Assembly (NCBI RefSeq): GCF_001953305.1
Contig: NZ_MTFE01000010.1
Location: forward strand, 874,512 to 923,671
Origin: Cnuella takakiae
GTDB taxonomy: Bacteria > Bacteroidota > Bacteroidia > Chitinophagales > Chitinophagaceae
DNA length: 49,160 nucleotides
Direction of reading: 5' to 3'
Below, piece after piece: positions 1 through 49,160 of the stretch (position 1 is its first letter; every line of letters begins with the position of its first letter). The position numbers were made by a program, and so were the translations under genes. The notes beneath the pieces are model-generated. The model had not been told where the DNA came from. It saw only the letters and a program-made list of their open reading frames with translations, and made no database searches.

Positions 1-2614
1 GGAGGGTAAAGGTTCTGGTTTGACCTGCATCCACATCGGTGGCGGTGGCCGTGAATTTCAGCAGGGTGCCTTTTACCACCGTTTTACTGCCAATGGCTGC
101 TAGTACGGGAGCGTCATTTACCAGTGTAACGGTGATCTTTACCCATGCCGGGGCCGAGGCCACGCAGCCCAGGTTGGCGGTAAAAGCAAAAGAATCCACC
201 CCGTTGAAATTGGCCTTTGGCGTGTAAGTGCGGCTGGCGCCGGTACCGCTGCTGATGGTGCCGTTCCTGGGTTGGGTTATAATGGTATAGTTGAGGTTGG
301 TAGCACCCGAGCCGGTCAGCGTAATGGCCTTGGCCACATCTTCGGGGGTTGTGAGCCCGGTCTGGCTGTTGGCGGTGGTTACCACTTTGGGGGTAATGAT
401 CAGCCCGCCCATAGGCATGCCGCCGTCTGTGGCGATATTGAAGTGGCGGAGCACAGTAAAGGTGGTGCCTTCAATGCGGAAGATGGTGCCGGCCTTATAG
501 GTGCCGCCGGTGCTGGTGGTGCCATAAAAGGCGCCATCGCTGCCCTGTACCAGGCTGCCCTTGGGGGTGCCCCCATCGGTTGCCGGGGTCAGGTAACGAA
601 GCCGGGTAAAGGTGCCTGCAGCCGAAATCCTGAAGATAACACCGCCGGCGCTGGGTCCTCCATCGCGCATGGTGCCGTAAAAGTTGCCATCCGTTCCCTG
701 TACCAGTTCGCCGGCGGGTGATCCGCCATCGGTACTATAAGTCAGGGCTTTAATCACTACAAACTCCCCGGTAGGTGTAATCTTGAAAAAGCGGGTATTG
801 CTGGACGTCATGCCATACAGGGCGCCATCGGTTCCCTTGGTAAGTCCCATCAATAGCTTGTTACCATCGGTAGTCGTTACCAGGTGGCGGAGCACGGTAA
901 AGCCGGTGCCTCCGGCGGTAAGCCTGAAGATGGTGCCATTGCCGTTGGTGCCACCGCTGTATGCCACACCATACAGCAGGCCATCGTTGCCCTGCACCAG
1001 GCGGCCCTGCGGGTTGGTGCCATCGGTTGCCGACATGTGCCGCAACACTGTAAAGGTGCCGGTGGGTGTGATCCTGAAAATAGTACCAAACCCATTGGTG
1101 CCGCCATTTTCGGTCATGCCATAAAGGTTACCATCGGTGGCCCGAAGCAGGCCGCCAACGGGGCTTTCGCCATCGGTGGGCCGGTTGAGGGAGCGCAGCA
1201 CAGTAGTAACACCGCCACAGGTTTTGTAAATAGTGCCATTGTTATAAGTGCCTCCTGCTCGGGTGATCCCAAAATAAGCACTGTCCTTTCCAATGGCTAC
1301 ATTGCCTGCAGGCGCATTGCCGGTATTGGACCCGTTGAGGTGTGCCAGCACGGAGTAGCTGCCGCCGGTGGTAAGCCTGAAGATGGTGCCTTTAAGGTTT
1401 TTGCCGCCGGCGTAGGTCATGCCGTACAGGGCGCCATCGGGTGCCTGTATCAGGCTGCCGCAAGCCTGCCCGCCATCAGTAGCTTCGGTAAACCGCCTGA
1501 TTACCGTGAGGGTACCGCTGCTGTTCATTTTAAATGCCGTACCCGAATAGCCGGAGCCTCCGCCCAGGTAGGTAAGCCCGTAAAAATTGCCATCACTGCC
1601 CTGCTTCAAGCTGCCCAGGGGGTTGCCGCCTTCAGTTGCCGGGGCCATCTGGTGGAGCAGCACGAAGCCGGTACCATCCATTTTAATCTTAAAGATCACC
1701 CCGTTGTAGGCAATGCCTTTGGGTGCCATGCCATACAGGTAACCGTCCTTTGCCTGTATCAGGTCGCCGGTAGGATAAGCGGCATCGGTAGCAGGGGTAA
1801 GGTGTTTTAGTACCTTATAGGTGCCCGTAGTGGTGATGCGGAAGATTACGCCATACCCATAGGTGCCGCCATACTGGGTCATGCCATACAGCGCCCCGTC
1901 AGTAGCCTGCACCAGGCTGCCTTCCGACTGGGCGCCATCTGTGGCGCTGCTCAGCATCTTCAATACCGAGTACTGGCCGTCAGGTGTCATTTTGAAAATG
2001 GTGCCCCCATTAAAGGTGCCCCCATGCGTATGGATGCCGTAAAAGTTGCCATCGGTGCCCTGAACCAGGTTTCCGCGGGGGCGGCCGCCATCGGCATTGA
2101 TATTGAAATGGCGGATGACGGAGAACGTGCCCGAAGGGGTCAGCCTGAAGACGGACCCACCCTGGTAGTCGCCACCAGAGCTCAGCAGTCCGTAAAAGTT
2201 GCCATCCTTTGCCTGGATAATGCCTCCCTTAGGATGCCCGCCTTCTTCTTCAATGTTGAAATGCCTGAGGATGGTGATGCCGCCGGTGGTGGCTATGCGG
2301 AACAGGGTGCCGTTGCCATAAGTGCCACCGGATTCGGTCATGCCATAAAGGAAACCATCCGTGCCCCGCACCAGGTCGCCCTCGGGGCTGGAGCCCCAGT
2401 CGGCGAAGTTGCGTGCAACCTGGAAAGCCTTTGTATCGATTTTGATGGTAAAAAGGGTACCCTTGCCCTCTACACCACCATTGGTGGTGACGCCCATCAG
2501 TACATTCTGTGCATGAAGGGCCGGCAGGGTGAAGAAGGTAATGAGGGTAAGAAAGACAAACTTCAGGAGGGGGGTGGTCGTAATGGGTTTGGTCGGGTCG
2601 AGTTGCAGGTACAT
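1..2614 (-). CDS. Secreted GloVer tandem-repeat protein (partial, C-terminus off the left edge)
   Basis: The minus strand is open from the ATG at 2614 to the window edge, giving the first 871 codons. Residues 1 to about 35 form a signal peptide ending in a hydrophobic stretch and ALHAQ. After that come about 13 repeats of 55-60 residues with the signature DG-x-x-YGM-x-x-GG-x-x-x-GTIF, plus a degenerate first copy (LMGVTTNGG). This is the GloVer repeat (TIGR03803) of 'choice-of-anchor' secreted proteins, predicted to form a beta-propeller-like or solenoid fold. Repeat 8 has KDSAYFG instead of DG-x-x-YG and repeat 11 is shortened. After the last repeat there is an Ig/cadherin-like domain of tandem-95 type (TPEDVAKAITLTGSGA, then NFNGVDSFAFTA, then VNDAPV). 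A C-terminal sorting domain would be expected outside the window. Function is unknown; a surface or secreted adhesive role is inference. Open reading frames on the plus strand here are shadows of this repetitive GC-rich gene. Confidence 0.9.
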   Translation of the reverse strand, partial: MYLQLDPTKPITTTPLLKFVFLTLITFFTLPALHAQNVLMGVTTNGGVEGKGTLFTIKIDTKAFQVARNFADWGSSPEGDLVRGTDGFLYGMTESGGTYGNGTLFRIATTGGITILRHFNIEEEGGHPKGGIIQAKDGNFYGLLSSGGDYQGGSVFRLTPSGTFSVIRHFNINADGGRPRGNLVQGTDGNFYGIHTHGGTFNGGTIFKMTPDGQYSVLKMLSSATDGAQSEGSLVQATDGALYGMTQYGGTYGYGVIFRITTTGTYKVLKHLTPATDAAYPTGDLIQAKDGYLYGMAPKGIAYNGVIFKIKMDGTGFVLLHQMAPATEGGNPLGSLKQGSDGNFYGLTYLGGGSGYSGTAFKMNSSGTLTVIRRFTEATDGGQACGSLIQAPDGALYGMTYAGGKNLKGTIFRLTTGGSYSVLAHLNGSNTGNAPAGNVAIGKDSAYFGITRAGGTYNNGTIYKTCGGVTTVLRSLNRPTDGESPVGGLLRATDGNLYGMTENGGTNGFGTIFRITPTGTFTVLRHMSATDGTNPQGRLVQGNDGLLYGVAYSGGTNGNGTIFRLTAGGTGFTVLRHLVTTTDGNKLLMGLTKGTDGALYGMTSSNTRFFKITPTGEFVVIKALTYSTDGGSPAGELVQGTDGNFYGTMRDGGPSAGGVIFRISAAGTFTRLRYLTPATDGGTPKGSLVQGSDGAFYGTTSTGGTYKAGTIFRIEGTTFTVLRHFNIATDGGMPMGGLIITPKVVTTANSQTGLTTPEDVAKAITLTGSGATNLNYTIITQPRNGTISSGTGASRTYTPKANFNGVDSFAFTANLGCVASAPAWVKITVTLVNDAPVLAAIGSKTVVKGTLLKFTATATDVDAGQTRTFTL

Positions 2615-2924
2615 ACAGTTTCGGTTTGGTTAGGATGAGCGCTGGAAACCAATGGCTAACAGCTGGGCAAATGTGGCGATATCTTATTCCTGAGTAGCAG
2701 GCCTATTGTATGGATTGTAAGAAATACTGTATCAAACGTGAAAAACGGAAATCCCGGCGGTGGATGCTTTTGGCTGGTGTTGCCCATGTGTGGGGCCGCT
2801 CTGTTGTTGCAGCTTATATTTGAGTGATTTATTATTGGTTAAACAGGCAGGTTTTGAACAACGTGCAGTTGTATTTGTTGGTTTGCATTCGGATGAAAAC
2901 TATATATCAGCTAAACCGGGGTTT

Positions 2925-4391
2925 ATGAAGAGCGCCAGCGCTATTGTTATCGGTTCGGGTATTGCGGGGCTGGCGGCGGCTGTAAGGCTGCAGGTGAAAG
3001 GATACCGGGTTACGGTATTTGAAGCCAATGCCTATCCCGGCGGAAAACTCTCGCAGTTTGAACAGGATGGATTTTTGTTTGATGCCGGCCCTTCGCTGTT
3101 TACCATGCCCCGGCTGGTAGACGAACTGTTCCTGCTGGCGGGAAAGAACCCAAAGGATTATTTCCGGTACAAAAGGCTGGACACGCTTTGCCACTATTTT
3201 TTTGCCGACGGCACCCGGCTCAACGCCGCCGCCGATGAAGAGCAGTTTGCCGATGCTGCTGCCCTTGCTACCGGTGTGGATAAAACGAAAGTGCTGCGCC
3301 ACCTGCGCAAGAGCCGCTACATCTACAATACCACCGCCGACCTGTTCATCAGCCGTTCCCTGCACAAGGCCTCCAGCTACCTGCGCTGGGACACTTTTGT
3401 TTCCTTCCTGAAGCTGCCTTTTCTCAACGTAATGGACACCATGAACGGGACCAACGAAAAGGGGTTGGGCAACGACAAGATGGTACAGCTGTTCAACCGC
3501 TTTGCCACCTACAACGGCTCCGATCCTTACCAGGCGCCGGGCATCCTCAACATCATTCCGCACCTGGAGCACCACCTGGGCGCCTACTATCCCGAAGGGG
3601 GTATGTACAGCATCACCGATAGCGTGTACCGGCTGGCGCAGGAACTGGGGGTGCAGTTTCGTTTCGAAACACCAGTGACGCAAATTCATATCCGCAACAA
3701 CAGGGTGACCGGTGTGGAAGCCGGCGGGCAAACCCATGCCGCCGACGTGGTGGCCTGCAATATGGACGTGGTGCTGGCTTACCGCAAACTGATGCCCACG
3801 CAACCGCAGCCCGAAACCATCCTGAAGCAGGAGCGTAGCAGCAGTGCCCTGATCTTTTATTGGGGCATTGGCCACAGTTTTCCGCAGCTGGGCCTGCACA
3901 ATATTTTTTTCAGCAAGGATTACCGCGCCGAGTTTGCCGCCATCTTCCAGCAAAACACGGTTTGCGATGATCCTACGGTGTACATCAACATCACATCAAA
4001 AGAAGACCCGTCGCATGCGCCGGAAGGTTGCGAAAACTGGTTTGTGATGGTGAATGTGCCTGCCGATAAAGGACAGGACTGGGATGCGCTGATTGCCCGG
4101 GTGCGGCAACAGGTGATTCAGAAATTATCGGAGCAACTGTGTGTGGACCTTGCACCACTTATCCGCACCGAAGACCTGCTGGATCCAAGGAGCATAGCGG
4201 CCAAAACACAATCCTTCCAGGGAGCACTGTATGGCACCAGCAGCAATAAAAGGATGGCTGCTTTTTTCCGGCATCCCAATTTCTCCAGCCATGCCAAAGG
4301 ACTGTACTTCTGCGGAGGCAGTGTACACCCGGGTGGTGGCATTCCGTTGGCGCTTTCTTCTGCTAAAATTGTTGACAGCCTGATTGACTGA
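2925..4391 (+). CDS. crtD: Carotenoid desaturase, CrtI/CrtD family (probable 1-hydroxycarotenoid 3,4-desaturase)
   Basis: This 488-residue flavoprotein opens with a dinucleotide-binding motif (IVIGSGIAGLAAA, residues 6-18) followed by FEANAYPGGK and FDAGPSLFTMP, the FAD-site signatures of the phytoene desaturase family. The C-terminus has the family's CGGSVHPGGGIPLAL motif. Length is normal for CrtI/CrtD. The next gene, one base overlapping (TGATG), is a CruF-type carotenoid hydratase, and CruF plus CrtD act in sequence on an acyclic psi-end in the saproxanthin/myxol type pathway of Bacteroidota; this is why CrtD is preferred over CrtI. The start at 2925 is chosen because it puts the Rossmann motif at the N-terminus; an upstream GTG at 2760 would add a 55-residue cysteine-rich extension not seen in the family. 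The substrate assignment is inferred from context. Confidence 0.85.
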   Translation: MKSASAIVIGSGIAGLAAAVRLQVKGYRVTVFEANAYPGGKLSQFEQDGFLFDAGPSLFTMPRLVDELFLLAGKNPKDYFRYKRLDTLCHYFFADGTRLNAAADEEQFADAAALATGVDKTKVLRHLRKSRYIYNTTADLFISRSLHKASSYLRWDTFVSFLKLPFLNVMDTMNGTNEKGLGNDKMVQLFNRFATYNGSDPYQAPGILNIIPHLEHHLGAYYPEGGMYSITDSVYRLAQELGVQFRFETPVTQIHIRNNRVTGVEAGGQTHAADVVACNMDVVLAYRKLMPTQPQPETILKQERSSSALIFYWGIGHSFPQLGLHNIFFSKDYRAEFAAIFQQNTVCDDPTVYINITSKEDPSHAPEGCENWFVMVNVPADKGQDWDALIARVRQQVIQKLSEQLCVDLAPLIRTEDLLDPRSIAAKTQSFQGALYGTSSNKRMAAFFRHPNFSSHAKGLYFCGGSVHPGGGIPLALSSAKIVDSLID

Positions 4392-5029
4392 TGAAGCTTA
4401 CCCACTACCGTTTTTATATCGCCGCTTTTGTGCTGTTGTTGTTTTACGTGTTCGGGTTTCGCGGCATGTGCAACCCCGCAGAGCGCGACTGGTTTGTATC
4501 CAAAACGCCACTCAACCTGGTACTCACTACCGGGTTGTTTTTGTGGGCCAACAAGGATTACCGGCCCCGCTTCCTGGTGGTGTGCGCGCTTATATGGGTG
4601 CTGTGCTTTTTCGTGGAGGTGGCTGGCGTAACTACAAGGGTCATCTTTGGCAACTACGATTATGGCCGATCACTGGGTGTGCAGTGGCTACAAGTGCCTT
4701 TGCTCATTGGCGCCAACTGGCTGGTGCTGGTGCTGAGTACGGCAGGTATGGTGCAGCATTTGCGTATGCCCGTTTGGGCCAGGTGGGCATTGGCTGCGGC
4801 CCTGATGGTGGCGCTTGACTGGGTCATTGAACCCATTGCCATGCAGCTGGATTTCTGGCAGTGGGAAAACGGCATTGTTCCCTTACAAAATTATATCGCC
4901 TGGTATGTGGTGGCCTTTGCCATGCAGGCGCTCTTGCATCTTGCAAAGCCAAGGCTTGAAACTACCTTGTGTATCTTCATTTACCTGATACAATTATTGT
5001 TTTTTGCAGGGCTGCATTGGGGGCTGTAG
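4391..5029 (+). CDS. cruF: Carotenoid biosynthesis membrane protein, CruF-like (1',2'-hydratase)
   Basis: The product is a 212-residue polytopic membrane protein with about six to seven hydrophobic helices. It contains FFVEVAGVTTRVIFGNYDYG, the diagnostic segment of the CruF/DUF422 family, and the later DWVIEPIAMQLDFWQW segment with conserved acidic and tryptophan residues. CruF hydrates the C-1',2' double bond of the acyclic end of gamma-carotene, making the 1'-hydroxy carotenoids that CrtD then desaturates at 3',4'. The start codon shares one base with the crtD stop codon, so translational coupling is likely. The rest of the carotenoid pathway (crtE, crtB, crtI, crtY) is not in this window. 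Confidence 0.85.
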   Translation: MKLTHYRFYIAAFVLLLFYVFGFRGMCNPAERDWFVSKTPLNLVLTTGLFLWANKDYRPRFLVVCALIWVLCFFVEVAGVTTRVIFGNYDYGRSLGVQWLQVPLLIGANWLVLVLSTAGMVQHLRMPVWARWALAAALMVALDWVIEPIAMQLDFWQWENGIVPLQNYIAWYVVAFAMQALLHLAKPRLETTLCIFIYLIQLLFFAGLHWGL

Positions 5030-5174
5030 GGGATGAGTGGTGAGTCAATCTGTTAAGGTACGAAGGGGACTTGTGATTGCAGGAGTCGTCATGCCATCAG
5101 ACACAAGGTATGTTGTGCAATCAGGCTTAAGTTGCCGGCTTTTGTTGCAACACCATTTGAATGACGCAAATGTT

Positions 5175-5756
5175 TCAGGCCTGCAACAATCCTTTCATGG
5201 CTGCATACTGCAAGAGCAGGATCGTTTTTGCATCCTGGATTTTTCCCTGCTCCACTTGCTGCAAAGCTTCTTTAAAAGGCAGTTCCACGATCTCGATATC
5301 CTCGCCTTCCTCTTCCAGTCCGCCACCGGATTCCTTTTTTTGTTCGGGGCGGTACTCGGCCACGAAATAATGAACCAACTCGGTAAATGCGCCGGGCGAA
5401 CTGTAGGCTGCAAAAAGTTTTTCTACCCCTTTTACTTCGTAACCCGTTTCTTCCAGTATCTCGCGCAGCATGGTATCGGCAGGGTCCTCGCCATCTTCCA
5501 GTAAACCTGCAGGTACTTCCAGCAGCAGGCCGCCTTCGTTGCCATTTACATGGGTAGCAATACGCACCTGTCGGGTAAATAATACCACCTGCTGCTCGGG
5601 GTTGTACAACAGGCAGGTAGCCGCATTGGGGCGCTGTACTACCTCGCGGGTCTGCTCATTGCGCTTGCCTCCTTTTTCGATAGCATAGGTTACCTTCTTC
5701 AGGGTTGTGCGCTCATCGTAAACCACTTCTGTTTTGCTGATACTTACCTTGGACAT
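5175..5756 (-). CDS. NUDIX hydrolase (NudK / ADP-ribose pyrophosphatase-like)
   Basis: This 193-residue protein carries a complete NUDIX box: G84, E90, R98-E99, E102-E103 and G105 in the spacing G-x5-E-x7-RE-x-x-EE-x-G. The preceding VLFTRQVRI segment and the PAGLLEDGE context match the NudK/ADP-ribose pyrophosphatase group, which cleaves nucleoside diphosphate sugars to nucleotide monophosphate and sugar phosphate. Which sugar nucleotide it uses cannot be read from the sequence. The start at 5756 (MSKVSISK) is chosen over an upstream CTG/ATG extension because it matches the family N-terminus. It is transcribed alone, convergent with crtD-cruF. Confidence 0.85.
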   Translation of the reverse strand: MSKVSISKTEVVYDERTTLKKVTYAIEKGGKRNEQTREVVQRPNAATCLLYNPEQQVVLFTRQVRIATHVNGNEGGLLLEVPAGLLEDGEDPADTMLREILEETGYEVKGVEKLFAAYSSPGAFTELVHYFVAEYRPEQKKESGGGLEEEGEDIEIVELPFKEALQQVEQGKIQDAKTILLLQYAAMKGLLQA

Positions 5757-5804
5757 GTATTGCATTGTTTGTGCAATGCACACAAAATGCGGGCCGGGAG
5801 GAAG

Positions 5805-5928
5805 GAGTGGTGAGTAGTGAATTGTGATGGTAAATCGTCAATGAAAACTTATAAGGTAAGCGGTAAAGTAATTTGTATGCAAGCTTTCAGGTAACTCCTG
5901 CCGCTTCACTACTCACCATGCACCATTC
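5805..5928. repeat. Intergenic inverted repeat (GTGAGTAGTGAA family)
   Basis: A 13-bp perfect inverted repeat, GGTGAGTAGTGAA at 5809-5821 and its complement at 5905-5917, sits in degenerate runs of GGTGA/GTGAA words on both arms. It is of the short dispersed type that fills intergenic gaps in this window. The right arm touches the 3' end of the small gene at 5927-6055. A related word (GAGTGGTGAGTCAAT) lies at 5035-5049 after cruF. Confidence 0.6.
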
Positions 5929-6055
5929 AAAAGTTACATCCTCCCTGTCCCAGCAGCCAGTACAGCAGAACGAAAATCAGGATCGTACTCAGGCAGCCCC
6001 CGCCCAGTTTCTTGGCGCCGTAACCGGCGATCAGTGCTCTTAACCAATTTGGCAT
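5927..6055 (-). CDS. 42-residue small membrane protein
   Basis: A short frame starting at the ATG at 6055 encodes MPNWLRALIAGYGAKKLGGG, then a 16-residue hydrophobic helix (STILIFVLLYWLLG) and a QGGCNF tail. An amphipathic, positively charged N-terminus, a glycine-rich hinge, one transmembrane helix and three cysteines/glycines at the ends are visible. A longer frame over the same DNA (5934-6128) has no such organisation and I take it as a shadow. Small proteins of this shape occur in related genomes, but I know no function. There is no Shine-Dalgarno, as usual here. Confidence 0.6.
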   Translation of the reverse strand: MPNWLRALIAGYGAKKLGGGCLSTILIFVLLYWLLGQGGCNF

Positions 6056-6248
6056 AGTCGTTTTTTGGGGTTATGCTTAAAATACATGTGCCAGCCTTCT
6101 TTGCCCGGGCAACAACCTTTTTCCACATGTACTTTCCTTCCGGGTTAAATCCCTGCTTCTTTCGGGTGCTATTAAACTTTTCCTAAACCGGCACGTTCAT
6201 TGAAACATCTTAGGTACATCCGTAGTTATTATATCAAAAGCCTTTTCC

Positions 6249-6881
6249 ATGAAACCCATACGTATATTATTTGCCCTTATGGCTTCTGTTTTCCTGGTGC
6301 AGGGATGTAAGAAAGATCCCATCAAAAACCTGGATACGGAAGAGCGTCGCATTTACATCACCAACCAGGATGAGACAGCCAATTTTGCCAGTTACAATAC
6401 ATTTAGCATTGCCGAAAATGTGGTGGTGGTAGACGGCAACAACAGCCAGCAACAGCTTACCCCCGCCGACCAGGCTTACCTGGATGCCTTCAGGGCAGCT
6501 ATGGAAAGCAGGGGCTATACCCAGGTGAGTAAAACGGCATCGCCCGACCTGGGTGTGCAGGTGAGTCGCATCATCCGCACCAGTACCGGCATCATGTCGG
6601 TGCCCGACTATTTTGGTTACTGGGATCCTTTTTACTGGGGTTCGGGCTTCGGCTCCGGCTTTGGTGGGTGGGGTGCACCTCCCTTCTGGTCTACCACCAC
6701 CTACCAGGTGCGTGAGGGCATGCTGGCTTTCGACATCATCGACCTGAAGAACGCCACCACAAACAATAACCTCAAGGTTATCTGGAACGGTATGATCCGT
6801 GGTGCCGGTTTGGGCAATGCCAGCTCGGCGCCGAGCCAGGTAAGCCAATTGTTCGAACAGTCGGCTTACCTGCGCAAGTAA
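6249..6881 (+). CDS. DUF4136 lipoprotein
   Basis: The 210-residue product has a lipoprotein signal peptide (residues 1-20, lipobox LVQGC, modified Cys20) and a DUF4136 domain: ANFASYNTFSIAEN near the start, the DAFRAAMESRGYTQVS helix, and a late VIWNGMIRGAG segment. The middle holds a glycine/tryptophan/phenylalanine-rich insert (GYWDPFYWGSGFGSGFGGWG). DUF4136 proteins are periplasm-facing lipoproteins of unknown function. The next gene (6925) codes for an outer-membrane barrel 43 bp downstream on the same strand, so the two may be cotranscribed. Confidence 0.85.
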   Translation: MKPIRILFALMASVFLVQGCKKDPIKNLDTEERRIYITNQDETANFASYNTFSIAENVVVVDGNNSQQQLTPADQAYLDAFRAAMESRGYTQVSKTASPDLGVQVSRIIRTSTGIMSVPDYFGYWDPFYWGSGFGSGFGGWGAPPFWSTTTYQVREGMLAFDIIDLKNATTNNNLKVIWNGMIRGAGLGNASSAPSQVSQLFEQSAYLRK

Positions 6882-6924
6882 GGAGGTCGTTTAATTGTTT
6901 ACCCACAAAATATTTTCCTGCAAC

Positions 6925-7623
6925 ATGAAGACTTTAAAAGCTATAGGCGCCTTGCTGCTGCTGGCCGCAATGGTTCCGGCAGCCGCCCAGGAGCGCACCA
7001 CCATGGGAGTGCAGTACCAGTACGGATTGCCCATGGGTGGTTTTAAGAATTCGCTGATCAAGGATGGCAGCCCCCGTGGCGCCAGCATCGATATCCAGTA
7101 TGCCATCAATCCCCAGTGGCGGATCGGCGGCGCACTGGGCTACCAAGATTTTTACCAAAAAAATCCCCGGCAGACTTATAAAATGAGTGATGGCTCCGAT
7201 ATATCGGCAGTAGTGACCAACAGCGTGCAAAGCACGGCCCTGATGGCAAAAGGAAGCTTCCTGCCCCTGGGTGCCGACAGCAGCAGGCTGCAGCCCTATA
7301 TTACCTTAGGTGTTGGTGCCAATATGGTACAGTATAGCCAGTTGCTGGGCGAGTTTGGCAGCAGCGATGATGTGTGGATTCGCATGGCGGCACAGGGTGG
7401 CGCCGGTATTCAGTATGCGCTAGGCGCCAAAGGCCAAACAGCCCTAACCCTGGGTGCGGTATACAATTATATGCCGTTGAACCAGGCGGGTATCAAAAAC
7501 ATAAATAACCTTGCGGTGCAGGCCGGTGTGCGTTTTATTTTGCGCAACAATGGCCGGGGCGGTCGCAGCAATGGTGATGTGTGGCAGCAACGCCGGCCTA
7601 ATCATTATGACAGGGGGTGGTAG
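6925..7623 (+). CDS. Outer-membrane beta-barrel protein
   Basis: This 232-residue protein starts with a signal peptide (MKTLKAIGALLLLAAM to AAAQ) and continues with alternating polar/hydrophobic strands (GVQYQYGLPMGGF, YAINPQWRIGGALGYQDFY, LQPYITLGVGANMV, IQYALGAKGQTALTLGAVYNYM) ending in an aromatic strand (VQAGVRFIL). This is the pattern of an eight-stranded OmpA/PorT-like barrel. A basic Gly/Arg-rich tail of about 25 residues (GRGGRSNGDVWQQRR) follows the last strand, which is unusual. The start at 6925 is the ATG at the signal peptide; an upstream in-frame codon adds only ten residues. Ligand unknown. Confidence 0.8.
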   Translation: MKTLKAIGALLLLAAMVPAAAQERTTMGVQYQYGLPMGGFKNSLIKDGSPRGASIDIQYAINPQWRIGGALGYQDFYQKNPRQTYKMSDGSDISAVVTNSVQSTALMAKGSFLPLGADSSRLQPYITLGVGANMVQYSQLLGEFGSSDDVWIRMAAQGGAGIQYALGAKGQTALTLGAVYNYMPLNQAGIKNINNLAVQAGVRFILRNNGRGGRSNGDVWQQRRPNHYDRGW

Positions 7624-7760
7624 GGCAGGTTTTGGGTTTTTTGTTTCGGGTTATTGGTAGGTTTTATGCTTCATGGATCATGCTCCACAACTAAAAACCA
7701 AAAAAGAAAAACCCGGAATGCTTTCTCAACCTTGTTTTTTCACCGACCCGATTTGGTTTG

Positions 7761-7768
7761 TATTTTTG
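7761..7768 (+). promoter_or_regulatory. Putative -7 element of the RRM gene
   Basis: TATTTTTG matches the Bacteroidota -7 consensus TAnnTTTG and lies 16 bp before the ATG at 7785, giving a very short leader. The -33 match (TTG at 7732-7734) is poorly spaced, so confidence is moderate. Confidence 0.45.
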
Positions 7769-7784
7769 TTCCTTAACTTTCAGT

Positions 7785-8180
7785 ATGAAACTTTTTGTAG
7801 CCGGCCTACCGTATGATCTGTTTGACGACGAGTTGGTAGAAATATTCGAAAAATTTGGTCCGATTGCGTCGGCTAAAGTAGCCATGGATAAAGAAACAGG
7901 TAAAAGCCGTGGCTTTGCCTTTGTGGAAATGGTAAACGACCAGGATGGTCGTGATGCCATCGAACACCTCAATGATATTTCCCTGGGTAAAAAGCCCCTG
8001 GTAGTAAAGCAGGCCGATGAGCGTCAGGGGCCTGGTGGCGGCAGCGGTGGTGGTGGTTACCGTGGCGGCCAGGGCGGCGGCGGTGGATACCGCGGCGGCA
8101 GTGGTGGTGGCGGTGGCTACAACGGTGGTGGCAGCGGCGGTGGTTACAACCGTGGCCCGCGTGACCGCAACCGTTATTGA
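7785..8180 (+). CDS. Glycine-rich RNA-binding protein with one RRM
   Basis: The 131-residue product has a single RNA recognition motif (residues 1-80) with RNP2 (LFVAGL, 3-8) and RNP1 (KSRGFAFV, 40-47), both with the RNA-stacking aromatic residues. The tail (about residue 84 on) is almost all Gly with Tyr, Arg and Ser in GGGGYRGG-type repeats and ends RGPRDRNRY. Proteins of this type in Bacteroidota and cyanobacteria bind single-stranded RNA and may act as RNA chaperones in place of Hfq or cold-shock proteins; the specific role here is inference. The start at 7785 follows a good -7 element and the stop is followed by a clear terminator. Confidence 0.9.
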   Translation: MKLFVAGLPYDLFDDELVEIFEKFGPIASAKVAMDKETGKSRGFAFVEMVNDQDGRDAIEHLNDISLGKKPLVVKQADERQGPGGGSGGGGYRGGQGGGGGYRGGSGGGGGYNGGGSGGGYNRGPRDRNRY

Positions 8181-8229
8181 TTGCTACTTACGGTTATCAA
8201 AATGCATTCATTTCCAAACAGATATTCAG

Positions 8230-8255
8230 GGGCTCCTTTCACGGAGCCCTTTTTT
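8230..8255 (+). terminator. Rho-independent terminator after the RRM gene
   Basis: A 7-bp stem (GGGCTCC / GGAGCCC) with a 6-base loop is followed by six T. It lies 50 bp after the RRM stop and only 18 bp before the next start. Confidence 0.85.
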
Positions 8256-8272
8256 GTATCTTCCACAGTTCC

Positions 8273-8758
8273 ATGAAGTTCCGTATCGAGAACTTTCCCG
8301 GCCTGCTGCTCGCCGGCCACCATACTGTTAGCTCCTTTGCACAAGACGATACCCCAGCGCTCTGGCGGGGTTTTATGCCGCTGCGCAACAGCATTGCCGC
8401 CCGCATAGGTACCGATCTGTACAATGTGCAACTTTATCCCTGCCTGCCCAACAGCGATGCATTTGACGCCGATACGCTTTTTACCCGCTGGGCTGCCGTG
8501 GCGGTAAGCAGGGGCGGGAACCTGCCCGAAAGCATGTCGGTGCTGGAAATGCCGGCTGGGATCTATGCCGTCTTCCTGCACCGCGGCGGGCCTGCAACGG
8601 CGGCGCAAAGTTTCGCTTTTATCTACGGCCAGTGGCTGCCCTCCAGCGGCTATATTCTGGACGACCGGCCTCATTTTGAAGTGCTGGGTGCCCGTTACAA
8701 TAATAGCCATCCCGACTCTGAGGAAGAAATATGGGTGCCTGTGCGCCGCAGGGGTTGA
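8273..8758 (+). CDS. GyrI-like / AraC-type effector-binding domain protein
   Basis: A 161-residue stand-alone protein that looks like a GyrI-like small-molecule-binding domain: KFRIENFPGLLLAGHHTVSS at the start, LWRGFMPLRNSI, YNVQLYP, and FTRWAAVAVS...MPAGIYAVFLHRG in the middle, ending HFEVLGARYN...EEEIWVPVRR. The final E-x-x-x-WVPV element is the usual C-terminal strand of this fold. No DNA-binding domain is attached, so it is not a regulator by itself. Such domains bind hydrophobic or cationic compounds and some hydrolyse cyclopropanoids; nothing here decides between these. Confidence 0.75.
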   Translation: MKFRIENFPGLLLAGHHTVSSFAQDDTPALWRGFMPLRNSIAARIGTDLYNVQLYPCLPNSDAFDADTLFTRWAAVAVSRGGNLPESMSVLEMPAGIYAVFLHRGGPATAAQSFAFIYGQWLPSSGYILDDRPHFEVLGARYNNSHPDSEEEIWVPVRRRG

Positions 8759-8782
8759 GGGCGATTCGTGGATGGGTAAAAA

Positions 8783-8925
8783 GACCATGGACGATGGACC
8801 ATAGGCAATAAACAATTGACCACGGACCATAGACGACTGACGACAGTTTGCCAACCGTAATTGCGGCTTGGGAGTAGCCGTTGGCTGTCGTCTGTCGTCT
8901 GTCGTCGTCTATCCATTGTGCCTAC
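8783..8925. repeat. Intergenic dispersed inverted repeat (GACCATGGACGATGG / GTCGTCTGTCGTC family)
   Basis: Tandem degenerate words GACCATGG-ACGATGGACCATAG-GC and GACGACTGACGACAG on the left are mirrored by CTGTCGTCTGTCGTC-TGTCGTCGTCTATCC on the right, about 50 bp apart, giving a long imperfect hairpin. The gap 8759-9020 holds no gene that I can support. Confidence 0.65.
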
Positions 8926-9020
8926 CCCGCTCCATCAGGCACTTGCTTCGCCTGGTACAGTGCCCTGACACCATCGGTGTTGCTACCTGTGGTCCCTGTC
9001 TCCATGGTTCAATTCCAGGC

Positions 9021-9050
9021 AATAAAAAAGCAGTACTTGTGGTACTGCTT
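9021..9050 (-). terminator. Terminator of the 72-residue gene (minus strand)
   Basis: A perfect 9-bp stem (AAGCAGTAC / GTACTGCTT, 9028-9036 and 9042-9050) with a 5-base loop is followed on the minus strand by a T-tract. It lies 21 bp after the stop of the 9071-9289 gene. Confidence 0.85.
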
Positions 9051-9070
9051 CAAAAATTTTATCAACCGCA

Positions 9071-9289
9071 TTATTCTTCCTCAGCGGGCAGCGGATTGCG
9101 GCGGGTAGGGATGATGGTTTTTTCATCATCGCTGAGGTATACCCAAAAGTCGTAGAGTTCGTAAATATCGCCGGGAACTTTGATGCCCTGCTCGGTATTG
9201 CGTTCGTAGGAGCCCAGCAGGTTGCCGTTGTATTTCAGCTCGTCCAGCTTCTGCTCAAAGCTCAATTGTTTGAATTGATCGATATCCAT
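9071..9289 (-). CDS. Conserved-looking hypothetical protein, 72 aa
   Basis: I do not recognise a family. The protein is acidic and mostly helical at the N-terminus (MDIDQFKQLSFEQKLDELKY), then GNLLGSYERNTEQGIKVPGD, a tyrosine/aromatic stretch YELYDFWVYLSDDE, and an acidic C-terminus. No signal peptide or membrane segment. A strong terminator directly downstream supports it as a real single-gene unit. Confidence 0.65.
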   Translation of the reverse strand: MDIDQFKQLSFEQKLDELKYNGNLLGSYERNTEQGIKVPGDIYELYDFWVYLSDDEKTIIPTRRNPLPAEEE

Positions 9290-9369
9290 ATCCCAGTTTT
9301 TCGTGGCACCAAAAGTAGGGAAAACCCTTCAGGATGGCGAGCTGCAAAGCACCGGCCGCCCATTTTTCT

Positions 9370-9564
9370 TTACAGGGCAACGGTTTGGGAAGTTTGGCGG
9401 CGCAGCAGTTCTTTTCTGGCCTGCCGCCACCTGTACCAGAAATACAGGGTCAGTGCAGGATGTACAAATACAAAGAGTATGACATTGATCTGCTTGTAAG
9501 TTGTGCCGGTAATATCGGCCAGTAGATAGAGGAAGGCAACGCAAAGGTCAAACAGGTAGTTCAT
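9370..9564 (-). CDS. Small two-helix membrane protein, 64 aa
   Basis: Starting at the ATG at 9564 the product has one hydrophobic helix (YLFDLCVAFLYLLADI), a short polar turn (TGTTYKQ), a second helix (INVILFVFVHPALTLYFWY) and a basic tail (RWRQARKELLRRQTSQ) that should stay in the cytoplasm. No family recognised. Longer in-frame upstream sequence has many cysteines and no coding character and is left out. It overlaps no other gene and is divergent from the Hsp20 gene. Confidence 0.5.
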   Translation of the reverse strand: MNYLFDLCVAFLYLLADITGTTYKQINVILFVFVHPALTLYFWYRWRQARKELLRRQTSQTVAL

Positions 9565-9762
9565 GCAGTTGGTAGTTTGGTTGCAAAAAAAACGGTCTAT
9601 TGCCGGGCTTATTGTGTCTTTGCAGCAGGTGCAACTGTTTCTGTCAGCCTGTATAAGGTGTACTGTTGCGCCTGTTGCTGTCATTATGCAGGTAAAAAGA
9701 GGATGGCGTGGTTGTTCGGGAGCGATAGGGGTGAACCTATTGTTCATTTTAAAACAACAATC

Positions 9763-10158
9763 ATGTACTACCAACAGTCATGTGCCGCAAAAGGCAAACC
9801 AGGAAACATGGGGCGTCCCATGTTGATCCGTTCCAAAGAAAGGGCAGCGGTGAACATCTACCGCACCGACAACAGTTACGAGCTGCTTGTATTTGCGCCG
9901 GGCCGCATCAAGGAGCATTTTCACATCAATGTAGCGGGCCGCGAGCTCAGGGTGTCGTACACGCCTCCGGAAGGCTTTCCACGCCCCGAGTGGGTGTTGC
10001 GTGAGTACAGCCGTGGTGGTTTTGTGCGCAGCTTCACCCTCGATGGCTCCATCCATGTAGAAGGCATCACTGCCCGCTACGAAGATGGCGTGCTGTATGT
10101 GAGCCTGCCCTTTGCTGCCGAACAGCAGGGCACCGGTCGTGCTATCGCTATCGCTTAA
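9763..10158 (+). CDS. Small heat-shock protein, Hsp20/alpha-crystallin family
   Basis: The 131-residue protein has an alpha-crystallin domain at about residues 35-125: AAVNIYRTDNSYELLVFAPG, then FHINVAGRELRVSYTPPEG, REYSRGGFVRSFTLDGSIHV and ITARYEDGVLYVSLP, which is the conserved A-x-x-x-DGVL-x-x-x-LP end of the fold. Hsp20 proteins are ATP-independent holdases that bind unfolding proteins. The C-terminal I-x-I/V anchor is represented by the terminal AIAIA. The start at 9763 (MYYQQS) gives a normal length; longer upstream frame sequence is cysteine-rich noise. A strong terminator follows. Confidence 0.85.
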   Translation: MYYQQSCAAKGKPGNMGRPMLIRSKERAAVNIYRTDNSYELLVFAPGRIKEHFHINVAGRELRVSYTPPEGFPRPEWVLREYSRGGFVRSFTLDGSIHVEGITARYEDGVLYVSLPFAAEQQGTGRAIAIA

Positions 10159-10180
10159 AACAGGGTTTTTGTCTTTGCAA

Positions 10181-10208
10181 GGTGCCGGCTGCTGCCGGCA
10201 CCTTTTTT
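10181..10208 (+). terminator. Strong terminator after hsp20
   Basis: A perfect 9-bp GC-rich stem (GGTGCCGGC / GCCGGCACC) with a TGCT tetraloop is followed by six T. Confidence 0.95.
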
Positions 10209-10282
10209 ATTTCTTTTAACTACCAACCATATAACCCTGTGCAATTTGGTGGGTCTGAACTGCATACACAAACGAAAACCAC

Positions 10283-10945
10283 ATGAAGAAGATTACCCTG
10301 CCCATGCTTTTTGCTTTTACCATTTTGCTGGCCTGGTCCTGTGCTGGCCTAAAAGGCTTGCTGAGCCAGGGCGATGCCGCTGCTGCCCTCAGGCAAATGC
10401 TTTCCATTGGCGTGCGGGATGGGCTTACCCAGCAGTTTACCAAAGATGCGGTGATGACGGCCCTCTTTCCCGAGCCTGCGCGCAAGGCTATCCGCACCGT
10501 TGAAACCCTGGGCCTGAGCCCCGAGCTGGAGCGGGTTACCAATACGCTGGGTACCGTGGCGCAAAATGCTGAAACCACTTCCATCCCCGTGTTTGAAAAT
10601 GCCATCAGCCGCATCCAGTTTACCGATGCCCTGCAGCTGGTAAAGGCCGGCGGCACTTCTGCTACCGACTACCTGCGCAGTCAGGCCGGTGATAGCCTGC
10701 GAAGAGCCCTCAAACCCATCATGCAGGCTGCCATCGACGAACATAAGCTTACCGACGACTGGGCCAAGGTTTCCAAACCCATACAATCGGTGAGCGGCAA
10801 CCGCCTTAACCTGGACCTGGCCACCCTGATGGCCGGAATGGTAAGCGAATCCATGTTCCGCCAGATTGCGGAAAAAGAAACGGCTATCCGCACCAATGCC
10901 TCAGCCCGAACCACGCCCTTGTTGCGGCAGGCCTTTGGCAGATAG
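10283..10945 (+). CDS. DUF4197 lipoprotein
   Basis: This 220-residue protein has a lipoprotein signal (lipobox AWSC, Cys20) followed by a helical DUF4197 domain: IGVRDGLTQQFTKDAVMTALFPEPAR near the start, FENAISRIQFTDALQLVKAGGTSATDYLRSQ in the middle and DLATLMAGMVSESMFRQIAEKE with TTPLLRQAFGR at the end. The family is widespread in Bacteroidota and Proteobacteria and has no known function. It is probably monocistronic, following the hsp20 terminator. Confidence 0.85.
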   Translation: MKKITLPMLFAFTILLAWSCAGLKGLLSQGDAAAALRQMLSIGVRDGLTQQFTKDAVMTALFPEPARKAIRTVETLGLSPELERVTNTLGTVAQNAETTSIPVFENAISRIQFTDALQLVKAGGTSATDYLRSQAGDSLRRALKPIMQAAIDEHKLTDDWAKVSKPIQSVSGNRLNLDLATLMAGMVSESMFRQIAEKETAIRTNASARTTPLLRQAFGR

Positions 10946-10948
10946 AGG

Positions 10949-11219
10949 AATTTCGGATGTGGGATTTCGGATTTCGGCGGGTTTGTGTGCAATGGTGTAT
11001 TATCTATTGTAAAGGCTCCCGAAATCTGAAACCACCACAGTCAAAAGAAACACCCCACTGTTCACCTACCTAGGGTGCTGCTTTCCAAAAGAATGGTATT
11101 CCGGTAAAAGACTATTGGTATCCACATTTTCCCGTATCCTAACAAACATGTTTTGGCCAGGTAAAAGCTTACTAATCTAAGCAACTGCCGAAATCCGAAA
11201 TTCCACATCCAAAATCCCG
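10949..11219. repeat. Intergenic inverted repeat (GGATTTCGGATTTCGG family)
   Basis: The gap 10946-11382 contains GAATTTCGGATGTGGGATTT near 10950-10970 and the complementary words GCCGAAATCCGAAATTCCAC near 11187-11206, with a further CCCGAAATCTGAAACC in between (about 11019). The arms are about 30 bp and 210 bp apart. No gene is visible in the gap. Confidence 0.6.
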
Positions 11220-11382
11220 TTTCCCTTTGGCACGATCCCTGCATTTTATCACCTGTTCGTACAAAAAGATTGTTAACAAGGCGTTGGTTTCCAGCCTTTA
11301 ACAACCTTTCACAAACAGTGGTACAGGGTTGGCAAAGAGGGTAGGAAATCAAAAATTAATCGCCTATTTAAAAACATCTACT

Positions 11383-11913
11383 ATGAAAAAGATTCTGTCT
11401 GTAGTAACCATTGCCGCTTTTATGGCTTCCTGCACCAGCTCACCCAACAACAGTGCGGTGACTGCTGTTCCGCAAACCGCTCCAGTTGTTGACACCACAG
11501 GTTTGGCCCAGTTCCAGGCGTTTAAGCGCCAGCAGGAGCTGATGCGCATCAACGAGCAAAACATTCCTGAAGAAGTGGCGCCTGCTGCTGTTGCTGCTGC
11601 CCCTGCAGCCGCCGCAGTTGCCAAGGCTCCTGCCCGCCGCAGCACTTCAAGCGGTGCCAGCCGTACCCGCAGCACCAGCCCTGCCTACGAAGAGGGTAGC
11701 ATGAGCTCCACTTCGGGCAATACCGCTAAAGCCAAAAAAGGCTGGAGCAAGGCCGCTAAGGGTACTGCCATCGGTGCCGGTTCGGGTGCCGTACTGGGTG
11801 CCGTGATCAATAAGAAGAACCGCGCAGTGGGCGGTGTGATCGGTGGTGTAGCCGGTGGTGCCATTGGTTATGGCATCGGCCGTAGCCAGGATAAAAAAGA
11901 TGGCCGCTACTAA
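11383..11913 (+). CDS. Glycine-zipper lipoprotein
   Basis: The 176-residue product has a lipoprotein signal (lipobox MASC at Cys15-16 region), a Pro/Ala/Ser-rich linker (VAPAAVAAAPAAAAVAKAPARRSTSS) and a C-terminal glycine-zipper membrane segment, GTAIGAGSGAVLGAV then AVGGVIGGVAGGAIGYGIG, flanked by lysines. This is the YMGG-like or Rick_17kDa type arrangement seen in small outer-membrane lipoproteins. Function unknown. The start at 11383 is set by the signal peptide. A shared bidirectional terminator lies 21 bp downstream. Confidence 0.8.
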   Translation: MKKILSVVTIAAFMASCTSSPNNSAVTAVPQTAPVVDTTGLAQFQAFKRQQELMRINEQNIPEEVAPAAVAAAPAAAAVAKAPARRSTSSGASRTRSTSPAYEEGSMSSTSGNTAKAKKGWSKAAKGTAIGAGSGAVLGAVINKKNRAVGGVIGGVAGGAIGYGIGRSQDKKDGRY

Positions 11914-11934
11914 AAAAATGTGTGTGTTGTAAAA

Positions 11935-11964
11935 AGGTCTTGCCCCCGGGCAAGACCTTTTTTT
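11935..11964. terminator. Bidirectional terminator between convergent genes
   Basis: An 11-bp perfect stem (AGGTCTTGCCC / GGGCAAGACCT) with a 2-base apex carries T-tracts on both strands, serving the glycine-zipper gene (plus) and the cytochrome gene (minus). Confidence 0.9.
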
Positions 11965-11985
11965 ATGCCTGTAATGATCTCCAGG

Positions 11986-12939
11986 TTATGCCTTTCCTTT
12001 CACCGCCACTTTTTCGGTAGGTGCCGGCTTGATGGATTTCAGGTAGTTGAAAATAGCTTTGAGTTCGTCATCGCTCATGTTCTTATAACTTTCCCAGGGC
12101 ATGTGGCTATGCTTGATTACGCGGCCCATGCGGAACCGTTTGATAAAGTCTGCTTCCGTCCAGTGCCACAACCTGCCGCTGGGATGCTGGGTGAGGTTGG
12201 GTGTAACCAGGGTAGGGAAACCGGCTTCTTCAAACACCACACCGCCAGCCAGTGGGGCACCAACAGGTTTGCCCATATCATCGCGACGGGTATGGCAACC
12301 GCTGCAGTTGGCCACCGAGCTAACGATATACTGGCCGTAGGCGGCGCTGGTGTCTTTTTGCACCGATGCAGGCGGCTTTGCCTGCGGCCCTTCCGGCTTG
12401 AGCAGGAAAGCTTTTACAATAGTGCCCATCAGGCTGTAGCTGTGTTCCGGAACGGCATTCCGCACCGGCTGCAGCGTACGCAGGTAAGATACAATGGCCG
12501 TAAGGTCTTCATCGCTCAGGTTTTGAAAAGGCATAAAAGGAATAGCCGATTCGCCGTTTCTTTTAACGCCATAACGGAGGGTGCGGGCAATTTCGCCATC
12601 GGTAAACCTGCCCAGGCCGGTTTCGGGGTCGGGGGTGAGGTTGGGCGTATAAAACCTGCCCAGCGGGAACTCGAACTTAAAGCCGCCACTCAGGGGCGCA
12701 TCGCCCGCAGCAGCGGTAAGACTTCCCTTGGATTTGGCCGTACTATGACAATCGGCGCAGTGTGCCGGGCCCTGCACCAGGTGCTTGCCCCGGGCAATTA
12801 CAGCACTGTCTTTGGAGGCTTTGATGTTGGGATAAGGGGCGTTGTAGGTGCGGTGAAACATCAGCGTGGTAACCAGCGCTACCAGCACTACCAGTGTGAG
12901 TACCGTTATGCCGGTCCACTTGAAAATTTTCTTGATCAT
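11986..12939 (-). CDS. Membrane-anchored diheme cytochrome c
   Basis: The 317-residue protein has an uncleaved N-terminal transmembrane helix (residues 8-27) and two class I cytochrome c domains. Haem sites are C61-ADCH and C212-SGCH; likely axial methionines are in PFMPF (M136) and SHMPWES. Each domain also has the FYTPNLTPDPETGLG / LVTPNLTQHPSGRL segments typical of the two-domain cytochromes that serve alcohol, aldehyde and sugar dehydrogenases. It should carry electrons in the periplasm. No dehydrogenase gene lies next to it, so the partner is unknown. The upstream gap to 13287 contains no gene and no promoter I could assign with confidence. Confidence 0.9.
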   Translation of the reverse strand: MIKKIFKWTGITVLTLVVLVALVTTLMFHRTYNAPYPNIKASKDSAVIARGKHLVQGPAHCADCHSTAKSKGSLTAAAGDAPLSGGFKFEFPLGRFYTPNLTPDPETGLGRFTDGEIARTLRYGVKRNGESAIPFMPFQNLSDEDLTAIVSYLRTLQPVRNAVPEHSYSLMGTIVKAFLLKPEGPQAKPPASVQKDTSAAYGQYIVSSVANCSGCHTRRDDMGKPVGAPLAGGVVFEEAGFPTLVTPNLTQHPSGRLWHWTEADFIKRFRMGRVIKHSHMPWESYKNMSDDELKAIFNYLKSIKPAPTEKVAVKGKA

Positions 12940-13287
12940 AAAGCAGTATGGTTAAGGCACACGAAGCTATATCCGCTACAAGCCTTATCCATGTGCAACC
13001 TGTATGAACCGGTTAAAACGGCGATGAATTGCAGGATTGCCGCATCGGGGCAGGAATGCAATTTTTATAGTCGTTGCTTTCACGGGTGTTCCTGTGCAAT
13101 ACACCTGTATATATGTTGGAAACACTATTGTGTTTGCGGTAAATAGCTTTTATTTTTCACTCTTTATTCATCCTTTCATTTGCTGATCTGCCTTTTGAAA
13201 GCTCCTGCGGAATACCAGGGTTATAGCGCCTGTTGATGTTTGGACAAGCGTACAGTCTGCATTTTTTCACCCATTAATACAATCCAT

Positions 13288-14028
13288 ATGGCAACTTCAA
13301 AAACAGCAGCTAAAGTGCGCAGCAAGTCCGCACAAACGGTCAACAATGGAAAGCCCGCAGCCGATGTAGCCGTGGCCAACATGCAGAAAGAGGCACTCAG
13401 TACAACAAATGAAATGGTATCGGCAGTGATGGAATCGGCAAGAAGGGGCATGGCGGCGGCAGGTCCCAGCCTTGTTAGTGGCGCAGCGCCCAGCTTCACC
13501 GCCGAACTAAATAATATCGACTTCCGCACCATGATTGGCGGCCCGCTGCAGGCAGCCATCGATGCACAGGTAGCATCGGCACTGGCTACCGTAAACTTTA
13601 TCGATAAGGTAGGCTTCATCCAGGAAGAGGGTGATGAGAGCAGCCGCAAGCTGGCCATGGTGGACTTCTCACACAAGCGTACTGTAAAAGGAGCCGATGG
13701 CACCGACGAAGAAAAGAACATAGAGTTGAAAATTCCGCTGCTTGCCATGCTGCCCATTCCAAGCCTCCGCATCGAGCAGGTAGTGATAGATTTCAACGTA
13801 AAGCTCAACTCGGTGGAAACGGCATCTACTTCCAGCAGTCTTGGTATCAACGCCGAAGCCAAAGCCGGCTGGGGACCAGTAAGCTTCAAGGTATCGGCTT
13901 CCTACCAGCGCAAAACCGCTACCGGGCTTGAGGTGAAAAAAGAATATGCACTCAATGTAAACGTGAAGGCAGTGCAGGACGAAATGCCTCCCGGTCTGGA
14001 AAGAGTATTGAATATGCTTTCTGCATAA
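13288..14028 (+). CDS. DUF2589 domain protein (first gene of a three-gene operon)
   Basis: The 246-residue cytosolic protein has the DUF2589 core: ELNNIDFRTMIGGPLQAAID followed by AQVASALATVNFIDKVGF, where one helix recognises a small set of hydrophobic positions, then ELKIPLLAMLPIPSLRIEQV and VDFNVKLNSVE, a beta-sandwich-like region. It ends with a SASYQRKTATGLEVKKEYAL strand and a short helical tail. No signal peptide. The family is of unknown function and usually occurs as small clusters of related proteins, as here: the next gene (14135) has the same beta layout and the third (14918) is all helical. Start chosen at the ATG at 13288, since the upstream extension reads from non-ATG codons. 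Confidence 0.8.
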   Translation: MATSKTAAKVRSKSAQTVNNGKPAADVAVANMQKEALSTTNEMVSAVMESARRGMAAAGPSLVSGAAPSFTAELNNIDFRTMIGGPLQAAIDAQVASALATVNFIDKVGFIQEEGDESSRKLAMVDFSHKRTVKGADGTDEEKNIELKIPLLAMLPIPSLRIEQVVIDFNVKLNSVETASTSSSLGINAEAKAGWGPVSFKVSASYQRKTATGLEVKKEYALNVNVKAVQDEMPPGLERVLNMLSA

Positions 14029-14046
14029 ACAGCATATAAGTCATAA

Positions 14047-14078
14047 GCAACCTGCCGCAGCGTCCTGTTGCAGGTTGC
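14047..14078 (+). promoter_or_regulatory. Hairpin between the first two DUF2589-operon genes
   Basis: A perfect 9-bp stem (GCAACCTGC / GCAGGTTGC) with a 14-base loop lies 19 bp after the first stop codon and is followed by CTGCTTTTCG rather than a clean T-tract. It could be a weak terminator or an mRNA-stabilising stem that lowers or separates expression of the downstream genes. Confidence 0.5.
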
Positions 14079-14134
14079 CTGCTTTTCGCTGCCCGCAAGG
14101 GCATTTGATTTTATTGTACACCGAATCATTCAAC

Positions 14135-14911
14135 ATGGCAGAAGTTACTTTATCCGACTATGTAGGCTACATCTTTGCCGAGATTGTGCGGGCCCGTGAA
14201 CTGGCAGACCGCGAATCGAAGCGCATCGCAGAAATTTATGAAAAGGACGAAGTGTTGCGCCGCTTTTCCGTCCCCCGGTTTAAGATCCCGGAAATGGACC
14301 TGACCATACCCGTGCTGGTATCGGGCGCCAAGTTTTCCAATACGGTAAGCTTGGTACTGGAGCGGGATGCTTTCCGGGAACTACTGCAGGCCAAGATCAA
14401 CTTTGTTATCCGCACCATCCTGATCCGGAAAAGGCCCGTGGTTTTTGGCGGAATATTTAAACCCATCGATTTGAATATTCCCATCAAAAGGGTCGCTGCT
14501 GCCCGTGCCGCCGACAACGGCAAAGACCCGGTGGATGAATTTTACGATCAGCTTGTCGCCAACCCCGATCCGCTGCATCCGGAAAGCATCATCCAGGATA
14601 AATGGTACGAAGTATTTGCCCTGAGGCTACAGGATGCCAAACTGCAGGAGGACTACAACAAGCTTTTTCCAAACAACGACCTGTACAACCAAACCCTTGC
14701 TGAAATTACCGAGCAGGTAAAGGCCAGTACCGTTATTGCTGCCTCTCGTATCCAAAACTTATTGGTGAACCCCGAAACCAACGTGGTGAAGAACGGCAGT
14801 TCCGATTCCTCTGTTTTTGTGGTAAAAGCCAAGATCACCGAGGAAGGGCTTTTTGTACATACCGTAAAAGAGGGCAACGGCGAAGAGAAAAAAGTTGTTG
14901 AATTTGAATAA
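14135..14911 (+). CDS. DUF2589-operon second protein (DUF2589-like)
   Basis: A 258-residue cytosolic protein. The N-terminal helix (LSDYVGYIFAEIVRARELADRESKRIAEIY) is followed by FSVPRFKIPEMDLTIPVLVSGA, a proline-phased strand pair similar to that in the upstream DUF2589 protein, and then by a charged helical part (NPDPLHPESIIQDKWYEVFALRLQDAKLQEDY). The C-terminal strands are VFVVKAKITEEGLFVHTVKE. I know no function. The stop of this gene and the start of the next are 6 bp apart, so they form an operon. Confidence 0.7.
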   Translation: MAEVTLSDYVGYIFAEIVRARELADRESKRIAEIYEKDEVLRRFSVPRFKIPEMDLTIPVLVSGAKFSNTVSLVLERDAFRELLQAKINFVIRTILIRKRPVVFGGIFKPIDLNIPIKRVAAARAADNGKDPVDEFYDQLVANPDPLHPESIIQDKWYEVFALRLQDAKLQEDYNKLFPNNDLYNQTLAEITEQVKASTVIAASRIQNLLVNPETNVVKNGSSDSSVFVVKAKITEEGLFVHTVKEGNGEEKKVVEFE

Positions 14912-14917
14912 TCCCAT

Positions 14918-15502
14918 ATGCAGCGTTTTTACCACCACGAAGTGCAGCAATACGAAGGCCTGTTGCAGTTGCTCAACGGCCTTTTTGAAAAGTACAATAC
15001 CCGCGATCCGGACGTGCTGCCTGCTTTGCAGGCATGGCTCGACAAGGCTATTGCAACCTACCGCGGTATGGGCAAGTCGGGCCTGGAGAACATGGCCCTG
15101 AGTTGGAAAGCCGACCTGGTAACAGCCCTGCGCAACATAAATCCCGCCACGCTGGAAAGGGTTACACAGCACCGCTACCAAATGCAGGTAGCCATTGCCT
15201 ATCGGCTATTGCAGGCTGCTGGCGCCCAGTTGCAGTCCGACCTCCAGGGCTGCCGGCAAAACCTGGATGCTGCCCGCAGCCTTGCTGCCCAACTGGTAAC
15301 AGCTGCCTTGCAAAACGGTGTTGTTACCGACGAACAGCTGGAGGCTGCTGCAAGCCAGGAAGCGCTGGAGGAACTATGGAAGGACATGGCCGCCGATGCC
15401 GGCATTGCGCTGGGACAAAAAAGGTTGCTGATGCAGGTAAGCCGTTATGATGTTTGGATCTTGCTGGAAGAAATACTGGCATCCATCGCTGAGCCGGCAT
15501 GA
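14918..15502 (+). CDS. DUF2589-operon third protein, all-helical
   Basis: This 194-residue protein is predicted to be entirely alpha-helical (QRFYHHEVQQYEGLLQLLNG; LPALQAWLDKAIATYRGMGK; AARSLAAQLVTAALQNGVV; ASQEALEELWKDMAADAGIA). It has no signal, membrane segment or recognisable catalytic motif. Close linkage (6 bp) to the previous gene suggests that it works with the two DUF2589-type proteins, perhaps as an adaptor or assembly partner; that is inference. Confidence 0.7.
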   Translation: MQRFYHHEVQQYEGLLQLLNGLFEKYNTRDPDVLPALQAWLDKAIATYRGMGKSGLENMALSWKADLVTALRNINPATLERVTQHRYQMQVAIAYRLLQAAGAQLQSDLQGCRQNLDAARSLAAQLVTAALQNGVVTDEQLEAAASQEALEELWKDMAADAGIALGQKRLLMQVSRYDVWILLEEILASIAEPA

Positions 15503-15634
15503 TGTATTTACAAGGAAGCTTGTTGTTTAAAGCCAGCCCTGTTTTAGAACCAGGTCAAATCCCGGGTTGCGAGGTGATGTATTATTTGTAGGGGGCAGGC
15601 AACTTTTGGGCGCTGGTTTTGTTGTTTGGAGTGT

Positions 15635-16138
15635 ATGAGTAAAGTACACGAACTGAGGACGGTACAACTGCTTCCCGTATCTCTTGAAAAAGCCTGGGAT
15701 TTCTTTTCCCATCCCAAAAACCTGGCGGTGATCACGCCCAGGGAACTCAACCTGAAATTTACCAACGAACTATATGGCGAAGAGGCTTATGCCGGCCAGG
15801 TGATTACCTATACGGTAAAGCCCCTGCTGGGTATTCCCCTGTTTTGGATGACGGAGATTACCCACCTGGAAGAAGGCCGCTATTTTGTAGACGAGCAGCG
15901 CCGCGGGCCCTATGCCATGTGGCACCACCAGCACCATTTTAGTGAAATTGAAGGGGGGGTGGAAATGACCGATATCGTACACTACCAGGTGCCTTTTTAC
16001 CCTTTTGGCGAGCTGGCCCTGCCGCTGGTGAAGAACAAACTCAAAGAAATATTCAATTTCCGCTACCAGAAGATCGAAGAAGTATTGGGCCGCTTTCCTG
16101 TTGCTTCCAAAGCGCCTTCGGTTCAGTTGGTGCGCTAG
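15635..16138 (+). CDS. SRPBCC-family ligand-binding protein
   Basis: The 167-residue product has the START/Bet v 1-like pattern of the SRPBCC superfamily: an initial strand (VHELRTVQLLPVSLEKAWDFFS), the HPKNLAVITPRELN helix, curved strands (GQVITYTVKPLLGIPLFWMT; EEGRYFVDEQRRGPYAMWHH; GVEMTDIVHYQVPFYPFGEL) and a long C-terminal helix (PLVKNKLKEIFNFRYQKIEEVLG). The FSHPKNL opening and the QHHF segment match a subgroup near CDP-paratose-2-epimerase-like SRPBCC proteins. The ligand is unknown. Start at ATG 15635; the upstream TTG would add three residues only. Confidence 0.8.
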   Translation: MSKVHELRTVQLLPVSLEKAWDFFSHPKNLAVITPRELNLKFTNELYGEEAYAGQVITYTVKPLLGIPLFWMTEITHLEEGRYFVDEQRRGPYAMWHHQHHFSEIEGGVEMTDIVHYQVPFYPFGELALPLVKNKLKEIFNFRYQKIEEVLGRFPVASKAPSVQLVR

Positions 16139-16145
16139 GTCTTTG

Positions 16146-16178
16146 AGATCTTCCATCTCTTCAAGAAATGGAAGATCT
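16146..16178 (+). terminator. Hairpin after the SRPBCC gene
   Basis: A perfect 11-bp stem (AGATCTTCCAT / ATGGAAGATCT) with an 11-base loop lies 7 bp after the stop; the downstream sequence is A-rich, so it may act with the adjacent hairpin at 16192-16215. Confidence 0.6.
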
Positions 16179-16191
16179 ATTAAAAACAAAA

Positions 16192-16215
16192 CCCGCAACA
16201 AGCAATTGTTGCGGG
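16192..16215 (-). terminator. Terminator of the TPR gene (minus strand)
   Basis: A perfect 9-bp stem (CCCGCAACA / TGTTGCGGG) with a 6-base loop is followed on the minus strand by TTTTGTTTTTAAT. It lies 35 bp after the stop of 16251-16913. Confidence 0.85.
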
Positions 16216-16250
16216 TATTGTTTTGCGTGCTTTGCAGCACCTGTTACTGT

Positions 16251-16913
16251 TTATCCGGGGATGCGGGCAATATATTTTTCGATCTGCTTGATTTGGTCCA
16301 CAATCTGGGGGGTGGTGGGCTTCAGGGCCTTTGCCTTGCGGAAAAAGTCCTTGGCGGCACGCATGGAGTTCATGTCGCGCTTATTCATCATCAGGCTGCA
16401 CATCTGCAGGTAGGCTGCTGCCTGGTTTTCCTTATCGGGCAGACCCTTGCGGATGGCTTCGCGGATATAACGCTCGGCCTGGCGCAGGTCGTTTTTCTGC
16501 ATGCTCAGCATACCCATTTGCAATAAGGATGCGCCCTCGGCTTCCTTCATAGGGCTGCCCAGGTCGATGCCTTTTTTCATGTTGATCTCGGCGGTGTCAT
16601 AATCCTGGTTCATCATGGCCATATTGCCCTTGAGGGTATAATACACCGAGCGAATGGGCTTGTACAGCAGGTTGGGGTACTTGATGGAATTGACAATGCG
16701 CTGGGCTTCTTCCATATTGCCGGCCTCCATATGCTCCTGGATGAGGCGGAGGGGGCCAAAGAAAAAGTGACCGGCAACGAGGATCACGCCAACGAGGTAG
16801 AGGGGAAACACGGGCCAGAAGCCGCTCACCGTTAAATTGAGCACCACGCCCAGCACAATGAGCAGGATACCCAGGTACAAACGGTACTTTATGAGCAGGT
16901 TGTAAAATTTCAT
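16251..16913 (-). CDS. Membrane protein with TPR-like repeats
   Basis: This 220-residue protein has two N-terminal transmembrane helices (YRLYLGILLIVLGVVLNL and FWPVFPLYLVGVILVAGHFFFG) and a soluble region from about residue 60 made of TPR-like helix pairs: AGNMEEAQRIVNSIKYPNLL, TLKGNMAMMNQDYDTAEINM, LQMGMLSMQKNDLRQAERYI and MCSLMMNKRDMNSMRAAKDF. Such proteins usually act as membrane-bound scaffolds; no partner is visible next to it. It is transcribed alone, with its own terminator. Confidence 0.75.
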   Translation of the reverse strand: MKFYNLLIKYRLYLGILLIVLGVVLNLTVSGFWPVFPLYLVGVILVAGHFFFGPLRLIQEHMEAGNMEEAQRIVNSIKYPNLLYKPIRSVYYTLKGNMAMMNQDYDTAEINMKKGIDLGSPMKEAEGASLLQMGMLSMQKNDLRQAERYIREAIRKGLPDKENQAAAYLQMCSLMMNKRDMNSMRAAKDFFRKAKALKPTTPQIVDQIKQIEKYIARIPG

Positions 16914-17062
16914 AGCAAAAATTAAAGGTGGGCAAAGATAAGCCGCGGTATGCAGAAATCTTCCTTATTTTGCAGCCGCTTCAGGTAGTTGACAGTTCAA
17001 AGTTTAAAGTTCAGAGTCTATTTCCCGACTTTGAACCGGAACTAAAGACTATCTAACTGCAA

Positions 17063-17134
17063 GGCCCGGTAGTTCAATGGATAGAATAGGAGTTTCCTAA
17101 ACTCTAGATACAAGTTCGATTCTTGTCCGGGCTA
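17063..17134 (+). tRNA. tRNA-Arg (CCU anticodon)
   Basis: A full cloverleaf folds here: 7-bp acceptor (closing pair G1-U72), D stem GTTC/GAAT, anticodon stem GGAGT/ACTCT with loop TTCCTAA (anticodon CCT), T arm ACAAG-TTCGATT-CTTGT and discriminator A73. CCA is not encoded. The 3' part (17112-17135) is the left half of the 24-bp duplication that bounds the integrated element, so the gene remains complete after insertion. Confidence 0.95.
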
Positions 17135-17135
17135 C
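17112..17135 (+). other. attL of the integrated element (24-bp tRNA-Arg 3' end repeat)
   Basis: The 24 bp from the T-arm to the base after the discriminator of tRNA-Arg are repeated exactly at 34304-34327. The flanks differ on both sides. The two copies enclose the whole foreign segment with an integrase at one end, which identifies them as the attachment sites. Confidence 0.95.
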
Positions 17136-17146
17136 AAATAAACAGT

Positions 17147-17186
17147 AAAAGGCTTTGTAAGTCAATAACTTATCAAGCCTTTTTTT
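17147..17186 (+). terminator. Element-borne terminator for tRNA-Arg
   Basis: AAAAGGCTT at 17147-17155 pairs with AAGCCTTTT at 17175-17183 across a 19-base loop and ends in seven T. It lies just inside the left attachment site and replaces the host terminator that now stands beyond the right site. Confidence 0.7.
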
Positions 17187-17189
17187 GAT

Positions 17190-17210
17190 TGTGGTACACT
17201 CTGTGGTACA
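17190..17210 (+). repeat. Left inner end repeat (two TGTGGTACA words)
   Basis: Two copies of TGTGGTACA, 12 bp apart start to start, make a 21-bp block that recurs at 34175-34195 in the same orientation with two mismatches. The block lies 54 bp inside attL and just before the first cargo gene. Integrase arm sites or a promoter operator are both possible. Confidence 0.75.
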
Positions 17211-17258
17211 ATGAGGATTGGAATAATGCAGATATCTTTAATCCATTCAAACCAAAAC

Positions 17259-18344
17259 ATGTTAGACTTCCGTAATATCATTGTTGAGCGCATGATCATG
17301 CATCAAATTAATGCAAAGGTTGACCCTCAGGACCATGCTACTGCAGTTTACGATGCATCCCTATTAGAGCACGACGATTCAGTTTTAAGTATAATTAAAG
17401 TACGTCTAATAGATGCAGCTGGGAAACGATCTAAAGCTTTTGAATTAGAAATTGAACGAACCGATGAAGGTTCTTTTGTTGCGCTTACAAGGGACCTTAA
17501 AACTAAAACCGAACCGGAGTTTATAGAGGTTAGTTGTCGAATAGCCGACTTACTTGCGGAGAGCCAAACAAGAACGAGCATTCCAGGTGGGTTCATTATT
17601 TTACTTCAATGCACTGATGAGATTGATAATACGGCCATTTACATAGTTATCAAAGCAGAGCCACATGAAGCATTACAGAGACTGGAAGGACAATCTCAAA
17701 TATCATTGCTTAAAAAAGTTTTTTTGAGTCCTTCACAAAAGCTATTCAAAATTGGAGTTCTGTTTGAAAAAGTGATCGATGGTGATGAGGTTGATTTAAA
17801 TGATATTAATACCCAATTCGGATGTTTTCTGTTTGATGATCAATTTAGGGCTGTCTCACAACCTGCCGAATATTTCTATAAAGACTTTTTGGGTTTCAGC
17901 ACAAGTAAAAATAGTAAAATACAGTCTCAGCGGTTTTATGATAAAACAGAAGTTTTTATAAAAGAAAACGTTGATGAGTTCAATCAACAATCAGATCTGC
18001 TAAATGCTCTCAAGATAGAATTTACTACTAATCAAGAAACGCTGATTACCCCATTCGACTTTGCTAATAGATACATACCAGTTGAGCAAAACTTAAGGGG
18101 ACGATATATTGCCGAGATAGTCAATGAGCTTCCTCCGTCCATTGAAAAGGATGATGCTTTGATCAAAACTAGGTTGACTAATGTAAAAGTTGATTTTCCT
18201 AATAAAATCAAGATTTCTGGGCCGAATGATAGTTTTTTAGAGAGTGTGCAGTTTTTGGATTCAAATGAGTTAGGTGAGATTGATCTGAATGAGGAGGGTT
18301 ATACTTTAATCAGAATCAAAGGAAGACCTTACAGAGATGAATGA
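17259..18344 (+). CDS. Nucleoid-associated protein, NdpA/YejK (37-kDa) family
   Basis: The 361-residue protein resembles the NdpA/YejK family: an N-terminal IIVERMIMHQINAK strand-helix, the VYDASLLEHDD loop, YFYKDFLGF near residues 205-215, an LLNALKIEFTTNQETLITPFDFANRYIP segment, and C-terminal strands (KIKISGPNDSFLESVQF; GYTLIRIKGRPYRDE). Family members bind the nucleoid; some occur in mobile elements beside immunity genes. The start at 17259 (MLDFRN) is preferred because it places the conserved strand at the N-terminus; an in-frame ATG at 17211 directly abuts the end repeat. The last 8 bp overlap the next gene, so the two are translationally coupled. Codon use is much more AT-rich than in the host genes. 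Confidence 0.75.
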   Translation: MLDFRNIIVERMIMHQINAKVDPQDHATAVYDASLLEHDDSVLSIIKVRLIDAAGKRSKAFELEIERTDEGSFVALTRDLKTKTEPEFIEVSCRIADLLAESQTRTSIPGGFIILLQCTDEIDNTAIYIVIKAEPHEALQRLEGQSQISLLKKVFLSPSQKLFKIGVLFEKVIDGDEVDLNDINTQFGCFLFDDQFRAVSQPAEYFYKDFLGFSTSKNSKIQSQRFYDKTEVFIKENVDEFNQQSDLLNALKIEFTTNQETLITPFDFANRYIPVEQNLRGRYIAEIVNELPPSIEKDDALIKTRLTNVKVDFPNKIKISGPNDSFLESVQFLDSNELGEIDLNEEGYTLIRIKGRPYRDE

Positions 18345-19317
18345 AATCGAAGACAAATTAGCAAACGAATTCAGGGAAATAGGTAGCGACTTGCAGCGTT
18401 GGGGGAGGATTGTAGATGGCCTATTAACTCAAGAACTTTTTAAAGAAATTCCCAACCAAGATTTAATTAAAATAGCTCCATCATTCCGCCTTAAATCAGA
18501 GAAGTCTTATTTATATAAGGTCTTGTATCGAAATAAAATCTATGCTGAGCCGTTATTAGAGGTTGAAGATAAGGTTGGTACGAGAGTTGTCGTTCTTAAG
18601 TCTGATCAAATAGATCTTATTGGGCAAAGAGTATTATCTTACGAAGGGTGGATTGCTAAAATAACGAAAGAGCCTTTACAACAAATTGAAGATCAACCTA
18701 AAATGTTTGATTACCAATCACTTCATATTGTTGTATACCCAGTAAGGCAGGAAGAGTGGAGCTCAACAAAAAAAGAGATTCTTACCTGTGAGATCCAAAT
18801 AAGAACACTGCTCCAACATGCTTTTGCAGAGGTAAGTCACGACAGCACCTACAAAGGTGCTTATAGAAACGACTCACAACTGCATAGGCTTTTAGCCAAG
18901 TCAATGGCTTTAATGGAAAGCACTGACGATTATTTCTGTCAAGTATACAATTTAATGGCAGACGAGAGGAGAAACTATATGGTTTTAACTAACGAATTAA
19001 TAAAGCTTTACAAGGAGTTCGATCCTGAATTCAGCAAGTCGTCAGTAGACTATGACCTCACGTTCAAAGTATATGAATCGTTAGGGAGTGAACCAATTAA
19101 TGTAAACGAATTAGAAGCTTTTATTCATAAAGAAAATAAAGATTTAAAAAGAGCTATACGGCCTAAAAATGGGCTTTTATTCGAACAGCCTATTATTCTT
19201 CTTATAGCTTACTTTGTTTACAACAACGATCCCGCAATCAAGGAGAAGTGGCCCTTAACTCAAGATAGCCTTAAAAATGTCTACAATTCACTGAATATGT
19301 CTTTTGATCACTACTAA
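18337..19317 (+). CDS. RelA/SpoT-type nucleotide pyrophosphokinase, no hydrolase domain
   Basis: The 326-residue protein contains a RelA/SpoT synthetase domain at residues 45-175. Visible catalytic positions are R51-x-K53 and S57/K61 (ATP site), D78 in EDKVGTRVVV (metal), Y126-QSLH (G loop; the usual NGY is FDY), E152-IQIRT and H161-AFAEVSHD. All synthetase residues are present. There is no HD hydrolase domain upstream (only a 45-residue helical lead) and no TGS/ACT domain, so it resembles a small alarmone synthetase with a 150-residue helical C-terminal extension of its own. The activity would transfer pyrophosphate from ATP to a guanine nucleotide, adenine nucleotide or tRNA end. Coupled to the NdpA-like gene (8-bp overlap) and convergent with the SLATT gene (stop codons overlap by 3 bp). 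Confidence 0.8.
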   Translation: MNEIEDKLANEFREIGSDLQRWGRIVDGLLTQELFKEIPNQDLIKIAPSFRLKSEKSYLYKVLYRNKIYAEPLLEVEDKVGTRVVVLKSDQIDLIGQRVLSYEGWIAKITKEPLQQIEDQPKMFDYQSLHIVVYPVRQEEWSSTKKEILTCEIQIRTLLQHAFAEVSHDSTYKGAYRNDSQLHRLLAKSMALMESTDDYFCQVYNLMADERRNYMVLTNELIKLYKEFDPEFSKSSVDYDLTFKVYESLGSEPINVNELEAFIHKENKDLKRAIRPKNGLLFEQPIILLIAYFVYNNDPAIKEKWPLTQDSLKNVYNSLNMSFDHY

Positions 19318-19796
19318 CTTTCTGCAAGGATCTTTTTTGTTTTCTCCCATGTTTTCGCTTTTATAGATGGAGCATTTTCAGATAATTTGTCTATTCGCTC
19401 CCTTATCTTGCTGATTTCTTCCCTGGAGAGGTCATCCAGATTACCACTTGCTATTATTTCTTCTACAAGCCTCCTTATACTCCCAGCTTGAGCTGCAGTA
19501 CTTCTATGAAGTTCAGCCCTTTCATTGAATCTTAAAAACGTTTGGATACTTGAAAGTACAGCAGCAGCAACACTAATTAGTCCTGTGGCAATTTTGAAGT
19601 AAATATTTACATCCTTTGATAAAGTTGCGAAAACCGATGTGCCTACAAAAGTGGTGAGAATTACAACTGGTACTCCTAACTTATAATTAAGTGAGCCAAG
19701 GGGTTTTGCTGCTTCATAATGGCTCGATTGAGTTTCCCTCAGCCTTTTGTGCCACCTTCTTAATAATTCATCCTTTGTTGCTGGAATTTCATTCAT
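19314..19796 (-). CDS. SLATT-type two-transmembrane effector-like protein
   Basis: The 160-residue protein has an N-terminal basic helix (LLRRWHKRLRETQSSHYEAA), two transmembrane helices (about 40-59 and 66-85) and then the diagnostic cytoplasmic helix SIQTFLRFNERAELHRSTAA and a long charged coiled tail. This layout is that of the SLATT domain (SMODS and SLOG-associated 2TM effector), predicted to form membrane pores when triggered by nucleotide second messengers. It lies tail to tail with a RelA/SpoT-type synthetase gene. A pore-forming role here is inference from the family. Confidence 0.7.
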   Translation of the reverse strand: MNEIPATKDELLRRWHKRLRETQSSHYEAAKPLGSLNYKLGVPVVILTTFVGTSVFATLSKDVNIYFKIATGLISVAAAVLSSIQTFLRFNERAELHRSTAAQAGSIRRLVEEIIASGNLDDLSREEISKIRERIDKLSENAPSIKAKTWEKTKKILAES

Positions 19797-19884
19797 CTTG
19801 TCCTAAGGTTAAATTCAATATAGTACAGGGAAAACAGACCATTAAACACTAAAGGTGCAAATTATTTACAAAGGGTTCTTTAAA

Positions 19885-20100
19885 TTAAAGCCTAGTTTTT
19901 ATTTCTCCATTCTTTTTCTCATATCTAGCAAAGTATTCTACCAGTGCTACTTCGATCACATCTTTGATCTTCAGCCGGTCCCAGTAGGCAACATTTCTGA
20001 TTTTTTCTAGAAGTTCTGTTTTCATGATGAAGGTAGCTCGCTCTTCACCTGCTTTTGTGCCCACCTGGCTGGATTTTGAAGAGAAGTTTTGGTTTAGCAT
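19885..20100 (-). CDS. Small RHH-like regulator (paralogue 1)
   Basis: The 71-residue protein has a disordered N-terminus of about 20 residues and then ERATFIMKTELLEKIRNVAY-WDRLKIKDVIEVALVEYFARYEKK. The strand followed by two helices fits a ribbon-helix-helix DNA-binding protein. It shares the core [R/E]TFI-x-[K/R]-x-[D/E]L-x-EKI-[R/K]-[N/D]-VAYWDR with the protein at 20904-21212. A 10-bp inverted repeat (20127-20160) sits between it and the divergent gene, a likely operator. Confidence 0.65.
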   Translation of the reverse strand: MLNQNFSSKSSQVGTKAGEERATFIMKTELLEKIRNVAYWDRLKIKDVIEVALVEYFARYEKKNGEIKTRL

Positions 20101-20126
20101 AGCTGAAAATTAATCCATAACCATGT

Positions 20127-20160
20127 GAAAAGTAATCCTTGAAAACACATATTACTTTTC
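20127..20160. promoter_or_regulatory. Inverted-repeat operator candidate between divergent genes
   Basis: GAAAAGTAAT (20127-20136) and ATTACTTTTC (20151-20160) are perfect 10-bp arms separated by 14 bp, centred between the RHH-like gene (minus, start 20100) and the gene at 20206 (plus). The natural candidate ligand is the RHH-like protein. Confidence 0.55.
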
Positions 20161-20205
20161 ATTAACAACAATCAAGAACCATAAATTGGAGGTTAAAACC
20201 TTCTT

Positions 20206-20883
20206 ATGAAACAAGAGCGTCCACCTAAATTTTACATCAAAGCCTTTGAGGAGTTTATTGGAAAGAAGCTGCAAAAGGGCGAGTATAAATATGAACGAAT
20301 TGAAGGGCATACCGATCTGCTTTACGAAGGGGTGACGTATAGGATATCCTCCTACGAAGATCTAGTGCAGGACTTCACCCAATATTTTGAAAGAGAAAGC
20401 TATGATGAAATCACTACGCAAGTGCCTGAGCAATTGTGGGATCTGATGCTTGACCAGGTTGAAGGTTATTCGTCCGGTCAAATCATTGTTGGAATTTACA
20501 AGGCGTGGAGAGGATACTGGTACAATGAACGTGATAGATTTAAAGATCCGGAAACTTTCAAACGTTCGAAGCAGGAGTCTTTCGAAGATTTGCAGGTGTT
20601 AATAGAGGCTTATAAAGAGGACACTGATAAGCTAGTTGAATTTGCCTATGCAATCAGCGACTTTGTTATACTTCCTTGCATTGCGATGTTTATCAAATCA
20701 ACTTACGATGATTTGGAAAGCTTTGTGGAAGACAGTGTAACCATATTGATGTCGGAGTGCGGGGAATACCTTACAATGGGCGAAACCTTCGAGGAAATTT
20801 ATCTTCCAGAAGCTGAGAACGAAATCAGCCATTTCATTATTTATAATCCTGTCAACGATTTAGAAGAATGCGACCAAGAGTAG
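20206..20883 (+). CDS. Unknown acidic protein, 225 aa
   Basis: I recognise no family. The protein is acidic, with a mixed N-terminal part (FYIKAFEEFIGKKLQKGEYK; DLLYEGVTYRISSYEDLVQD) and a mainly helical C-terminal half (LQVLIEAYKEDTDKLVEFAY; DFVILPCIAMFIKSTYDDLE). One moderately hydrophobic stretch (FAYAISDFVILPCIAMFI) could be a buried helix. It is divergent from an RHH-like gene and probably controlled through the shared inverted repeat. Confidence 0.6.
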   Translation: MKQERPPKFYIKAFEEFIGKKLQKGEYKYERIEGHTDLLYEGVTYRISSYEDLVQDFTQYFERESYDEITTQVPEQLWDLMLDQVEGYSSGQIIVGIYKAWRGYWYNERDRFKDPETFKRSKQESFEDLQVLIEAYKEDTDKLVEFAYAISDFVILPCIAMFIKSTYDDLESFVEDSVTILMSECGEYLTMGETFEEIYLPEAENEISHFIIYNPVNDLEECDQE

Positions 20884-20903
20884 ACTGGCAGTTGTTAGTT
20901 GGT

Positions 20904-21212
20904 TCATTCTTTCCTTTTACGGCCAGAATTGCTGCGCAGCTTTTCCCTCTCTTTTACTTCATCCGGCCGGCTCTTGATGATTCCATTGCTTTTTTCATAT
21001 CCGTCGATAAATGAGGAAAGAGCCATCTCAATGGTTTCTTTGAGTAGCTGCCTATCCCAATAAGCTACGTCTTTAATCTTTTCCATTAAGTCTACCCTTA
21101 CAATGAAAGTTTCCCTGTCATAATCTGGTGAAGACAGGCCTTTTTTAGTGGAGCTGACTTCAAATTCTGGAGTAGGTGGGGTAGCGGTTTTGCTTTTGGT
21201 AGCTTTTGCCAT
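20904..21212 (-). CDS. Small RHH-like regulator (paralogue 2)
   Basis: The 102-residue protein has a basic, disordered N-terminus, then the RHH-like core DRETFIVRVDLMEKIKDVAY-WDRQLLKETIEMALSSFIDGYEK and a basic tail (RPDEVKEREKLRSNSGRKRKE). The core aligns without gaps to the protein at 19885-20100. Two such paralogues flank the unknown gene at 20206, converging on it from one side. Confidence 0.65.
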   Translation of the reverse strand: MAKATKSKTATPPTPEFEVSSTKKGLSSPDYDRETFIVRVDLMEKIKDVAYWDRQLLKETIEMALSSFIDGYEKSNGIIKSRPDEVKEREKLRSNSGRKRKE

Positions 21213-21274
21213 ACAGGATAAAAGTAAGCAGCTTTGTTTATTTTGTTTACTGAAAGGGTGCTAAAATTGTAAAA

Positions 21275-21298
21275 GGCCCCGCCAGGAATGGCAGGGCC
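21275..21298 (-). terminator. Terminator of the 174-residue gene (minus strand)
   Basis: A 10-bp GC-rich stem (GGCCCCGCCA / TGGCAGGGCC, one mismatch) with a 4-base loop is followed on the minus strand by TTTT. It lies 46 bp after the stop of 21345-21869. Confidence 0.75.
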
Positions 21299-21344
21299 GT
21301 TTTGATATGCCTAATAGAAACTAATTTCTATTCCGTTTTGATTA

Positions 21345-21869
21345 TCAGATTGCCTTCTTCATCAATTCGATTTTAGCCCACTGAGTATAAGTTTTTTTCA
21401 TGTCCTCCAACTGTTCATTCGTATAATCGCAGGTGTCCCATCTTTGGAGGTCATATAGTTTCATATGTGCTCGCGGTTCGAAGCCATTGATATCTTTAAA
21501 AAAGTGAATAAGCCTGTCAATATCGATAGCCATCTGGCTCGGCTCATGTCCCATTTCCACCAGTATCTGGGAAACCTCGGGGTTTATCAACAATTTCCGG
21601 ATGTCCTCCAAAAACATACCTAGCCACTCTATTTGGAAAGAATCATATACCATCCTCCCTTCTTCTGTAAGGTGTGGCTTTCTTAAAAGCACATGTAAAT
21701 AGAACATTGGCGATCTGTCAAATGACAGTACATCCAAATACTTGCTTATGGCATCTTCAGCCCCCCTTTTCAAACGCGGATCCGTTTCCAGTTCTGCGGG
21801 TTGAAAGCTAGGCATGTTGTTAACTGCATTGGCGAGCTGATCCGCGCCATTTGTGGAAGTCTTTGTCAT
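21345..21869 (-). CDS. Unknown helical protein, 174 aa
   Basis: I recognise no family. The protein has a polar N-terminus (25 residues), a helical bundle (DPRLKRGAEDAISKYLDVLS; FQIEWLGMFLEDIRKLLINP; MAIDIDRLIHFFKDINGF) and a tryptophan/tyrosine-rich C-terminus (KLYDLQRWDTCDYTNEQLED). Directly upstream of its ATG is a 17-bp sequence that recurs at 27144-27160. Confidence 0.6.
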   Translation of the reverse strand: MTKTSTNGADQLANAVNNMPSFQPAELETDPRLKRGAEDAISKYLDVLSFDRSPMFYLHVLLRKPHLTEEGRMVYDSFQIEWLGMFLEDIRKLLINPEVSQILVEMGHEPSQMAIDIDRLIHFFKDINGFEPRAHMKLYDLQRWDTCDYTNEQLEDMKKTYTQWAKIELMKKAI

Positions 21870-21870
21870 T

Positions 21871-21887
21871 GTAGTAATTATTAGGTA
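21871..21887 (-). repeat. 17-bp repeat copy 1 (TACCTAATAATTACTAC)
   Basis: On the minus strand TACCTAATAATTACTAC ends 2 bp before the ATG at 21869. An exact copy lies at 27144-27160 on the plus strand, and a looser version (ACCTAATAATGATAAC) leads into the divergent gene at 22044. Confidence 0.6.
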
Positions 21888-22043
21888 CGGCTAAAATAAT
21901 ACTAGTAAACAAAATAAACAAAAATTACCAGGAACCTTTTTTTACTTTGTTTACTTAATTAACAGAACATTTCAGCAGCTATGCTTTTGAAAGGGGATAT
22001 GTGCTTTTATTTTTATGGAACCTAATAATGATAACCAATTAGC

Positions 22044-22295
22044 ATGCATACAATACTGCCTTACCAATTCAACTGCTTAGATATCTGCGAACAAATAGCC
22101 ACTACTGAAAAACATGGTGTTTGCCTGGATGTGGCCAGGTATGAAGGATCCCATAAAATAGGCTTATTTGACCTTTGGGGTTACTATGTGGAAGTTTGGG
22201 TGGATAGTCGGAGTGAGAAAGTAGTAAAGCTGTATGCCTTTCAAAACATGGCCCGCCTAGATCGTTTTCTGATTCCTATTCCATTGGTATTTTAA
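22044..22295 (+). CDS. Unknown small protein, 83 aa
   Basis: No family recognised. The protein is compact, with GVCLDVARYEGSHKIGLFDLW and YYVEVWVDSRSEKVVKLYAF in a probable beta-hairpin layout. It is followed 18 bp later by another small gene whose start has the same context (TTAGCATGCAT), which suggests duplicated or shared leader sequences. Confidence 0.55.
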   Translation: MHTILPYQFNCLDICEQIATTEKHGVCLDVARYEGSHKIGLFDLWGYYVEVWVDSRSEKVVKLYAFQNMARLDRFLIPIPLVF

Positions 22296-22313
22296 TCGCT
22301 TGGATATTTTAGC

Positions 22314-22697
22314 ATGCATTTCTCACTCACTTTAACCCATGGTATCTACACCTTCCGCTTCGATGTGGAGATGGCTGGCAAGGATAAGAACTTCGAGCGC
22401 TGGCGCCTGATTGCTGGCGATCGGGTTGTAGTGCTTCAAAGTAATCGGCCTATGCTCCAGGCGAGGAGATTGAAAAAGAAGCCTGTCACCTGGAAAGTTG
22501 TAGAGGGGGAAGTAAAAGATGAAAAAGCGCTGGCTAAAGTGTGCAAGGCTATTGAGGATCACTTGGCAGGTCCACCACCACCGCCTCCAGCACCATCACC
22601 CTTCCCGGATTTGCCAGCACGATGGATATTAAACCAACCGAATGAAAGGAAGAAAGGGGGAAGTAGTGGCCCACCGATTGGCGAAAGGGGGAAATAA
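22314..22697 (+). CDS. Unknown small protein with proline-rich tail, 127 aa
   Basis: The first 90 residues look like a small mixed fold (LTLTHGIYTFRFDVEMAGK; WRLIAGDRVVVLQSNRPML; KPVTWKVVEGEVKDEKALAK) and the remainder is low complexity (GPPPPPPAPSPFPDLPA) with a glycine/lysine end. The last bases run up to the terminator of the permuted tRNA on the other strand. No family recognised. Confidence 0.55.
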   Translation: MHFSLTLTHGIYTFRFDVEMAGKDKNFERWRLIAGDRVVVLQSNRPMLQARRLKKKPVTWKVVEGEVKDEKALAKVCKAIEDHLAGPPPPPPAPSPFPDLPARWILNQPNERKKGGSSGPPIGERGK

Positions 22698-22698
22698 A

Positions 22699-22728
22699 GA
22701 AAGAGCCACCCAGATGGATGGCTCTTTC
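22699..22728 (-). terminator. Terminator of the permuted tRNA transcript (minus strand)
   Basis: A 13-bp stem (10 bp GAAAGAGCCA / TGGCTCTTTC plus T-G and CC/GG) with an ATCT tetraloop is followed on the minus strand by TTTATTT. No T-tract exists on the plus strand, so it works for the minus-strand transcript that carries the tRNA halves. Confidence 0.8.
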
Positions 22729-22732
22729 GTAA

Positions 22733-22839
22733 TACAGTCCAGTGCGTTTGCCGCTCTGCCACATTCCCAATTTGAAGCGTTAGGTACATTGTGTGGGAAT
22801 GGAGGGATTCGAACCCCCGTAGTCAAATGACGCTGGATT
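22733..22839 (-). tRNA. Circularly permuted tRNA-Tyr (GUA): 3' half precedes 5' half
   Basis: Reading the minus strand, 22839-22794 is a tRNA 3' half: anticodon-loop bases AA, stem TCCAG, a long variable arm, T arm GGGGG-TTCGAAT-CCCTC, acceptor strand CATTCCC and A73. After a 25-base intervening sequence (22793-22769) comes the 5' half, 22768-22733: acceptor GGGAATG, a D arm and stem CTGGA with CTGTA. Acceptor strands pair 7/7, anticodon stem 5/5, and joining the halves gives the 7-base loop CTGTAAA with anticodon GUA at exactly positions 34-36. The variable arm and D loop match bacterial tRNA-Tyr (type II). One D-stem pair (A12-C23) is mismatched. CCA is not encoded. It has its own promoter and terminator. 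Confidence 0.8.
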
Positions 22840-22862
22840 AGAGTTTGACCAACGCTTCGATA

Positions 22863-22893
22863 CAAAAGTAGTAAACCGACCCATACATTCCAA
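22863..22893 (-). promoter_or_regulatory. Promoter of the permuted tRNA (minus strand)
   Basis: On the minus strand TTG (22893-22891) is followed after 20 bp by TACTTTTG (22870-22863), a full match to the Bacteroidota consensus TTTG-N19/20-TAnnTTTG apart from the first T. Transcription should start near 22857, about 18 bases before the tRNA 3' half. Confidence 0.7.
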
Positions 22894-22927
22894 TTTTTTT
22901 GCATGTTTTTTTAAAAAAAACATTTTT

Positions 22928-22961
22928 CTTTCACTTTTAGTGAAAGTAGTTGCTATATTTG
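22928..22961 (+). promoter_or_regulatory. Operator and -7 element upstream of the XRE regulator region
   Basis: CTTTCAC (22928-22934) and GTGAAAG (22940-22946) form a 7-bp inverted repeat with a 5-base spacer. It is followed at 22954-22961 by TATATTTG, a perfect TAnnTTTG match. The repeat covers the -33 region, where a repressor would block transcription; the XRE protein encoded downstream is the natural candidate. Confidence 0.65.
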
Positions 22962-23026
22962 TAATGCTGATTGGCCATCAGAATCTAAAAATTGAAATTT
23001 AAAACAACGTAAAAATTAAAAACGGT

Positions 23027-23140
23027 ATGTCACAGCTAAAACAATGCAGCCACCTCCCTAATTACAGGGAAGTGTTTAAAATCATTATCAACGATGGAAC
23101 GAGTTCGATTAATTACCCTGCTAGAGGGAATAGCTTCTAA
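23027..23140 (+). CDS. Possible 37-residue leader peptide
   Basis: A short frame (MSQLKQCSHLPNYREVFKII and 17 more residues) begins after the promoter at 22954 and overlaps the next gene's start by 47 bp in another frame. There is no family match; it may be a leader or simply chance. Confidence 0.25.
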   Translation: MSQLKQCSHLPNYREVFKIIINDGTSSINYPARGNSF

Positions 23141-23357
23141 GGCACAAGATGAAAACTTAAAATGTGAGATTGAGGCTATAATCAAAGAGTTAAAAATTTC
23201 AAATGATGATGAGGGAGAAGGAAAGGATAATCACAGTCCGCCCTTATCTCAAAACAAAACATTAGCAAAAAGAATTGCTGATGCCGTTGGAAAGTTTTTC
23301 GGTAGGGTTGGGTCCAGTATTGCTGCTGACCAGCTTTCCGACGCTTTCTTCGAATAA
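23094..23357 (+). CDS. Unknown small protein, 87 aa
   Basis: The N-terminal half is an amphipathic helix (RVRLITLLEGIASKAQDENLK; CEIEAIIKELKISNDD), followed by a polar linker and a second helix (NKTLAKRIADAVGKFFGRVG) that looks amphipathic and basic. No family recognised. It is 17 bp before the XRE gene and shares its promoter, so it may be an antirepressor or partner; inference only. Confidence 0.5.
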   Translation: MERVRLITLLEGIASKAQDENLKCEIEAIIKELKISNDDEGEGKDNHSPPLSQNKTLAKRIADAVGKFFGRVGSSIAADQLSDAFFE

Positions 23358-23374
23358 GATGGAGGTTAATAATT

Positions 23375-23668
23375 ATGCAATTAGGAGATGTAATAGCATC
23401 ATTCCGTCGCAGAAAACGCATCGACCAAAAAGGGATGGCAGCCCAACTTGGCATATCTGTTAGCTATCTTTCACAAATAGAGAATAGCAACAAGATGCCA
23501 AGTGGGAAGCTCCTGAACAAAATTTCAGAAGTATTGGGAATTCCTGTTACTACGCTTTTGTTTGAGACAATGGATAAATCTAGTTTCAATGATCCTGAAA
23601 TTCAAGAGCTGTTCAATCGTGCTAAACCGATTATGGACGAAATGATTAATATTTTGCTTGCGGAATAA
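23375..23668 (+). CDS. XRE-family helix-turn-helix regulator
   Basis: The 97-residue protein is a phage-type repressor domain: LGDVIASFRRRKRIDQKGMA then the HTH AAQLGISVSYLSQIENSNK (residues 22-40) and the fifth helix LLNKISEVLGIPVTTLLFE. The C-terminal 35 residues are helical and probably dimerise. A strong Shine-Dalgarno (GGAGGT, 8 bp before the ATG) is present, rare in this phylum. It should control the divergent promoters at 22863-22961 and so could set the lysogeny state of the element. Confidence 0.85.
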   Translation: MQLGDVIASFRRRKRIDQKGMAAQLGISVSYLSQIENSNKMPSGKLLNKISEVLGIPVTTLLFETMDKSSFNDPEIQELFNRAKPIMDEMINILLAE

Positions 23669-23690
23669 AAGTTAGAGTTAATAATAAATT

Positions 23691-23717
23691 CAAAAGCCCC
23701 ACATGAAGATGCAGGGC
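23691..23717 (-). terminator. Terminator after the tape-measure gene (minus strand)
   Basis: A 9-bp stem (GCCCCACAT / ATGCAGGGC, two wobbles) with a 4-base loop is followed on the minus strand by TTTTGAATTT. It lies 35 bp after the tape-measure stop. Confidence 0.65.
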
Positions 23718-23751
23718 GTAAAGGATGAGAGAAACAGAAAATAAGGTTGTA

Positions 23752-25761
23752 TTACAAGCGGCTTCTGCGGTTGATTTCCCGGATGCGTTCCTGTGCCCCG
23801 GTCACATCTTTTTCTAAAACAAATGCCTTTATAGCCCGATTTCCGAGGTCGTTTATGCTTTGGTTGTCCAGCCGGGTTTGTGCCGTTGCAAGGGTAGGCT
23901 GCAGGGGCGCCTGGGTTGGTATTGCTCCTGTCTTCAGGTTGGGAGTAGACAACCCGCCCCCAGTTCCGTTCCCTGAAGAAAGTATCTGCTTTGCCTTAGC
24001 AATGTTGGCCAGGATCCGCACCAATCCGGTAGCAAACTGGAGTGCACCGGCGCCGCCGAATGTTACCGCGTTCGTTGGATTGGATTCAGAGTTTTTCACC
24101 AGGGCAGATACTGCCAGTGCGGTATCCGTTGCGATCTGCGCAAGGGCAAGGGCTTTGCCTATTTTGGTTTGCTGGCCAATTATGTTGGACAACTGCCCCA
24201 ACAGGTCGCCGGTTGCCGCTACAAGGGCCGCTTTGGTGTCATATTCGGTCTTGTCGATATTGCTACGGGCTTTGGACGATGCAGCCAGCAGGGCCGTCTT
24301 TTGGGCCTCGTTGAGGCTTGTATCAGCCAGTATCTGCTTTTCTACAGTATCAAGGAACTGGCGCTTACTCTGGGCGCTCATTCCTTCCATATTGGCAAAG
24401 TCGTCAAAGGCTGCCAGGCGCTTCTGGTAGTTGTCGTTGATCAGTGCCGCGGTGTTTTCATTGTCGGACCTTTCGCGCTCCATGCGGGCATTGTTAGCCT
24501 CGATATCCTTTGCTTCCTGTTCCTGCCGGTACTTATCAGCAATGGCACCTTTTGCGTTAAAATACCATTGGTCCAACTCAATCAAGGATTGCCCGCCGTC
24601 TTTTAGCAGCTGGGCCTGTTTGTCATAGTCCTGCTGGAGCTTTACCAGGTCGGAGGCCATACCCCCGCCGGCTGCATCCACCGCGTTGCCATCTGCTAGC
24701 TGCCGGTTAAGTTGCTGTGCCTGCTTGCGCTGGTTAGCCATTTCCTCATCCCGGCGCTTCTGGTCGGCAATGGCTCTATCATTTATCTCCCGTTGCTTTT
24801 GCTGGGCTTTTTCCCGCTGCGTTGTTTCGTACTGCAGGCGGGCTACTTCCTTGTTGGTGCGCTCTTCCTGGATGCTATTCAGCAAAGCCTCATTATCTGC
24901 GGTCTTGCCTACTGACTTTTCCATCATTCGGATGCGCTCATCATAGTTGCGCTGCTCCAAGTTGAACAGTTCCTTATCTGATGCGCCCCGAGCTTTTGCC
25001 CGGGCAACATCCAGCTTTTGCAGTTGATTATTGAAAGCAAGGCCAGCCTGCAGGGCTTGCGATTCCGATTCCTGCATGGCCTGTTTTAGCTGTTTCTGGG
25101 CCTCCGCTGCCTCTTTACTGCGGTTGGTAAAGGCCATCAGCTTTTCGACCGCAAAACCGATGGCAACAACCAGTAAACCGATACCAGTTGCAGCAATGGC
25201 TCCCTTCAAAACCTTGAAGGATGTTGATGTGGCCACCACTTCTATACCGAACAGCCTTTGCGCCTTTGACGCCAGCCCGGTGGCCAGAGTGTCGGCCTTG
25301 CGGTAGGCGGTGGTGGATTGGATAACGGCTGACAGGTTCTTAAATCCCTGCATGGCATCAAGTACCTGGTCAATGCCTTGGGAAATAGCCATGGCAGCCT
25401 GTACTTTCAGCAAGGCCTTGTTGAGTTCTTCGGATTCTACACCAGTTAAGGCAATAGCACCCTGTAGGGCAGAAAAGCCGCCGGCAACCCCGGAAATGGC
25501 CTGCCCAAAGGCTACAAACTTTTTATCTGGATTGAAGGCATCCACCAGGCTGCTGCTATCTCCAAGTGCATCATTAAGGGATGCTACTTTTTTGGCAGCG
25601 GCTACGGCTTCTTTGGAAAATTCACCGTATTGGTCCTGCAGGCGCAGTAGATCCTCGCGGGCCTCGCGCAGCTGGGTGCGGTAACTTTTAACCGATTCCT
25701 GGGCGGCCGCGCCATCCGTTTTGATGGTGGCGCCTATTACTATCTTTTGCTGATCTGACAT
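23752..25761 (-). CDS. Phage tail tape-measure-like protein
   Basis: This 669-residue protein starts with QQKIVIGATIKTDGAAAQES and a long coiled coil (SYRTQLREAREDLLRLQDQY), has hydrophobic membrane-like segments (AFGQAISGVAGGFSALQGAI; AATGIGLLVVAIGFAVEKLM), then another long charged coiled-coil/low-complexity block (about residues 225-480) and a C-terminal Ala/Gly-rich helical part (IGQQTKIGKALALAQIATD). This is the layout of tail tape-measure proteins: coiled coils with central transmembrane-like helices, whose length sets the tail length. A 669-residue tape measure implies a fairly short tail. It is the last gene of the minus-strand tail set. Confidence 0.75.
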   Translation of the reverse strand: MSDQQKIVIGATIKTDGAAAQESVKSYRTQLREAREDLLRLQDQYGEFSKEAVAAAKKVASLNDALGDSSSLVDAFNPDKKFVAFGQAISGVAGGFSALQGAIALTGVESEELNKALLKVQAAMAISQGIDQVLDAMQGFKNLSAVIQSTTAYRKADTLATGLASKAQRLFGIEVVATSTSFKVLKGAIAATGIGLLVVAIGFAVEKLMAFTNRSKEAAEAQKQLKQAMQESESQALQAGLAFNNQLQKLDVARAKARGASDKELFNLEQRNYDERIRMMEKSVGKTADNEALLNSIQEERTNKEVARLQYETTQREKAQQKQREINDRAIADQKRRDEEMANQRKQAQQLNRQLADGNAVDAAGGGMASDLVKLQQDYDKQAQLLKDGGQSLIELDQWYFNAKGAIADKYRQEQEAKDIEANNARMERERSDNENTAALINDNYQKRLAAFDDFANMEGMSAQSKRQFLDTVEKQILADTSLNEAQKTALLAASSKARSNIDKTEYDTKAALVAATGDLLGQLSNIIGQQTKIGKALALAQIATDTALAVSALVKNSESNPTNAVTFGGAGALQFATGLVRILANIAKAKQILSSGNGTGGGLSTPNLKTGAIPTQAPLQPTLATAQTRLDNQSINDLGNRAIKAFVLEKDVTGAQERIREINRRSRL

Positions 25762-25795
25762 TTCCTTACTGTTTTAGATTCTGGGTTGGTAAGTG

Positions 25796-26470
25796 TCAGA
25801 GGGATTGTATGCGGTTAATCGAATCCTGCACCTCTTCAGGGGAGTAGCCTAATTCGTGGCCGCGCTGGATCATTTCTTCCTGGTGCTGCTTTACTATTTC
25901 GGCGGCATGGCGCACCGAACCTTTGAGGTAGTACTGCCAAATGGCTATAACATCAATGAAGCGGGCCTGCTTTAAGTCTTCGCTGTATTTCTCAACATCC
26001 TTAAGATTGTGCTTACCTCGGAAAAAAATGCCGCAGATACGCCTTGAGGGGCGCACCATCAGTGCAACCAGGTAGTGCATCCTTGTAAAGAAGTCGCCTG
26101 CCTGTTCGGGCCTGAATGCATGCAGGGCTCTAAAGGAGGCCACGGTGGGCAGGTTGCTGGGCAGCAGCTCCAGATAGTACCAATTACCATTTGCCTTTAT
26201 GTAGCGCCTGGTGTTGGCTTCTGGATAAAGTAGGGTGAATTGCGCCAGATTCCTTTGCATAACATAGTATTCACCTACAGGGAGTGAGTTTAGCTGTTCA
26301 TCACTGATGTTGTAGGCGATCTTCACCATTTCGGAGTTGATCCACTCGGCGGCAGCATTGATCTGCCCTTCTGTTTTATCCTTTATCGCAGCGGTGTGGA
26401 ACAAGTAAAGGCGCTGGTATTGCTCCAGCGTCATGGTTTCTTTCAGGTAATTTATTTCTGTGTGTCTCAT
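25796..26470 (-). CDS. Probable tail-module protein, 224 aa (chaperone position)
   Basis: I recognise no domain. The protein is soluble, with MRHTEINYLKETMTLEQYQR at the start, a mixed central part (GEYYVMQRNLAQFTLLYPEA; YIKANGNWYYLELLPSNL) and a helical end (EIVKQHQEEMIQRGHELGYS). Its position directly upstream of the tape-measure gene (34 bp) is where tail-assembly chaperones normally stand; that is the only support for a role. The start at 26470 is preferred because a terminator hairpin occupies the longer frame upstream. Confidence 0.55.
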   Translation of the reverse strand: MRHTEINYLKETMTLEQYQRLYLFHTAAIKDKTEGQINAAAEWINSEMVKIAYNISDEQLNSLPVGEYYVMQRNLAQFTLLYPEANTRRYIKANGNWYYLELLPSNLPTVASFRALHAFRPEQAGDFFTRMHYLVALMVRPSRRICGIFFRGKHNLKDVEKYSEDLKQARFIDVIAIWQYYLKGSVRHAAEIVKQHQEEMIQRGHELGYSPEEVQDSINRIQSL

Positions 26471-26485
26471 GCCCTTAAATAGAAA

Positions 26486-26509
26486 AAGGCCCGCAGCGTT
26501 GCGGACCTT
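26486..26509 (-). terminator. Terminator between tail-module genes (minus strand)
   Basis: A 10-bp stem (AAGGCCCGCA / TGCGGACCTT, one mismatch) with a GCGT loop and five T on the minus strand follows the stop of the 26520-26930 gene by 11 bp. Confidence 0.75.
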
Positions 26510-26519
26510 CAGCACCATA

Positions 26520-26930
26520 TCAGGCGTTTAAAAACTTCCATATGATAAAGTTTATGATCGACCCCTCATGAGGCGGGCCAACGGAAATAGAGGTTGAAGG
26601 CAGAATGTTTTTAACCTTGGTCTTCCCGTCTCCTGCGTAAATACCTGTTCCGTCAAGATCCACGAACACTTCATTTTCACCCAGTACATGATCTGGGCTC
26701 ATTTCCTTGTCTTCCGTTGGCATCATCAGCTTTCTAACCCTTCTGGGTCTGTCCGGGGATGCAAATAATTTGTTTATAGGCGGGAGGGTTTTCAACTGGG
26801 TTATGCCATCACCTACATAAGCCCACCCGTTGTCTTCACAGATCACTACTTCGTTAAGTGCTAGAATGGTAGTATCTGGGATGTCTACATTCACATATTC
26901 GGCATCAGCCGGGATTTTTATACTTCTCAT
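26520..26930 (-). CDS. Phage tail-fibre-like protein with hyaluronidase/Mtd-type repeats
   Basis: The 136-residue protein contains two copies of a short motif: LNEVVICEDNGWAYVGDGIT-x-LKTLPP and LGENEVFVDLDGTGIYAGDG-KTKVKNILPS. Motifs of the form L-x-x-GE-x-x-x-D-...-x-GDG-x-x-x-x-x-LP occur at the N-terminus of phage tail fibres and tropism proteins. No receptor-binding domain follows; the protein is cut to the two repeats and a short hydrophobic end (IINFIIWKFLNA). Confidence 0.6.
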   Translation of the reverse strand: MRSIKIPADAEYVNVDIPDTTILALNEVVICEDNGWAYVGDGITQLKTLPPINKLFASPDRPRRVRKLMMPTEDKEMSPDHVLGENEVFVDLDGTGIYAGDGKTKVKNILPSTSISVGPPHEGSIINFIIWKFLNA

Positions 26931-27090
26931 TTATTCCTGTTTTATTCCTGTTCTTCACAAAGCAAAAGGCAACAGCTTGGGGGTGATTTTGCTGCTGTTG
27001 TGCCCGGGCCAAGAGGTATCGATTTAGGATTTCAATATTGCGCATGGAGTGGGCGCCAGCAGGTTTGCCTTTATTCTTTTTGGCTTGCAT
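26905..27090 (-). CDS. Possible small basic protein, 61 aa
   Basis: A short frame starting at ATG 27090 overlaps the tail-fibre-like gene by 26 bp. The product is basic, with MQAKKNKGKPAGAHSMRNIE and a helix (ILNRYLLARAQQQQNHPQ). No family recognised; the terminator upstream of it and the lack of a visible promoter leave it uncertain. Confidence 0.35.
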   Translation of the reverse strand: MQAKKNKGKPAGAHSMRNIEILNRYLLARAQQQQNHPQAVAFCFVKNRNKTGINEKYKNPG

Positions 27091-27102
27091 GTATAGAGGA
27101 GC

Positions 27103-27141
27103 TTTGAAAAATAAAGAGGGCCACCCTAGAAAGAGTAGCCC
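27103..27141 (-). terminator. Terminator downstream of the 226-residue gene (minus strand)
   Basis: A 7-bp stem (GGGCCAC / GTAGCCC, one wobble, 27118-27124 and 27135-27141) is followed on the minus strand by TCTTTATTTTTC. Confidence 0.65.
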
Positions 27142-27143
27142 GT

Positions 27144-27160
27144 TACCTAATAATTACTAC
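27144..27160 (+). repeat. 17-bp repeat copy 2 (TACCTAATAATTACTAC)
   Basis: Exact copy of the leader sequence found upstream of the 21345-21869 gene. Here it has no gene on the plus strand downstream. The gene-free stretch 27161-27282 shows nothing else. Confidence 0.6.
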
Positions 27161-27282
27161 GTCTCCGCAGTAACCAAAACAAAGGTATGTACTTCTTAAC
27201 TGGGGCTTAATTAGTACCGGTGCTGACTGCCATGGTGACTAGCGCTCCGGCAATAGAATTTTAACCATCCACTTTCAACCCA

Positions 27283-27963
27283 TTACGCTACAGCATTGCG
27301 GTTAAAATGCAAACTACCCGTGCCAGGGTTCATAATGGCGCTATAGATGGCAGGATTGATAACACCCCTGCCTACTGAGTCTTTATAAAGCAGTACTTGG
27401 GCAGGGAAAGCATTCAAGCCGCCAGCTGTTCTGCTTTTTGTTTTCAGCAGGGCATCAAAATCATTATAGGCCTGCAGGAAGGCATTGTACTTTTCCAACA
27501 CCTCTATTTCTTCCGGAGTGATGGCATAAGTCCGCGATCCATCCAAGTAGGTTTCCAAGGTGGCTTCCTTCACCCTCACCTCTTTACCTTCCAGTTCATA
27601 CATCGTAAGGAACAATGATAGCCGGTTGCCGCCAATCTTTATCACGCGGGCAGCTGCTGCCTTTAATTCGGAGATGTCGGGGAGTTCTAGCTGGTTGATG
27701 ATGCTTTCCTTTTTCATCCTGAAGCCGGCAACAATTGGAGCTTCAATAGTGCTGGCTACTTTATCCCTTACTACGGTTTCCGGGTCTTCAGCCAGGCTTT
27801 TCAACTCCGATATATCAAGACTACCCACGCCAAGGGCATGAAATGCGCCTACCATAGCAGACAGGGCGCCGTGCAGGTCTTGTGTTACGATGCACTTAAT
27901 ACTGTCGATATTCTGACGATCCTCAAAGGCCAGCACAGGTCTGGCTTTAGTTGTTTTATTCAT
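27283..27963 (-). CDS. Unknown phage-like protein, 226 aa
   Basis: I recognise no domain. The protein has helical parts (IKCIVTQDLHGALSAMVGAF; ISELKAAAARVIKIGGNRLS), a central LFLTMYELEGKEVRVKEATL and a C-terminal hydrophilic end with YKDSVGRGVINPAIYSAIMN. Its start overlaps the stop of the 108-residue gene (TAATG) so translation is coupled. It lies at the head of the tail-gene set, where a neck or major tail subunit gene would be expected. Confidence 0.55.
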   Translation of the reverse strand: MNKTTKARPVLAFEDRQNIDSIKCIVTQDLHGALSAMVGAFHALGVGSLDISELKSLAEDPETVVRDKVASTIEAPIVAGFRMKKESIINQLELPDISELKAAAARVIKIGGNRLSLFLTMYELEGKEVRVKEATLETYLDGSRTYAITPEEIEVLEKYNAFLQAYNDFDALLKTKSRTAGGLNAFPAQVLLYKDSVGRGVINPAIYSAIMNPGTGSLHFNRNAVA

Positions 27964-28289
27964 TATTTGCGGTTTTTATTGCGGTCATATTCTTTTAGTA
28001 CTTCGATAATTTGGCGCCGGGCTTCTTCATTTGTAATCCTTCCACCAGGGGACGGCATGGGCCTGTTTTGTGATATCATCTGCACTGGCTTGGCCTGTTG
28101 GGGCGTCTTCCCTACTGAAGGCTGTTTCGGGGCTGCTATGGCCTTCTTTGTCGGGATGGGTGCTAGTGTCTGCTGAATGTGCAGCTTCAGATTCCTGAGC
28201 TTTTGGCGGAGGGGGAGTGCTTCCTGCCGCCGTCGCTCCTGTTCCCGTTCCACCTGCTCCACATACCGCTGGAGTAGATTCTTCTTCAT
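27963..28289 (-). CDS. Unknown basic coiled-coil protein, 108 aa
   Basis: The N-terminal 40 residues form a strongly charged helix (NLLQRYVEQVEREQERRRQE; ALPLRQKLRNLKLHIQQTL); the middle is Pro/Gln/Lys-rich and the end is a short helix (NEEARRQIIEVLKEYDRNKN). The stop codon overlaps the next start (TAATG), which argues that this frame is translated. For 263 bp it overlaps, in another frame, the RHH-like gene at 28027-28461. Confidence 0.55.
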   Translation of the reverse strand: MKKNLLQRYVEQVEREQERRRQEALPLRQKLRNLKLHIQQTLAPIPTKKAIAAPKQPSVGKTPQQAKPVQMISQNRPMPSPGGRITNEEARRQIIEVLKEYDRNKNRK

Positions 28290-28461
28290 CTTGTTTCTTT
28301 TTGGTGAGGTAATGCTCCAACAGCAGGCTGATACCTTGCTCGATTAGCCTGGACCGGCTCAGCCCTGTTTCCCTGGATAAGTCATTAAGTGCCATTTTCA
28401 CAGCAGGGGGCGTATATGCTGGGATCATTACGCGCTTATTTAGGGTTGCGGTTCGAGCCAT
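28027..28461 (-). CDS. RHH-domain protein with low-complexity tail (overlaps the next gene)
   Basis: The 144-residue product begins with a ribbon-helix-helix domain: LNKRVMIPAYTPPAVKMALN then DLSRETGLSRSRLIEQGISL and LLEHYL. After residue 57 it is low complexity (GAGGTGTGATAAGSTPPPPK). The tail reads the same DNA as the 108-residue gene in a different frame, so either this is a genuine overlapping pair or the tail is a by-product of the other coding frame. The RHH part stands outside the overlap and is well supported. Confidence 0.55.
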   Translation of the reverse strand: MARTATLNKRVMIPAYTPPAVKMALNDLSRETGLSRSRLIEQGISLLLEHYLTKKKQDEEESTPAVCGAGGTGTGATAAGSTPPPPKAQESEAAHSADTSTHPDKEGHSSPETAFSREDAPTGQASADDITKQAHAVPWWKDYK

Positions 28462-28553
28462 TTAGTAAGTTGTTTTCAGGGGTATATATAGAAATTCGCA
28501 TCTTGGAACAATAAAACAAGTTGTTTTATTAAAAAACTTTAAGGGCCACACGT

Positions 28554-28790
28554 GCACGCGTCAGATAGCGAGATATGATTTCCTAAACGCGCGAACAGAT
28601 AGTGGCATATGACTACACCCGCATGTAAGTGACCCACCAAAAACCTTCGCGCACGCGTCAGATACGGAGATATAATTTCTGACACGCGCGTATAGACCGG
28701 AAAAAAACCTTCAGAAGCACCGGTTTTCACAGTAACCTCACTGTTTCCCCACTGTTTTTTCAGAAAGCTGGCCATATACACGCGCGTAAT
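28554..28790. repeat. Iteron-like repeat region, gene-free
   Basis: The stretch 28462-28869 has no convincing gene. A 46-bp unit starting GCACGCGTCAGATA occurs at 28554 and 28651, 97 bp apart, about 80% identical, each ending in (A)CGCGCG; a further ACACGCGCGTA word lies at 28778-28788. The second copy can fold (GCGTCAGA with TCTGACACGC). ACTGTTT words follow at 28738-28757. The region lies upstream of the replication genes' side of the element and beside the RHH gene; an origin, partition site or regulatory RNA are all possible. Confidence 0.5.
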
Positions 28791-28869
28791 GACCCCTGAG
28801 AACTCTTCGTTGATGTGAAAGTTGGATCAGGAGATATCGAAGCCAAACCAATAATGGTAACTTCATTGC

Positions 28870-29082
28870 ATGCCCAATGTGGACGAATACCTCAAAGATT
28901 ATCTGCAGCAAAAGCATATCATCCTAAACATTGGATACACCATTTCCCACGCGCAATTAAAGGATATGCTGCTCGACTGGGCAGCCATAAGCGCAACGCA
29001 GACCAATGCCCACCAATACAAATACGGGAGCCGTTTACCGCTACAGGGAGGCGATAAAGACAAGCCAGCCCCGGATCAGTAG
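28870..29082 (+). CDS. Unknown small protein, 70 aa
   Basis: A short protein (MPNVDEYLKDYLQQKHIILN; IGYTISHAQLKDMLLDWAAI) with two helices and a polar end. No family recognised. It is 5 bp upstream of the next gene on the same strand, which supports coding. Confidence 0.45.
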   Translation: MPNVDEYLKDYLQQKHIILNIGYTISHAQLKDMLLDWAAISATQTNAHQYKYGSRLPLQGGDKDKPAPDQ

Positions 29083-29087
29083 CCGCA

Positions 29088-29750
29088 ATGCCTCGGGTGT
29101 TTTTCTATTTACCCTTGATGGCACAGAGTATCCGAAAAAATCAACGTAACCTTTTAGATTCTGGTTGGCTGGATAGCGCAGGATCTACCCGATCCACCGA
29201 GCCTATACAGTTTGATGCTACAGAAAAGAAGATGGTTGAATTGGCCATCACTTTTAAGAAGGTGGCAGAATCCGAACTTTCCAGGATAAACGCAGTCAAC
29301 AGCGGCCAGCTGGCGGATAGCATTCAGCTTACGGATGTAACCGAGAAGGGCGGGGTTTACTCGATTGATATGAAGGTGTTGTTTTATTATGCTTTCGTAA
29401 ATAAGGGCGTTCAGGGCCTTCAAAACAAATCTTACAACACACCCTTTACTTTCCGGCATTACCATGTAAGCAGGGCCTTTATGCTTAGTATCCGTAAATG
29501 GATGGAGCGGGAAGGGTTGAAAGCAACAACTAAAGAAGCCAGGAGAAATCCATTAGGCCAGGAGCGAAATGGGGTGAATTTTGAAACACGCACAAATGCC
29601 ATGGCGTATGCTATTGCTTTATCCATTAAAAAGAAAGGTCTGAAGCCTACGGGGTTTTGGGATAAGGCCGCCGATGAGACACGCAAGGAGGCTGCGGCCA
29701 CACTTGGCGATGCCGTGGCCATTGACATCGTAAATGCTATAATGCGGTAA
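29088..29750 (+). CDS. Phage virion-like protein (HK97 gp10-like?), 220 aa
   Basis: The protein has a helical N-terminus (TEKKMVELAITFKKVAESEL), a central LADSIQLTDVTEKGGVYSID-strand region, YYAFVNKGVQGL, and a C-terminal helical part with arginines. The combination of an initial long helix, 'NSGQLADSI' and 'YAFVNKGVQG' resembles tail-completion (HK97 gp10-like) proteins, but the match is weak. A second start at 29118 (MAQSIRKNQ) is equally possible. It is on the opposite strand to the tail set. Confidence 0.4.
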   Translation: MPRVFFYLPLMAQSIRKNQRNLLDSGWLDSAGSTRSTEPIQFDATEKKMVELAITFKKVAESELSRINAVNSGQLADSIQLTDVTEKGGVYSIDMKVLFYYAFVNKGVQGLQNKSYNTPFTFRHYHVSRAFMLSIRKWMEREGLKATTKEARRNPLGQERNGVNFETRTNAMAYAIALSIKKKGLKPTGFWDKAADETRKEAAATLGDAVAIDIVNAIMR

Positions 29751-29783
29751 TCCGAATGTTTACGCAAATCTTGAAAGTTCCCG

Positions 29784-30431
29784 TCATTCCCTGCGATCTT
29801 CTCCTCCAAATTCAAAAAAGTTCACCATCTCCCTCAAACGGGACCTTACTCGCGTTCCATAAAGCTTTTCAATTTGGACAGCATCCAAGTTGGATGTGAA
29901 ATGCGTTAAGTTGTGCTGGCCTTGTTCATACCTGTTCAAGATTACTTGCTCCATGACATTGATATCATTTCCCATGTGCTTTACACCAATTCTTTCGGCT
30001 CCTAGATCATCAAAGCATATATTCGAGTGGCTGTAATTGGTTGGCCCAGAACAGTATTTATTTCGTAAATACTCAATTCCATGTTCTTGATAGGTATCAG
30101 CTACAATGTTGGTAGATAGGACCCGTAAAGGCCTAACGGCATTTTGGCAAAAAAGCTTCATTAACAAAGTTTTGCCAACCCCTACATTACCAGTGATAAA
30201 GAGTCCTTTGTTTAGTAATCCATAACCTTTGTTTTCGAAATCATCCAAGCGCCAAAAGTAAAGGCTCAAAGGTGTAAGTATCTTTTTAAAATGCTCATCA
30301 ACTTCAAATTTTGGTTCAATCTCCTTTGCCCTGGTTAAAAGAAATTCTTTGTATTCACCAAAGGTTAATGTGATGCGTCCGCCTTCTGGAATCCAAACTT
30401 GCCTTGTTTTAGAATCTTGCTCGATTGCCAT
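29784..30431 (-). CDS. DnaC-like AAA+ helicase loader
   Basis: The 215-residue ATPase has Walker A GNVGVGKT (81-88), Walker B ICFDDLG (138-144), a sensor-like THFTSNLDAVQIEKLYG and the arginine-rich end YGTRVRSRLREMVNFFEF. This is the DnaC/IstB-type loader fold that brings the host replicative helicase to an origin. It overlaps the replication protein gene by 23 bp, forming a replication operon. Confidence 0.85.
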   Translation of the reverse strand: MAIEQDSKTRQVWIPEGGRITLTFGEYKEFLLTRAKEIEPKFEVDEHFKKILTPLSLYFWRLDDFENKGYGLLNKGLFITGNVGVGKTLLMKLFCQNAVRPLRVLSTNIVADTYQEHGIEYLRNKYCSGPTNYSHSNICFDDLGAERIGVKHMGNDINVMEQVILNRYEQGQHNLTHFTSNLDAVQIEKLYGTRVRSRLREMVNFFEFGGEDRRE

Positions 30432-31176
30432 ATGTTATTGGTTGAAGTATTGAAGAGTGATTTTTACTTGAACTGGACAAAGGAATTATTACGTCGTGGT
30501 ATGCCTTTTCTTCAAGGTATTTACAAGGATCCTTTCTCCACCTTGCTTCACTTGTTGATTGTACATAAGAAAGGGTATGAGAGTATGCAAGGCGCCTTTC
30601 TTCTTCACTTAAGTGCTCCCATGCAATTACCGCCTTTGTTAAGCCTACTTTTTTATCATAGGCATTCCACCACTTCTCAAATTCTTCTGATAGTGTTTTA
30701 GGTTTATCTTCTTTGTTTCCTGTTTTATAATGTGTGCGTCTAGCTGTCCTTTTTTGAACAGGTGTTTTTGATGTTGATGTATCTGTACTTGTATCCGTAC
30801 CTGTATATCTACCTGTCCATATATGAACAGCTGGACCAAGGCTGAAAATGGCCATTTGATTGGCATTTTTCCCTGGAATGATTGATAACATTCCATTTTT
30901 CTCCAACCAAATACGAGAATCAGTGTAAGCCTTTCGACAGAAGCCTATTTTGTTTATTATATAATCTAGGGGAAGGGCGACGGAGTGCCACCTATTACGA
31001 TTGATGCTATCAACAATTGCAAAGAATACAGCGGCATGGGTACCCTTATATCCATCGAGGAAAGGCATTTCTTGCCAAACACTGTTTATTAAGGAGATAT
31101 AATTAACCGTTTGACTTTTCGATTTCTCTCCCCAAGTGTTGTTAGGAGAAGGAGGTAGGTTGTTTTCTGGGAACAT
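30409..31176 (-). CDS. Phage-type replication protein (winged helix N-terminal domain)
   Basis: This 255-residue protein has an N-terminal winged-helix-like domain (AAVFFAIVDSINRNRWHSVA; LPLDYIINKIGFCRKAYTDS; RIWLEKNGMLSIIPGK), a Thr/Ser/Lys-rich linker and a C-terminal helical domain (EEFEKWWNAYDKKVGLTKAV) with the WRKDPCKYLEEKAYHD motif typical of DnaT/DnaD-like phage replication proteins. It should bind the origin and recruit the loader encoded by the overlapping gene. Confidence 0.75.
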   Translation of the reverse strand: MFPENNLPPSPNNTWGEKSKSQTVNYISLINSVWQEMPFLDGYKGTHAAVFFAIVDSINRNRWHSVALPLDYIINKIGFCRKAYTDSRIWLEKNGMLSIIPGKNANQMAIFSLGPAVHIWTGRYTGTDTSTDTSTSKTPVQKRTARRTHYKTGNKEDKPKTLSEEFEKWWNAYDKKVGLTKAVIAWEHLSEEERRLAYSHTLSYVQSTSEARWRKDPCKYLEEKAYHDVIIPLSSSSKNHSSILQPITYGNRARF

Positions 31177-31187
31177 TGGATTGATTA

Positions 31188-31379
31188 TTATTTTGGAGTT
31201 TTTAGGTCATATGTAACCAGTTTTTCTACCTCAGCTTTAGAGTACCGAGGTGTTTTGTTGATTTTGCAAACCGGTTTCAACATTTGGGTGTTGATCCACC
31301 TTCGAAGGATCCGCGGCGTAGTGGTACTATACCTGCTGTAGATTTCACTTACAGATAGTACTTCAGGCTTTTGTTCCAT
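31188..31379 (-). CDS. Excisionase-type HTH protein 1, 63 aa
   Basis: The protein contains LSVSEIYSRYSTTTPRILRR then WINTQMLKPVCKINKTPRYS, a MerR/HTH_17-like fold with the second wing. It shares the plan with the two genes upstream. It overlaps the next gene by 17 bp. Confidence 0.7.
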   Translation of the reverse strand: MEQKPEVLSVSEIYSRYSTTTPRILRRWINTQMLKPVCKINKTPRYSKAEVEKLVTYDLKTPK

Positions 31380-31563
31380 CGAGTGATAATTTGTCGAGGT
31401 TTGCTAATCGGCGCACGTCTTCCTGCAGGTATTTGGGCCTGCCGTTAATGCGCACGTTTGGTTTGATTAAATTTTTCTTTTCCCAGTTCTTAACTGTGCC
31501 CGGAGTGACACTAAAGAGGCATGCGATTTCTTTCCGGGTAAGAAGTGTGATTTGTGTGTTCAT
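31363..31563 (-). CDS. Excisionase-type HTH protein 2, 66 aa
   Basis: LLTRKEIACLFSVTPGTVKN then WEKKNLIKPNVRINGRPKYL is an HTH_17/MerR-like domain that occupies the whole protein; the KPNVRINGRPKYL wing is very close to that of the neighbouring 63-residue protein. Confidence 0.75.
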   Translation of the reverse strand: MNTQITLLTRKEIACLFSVTPGTVKNWEKKNLIKPNVRINGRPKYLQEDVRRLANLDKLSLDGTKA

Positions 31564-31640
31564 GCCCTTATATATTAAAAGGGCAGAATTGGAACAAAAA
31601 AGAGTGAAAAGGGGATAGTGAAGAATAAGTTAGTTGAATA

Positions 31641-31934
31641 TCAACGTTTTAAGCTTGTTCTGATCTTGTTCATACAGCCAGAAACTTCAGTGCTTTTATA
31701 CCTGACGAATTTGCCCACACGATAGGCCGGTATTGTTCCATTTTTGGTCCACTCGTGCAAAGTTGGTAAGGAGATAGAAAGAAGTTTAGCAGCATCTTTT
31801 CTGGAAATAAAATCGTCCTTAGACTTTGTACGAGCATTGACTTCAAGTGCTGCCTCTACTTCTTTTTTTACACATGCTGCGATTGAAGATTGTAGGGCAT
31901 CAAGAGAGATAGGGGATAAAATGAAATTGTCCAT
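31641..31934 (-). CDS. Excisionase-type HTH protein 3, 97 aa
   Basis: The N-terminal helix (LDALQSSIAACVKKEVEAAL) is followed by FISRKDAAKLLSISLPTLHE then WTKNGTIPAYRVGKFVRYK, a standard HTH_17 (excisionase) domain. Start at 31934 (MDNFIL); an upstream codon adds six residues. It is a candidate recombination directionality factor for the integrase. Confidence 0.8.
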   Translation of the reverse strand: MDNFILSPISLDALQSSIAACVKKEVEAALEVNARTKSKDDFISRKDAAKLLSISLPTLHEWTKNGTIPAYRVGKFVRYKSTEVSGCMNKIRTSLKR

Positions 31935-32012
31935 TTGCGTTCTTTTACACAAATGGACAAAATCAAATAAAGCAAGTCAATTCCCCCGTACTGTTTGGGG
32001 GGACAGTTTTTT

Positions 32013-32816
32013 CTATTCTGGATCTAAATCAATTCTTTTTCCCTTTTTCGGTAAATCACCTCGTTTAAGTTCTTTTTCAACAGTTTCCTTTTTGGTATTG
32101 TGGAATCCTACTACATTTTGAATGAGGAAATCGGCTAACTCGTTATAGCTGTTGCCAATTAAGCCATCTTGCTTAAGCTTTCGAAGGACTTGGTAAATTT
32201 GATTTTTTTGGCCCAGCCAGTTTAGTTTAATGAATTGGTTGCTACTTTGAACGCTACTTAATATGTGATTAGCCTCCACCACTGGATCTACCTTCAGTTT
32301 CAAATCCATGCTTTTTGTAAATATTTCATCCGTTAACCTACGAATACGCTTGATTGTATGTTCTATCGAATCCAAGCTTGCGTTCAAGTGGGCTGCAGGG
32401 GTTTGGCCATCTTCATCCTCTCCTGCACTTGCCCACCTCATTGTTCTATTGTTTCCATTCCTTGTTGAGACAACATGTTTGTCAAGGTTTAAGTGATCAA
32501 AGCTCCTTTCCCATTCAATACCTTTAGGTTTGAAGGCAGAAAACATTGCAGATAATTTCTCAAGCTTCTCTTGTACATAGGAATGGTAAGCCTCTATATG
32601 CTTAGGTTCAGTTATCCCAATAAGATTCTGCCTAATTTCCTCAATTGCTGGGAGGGAACCCGCATCTACAATAGCGTAAATGGTTTCAAGTAATCTTTCA
32701 TAGGTATCCTTGCAGGTGCCTGGGTTAGTATCAAATGGAAAGGATAGGGAAAGTTGATAAACTTCCTTCACTCTTTTTATATAGAAATTGAAAAGGTCAG
32801 TTTTGAAAGTAAACAT
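32013..32816 (-). CDS. Unknown helical protein with a mobile-element C-terminal domain, 267 aa
   Basis: The N-terminal two thirds are helical without recognised motifs (CKDTYERLLETIYAIVDAGS; YVQEKLEKLSAMFSAFKP). The last 80 residues (IKLNWLGQKNQIYQVLRKLK then QDGLIGNSYNELADFLIQNV) resemble the winged C-terminal domain of RteC-type regulators in Bacteroidota elements, although the match is weak. It precedes the integrase gene by 36 bp on the same strand in reverse order (downstream of it). Confidence 0.5.
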   Translation of the reverse strand: MFTFKTDLFNFYIKRVKEVYQLSLSFPFDTNPGTCKDTYERLLETIYAIVDAGSLPAIEEIRQNLIGITEPKHIEAYHSYVQEKLEKLSAMFSAFKPKGIEWERSFDHLNLDKHVVSTRNGNNRTMRWASAGEDEDGQTPAAHLNASLDSIEHTIKRIRRLTDEIFTKSMDLKLKVDPVVEANHILSSVQSSNQFIKLNWLGQKNQIYQVLRKLKQDGLIGNSYNELADFLIQNVVGFHNTKKETVEKELKRGDLPKKGKRIDLDPE

Positions 32817-32851
32817 TATACAAGATGTTTATTGTAGTTGAAAGAATCAAA

Positions 32852-34135
32852 TCATATAGCCTTTAAATTGGCCCGCTTTTCCCAATGTAGATTTAGCAGT
32901 TGTGCATGCTCAGTAGGCGCCAACTTGATGTATCCTAAAAAGGTTTTTTCCGATTTATGGCCCGTAATGGCCATGATAGTTACAACAGGAGTGCCTGCCA
33001 GGTATTCATTAGTTGCGAAGCTTCTGCGGGCTGTATGGGTTGTAAGAGCTTCCCATTTCTGGAGGTTGGTCAATACTTTGGTGCCACCCTTCGTAATGGA
33101 CCTAGAAAAGGATTTTTGCAGACACTCCAGCTTTTTACCAATATCTTTCAAATAATCATTGGTTTTCTGGTTGCTGATTGCTGCCGGCAGTTGACCATCA
33201 TACTTGGCAATAATGCGTTTTACAGTGGGGTGAACTGGAATAGCAACCCTGTTGCCCGTTTTAGTCTGATTGATGTCTATTACCCCGTTATTGATGTTCT
33301 CTGGCTTTAGGACAGAGAAATCAGAATACCTAAGGCCAGTATAGCACCCAATAATAAACAGATCTCGGACCCTGTCCAGCTTTGAATCAGCTTGCAGGTC
33401 CAGGCTTTCTAACTCCCTTATTTCTGCTTCGGTTAGGTAAATGCTATCAGATTTCTCTTTTACCACCGTGAACCTTCGGCTCTTATAAGCAAGATTTATT
33501 TGGATACCACGCTCAGCAGCTTCACCCACAACAGTTTTAATTATTTGGAAATGCTTTCCAATTGTATTTGTTGCAAGCTTTTTGGTTTTCGCCAGGTACT
33601 CCATATAGTCCTGGTAAAATTCAATATCGATTGTTGGAAAGTCAATTGGTCGGTGGTAGGATCTTTGAAAATCCTCCAGGTGGTTGAATACCGTTTTGTA
33701 CGTTTTGTAAGTATGATAGCTGATAGGCTTTCCCGTTTTAATGTTCAGGCGGGCGCCACTTTCAGATTTATCACGCAGGTCCTTAAACACGCGGAAAAAA
33801 GACGTTTTCCCAGCATCTTGCTCCTTATTGTGCCTGATAGCAGCATCGAGGAGAGGTTTGATGGCCTCAGGCACTGGAGTCGAATTGTGGTCGTTGAGGT
33901 ATTTCCGGTAAACGGTTTTGATGTCGCTCTCAATTCTGTCGATTCTTGTATTAAACTCTGGGTATTCCCTGAATTTCTGTGTCTCCCTGGCACGCTGGGT
34001 GTCCTTGTTCCAAAATTTTGGATTGATGGCCTCGGGAATGATGTACTTGATCTTATATCCGGAATAGCAAAGACGGGCAAAGATGGCTGCCTCCCCCTTT
34101 GCTTTTGGACGGGTCAGGTAAAATGAAACCTTCAT
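32852..34135 (-). CDS. int: Tyrosine recombinase (integrase) of the element
   Basis: The 427-residue integrase has an Arm-DNA-binding domain (residues 1-95), a SAM-like core-binding domain (about 100-215) and a catalytic domain with R269 (TGLRYSDF), H367-x-x-R370 (HTARRSFATN), H393 (TGHKSEKTF) and the nucleophile Y402. All catalytic residues are present, so it should be active. It is transcribed inward from the right end, with attR 169 bp upstream of its start. Confidence 0.9.
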   Translation of the reverse strand: MKVSFYLTRPKAKGEAAIFARLCYSGYKIKYIIPEAINPKFWNKDTQRARETQKFREYPEFNTRIDRIESDIKTVYRKYLNDHNSTPVPEAIKPLLDAAIRHNKEQDAGKTSFFRVFKDLRDKSESGARLNIKTGKPISYHTYKTYKTVFNHLEDFQRSYHRPIDFPTIDIEFYQDYMEYLAKTKKLATNTIGKHFQIIKTVVGEAAERGIQINLAYKSRRFTVVKEKSDSIYLTEAEIRELESLDLQADSKLDRVRDLFIIGCYTGLRYSDFSVLKPENINNGVIDINQTKTGNRVAIPVHPTVKRIIAKYDGQLPAAISNQKTNDYLKDIGKKLECLQKSFSRSITKGGTKVLTNLQKWEALTTHTARRSFATNEYLAGTPVVTIMAITGHKSEKTFLGYIKLAPTEHAQLLNLHWEKRANLKAI

Positions 34136-34174
34136 TGGTAATGGTTGAAACTAAAGCTATGAAAAAATACCCAA

Positions 34175-34195
34175 TGTGGTACACTTTGTAGTACA
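34175..34195 (+). repeat. Right inner end repeat (two TGTGGTACA-type words)
   Basis: Second copy of the 21-bp block found at 17190-17210, same orientation, 19/21 identical; the second word reads TGTAGTACA here. It lies 108 bp inside attR and just upstream of the integrase start. Confidence 0.75.
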
Positions 34196-34303
34196 CTTTA
34201 TCTTTATTGGCTTTTGCTGTTTATGCTCATAATTTCCGGCAAATGCCACATTGAAAGCGAGAAAGGGTAAAAAAGGAAAAAGGATGAGAAAAGGTGATTA
34301 AGA

Positions 34304-34327
34304 AAGTTCGATTCTTGTCCGGGCTAC
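34304..34327 (+). other. attR of the integrated element (24-bp repeat)
   Basis: Exact copy of 17112-17135, i.e. the tRNA-Arg T-arm to 3' end. It is not a second tRNA: no D or anticodon arm precedes it. Confidence 0.95.
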
Positions 34328-34332
34328 GACAA

Positions 34333-34363
34333 AATGCTTGAGTACTTGTACTCAAGCATTTTT
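34333..34363 (+). terminator. Original host terminator of tRNA-Arg
   Basis: A perfect 12-bp stem (AATGCTTGAGTA / TACTCAAGCATT) with a CTTG tetraloop and a T-run lies 6 bp after attR. In the uninterrupted chromosome it would directly follow tRNA-Arg. Confidence 0.85.
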
Positions 34364-34462
34364 ATTTACTCTGGTTTTATAAAGAAAGGTATCAATTAAC
34401 TCCTCTGACTTTGTTTTTGGCTATTTGATTCAGGTCTTCTTGGTTTTCTATCCAAGAAGATG

Positions 34463-34660
34463 CTATGCTTCAAATTCACTTGTTTGGCAACTGGTGCTTC
34501 GCCCGCCAGCCTGCTTTTTCTCCAGTATTTCCTTGTTGATTAAGTCCTGTATATCACGTGTGGCAATATCCTGGGAACACCTGGTCATCTTGGCCCATTT
34601 TGATGAAGTTAGTTTTTCTGCTAAGCACCAGCAGTATACTTTATCAAACCTGCGGAACAA
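34463..34660 (-). pseudogene. Fic-family protein remnant (C-terminal winged-helix part)
   Basis: The minus strand reads LTSSKWAKMTRCSQDIATRD then IQDLINKEILEKKQAGGRSTS, which is the C-terminal wHTH of Fic-domain proteins. Upstream sequence is only vaguely related (FRRFDKVYCWCLAE) and no Fic motif (HPFxxGNGR) is present. It is a decayed gene next to the element's right end. Confidence 0.7.
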
Positions 34661-34700
34661 GCAACCTTTTGCTATTATAAAAATGCTGCCTTTTAAAACC

Positions 34701-37700
34701 TTAAACCGGTAAAAATATTTTAAACGTTGACCCTACCCCAACTTCACTTGCTACCTCGATAAAGCCATCATGGTTTTCTACCACTTTTTTTACAATGGAT
34801 AGTCCAACCCCGGTTCCGCTGTATTCGGCTTTGCCATGCAGCCGTGCAAACATTTGGAATATTTTGTCGGCATAGGCCGGGTCAAAACCAATCCCATTGT
34901 CTTTTACCGAAAGTAGGTGGTAGGACTTTCCAGCTTGTTCTATTATAGCAGCCGTTATTTCAATCCGTGGCGGCTCATCTGCCTTGCTATACTTCAGGGC
35001 GTTGCTGATTAAGTTTTGAAACAGTTGCTGCAACTGCCTCCGGTAACCCTGCACTACAGGAAGCTTTCCGGCTATGATGGTGGCATCTTTTTCTTCAATA
35101 TCCAGGTCCAGATCTTCCAATACCCGCTGCACTTTTTCATTCAGGTCGACGGCTTCTGTTTCGTGCGGTCGTTGGCTTACATGTGAATAAAGCAGTAAAT
35201 CATCAATGAGGTTTCCCATACGCTTGGTGGCATTCTCAATCCGACTGAAGGAGCGGACTTCACTATCTGTTAGCCTGTCGCCCAGTTGCGCTCTTAACTG
35301 GTGGGTGAAAAAGTGAATCTTACGGATCGGCTCTTTCAGGTCGTGCGATGCTGCGTGGGCAAACTCTTCCAGGTTTTGGTTGGAGCGGTGCAACTCTTTG
35401 TTTGTTTGTAACAGCTTTTCATTTGCTTGCGCTACTTCCCGGGTGCGTTCCTCCACCAGGTGTTCAATGCGTTGAATATCCATTACTTTCTCCGAGATGT
35501 CGAGTACGGACCCGATAAAACGAACCGGCTTATCCTGCGTATCAAAATAGACCTTGCCTTTTGCTCTTACCCACCTGATCACACCATCCTCGGCACCCAC
35601 GGTGCGGTACTCAACATCGTATTCGCCGTTGGAGATGGATTTGATAAACAACTGTTCGATGACCTTTAGAATTCTTTCCCGGTCGTCGGGGTGAAGCCCG
35701 CAAGCAAAATCCTTTTCGTAGGTAACCGGTCCGTGGTGGCTAATACCAAAAAGGGTGCGGCAGCGGTCATCCCAGTGCAAGGTGCCTCTTTCCAGGTCCA
35801 TATCGAAAGTGCCCAGTTCGGCGGCGTCTTTAGACAGCCTTGCCTGCTCAAGTGCAGTGATCAATTCCTGCCGGTTGTTTTTATTTTCCGTTATGTCGAT
35901 GCTGGAACCAACATAGGCGAAGACATTACCGTTTGCATCATACACTGGAATTGCCTGCGACAACATCCACCGGTATGTGCCATCATGGTAGCGCAGCCGG
36001 TGTTCCATCTGGTAAGGCTCTTGGTTTTGTATCGCTTTTTGCAAAGCCTTGGTGGTGGGCTCCAGTTCCTTGGGGTGTTGAAAGGGTTGCCAACCCACAG
36101 CTGCAATCTGTTCCTGCGTTACGCCTAAAAAATGCAGCGTTGTTTTGTTTACATACCCATACGATCCATCCGGGTTCAGCATCCAGATCAGGTTAGGGGA
36201 GGCGTCTGCCAATAACCGAAAACGTCCTTCGCTTTCTTCCAGCTTTCTTCTCACCAGCACTTGCTCGGTTACATCCACGCTTACATCTAAAACGGCATAT
36301 ACGGCTCCGTTTTCGTCGAATAAAGGAATAAAGCTGATGTTGAAGTACCGGTTCTTGTTGCTGGCTTTGAAGAATACAGGCACCTCTTGTGCCTCAAATG
36401 GCTCACCGGTACTTCTAACTGTATCAATCAGGTCCAGAAACTTCTGCTCTTCTTCCACCAGACCCGAAAGAAGCTTGCGGAACGATTTACCTTCCACATC
36501 GGGCCCTGCTGCCATTACCTCGATCATGAGTTGGTTCGGGTTTTCGAGGATGAGATCGGGGCCAACAAAATCACCAATGGCAGTAGGAGCGGAGTTTAAA
36601 ATGGAGCGGAGTTTGGCCTCGCTTTCTTCCGTTTTTCTACCCGTTAGTACCTGGTCGGTAACATCGATAGCCGACTGTATCACACCGGTGATGCGGCCGT
36701 CCTCCTTCAAGGGACGGTATGCAACGTTGTAATAATAATCTTTCATTACACCGGTTCGCTGGTGTGGCACCAACACTTCGTTTAAATCGAAATGGATTCC
36801 TTTCCGGTACACCTGCTGCATCTGTTGCCAGGTGTACTGGCCTTCCAGTTCGGGCATTACAGCAAGAAGTGGCTGACCAACAACTTCTGTTCCCCGGCCA
36901 ATCATTTCGAGCATGGGACCATTGATATTTTCAATAATAAAGTCGTCGCCCTGAAGCACCAGCGTGGGTGCCGGTGTTTGCTCCACAACGGCCTTTAACT
37001 TTGTTTCACTTTCGGCCACTTTTTTGCGCGCCACCACCTGCTCCGTTACATTATGCCCTACGGTAAATATACCGGCGGGCACAGCCGAACCATCTTCGTA
37101 AAAAGGTTTGTAAACAAAGTCGAAATACCGGAGCTCCTCTTTACCATTCCGCATCAACCGAACAGGATGCTCGTAAACAAAATGCGGTTTGCCCGACCTG
37201 AAGACCTGATCCAGTAATTGCCTGAACGCTGATTTATCCGGATCGGGGACCACCTCATAGAATGGTTTTCCCAAAACATCTGCTGCTGAAAGGGCCCATG
37301 ATTCCAACAAATTGTCATTTGCCAGTTCAATGATATATTCACTGCCCCTGGCAATGCCGATTGCCACTGGTGCTTGTATAAAAAGATCGTAGGACTGTTC
37401 CAGGCTCTTGATGCGGGAAGCACTTTGTTCTGCTTTCAACTGGGAGGTCATTTCCTCTACTGTATGAATGATGTACAACACCTCCTCGTTTCCGCCGAGC
37501 ACCGGTTTTGTAACCACCAGCCAATACCGTTCGTCGAAGCTGCCGTCGGCATTTACAATGTCATAGCGTATCATCGGCATCCGGTCTGGGATCTTTTGCC
37601 GAATAACATTGTTTAAGGAGGTGTGCAGTTGTTGCATCCCGGCATGGCCAGGATCCTGTGGCGGTGCCGGAAAGGCTTCAAAAACGCCTTTGCCGATCAA

Positions 37701-37826
37701 TTCTTCGGCTGTGCGTCCGGATGTTTTATAGTAATCGTTTGTTGCAGCGACAATAGTAAAGACAGGCGCATCCGGCAGCAATACGATGCAGTTGCCCGGC
37801 ATTTCCTGTAAAACGCGTAAATCCAT
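34701..37826 (-). CDS. Hybrid-free PAS-rich sensor histidine kinase
   Basis: The 1041-residue protein has six consecutive PAS domains (about residues 1-800), each ending in an ITEQ/VTEQ/VTDQ-type helix. They are followed by a coiled coil, a HisKA domain with the phospho-acceptor in HAASHDLKEPIRKIHFFTHQ (His about 828) and an HATPase with N box NLISNALKYSK, G1 DNGIGF and G2 GTGVGLSIVKK, to the end FKIFLPV. There is no transmembrane helix and no receiver domain, so it is a soluble cytoplasmic sensor that needs a separate response regulator, which is not in this window. Start 37826 (MDLRVLQEMPG) puts the first PAS domain at the N-terminus. Confidence 0.9.
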   Translation of the reverse strand: MDLRVLQEMPGNCIVLLPDAPVFTIVAATNDYYKTSGRTAEELIGKGVFEAFPAPPQDPGHAGMQQLHTSLNNVIRQKIPDRMPMIRYDIVNADGSFDERYWLVVTKPVLGGNEEVLYIIHTVEEMTSQLKAEQSASRIKSLEQSYDLFIQAPVAIGIARGSEYIIELANDNLLESWALSAADVLGKPFYEVVPDPDKSAFRQLLDQVFRSGKPHFVYEHPVRLMRNGKEELRYFDFVYKPFYEDGSAVPAGIFTVGHNVTEQVVARKKVAESETKLKAVVEQTPAPTLVLQGDDFIIENINGPMLEMIGRGTEVVGQPLLAVMPELEGQYTWQQMQQVYRKGIHFDLNEVLVPHQRTGVMKDYYYNVAYRPLKEDGRITGVIQSAIDVTDQVLTGRKTEESEAKLRSILNSAPTAIGDFVGPDLILENPNQLMIEVMAAGPDVEGKSFRKLLSGLVEEEQKFLDLIDTVRSTGEPFEAQEVPVFFKASNKNRYFNISFIPLFDENGAVYAVLDVSVDVTEQVLVRRKLEESEGRFRLLADASPNLIWMLNPDGSYGYVNKTTLHFLGVTQEQIAAVGWQPFQHPKELEPTTKALQKAIQNQEPYQMEHRLRYHDGTYRWMLSQAIPVYDANGNVFAYVGSSIDITENKNNRQELITALEQARLSKDAAELGTFDMDLERGTLHWDDRCRTLFGISHHGPVTYEKDFACGLHPDDRERILKVIEQLFIKSISNGEYDVEYRTVGAEDGVIRWVRAKGKVYFDTQDKPVRFIGSVLDISEKVMDIQRIEHLVEERTREVAQANEKLLQTNKELHRSNQNLEEFAHAASHDLKEPIRKIHFFTHQLRAQLGDRLTDSEVRSFSRIENATKRMGNLIDDLLLYSHVSQRPHETEAVDLNEKVQRVLEDLDLDIEEKDATIIAGKLPVVQGYRRQLQQLFQNLISNALKYSKADEPPRIEITAAIIEQAGKSYHLLSVKDNGIGFDPAYADKIFQMFARLHGKAEYSGTGVGLSIVKKVVENHDGFIEVASEVGVGSTFKIFLPV

Positions 37827-38002
37827 GAATGTGGGTGCTATGGTTAAGGGAGCTTTATATGAGGTAAGGAACGAAAGTAAGGAAATGCTGAAGCCAAGGC
37901 CCTTACAACCAATTCCAAAAGGATTCAACGCGGCTCAACAGCGGCAATGTTGCATGCTTTTACTTGAAATCCTTTGTGTGTTAACAGGAGGGTTACCTGT
38001 GT

Positions 38003-39166
38003 TTACATCGCCAGCCTGTTGAGTTGCAGCACCGTTGCCGATGGTGTATAACCCCTTACTTTAAACACCTGCCTGCCGGCGGGCAGATAGCTTGCCTCGC
38101 CACCCCTGCGGGTATACACGGCAATGGCACCGCCACCACCGGTAGCACCAAAGAAAGGCGGGGGAAATGCTTTTACGATGGCAATGTCCGGCATGGGTAT
38201 GTTGGCAACCTGCGAGGCGGCAACCCTCATTTCATCGAGGAAAAATACAACGGGGCCACCCCGCCATCTTGCCGATCCGCCGCCGGGTCCATTGGGTGTT
38301 ACCTGTAGGCCGGCAACCCTGCCTTGCAGGTAGGTGAGGATATTGGGAAAACCAAACGCTGCCGGGTCTTCCATGATGCTCACCAGCCGCTCGTCGCCCG
38401 AGCGGAACAAGCTGCTCACGTGTTCTTCGTCGAACTGCTGGGCCGGTGTTTTGGCCACCGCCCTTACCACCACTGCGGGCAGTACGCTACCGCGGTCTGC
38501 AAAAGCAGCTTCAGGTGCTGCAACGGCTTGGTTGAGGTTCGTGCCCACGGCAGCCGGAGGGTTGCCCACATAAAACACTCGGCCAGCCACAGCCAGGGGC
38601 GTGTTGCTCGAATCGAGCTGCGTGCTGATGGTAATGTCAAGCGGGTATTTACTGTTTCGGGTGGCAGAGAAAGCCATCAAGGCATTGTCTTCAAAAAGCC
38701 AGTTGCGGATAGCAAAGGTGCCGTCCTGCGCTACTGCCACTTCCTGCTGGTCCCATGCACCGTCTTTGGTGAACAGCATGGCCTGTATGGTACCGGTCTT
38801 GCTCCCTTCCCGTACTTTACCCACTACTTCAAAAAAGCGTTGCTGCAAACCTGCAAACAAGGTGTATTTGCCGCGTGGCAGCGAGTCGGGTAAATACAGC
38901 GCACCGGAAGCCTGTCCATCAATCACCGGCCAGCGAAGGCGGGTACGCTGCCCCTGTTCATTTTCAACAATGAGCTCCATTGTTGCCAGCGATTGCTTTG
39001 TGTTTTTGTTATTGCCGGCTTCGTAATTCACAGCTACGAACAGCGAATCTCCAGGTTGTACAATGTTTTTATTGAGTTGTATATCCAGCCGGCCTTTTGC
39101 CTCTTGCGCCTTTGTAGCAGGCGCCAGCAGCAGGCTGGCAAAGAAGAATAGCAGCATATTTTTCAT
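38003..39166 (-). CDS. Orphan TonB-plug protein with an MG2-like domain
   Basis: The 387-residue secreted protein has a signal peptide, a beta-sandwich MG2/carboxypeptidase-regulatory-like region (about 25-170) and a C-terminal plug domain of SusC/RagA type: ILTYLQGRVAGLQVTPNGPG then VVFFLDEMRVAASQVANIPM and FGATGGGGAIAVYTRRGG. No beta-barrel follows, so it cannot be a transporter on its own. Near the C-terminus YLPAGRQVF is encoded by a palindromic repeat inserted in frame (38069-38086). Function unknown; plug-only proteins may serve as partners or decoys of outer-membrane receptors. Confidence 0.75.
   Translation of the reverse strand: MKNMLLFFFASLLLAPATKAQEAKGRLDIQLNKNIVQPGDSLFVAVNYEAGNNKNTKQSLATMELIVENEQGQRTRLRWPVIDGQASGALYLPDSLPRGKYTLFAGLQQRFFEVVGKVREGSKTGTIQAMLFTKDGAWDQQEVAVAQDGTFAIRNWLFEDNALMAFSATRNSKYPLDITISTQLDSSNTPLAVAGRVFYVGNPPAAVGTNLNQAVAAPEAAFADRGSVLPAVVVRAVAKTPAQQFDEEHVSSLFRSGDERLVSIMEDPAAFGFPNILTYLQGRVAGLQVTPNGPGGGSARWRGGPVVFFLDEMRVAASQVANIPMPDIAIVKAFPPPFFGATGGGGAIAVYTRRGGEASYLPAGRQVFKVRGYTPSATVLQLNRLAM
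38069..38086. repeat. Palindromic REP-like repeat inside the plug gene
   Basis: CTGCCTGCCGGCGGGCAG is a near-perfect palindrome encoding LPAGRQ in frame. The same peptide and DNA word is found as a repeated insert in many Bacteroidota proteins. Confidence 0.6.
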
Positions 39167-39468
39167 ACCTATCTATTCATCAATATTGAAGCCAGCAGGC
39201 TTTGGTAAACTGGAAAAGAAAGATAAAGTTGAAGGCGGCCATTTGGGTGTTGTAGATGGGCACAACGCACGGCTTCTGTACTTTATTTTTTAAAAGCAGC
39301 ACACCGTCGATGACTGCAATTGTTTGCTTCACATATAGTGCGGATGTCGTGTTGCGCAGCCAAGGCTCCTTGGAGTTTCCTGTATTTTTCTTACAGGGCG
39401 CATTATGAAAGCACATGATTATATTGAATGGTGAAAGGTTATTAATTGTCAAGCCAAAAAACAAACCT

Positions 39469-40383
39469 ATGCTCGACATTGTCATTGACGCAAGAGAAGC
39501 CGCCATCAGCGAGGCGGTACGGGTAAAACGCATCCTGCCCTTCCGCCAGCGCCGGATGGTAGGGCCGTTCATCTTCATGGACCACGCCGGGCCCATATCG
39601 GAAGCGCCACCCCAGCTGGGTTCGCTTGATGTGTTGCCCCACCCGCATATCGGGCTGTCTACCGTCAGCTACCTGTTTGGCGGGCAGGTTACCCACCGCG
39701 ACAGCCTGGGTGTGGAGCAGATCATCCGGCCGGGAGAGGTGAACTGGATGACAGCGGGCAGCGGTATTGCCCATTCCGAAAGGTTTGAAGACCCGGCAGC
39801 ATTGGCCGGCGGACTGGAGATGATACAAACCTGGGTGGCCCTCCCCGAAAAGGACGAGGAGTCCAATCCATCTTTCAACAACTATAAGCCGGAGCAGCTG
39901 CCCATTTTTACGGATACCGGTGTGTGGATGCGCCTCATTGCCGGCAACGCCTATGGGCTGCGCAACGAGGTGCCCACCGCATCGCCACTGTTTTATATGC
40001 ATGTTGTACTTCAAAGCGGTGCGCACTTTGGTTTGCCAAAAGAACATTCGGAGCGGGGTTTTTACATCGTAAAGGGAAGCGTTGATGTAGCAGGGGTCAC
40101 TTACCGGCCGGGACAGATGCTGGTATTCAACAGGGGCGTTGACCCACTGATCAAGGCAAAGGAAGATACCACCCTGATGATGCTGGGCGGCGAACCCGTA
40201 GGCGAGCGGTTTATCTGGTGGAATTTTGTTTCTTCCCGCAGGGAGCGCATCGAGCAGGCCAAGGAAGACTGGAAGCAGGGCCGCATCATCCTGCCGCCCA
40301 ACGATAACCATGATTTCATCCCATTACCTAAAGACAATTCAAAACCTGCCGGAGGACCTCCAAGACCGGAGCCGCTTTCATAA
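39469..40383 (+). CDS. Pirin-family protein
   Basis: The 304-residue bicupin has the pirin metal site: H58 and H60 in PHPHIGLSTVSYLFGG, and H102 and E104 in GSGIAHSER, with HRDS between them. The C-terminal cupin contains HFGLPKEHSERGFYIVKG. Prokaryotic pirins bind iron and several have quercetin dioxygenase activity; the substrate here is not known. The start at 39469 (MLDIVID) matches the family. The 39167-39468 gap before it shows no gene. Confidence 0.9.
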   Translation: MLDIVIDAREAAISEAVRVKRILPFRQRRMVGPFIFMDHAGPISEAPPQLGSLDVLPHPHIGLSTVSYLFGGQVTHRDSLGVEQIIRPGEVNWMTAGSGIAHSERFEDPAALAGGLEMIQTWVALPEKDEESNPSFNNYKPEQLPIFTDTGVWMRLIAGNAYGLRNEVPTASPLFYMHVVLQSGAHFGLPKEHSERGFYIVKGSVDVAGVTYRPGQMLVFNRGVDPLIKAKEDTTLMMLGGEPVGERFIWWNFVSSRRERIEQAKEDWKQGRIILPPNDNHDFIPLPKDNSKPAGGPPRPEPLS

Positions 40384-40430
40384 GTTATTGTGCGGGCGTT
40401 GTTTTGTACCCTAATAGCTGGGTACTTTTT

Positions 40431-40506
40431 AATAGGAACACGGATGAAACGGATAGAACGGATTGGAACGGATATCCGTTTCATCCGTTCCATCCGTGTT
40501 CCTATT
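40431..40506. repeat. Long inverted repeat between pirin and helicase genes
   Basis: AATAGGAACACGGATG (40431-40446) and its complement (40491-40506) are perfect 16-bp arms; the interior is built of ACGGAT words (AACGGAT next to ATCCGTT at the centre). It stands between two convergent genes and could work as a two-way terminator, but it also belongs to the CGGATGAAACGGAT-type dispersed family. Confidence 0.75.
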
Positions 40507-40561
40507 TTAAGCTCCATAGCGCCATTACCCAACCGGAGGCAACTTGCAGGATACATCCATT

Positions 40562-43447
40562 TTATTTTCCACCCAGCACTTCCTGCCAGTCCTCCTTGGT
40601 CATACTGCCAAAAAAGTCTGCTCCTGTCTGCACCAGTTCGGCGGACAGGGCTTTTTTGTCTTCCTGCAGCAGCATCATTTTTTCCTCCACGGTGCCGGGG
40701 CAAATCAGGCGGATGGCCTGTACGTTTTTGTGCTGCCCGAGGCGGTAGGCACGGTCGATGGCCTGTGCTTCCACGGCGGGGTTCCACCAGGGATCAACCA
40801 GGTATACATAGCTGGCAGCGGTGAGGTTAAGCCCCGTGCCGCCCGCTTTGAGGCTGAGGAGGAATACCCTTGTTTTCGGGTCATTTTGAAACTGGTCAAC
40901 AGCAGCTTCGCGGTTGCGGGTGGCGCCGGTGAGATAGGCATAGCCAATGCCGCTCCGTTCCAGCTCTGCACGCAGCAGGTCGAGCATGGACACAAACTGC
41001 GAGAATACCAGGATCTTGTGTTGCCCGGCCTTGCTGTCGATCTGCTCCATGAGGGCTTCTATCTTGGCGGAGCCCTGTCCCTGCAGCTGGTCGGCTTTCA
41101 GCAGGCGCGGGTCGTTGCAGATCTGGCGCAGCTGCGTGAGGCCACGCAGCACGTGGATGGAGTTGCGCAGGATCTCGTCCTGCATCTTGCCTTCGAGGTA
41201 ATCGCGCAGCTCGGCTTCGTATGCTTCGTACACGGCACGCTGCGCTTCGCCCATGGGGCAGTACAGTACCTGTTCGGTTTTGTCGGGCAGCTCCTGTGCC
41301 ACGGCTTCCTTGGTGCGGCGCAAAATAAAGGGCGTTACTTTCTGTTGCAGTTCGGCGGCACGGCGGCTTTCGCCAAAACGGTCGATGGGCGTGGAGTACA
41401 CATCGCGGAAATACTGCTTGTTACCCAGCAACCCGGGATTTACAAAAGAAATCTGTGCGTACAAATCAAGGGTATTGTTCTCGATAGGCGTGCCTGTAAT
41501 GGCCAGCCTGTTGCGCGACTGCAGCAGCCTTGCGGCATGATAGCGCTGCGAGCCGATGTTCTTGATCTGTTGCGACTCGTCGAGGAACACATAACCAAAA
41601 GGGTACCTGCGCAGGTAGCTGATATCGGAAAGCAGGGTACCGTAGGAAGTGAGTACCACATCATAGTTGTCAAACAACTTGATGTCTTTATTGCGATCCG
41701 CACCATGGTGGGTAAGCACTTGTAGGGTCGGTGCAAAACGGGCCAGTTCGGCCTTCCAGTTAAAGAGCAGGGAAGTGGGCACCACCACTAAGTGCGTTTC
41801 CTTTTTACCCCCTTCCTGCAACAGCAACATAAAGGCAATTACCTGCAGGGTTTTACCCAAACCCATATCATCGGCCAGCACGCCACCAAAGCCCTGCTCG
41901 TTGAGAAAGTGTAGCCAGCTCAATCCCTGCAACTGGTAGTTGCGCAGGTGGGCTTTTAGCGCCTTGGGTACCGTTACCGGTTCAATGGCTTCCAGGTTGT
42001 CCAGTTTTTCACGGTAGGTTTTGATGGCGGTTTTTACTTCGTCGTCCAGCTCTTCTTCCTGGTACAGCTGGCTAAGGGTATCAAACTGCGAACGGGGTGT
42101 TACGAGGTCGTCGCCCACGATTTCGGCGGCAAAGAAAAACTGCGACATCCGCTCCACCCAGGCATCCGGAAGAATCCCCAATGTGCCATCATCGAGTTGC
42201 ACAAAGCGGCTCTTGTTGCGCACCGATTGCTGCAGTTGCTTTAGCGATGCATTTTGTTTGCCAAAACGCACGCCCAGCTTGGTGTTGAACCAGTTGAGCC
42301 CGCTCAGTACATGTACCGAAATACTGGCTTTGTTGGCATTGAGTTTATTGCCTTTGAGTTGGTTGAACCCGAATATGGAAATACCCGCAGTGCGCCATGC
42401 TTCAAACGCATCGAGGAACCAGGCTTCATCCAGGAACCGGTCGCGGTGGAGGTAGAAACAGGTAAGGCCATCTTCCATCTGCTCGTAGAACAGGGAATGC
42501 TGCCGGATCATAAAACCGAGGAAATTGTCTTCGGCTTTTTCATCCCTTTGCATGGCCATCATACGGCCACGTGCATCGGGCAGGTACACTGCTTTTTTGC
42601 TGCGGATGGGTACTTCAATACTGCCATAACGCATCACGGGATTGATGATCACATACTGGCCCAGGTCGGACAGGTAAATGATACGTTCCTGTGCACCATT
42701 GAGGCCTGCTTCGGCTATCTGTTTTTCCGTTGCCGCTTCTATGTAGGTATGCACTACCTCCACCCGCGCTTCCAATTTTGCAAGCACCTGGTTATTGAAC
42801 GCATCAAACTGCTTTTCGTGCACCTCCAGTTTCTGGCGGGTGCTGAAGTACTGCAGCAATTTTACAACAGATAAATCGGGCGCCAGGTGCAGCAGCCCTT
42901 TATGCAATACAAAGAAGTCAAATTTCACCTGCACTTGCTGCGGGTGCAGGGCTTCCTCCCCTATGTGCAACTGGGGCAGGGCCTGGTAAAAAGCACCCTG
43001 TTTGTTGACCAGCAAAACCACCTTGTGCAGGATGGCGCCTGCCTGTACCTCGGTGAGCGATGCGGCGGAAATATTTTCCGAAACTTCGGGATCGTGCACA
43101 AAAAAGCGAAGACCGAGCGGGTTCTTGATGATGGTTTTGAGCGCCCTGATGTCGGCGGCGGTTTTGCCTGCCGTAGGCTGGTTTTGAAAACGGCTGATGC
43201 TGGTGTAAAAAAGCAGCGCATCGGGATCTGTGGTAAAGAGTGCCGCATCGGAAGCGCTTACCAGCGAAAGCGGGTTTTTGATCTTGCCTGCATGCGTAGT
43301 GCCGGCATCATACAACTCGATGCAAAGAGACCGGTGAAAACGAAACTGGCGCAGCACCACGATGCGCAGCCCCTTGCCGCCATCGGCAAACGGGGGCTGC
43401 TCTTCGGCGGGCAGCAATAAGTTTTCCAGTTCCCTGATCGATTGCAT
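40562..43447 (-). CDS. SNF2-family DNA helicase/ATPase
   Basis: The 961-residue protein has a long N-terminal region without motifs (1-480, with a possible SWIM-free helical part), then the SF2 helicase core: LADDMGLGKT (about 525-532), VFLDESQQIKN (motif II, about 623), ITGTPIENN, and in the second half FSQFVSMLDLL, LSLKAGGTGLNLT and QAIDRAYRLGQ (about 895). This is the Snf2/HepA-type bacterial helicase. Roles in transcription recycling or DNA transactions are possible. Start at 43447 (MQSIREL); upstream codons add 12 non-family residues. Confidence 0.9.
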   Translation of the reverse strand: MQSIRELENLLLPAEEQPPFADGGKGLRIVVLRQFRFHRSLCIELYDAGTTHAGKIKNPLSLVSASDAALFTTDPDALLFYTSISRFQNQPTAGKTAADIRALKTIIKNPLGLRFFVHDPEVSENISAASLTEVQAGAILHKVVLLVNKQGAFYQALPQLHIGEEALHPQQVQVKFDFFVLHKGLLHLAPDLSVVKLLQYFSTRQKLEVHEKQFDAFNNQVLAKLEARVEVVHTYIEAATEKQIAEAGLNGAQERIIYLSDLGQYVIINPVMRYGSIEVPIRSKKAVYLPDARGRMMAMQRDEKAEDNFLGFMIRQHSLFYEQMEDGLTCFYLHRDRFLDEAWFLDAFEAWRTAGISIFGFNQLKGNKLNANKASISVHVLSGLNWFNTKLGVRFGKQNASLKQLQQSVRNKSRFVQLDDGTLGILPDAWVERMSQFFFAAEIVGDDLVTPRSQFDTLSQLYQEEELDDEVKTAIKTYREKLDNLEAIEPVTVPKALKAHLRNYQLQGLSWLHFLNEQGFGGVLADDMGLGKTLQVIAFMLLLQEGGKKETHLVVVPTSLLFNWKAELARFAPTLQVLTHHGADRNKDIKLFDNYDVVLTSYGTLLSDISYLRRYPFGYVFLDESQQIKNIGSQRYHAARLLQSRNRLAITGTPIENNTLDLYAQISFVNPGLLGNKQYFRDVYSTPIDRFGESRRAAELQQKVTPFILRRTKEAVAQELPDKTEQVLYCPMGEAQRAVYEAYEAELRDYLEGKMQDEILRNSIHVLRGLTQLRQICNDPRLLKADQLQGQGSAKIEALMEQIDSKAGQHKILVFSQFVSMLDLLRAELERSGIGYAYLTGATRNREAAVDQFQNDPKTRVFLLSLKAGGTGLNLTAASYVYLVDPWWNPAVEAQAIDRAYRLGQHKNVQAIRLICPGTVEEKMMLLQEDKKALSAELVQTGADFFGSMTKEDWQEVLGGK

Positions 43448-43462
43448 TGTTGCTATTGGGTT

Positions 43463-43625
43463 TTTTGAACCACTAAGACACAAAGGACACGAAGGTGCAC
43501 AAAGAAGTGTTTTACTTTAAAGTCCATCGCTCTGTAATTGCTTTTCTAAACGGTTGATCTCTTACTTTATTCCTTCGTGCTTCTTTGTGTCCTTCCTGTC
43601 TTTGTGGTTCAAACTCTTTGTTCAA
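43463..43625. repeat. Intergenic inverted repeat (AACCACTAAGACACAAAGG family)
   Basis: GAACCACTAAGACACAAAGG (43469 on) is mirrored by words such as CTTTGTGTCCTT and TCTTTGTGGTTCAAA (43581-43616). The arms enclose about 60 bp between the helicase start and the MFS transporter's stop. Confidence 0.6.
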
Positions 43626-44770
43626 AAAAACTTTCGCTGCAGGCGCAAAGCCAGGCCGCAGATGCCAAGGCCGCTCAATGCAAGAATGCCAAAGGCCCAT
43701 TGCATATTCAATACTTCTGAGATAAAACCGGTGAGCAAAGGCCCCAGCAGGAAACCGCAGTAGCCGACCAAAGTAACTGCCGCAAGGGCATAAGCAGGCT
43801 GCATCTTTTTGCTTTTTGCAGCCAGCACATATACCACGGGTACAATCACCGAAGCGCCCAGTCCTATGAATGCAAAGGCAACAATGGCCGGTGCAATGGA
43901 AGGGGCAAGGCCCGCCAACAGGAAGCCCGCAGCCATCAGTCCGCCGTTGATCACCAGCATGCGGATGGGCCCGAAACGGCCTACGAGGCGGTCGCCCAGC
44001 AGGCGGCCGGTGGTCATGGCCAGGGTAAAGGCGGTATAACCCACGGTGGCCAGTGCCTTGGGTGCGTCCAGTACTTTATCAAAAAAGTTGACGCTCCAGT
44101 CGAAGAGCACGCTTTCGCAGAGCATACCGCAAAAAGTGATGAGCCCCAGCAGCACGAGGTAATTGTCGGGTTTTACAAAAAGCGGCCTTTTGTCGGGTGC
44201 CACATGTGGGTTGTGATCGCGGCGCCATTCGTAGAGCAGGGCGAGGCCAATGGCTGTTGCAGCAATCAGGATAAAATGTTGTAAGGGCAACCATCCATTT
44301 ACCAACATTATAGAACCTATACCTGCTGCGCCAAAACAGGCCAGGCTCCACAGCCCGTGAAAAGTAACCATGATGGGTTTGGGGTAAAAGCGCTGTACTT
44401 CGGTGGCGCGGGTGTTGACCGAGATGTTGAGCAGGGTGCGGCCAAAACCCAGTCCGAACAGCGCGGCCATCAGCTGGATGCGGCTTTGGCTGGCGCCGGC
44501 GCCCACCAGTACAAGTGCAAGCAGGATGGTAGCCGCGGTGAGGGCCCGCCTTACGCCAAAGCGTGCCAGCAGCCATCCGGTGCCCATCAGCCCGGCCACC
44601 TGGCCCACGGGCATGGCAAACAGCACGGTGCCCCAGGCGGCATTCGACAGCTTCAGGTAGCGCTGCATATCGGGTATGCGGCTGCTCCAGGAAGCCGTCA
44701 GTAAACCGGAAAGGATAAAGAACATCGTGGTGGTCCAGCGGGCTGTTGAACCTTCCCCCTTTTTGATCAT
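43622..44770 (-). CDS. MFS transporter
   Basis: The 382-residue protein has 12 predicted transmembrane helices. TM2-TM3 carries WLLARFGVRRALTAATI, the MFS signature between helices 2 and 3, and the second half repeats it as LLGDRLVGRFGPIRML. The family member is of the YbjJ-like group of uncharacterised exporters. A cluster of nine TTTTTGG repeats lies 52 bp upstream of its ATG. Confidence 0.85.
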   Translation of the reverse strand: MIKKGEGSTARWTTTMFFILSGLLTASWSSRIPDMQRYLKLSNAAWGTVLFAMPVGQVAGLMGTGWLLARFGVRRALTAATILLALVLVGAGASQSRIQLMAALFGLGFGRTLLNISVNTRATEVQRFYPKPIMVTFHGLWSLACFGAAGIGSIMLVNGWLPLQHFILIAATAIGLALLYEWRRDHNPHVAPDKRPLFVKPDNYLVLLGLITFCGMLCESVLFDWSVNFFDKVLDAPKALATVGYTAFTLAMTTGRLLGDRLVGRFGPIRMLVINGGLMAAGFLLAGLAPSIAPAIVAFAFIGLGASVIVPVVYVLAAKSKKMQPAYALAAVTLVGYCGFLLGPLLTGFISEVLNMQWAFGILALSGLGICGLALRLQRKFF

Positions 44771-44822
44771 GGGCGCAAAGGTAAGCGGATGGGGTTGGGA
44801 GTTTGGGGTTTGGAGTTAGGAG

Positions 44823-44885
44823 TTTTTGGTTTTTGGTTTTTGGTTTTTGGTTTTTGGTTTTTGGTTTTTGGTTTTTGGTTTTTGG
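44823..44885. repeat. Nine perfect copies of TTTTTGG
   Basis: A heptanucleotide tandem array of 63 bp with no mismatches, flanked by partial words (GGAGTTTGGGGTTTGGAG). On the minus strand it is CCAAAAA and lies in the promoter region of the MFS transporter gene. Confidence 0.95.
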
Positions 44886-44932
44886 TCAAACTTCTTAAGG
44901 TAAGATGAAAAGGTCAACTACGGAGTGGTGTC

Positions 44933-44953
44933 ATGCCGAACTTGTTTCGGCAT
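44933..44953. repeat. Palindrome CATGCCGAA...TTCGGCAT
   Basis: ATGCCGAA (44933-44940) and TTCGGCAT (44946-44953) form an 8-bp perfect hairpin with a 5-base loop, a dispersed REP-like word in many bacterial genomes. The remaining gap to 45084 has no gene. Confidence 0.6.
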
Positions 44954-45084
44954 CCCCTGCTGCTTTAGTAAACTCCGGGTTAAAGAAGGAGATGCAGCAA
45001 CGTCGGTGTAACACATGTTAATAGCCCCCGTTACACCAAATTGCACGATCATGCCATCCTGCTTTTATCATAAGCCGGCTTGGT

Positions 45085-45798
45085 TCATGCCGCTTGCAGC
45101 AAAGCCTGCAGCTCTTTCACACCTGCAAACAGTTCGGGCCTGTCGCAGGTGATTTTGCTGATGGTAAAGCGGGCAAACAATTCTTCTTTATACCATGCTT
45201 CCTTGTGCCGCAGCTTGATGGCTTGCAGGTGTGCAGGTGCCGTTACAAAGGCCATCATCTTGTCCGCGTTTTCCCAAACACTGAAAGTGGCCTGTTCGAT
45301 ATAGGGCACCTCGCCAATGCCCAGGGATAGCTGCAGCCCATCGGCCTGCGGCATATCGGCTGTGGCAGTGCGGGCATTGCGCCAAAAGGAGGGCAGCCGG
45401 TGCCAGTGGAGCGATGCCCGGGTGAGCACGGCTACCGGGGTATGCTGTGGCGGTTTGGCATTGGAGTGATCGAAAGGCTGTATGCCGTTCCAGCTGCCTT
45501 TTGCCGACAGGGGCTCCAACTGGAATTGCACGGTGCCTGCAGCCAGCGCCTGGTATTGCAGCCAGTGGGTATTGCTGCTGAAAAAAGCAGCAGCTTCCGC
45601 TTGGCTTTGCCATACCGCCAGCAGGCAATAGCGCGAAAAATCGGGTCGCAGGCTGAATGCCTGTCCGCGGCCGCTGCCCATCATCTTAAAAAAGCGCAAG
45701 CCAGGTACGCCTTTGAGCTTGCGGGGCAGCAGGCCCATGGCAGCAAAAGCGCGGGCTTTGTTTTCGGAAAATGAAAGCAAGGTTACGGTAGTCAGCAT
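45085..45798 (-). CDS. Spheroidene monooxygenase-like protein (CrtA family)
   Basis: The 237-residue product matches CrtA: MLTTVTLLSFSENKARAFAA then MGLLPRKLKGVPGLRFFKMM-GSGRGQAFSL, SRYCLLAVWQSQAEAAAFF, VAVLTRASLHWHRLPSFW, LSLGIGEVPYIEQATFSVWE and AWYKEELFARFTIS. CrtA oxygenates carotenoid ends, typically at C-2 of methoxylated xanthophylls. Whether it does so here, or acts as a general haem-like oxygenase fold, cannot be said. It is far from crtD-cruF (40 kb away). Start at 45798 chosen because the family begins MxTVTLLSF. Confidence 0.8.
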   Translation of the reverse strand: MLTTVTLLSFSENKARAFAAMGLLPRKLKGVPGLRFFKMMGSGRGQAFSLRPDFSRYCLLAVWQSQAEAAAFFSSNTHWLQYQALAAGTVQFQLEPLSAKGSWNGIQPFDHSNAKPPQHTPVAVLTRASLHWHRLPSFWRNARTATADMPQADGLQLSLGIGEVPYIEQATFSVWENADKMMAFVTAPAHLQAIKLRHKEAWYKEELFARFTISKITCDRPELFAGVKELQALLQAA

Positions 45799-45976
45799 CT
45801 TTGGAAAAGTAAGGAAATACCCATTAGCAAGGATTGAAGCGCTAAAAAGTTCATTCCAGGGGCAAACTGCCGGGGCCAACCTTGTGCGGTCATGGCACAT
45901 AATTGGCATAGATGCGGCAATAAGGTGCAGGAAAGCTTCGGCTTTTCCTAAAACATGTACCCAAAAACATATGGTT

Positions 45977-46495
45977 ATGAAAAAAAACATCCTGGTTGCT
46001 TTTGCAGCCCTTACGCTTGCTGCCTGTGGCAATGATGCTGCCAACAATGACAACAACAATCTTGGTGCTACCGATACCATGAACACGACCGGTGACGTAG
46101 GCACTGTGACAACCGACACTTCTACCACCCTTACTACCACCGGTGGCAACAACGCCTATGCCCCTGGCGAAGGCGATGTGCGTTATACCAATAACGAAGT
46201 GATGGTATACCGCAATGGCCAGTGGGTGAAAGCAGACAACGACGTAACCCTGGGCGATGGTACCCTGGTGCGCCGCAACGGCCGTGTTACCCGCGATGGC
46301 AATGAAATAGAACTGGAAGAAGGCGAGGCCGTGGATAAAACCGGGCGCTTCTTTGACCGTACGGGTAATGCCATTGAAAATGCCTGGGACGATACCAAGC
46401 GCGGTGTAAAGAAGGCCGGTAAGGCTGTAGGCAATGCCGCTGAGAAGGCTGGCGACAAGGTAGAAGATGCCGTGGATGGCAGGGACCGGAACTAA
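45977..46495 (+). CDS. DUF6799 lipoprotein
   Basis: The 172-residue protein has a lipoprotein signal (lipobox LAAC), a Thr/Asn-rich linker and a DUF6799 domain, EVMVYRNGQWVKADNDVTLG then DGTLVRRNGRVTRDGNEIEL, the repeated G-x-L-x-x-x-G pattern. The C-terminus is a charged amphipathic helix (NAWDDTKRGVKKAGKAVGNA). Function unknown. Start at 45977; an ATG two codons earlier is possible. Confidence 0.75.
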   Translation: MKKNILVAFAALTLAACGNDAANNDNNNLGATDTMNTTGDVGTVTTDTSTTLTTTGGNNAYAPGEGDVRYTNNEVMVYRNGQWVKADNDVTLGDGTLVRRNGRVTRDGNEIELEEGEAVDKTGRFFDRTGNAIENAWDDTKRGVKKAGKAVGNAAEKAGDKVEDAVDGRDRN

Positions 46496-46519
46496 ATATT
46501 TCCGTGCTGGTTTTCTTTT

Positions 46520-46555
46520 GAACCGCGTTGCCTGCAAGGCAGCGCGGTTCTATTT
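46520..46555 (+). terminator. Terminator after the DUF6799 gene
   Basis: An interrupted stem (GAACCGCG / CGCGGTTC plus inner TGCCT / AGGCA) with a GCA loop is followed by TATTTTC. Confidence 0.8.
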
Positions 46556-46679
46556 TCAGGCCTTTCTCCTACCGCTTGGCGTGGCCCGTCAACTGTTGTA
46601 TTTGTATGAATTACAAGAGTGGTAATATTGTATGTATCAAGTCTTTGTATTTTTCCGCTTCATAATAAAGTTCTCATTG

Positions 46680-49130
46680 ATGCACCTTTTGAAAAGTTTG
46701 CGTTTGTTGGCTGCCAGCCTGCTGGTAGCCGGGGCGCTCCAGGCACAGAATGCCACCTCGTACCATACACCACCCAAAGACATTGCCGACCTGTTGCTCG
46801 CCAAACCCACACCTGCCGTATCGGTAAGTGGCAAGGGTGAATGGATGCTGTTGAGCGAACGCGAGTCGTACCCCGATGTTGAAGAGTTGGGCCAGCCCGA
46901 ACTGAAGATCGCTGGCCTGCGGCTCAACCCCAACAACTTTGCACCCAGCCGCCAGAACTTCATCAATAATTTCCGCATCCGCAATATCCGCACAGGTAAG
47001 GAAGTTGCTGTTGCCGGCTTGCCGCAGGGACTGCTGGCTACCAGCGTAAGCTATAGCCCTTCGGAACAAAAGATCGCTTTTGTACACAATGGCGACAACC
47101 GCCTCGACCTGTACGTGATAGATGTGGCTACGCAAAAAGCTACCCGCATCAGCAAGCAGCCACTCAACGCCACGCTGGGCAGTCCGTACCAGTGGGTAGA
47201 CGACCAGACCATTTTGTACAAGGCTGCAACCCAGCCGGCTGCAGCTGCCCCTAAAAAGCGCATTACGCCACAGGGCCCCACCGTGCAGGAAAACATTGGT
47301 AAGGCGGCACCCATGCCCACCTACCAGGATATGATCCGCAGTCCTTACGATGAAGAGCTGTTCCAGTTTTATGCTACGGCGCAGCTGGTGCAAAACAAGG
47401 CAGGTGTGGAAACAAAAATCGGCGCACCGGCCATTTATAATTCGATTGCCCTTTCGCCCGATAACCAATACCTGCTCGCCCGTACCCTTGGCCGCCCGTT
47501 TTCTTATCTGGTACCAGCTTATGGCTTTGCCTCCACGGTAAGCATCATGGACCGCCAGGGCAAGACCATAAAGAAATTATTTGACCTGCCCTCCACCGAA
47601 GGCACGCCCAGCGGCTACGACAATACGCAGGATGTGCCCCGTGGTTTTGAGTGGCGCGATGATGAAGCTGCCACCCTGGTATGGGCCAAACCCCTGGACA
47701 GCGGCCTGATCAAAAAACAGGTGCCGCATCACGACGCCGTGTATGCGCTGTCAGCACCTTTCATTGGACAGCCCAAAGAGTTGTTCCGCACCGGCATGCG
47801 TTTCCGTGGGGTGCAGTGGGGCAACAGCACGCTGGCGTTGGTGAGCGAAGGTTTGCGCAGCAAACAAACCACCCGCACCAGTTTGTACAATCCAGCTACC
47901 GGCAAAATGGAAGTGCTGTACGACCTGAGCCAGAACGATGCCTATAATAGTCCAGGTGCACCTGTAACCCGTAAGAACAACTATGGCCGCAACGTGGTAT
48001 TTACGGTGGACAATGGCACCAAACTGCTGATGAACAATACCACGGGTGCATCGCCCAAGGGGGACCTGCCCTTCTTTGCTAAGTTTGACCTGGCAACTAA
48101 GAAAAATGAGATACTCTGGCGCAGTGGCGAAAACAGCTACGAGTATGTAGCCGAGGTGCTGGATGCCGATAAACTGGTGCTGCTCACCCGCCGCGAGTCG
48201 CAGCAGGATGTGCCCAACTACTACATTAAAAACCTGGTACTGCGCGTTGCCGACCGGCCCATTACGCAGTTTGCCAACCCTTACCCTGCTATGGAAGGAG
48301 TAACCATGCAAAAAGTGTTTTACAAACGCGCCGACGGCGTTGACCTCACCGGCAATTTGTATTTGCCAAAAGGCTACAACAAGGAAAAAGACGGCCCCCT
48401 GCCCGTGATCATGTGGGCTTACCCCCGCGAGTTCAACTCGGCCGATGATGCGGCACAGGTGCGGGGTTCGCAGCATCGTTTTACCACCATCTCTTCGGGC
48501 TCGCCCATCTTTTATGTTACACAGGGTTATGCCGTGCTGGATGCCGCTGAAATGCCCATTGTAGCCAAAGCAGGTCAAAAGCCCAACGACAGCTTTGTGG
48601 AGCAACTGGAGCTCAATGCCCGTGCCGCCATCAATAAACTATCGGAAATGGGAGTGGGCGACAGTACCCGCATGGCCGTTGGCGGCCATAGCTATGGCGC
48701 CTTTATGACGGCCAACCTGCTGGCCCATACCAACCTGTTCAAGGCCGGTATTGCCCGCAGCGGCGCTTACAACCGTACGCTTACGCCTTTTGGTTTCCAG
48801 AACGAAGACCGTACCTATTGGGAAGCGCCCCAGCTGTATTACGAGATGAGTCCCTTCAGCTACGCCAACAAAATTAAAACGCCCCTGCTGCTGATCCACG
48901 GGGAGGCCGATGATAATACCGGTACCTATCCCATCAACAGCGAGCGGCTGTTCAATGCCGTAAAAGGTCATGGCGGCACCGTGCGCCTGGTAATGCTGCC
49001 CTACGAAGCCCATGGCTACCGGGGTAAGGAAAACCTGCTGCACGTGTTGTGGGAACAATACAATTGGGTAGAGAAATATGTAAAGGGTGCAAAAGCAAAC
49101 AGTAGCCAGCCTGCAACAAGATCATTCTGA
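46680..49130 (+). CDS. Secreted prolyl oligopeptidase-family serine peptidase (S9C-like)
   Basis: The 816-residue protein has a signal peptide (residues 1-24, MHLLKSLRLLAASLLVAGAL to LQAQ), a long N-terminal beta-propeller-like region (about 60-550) and a C-terminal alpha/beta-hydrolase domain. The catalytic residues are visible: S671 in GGHSYG, D744 or D745 in HGEADDNTG, and H778 in EAHGYRG. This is a complete S9 triad. The glutamyl endopeptidase-like S9C group is the closest fit. It should digest peptides in the periplasm. Stop at 49130; the final 30 bp of the window show nothing more. Confidence 0.9.
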   Translation: MHLLKSLRLLAASLLVAGALQAQNATSYHTPPKDIADLLLAKPTPAVSVSGKGEWMLLSERESYPDVEELGQPELKIAGLRLNPNNFAPSRQNFINNFRIRNIRTGKEVAVAGLPQGLLATSVSYSPSEQKIAFVHNGDNRLDLYVIDVATQKATRISKQPLNATLGSPYQWVDDQTILYKAATQPAAAAPKKRITPQGPTVQENIGKAAPMPTYQDMIRSPYDEELFQFYATAQLVQNKAGVETKIGAPAIYNSIALSPDNQYLLARTLGRPFSYLVPAYGFASTVSIMDRQGKTIKKLFDLPSTEGTPSGYDNTQDVPRGFEWRDDEAATLVWAKPLDSGLIKKQVPHHDAVYALSAPFIGQPKELFRTGMRFRGVQWGNSTLALVSEGLRSKQTTRTSLYNPATGKMEVLYDLSQNDAYNSPGAPVTRKNNYGRNVVFTVDNGTKLLMNNTTGASPKGDLPFFAKFDLATKKNEILWRSGENSYEYVAEVLDADKLVLLTRRESQQDVPNYYIKNLVLRVADRPITQFANPYPAMEGVTMQKVFYKRADGVDLTGNLYLPKGYNKEKDGPLPVIMWAYPREFNSADDAAQVRGSQHRFTTISSGSPIFYVTQGYAVLDAAEMPIVAKAGQKPNDSFVEQLELNARAAINKLSEMGVGDSTRMAVGGHSYGAFMTANLLAHTNLFKAGIARSGAYNRTLTPFGFQNEDRTYWEAPQLYYEMSPFSYANKIKTPLLLIHGEADDNTGTYPINSERLFNAVKGHGGTVRLVMLPYEAHGYRGKENLLHVLWEQYNWVEKYVKGAKANSSQPATRSF

Positions 49131-49160
49131 TAACGGTACTGCACAAAACAAAAGCCCCGG

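Follow-up and report, generated by a model that had tools for sequence, protein, structure and literature searches.

A permuted tRNA-Tyr(GUA) pattern on an integrative element of Cnuella takakiae and its possible maturation into an unsealed two-piece tRNA

The window, the whole 49,160-nt stretch of Cnuella takakiae DNA analyzed here, contains a 17.2-kb mobile element bounded by 24-bp repeats of the 3′ end of a tRNA-Arg(CCT) gene. These repeats, a tyrosine recombinase, and DnaC-like and replication-initiator ORFs mark the element as integrative and a permuted tRNA-Tyr unit within it as its cargo, bearing out the mobile-element location proposed by an earlier, sequence-only reading of this DNA. 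GC content falls below that of the flanks at about 16-24 kb and 30-36 kb. The features relevant to the unit are listed below.

17112..34327, no strand: integrated mobile element, 17.2 kb, with the 24-bp repeat of the tRNA-Arg(CCT) 3′ end at 17112-17135 and 34304-34327
22314..22697, plus strand: 127-aa ORF, function unassigned, convergent with the tRNA unit, with paralogues in the same genome
22690..22728, minus strand: terminator-like hairpin and T-rich tail, 13 pairs at 22728-22699, 4 nt past the 5′ half
22733..22768, minus strand: 5′ half of tRNA-Tyr, G1 to A36 (acceptor 5′ strand, D arm, anticodon-stem 5′ strand)
22769..22792, minus strand: linker, 24 nt, from the tRNA 3′ end to the tRNA 5′ end
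22793..22839, minus strand: 3′ half of tRNA-Tyr, A37 to A73 plus C (anticodon-stem 3′ strand, variable arm, T arm, acceptor 3′ strand)
22840..22862, minus strand: leader, from the transcription start predicted by promoter position to the 3′ half
22851..22858, minus strand: perfect 8-bp inverted repeat, arm in the leader; the linker contains the other arm, at 22774-22781
22863..22893, minus strand: promoter-like TTG-N20-TACTTTTG, directly upstream of the unit
22928..22946, no strand: perfect palindrome CTTTCACTTTTAGTGAAAG, single match in the window, separating the tRNA unit from the HTH operon
23375..23668, plus strand: HTH transcriptional regulator of the phage repressor type, divergent from the tRNA unit
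32852..34135, minus strand: tyrosine recombinase (integrase)

The HTH ORF has one relative only, at 30%, and the palindrome is a possible operator of this gene. ORFs 23094 and 23752 have no match among phage records. Relatives of the 127-aa ORF occur in 20 of 394 family genomes (E ≤ 1e-6), while its own genome gives eight matches, two of them overlapping, that is, seven places counting itself, some with internal stops. Its sole relative in viral contigs (L051) shows the same identities and window ranges as a stretch of the own genome (L144), so that it probably represents the same or a very near genome and is not independent. At its left end (17211-19796), the element encodes an NA37-like nucleoid-associated protein, a RelA/SpoT-domain protein and a SLATT_4 protein, possibly defence cargo.

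On the minus strand, the unit runs from the promoter-like site through a 23-nt leader, the 3′ half, the 24-nt linker, the 5′ half and four bases to the terminator-like hairpin. The 3′ half of a class II tRNA-Tyr(GUA) (22839-22793) lies 24 nt ahead of the 5′ half (22768-22733) of the same tRNA, with the intervening sequence between them, as in a permuted tRNA gene. The 5′ half terminates at A36, with the anticodon GTA at 22735-22733, and the 3′ half begins at A37, with neither gap nor overlap. When the halves are rejoined, the acceptor stem forms seven of seven pairs (eight of eight counting T-1:A73 of the inverted repeat), the anticodon stem forms five of five and closes the loop CTGTAAA, the T stem forms five of five including one G-U below a TTCGAAT loop, and the variable arm forms 3 bp. 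The D stem forms two of three pairs, with a mismatch at A12-C23; CCA is absent from the encoded 3′ half. The result is a cloverleaf with a long variable arm and a GUA anticodon, the characters of a tRNA-Tyr. ARAGORN calls tRNA-Tyr(gta) for the rejoined halves (83 nt) and, when the sequence is circularized, for the 107-nt stretch, but not for a longer 203-nt stretch. Neither half belongs to an adjacent intact tRNA, as ARAGORN reports only the tRNA-Arg at 17063-17135 in the window and none in locus L001.

Default ARAGORN and Rfam at its gathering threshold return only tRNA-Arg(CCT) from the window and miss the permuted gene, so that further cases may have been overlooked. A covariance model whose alignment contains the window sequence (R1) scores the locus at 106.3 bits. 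Because this model contains the very sequence it detects, a second one (R2) was built from seven other tRNA-Tyr genes permuted in silico, with the window left out. R2 matches 22839-22733 at 88.4 bits (E 3.6e-23), its sole match at E ≤ 1 within the window. Adjacent ordinary tRNAs are the natural false positive for a permuted-tRNA model; in 39 other tRNA-bearing loci, the best of 66 matches reached 58.7 bits, about 30 bits lower. The permuted match is not due to chance, and the permuted tRNA-Tyr pattern is confirmed as real and unusual. The earlier description of the locus, namely permuted halves, a break exactly between positions 36 and 37, stems that reassemble and a single D-stem mismatch, holds. 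Pair counts on one alignment (A1) were dropped as evidence, since four of its five rows are ordinary tRNAs permuted in silico.

Rfam at E ≤ 10 gives seven weak matches over 22600-23000. The ordinary tRNA model reaches 24.4 of the required 29 bits over 22892-22794, using an upstream GGAATG as its acceptor strand. The permuted tmRNA family (RF04321) matches partially, at 21.4 of 47 bits, over the core formed by T arm, acceptor, linker and acceptor; the match lies below the Rfam cut-off, and ARAGORN finds no tmRNA in the window. No group I intron appears among the seven matches or, at the gathering threshold, anywhere in the window. Other weak matches at the site, such as one to a plastid 3′UTR family that covers the T arm on the plus strand, were taken as chance.

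The Bacteroidota promoter consensus is TTG/TAnnTTTG. The consensus-type site that the sequence-only reading took for the promoter of the unit does lie directly upstream on the right strand, but sites of the form TTG-N19..21-TAnnTTTG number 2 in the window against 2.9 expected (mean of 40 first-order Markov sequences). The pattern is no commoner than chance, so that it is notable solely by its position. The terminator fares similarly. The 13-pair hairpin is called on the minus strand only, 4 nt downstream of the 5′ half, but terminator-like sites in 22000-24000 number 3 against 2.3 (sd 1.5) in shuffles. This hairpin also falls just beyond the stop codon of the convergent ORF at 22314-22697, which it may serve as well.

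In folding that does not consider pseudoknots, the permuted tRNA fold is the minimum when the leader is left off, save for a shifted D-arm pairing. With the 23-nt leader included (171-nt unit), a competing structure reaches -57.4 kcal/mol against -53.3 kcal/mol for the tRNA-like fold, the leader hairpin outcompeting the latter by about 4 kcal/mol.

The permuted locus occurs once in its own genome. Against 50,697 phage records and 72,556 plasmid records, blastn with 22690-22960 gave no match. Across 394 family genomes, a DNA search with 22690-22900 returned the own locus and six short matches elsewhere, of which four fall within tRNA-Tyr genes that are intact and the other two, without a tRNA, in the terminator part. 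The exact 18-mer at the start of the 5′ half and the leader-linker pattern are absent from the viral contigs; the 23-mer from T arm to acceptor occurs in three of them, each time in a contiguous tRNA-Tyr. Pattern scans for a T arm, a D arm and GTA followed by a non-A at position 37, which are blind to other break points and isotypes, gave 29 stretches in viral contigs (seven found earlier included) and five in genome contigs; read with ARAGORN and by eye, none was judged permuted. For one candidate that looked permuted at first (L121), R1 at E ≤ 0.1, Rfam at E ≤ 1 and ARAGORN all came up empty.

R1 was also run on overlapping sets of genomes, scoring only the first-look candidates of each genome (9 in family, 9 in order, 150 in genus and 10 in phylum genomes). 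It matched 346 of the 394 family genomes at E ≤ 0.01, with a best non-window score of 52.6 bits. At E ≤ 1e-9 it matched 5 of 396 order genomes and 7 of 390 phylum genomes, own genome included in both counts (best other phylum match 53.6 bits); among 18 genus genomes, the own genome alone matched at E ≤ 1e-8. ARAGORN found ordinary neighbouring tRNAs at each of the 37 R1 loci that were read (29 non-window family, two further order and six phylum loci). R1 gave no match at E ≤ 0.1 at five other places of the 127-aa ORF in the own genome (L110, L116-L119). The phage, plasmid, viral-contig and genus-to-phylum genome searches, in collections that may leave out records close to the own genome, yielded no second copy or relative of the permuted unit; with no homologue found, there are no paired changes across the halves. 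Viral contig L047 carries a Thr-Tyr-Gly array twice, each with a tRNA-Tyr 5′ half only (4502-4466 and 4183-4147, minus strand). These halves end at or just past the anticodon, where the search pattern favoured breaks, and a single pattern search through the 72-kb record turned up no 3′ half to match.

In the own genome, a Thr-Tyr-Gly-Thr array includes an intact tRNA-Tyr that differs clearly from the permuted one; this array and the promoter type fit a Bacteroidota host. At E ≤ 0.01, the rejoined tRNA-Tyr body has matches in 309 phage records, and 29 of these align over 80% or more at a single place. Those listed, 20 in number, show 72-77% identity over 93-100%; seven are annotated as tRNA-Tyr, five as tRNA-Leu, and eight are without feature or annotation. 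Unlike the Cnuella unit, all 20 are in one piece with the halves in the usual order. Seven plasmid records also matched the rejoined body, and in two the match spans 80% or more of the query.

Neither RtcB nor the PF09414 RNA ligase was found in the own genome, rated 99.68% complete; they are present in nine and six of 14 control genomes, respectively. PF13563 (2_5_RNA_ligase2), whose members are often phosphodiesterases, has three matches. The ligase search of the genome covered these three families. On the element, a Pfam scan of 20 ORFs gave no ligase, in agreement with the earlier remark that none is visible. The leader/trailer junction, judged by duplex energy only, shows no pairing of the bulge-helix-bulge (BHB) kind, its best duplex being -2.6 kcal/mol. 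The absence of RtcB and PF09414 and the weak leader/trailer pairing suggest that sealing is unlikely.

We tentatively favor, giving it a little less than even weight, a genuine permuted tRNA-Tyr(GUA) gene that is expressed and whose transcript matures into a two-piece tRNA, unsealed and with a nick in the anticodon loop. The proposed pathway would begin with a single transcription unit of about 170 nt on the mobile element. In this transcript, as the model match and the fold suggest, the linker would be closed into a loop by the acceptor stem, and the anticodon stem would close the whole molecule. RNase P and 3′ nucleases act on the acceptor-T arm. Cleavage by RNase P at G1 and by 3′ tRNA nucleases behind A73, followed by CCA addition, would remove the linker; this step is modelled on the known substrate rules of these enzymes and on two-piece tmRNA. 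The two pieces would stay paired through the 7-bp acceptor and 5-bp anticodon stems without sealing. The predicted product is a Tyr-type tRNA nicked at 36/37, with the 5′ leader and the 3′ terminator hairpin hanging from its anticodon loop. Such a tRNA could perhaps accept Tyr or interact with enzymes directed at tRNA-Tyr, and should not decode.

A precedent is the two-piece tmRNA found in Alphaproteobacteria, in Cyanobacteria and in phages, Melnitz among them. It derives from permuted genes with a linker between the acceptor strands and works unsealed in bacteria; its pieces, probably processed by RNase P and tRNase Z, remain base-paired (PMC3985003, PMC9004378). The same route is proposed here. 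Unlike a tmRNA, the Cnuella unit has a full tRNA-Tyr anticodon arm and its nick would lie in the anticodon loop, while its RF04321 match is below threshold and ARAGORN calls no tmRNA. Circularly permuted tRNA genes are described from Cyanidioschyzon merolae, prasinophyte algae and Thermofilum pendens, where they are transcribed as one linear RNA and are said to mature via archaeal/eukaryotic splicing machinery (PMC3978253). The 3′ half likewise comes first in these, the intervening sequence is short (1-74 nt there, 24 nt here) and the junction is often in the anticodon loop, at 37/38 compared with 36/37 here (PMC3978253). However, they employ a BHB motif, splicing endonuclease and ligation, whereas the present unit shows weak leader/trailer pairing and no RtcB in a bacterial host.

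The two-piece reading draws on the 88.4-bit match, the complementarity of the halves, the framing promoter-like and terminator-like signals, the seeming absence of splicing routes, the tmRNA precedent and the partial permuted-tmRNA match. Against it stand the missing homologues, the A12-C23 mismatch, the competing leader fold, and promoter and terminator patterns at chance frequency. An unsealed product needs no exact 36/37 break, so this reading leaves the exactness unexplained. The sub-threshold ordinary tRNA match over 22892-22794 would also fit a decayed ordinary copy. Almost equal weight goes to an inert remnant, in which tandem duplication of a phage-type tRNA-Tyr, or insertion of a small circle, was followed by loss of the outer halves and nothing useful is made. 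The same mismatch, the single copy and the broken 5′ half on L047 are compatible with this history. An imperfect 13-nt direct repeat (22885-22897/22761-22773, 85%) copies the start of the 5′ half upstream, and 22893-22840 plus the next A aligns to a 5′ half, globally at p 0.017-0.025 (shuffles, four scoring schemes) and locally at p 0.03-0.51 (six settings). Nevertheless, the shuffle value of about 0.02 is weakened by a position control, in which this likeness, given equal freedom of start, is equalled at 5.6% of 33,642 element positions and, in register without the borrowed A, at 33%; the downstream side is equalled at 25% of 16,846 control positions. The likeness to decayed outer halves being weak under these controls, tandem duplication is no more than a plausible origin. 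A remnant also demands two independent losses at the same nucleotide, a coincidence estimated at roughly 1 in tens, and the signals that closely frame the unit argue against it.

The exact junction, which restores the 7-nt loop, would be accounted for by a functional sealed tRNA-Tyr, joined at 36/37 by an unrecognised ligase and supplementing the host pool, for instance against defences that deplete tRNA-Tyr, such as retron-Eco7 PtuAB. The features of Tyr identity, G1-C72, A73, GUA and a long variable arm, are all kept, and the three PF13563 matches also speak for it. Phage tRNA-Tyr is known to counteract retron-Eco7 (PMC11555353). This explanation is nonetheless improbable, given a nearly complete genome that lacks RtcB and PF09414, the weak leader/trailer pairing, and the absence of a ligase among the scanned element ORFs and of a group I intron match. 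Slighter still is the chance of a regulatory or recombination feature, in which the leader-linker helix and tRNA-like arms would form a small regulatory RNA beside the repressor, or a tRNA half would be a relic attachment site. The divergent HTH gene and the palindrome do adjoin the unit, and the leader-linker duplex, at -16.5 kcal/mol, is matched by none of 2000 leader shuffles. That result is weakened by the position control, where pairing as good occurs at 229 of 16,767 element positions (1.4%) and 980 of 19,624 window positions, and a perfect 8-mer at 528 of 98,120. Moreover, the attachment site of the element is tRNA-Arg, not tRNA-Tyr.

In the available portions of the open-access sources consulted (PMC3978253, PMC4033280, PMC10085705, PMC3985003, PMC9004378, PMC5733544, PMC6581868, PMC8450103, PMC5478533; subscription papers mostly lie outside these), no bacterial permuted tRNA gene was found and the bacterial cases named are tmRNAs; a table in a 2014 review carries a dash for bacteria under permuted tRNA genes (PMC4033280). 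If expressed, the Cnuella unit would be the first such gene found in that literature. From a bacterial case it would follow that splicing machinery is not required for permutation to arise, and perhaps to persist; such a case would also link permuted tRNAs with two-piece tmRNAs through one route of RNase P and 3′ nucleases without sealing. The fullest form of the two-piece reading is rather unlikely. In it, the unit would be the first permuted tRNA gene of a bacterium to be both expressed and maintained by selection, and its tmRNA-like processing without splicing endonuclease or ligase would give a stable, chargeable tRNA-Tyr nicked in the anticodon loop from birth, of use to the element either in carrying Tyr without decoding or in decoying nucleases directed at tRNA-Tyr.

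Two other altered tRNA contexts were seen during the searches. In Colwellia, tRNA-Asn arrays (L087, 52-123; L089, 3924-3994) contain a seemingly decayed copy interrupted in the anticodon region. The own genome carries an altered tRNA-Leu copy with a changed anticodon loop (L041, C1:5162126-5162209), perhaps a decayed integration-site duplicate; a further copy of the 127-aa ORF lies 2.6 kb away.
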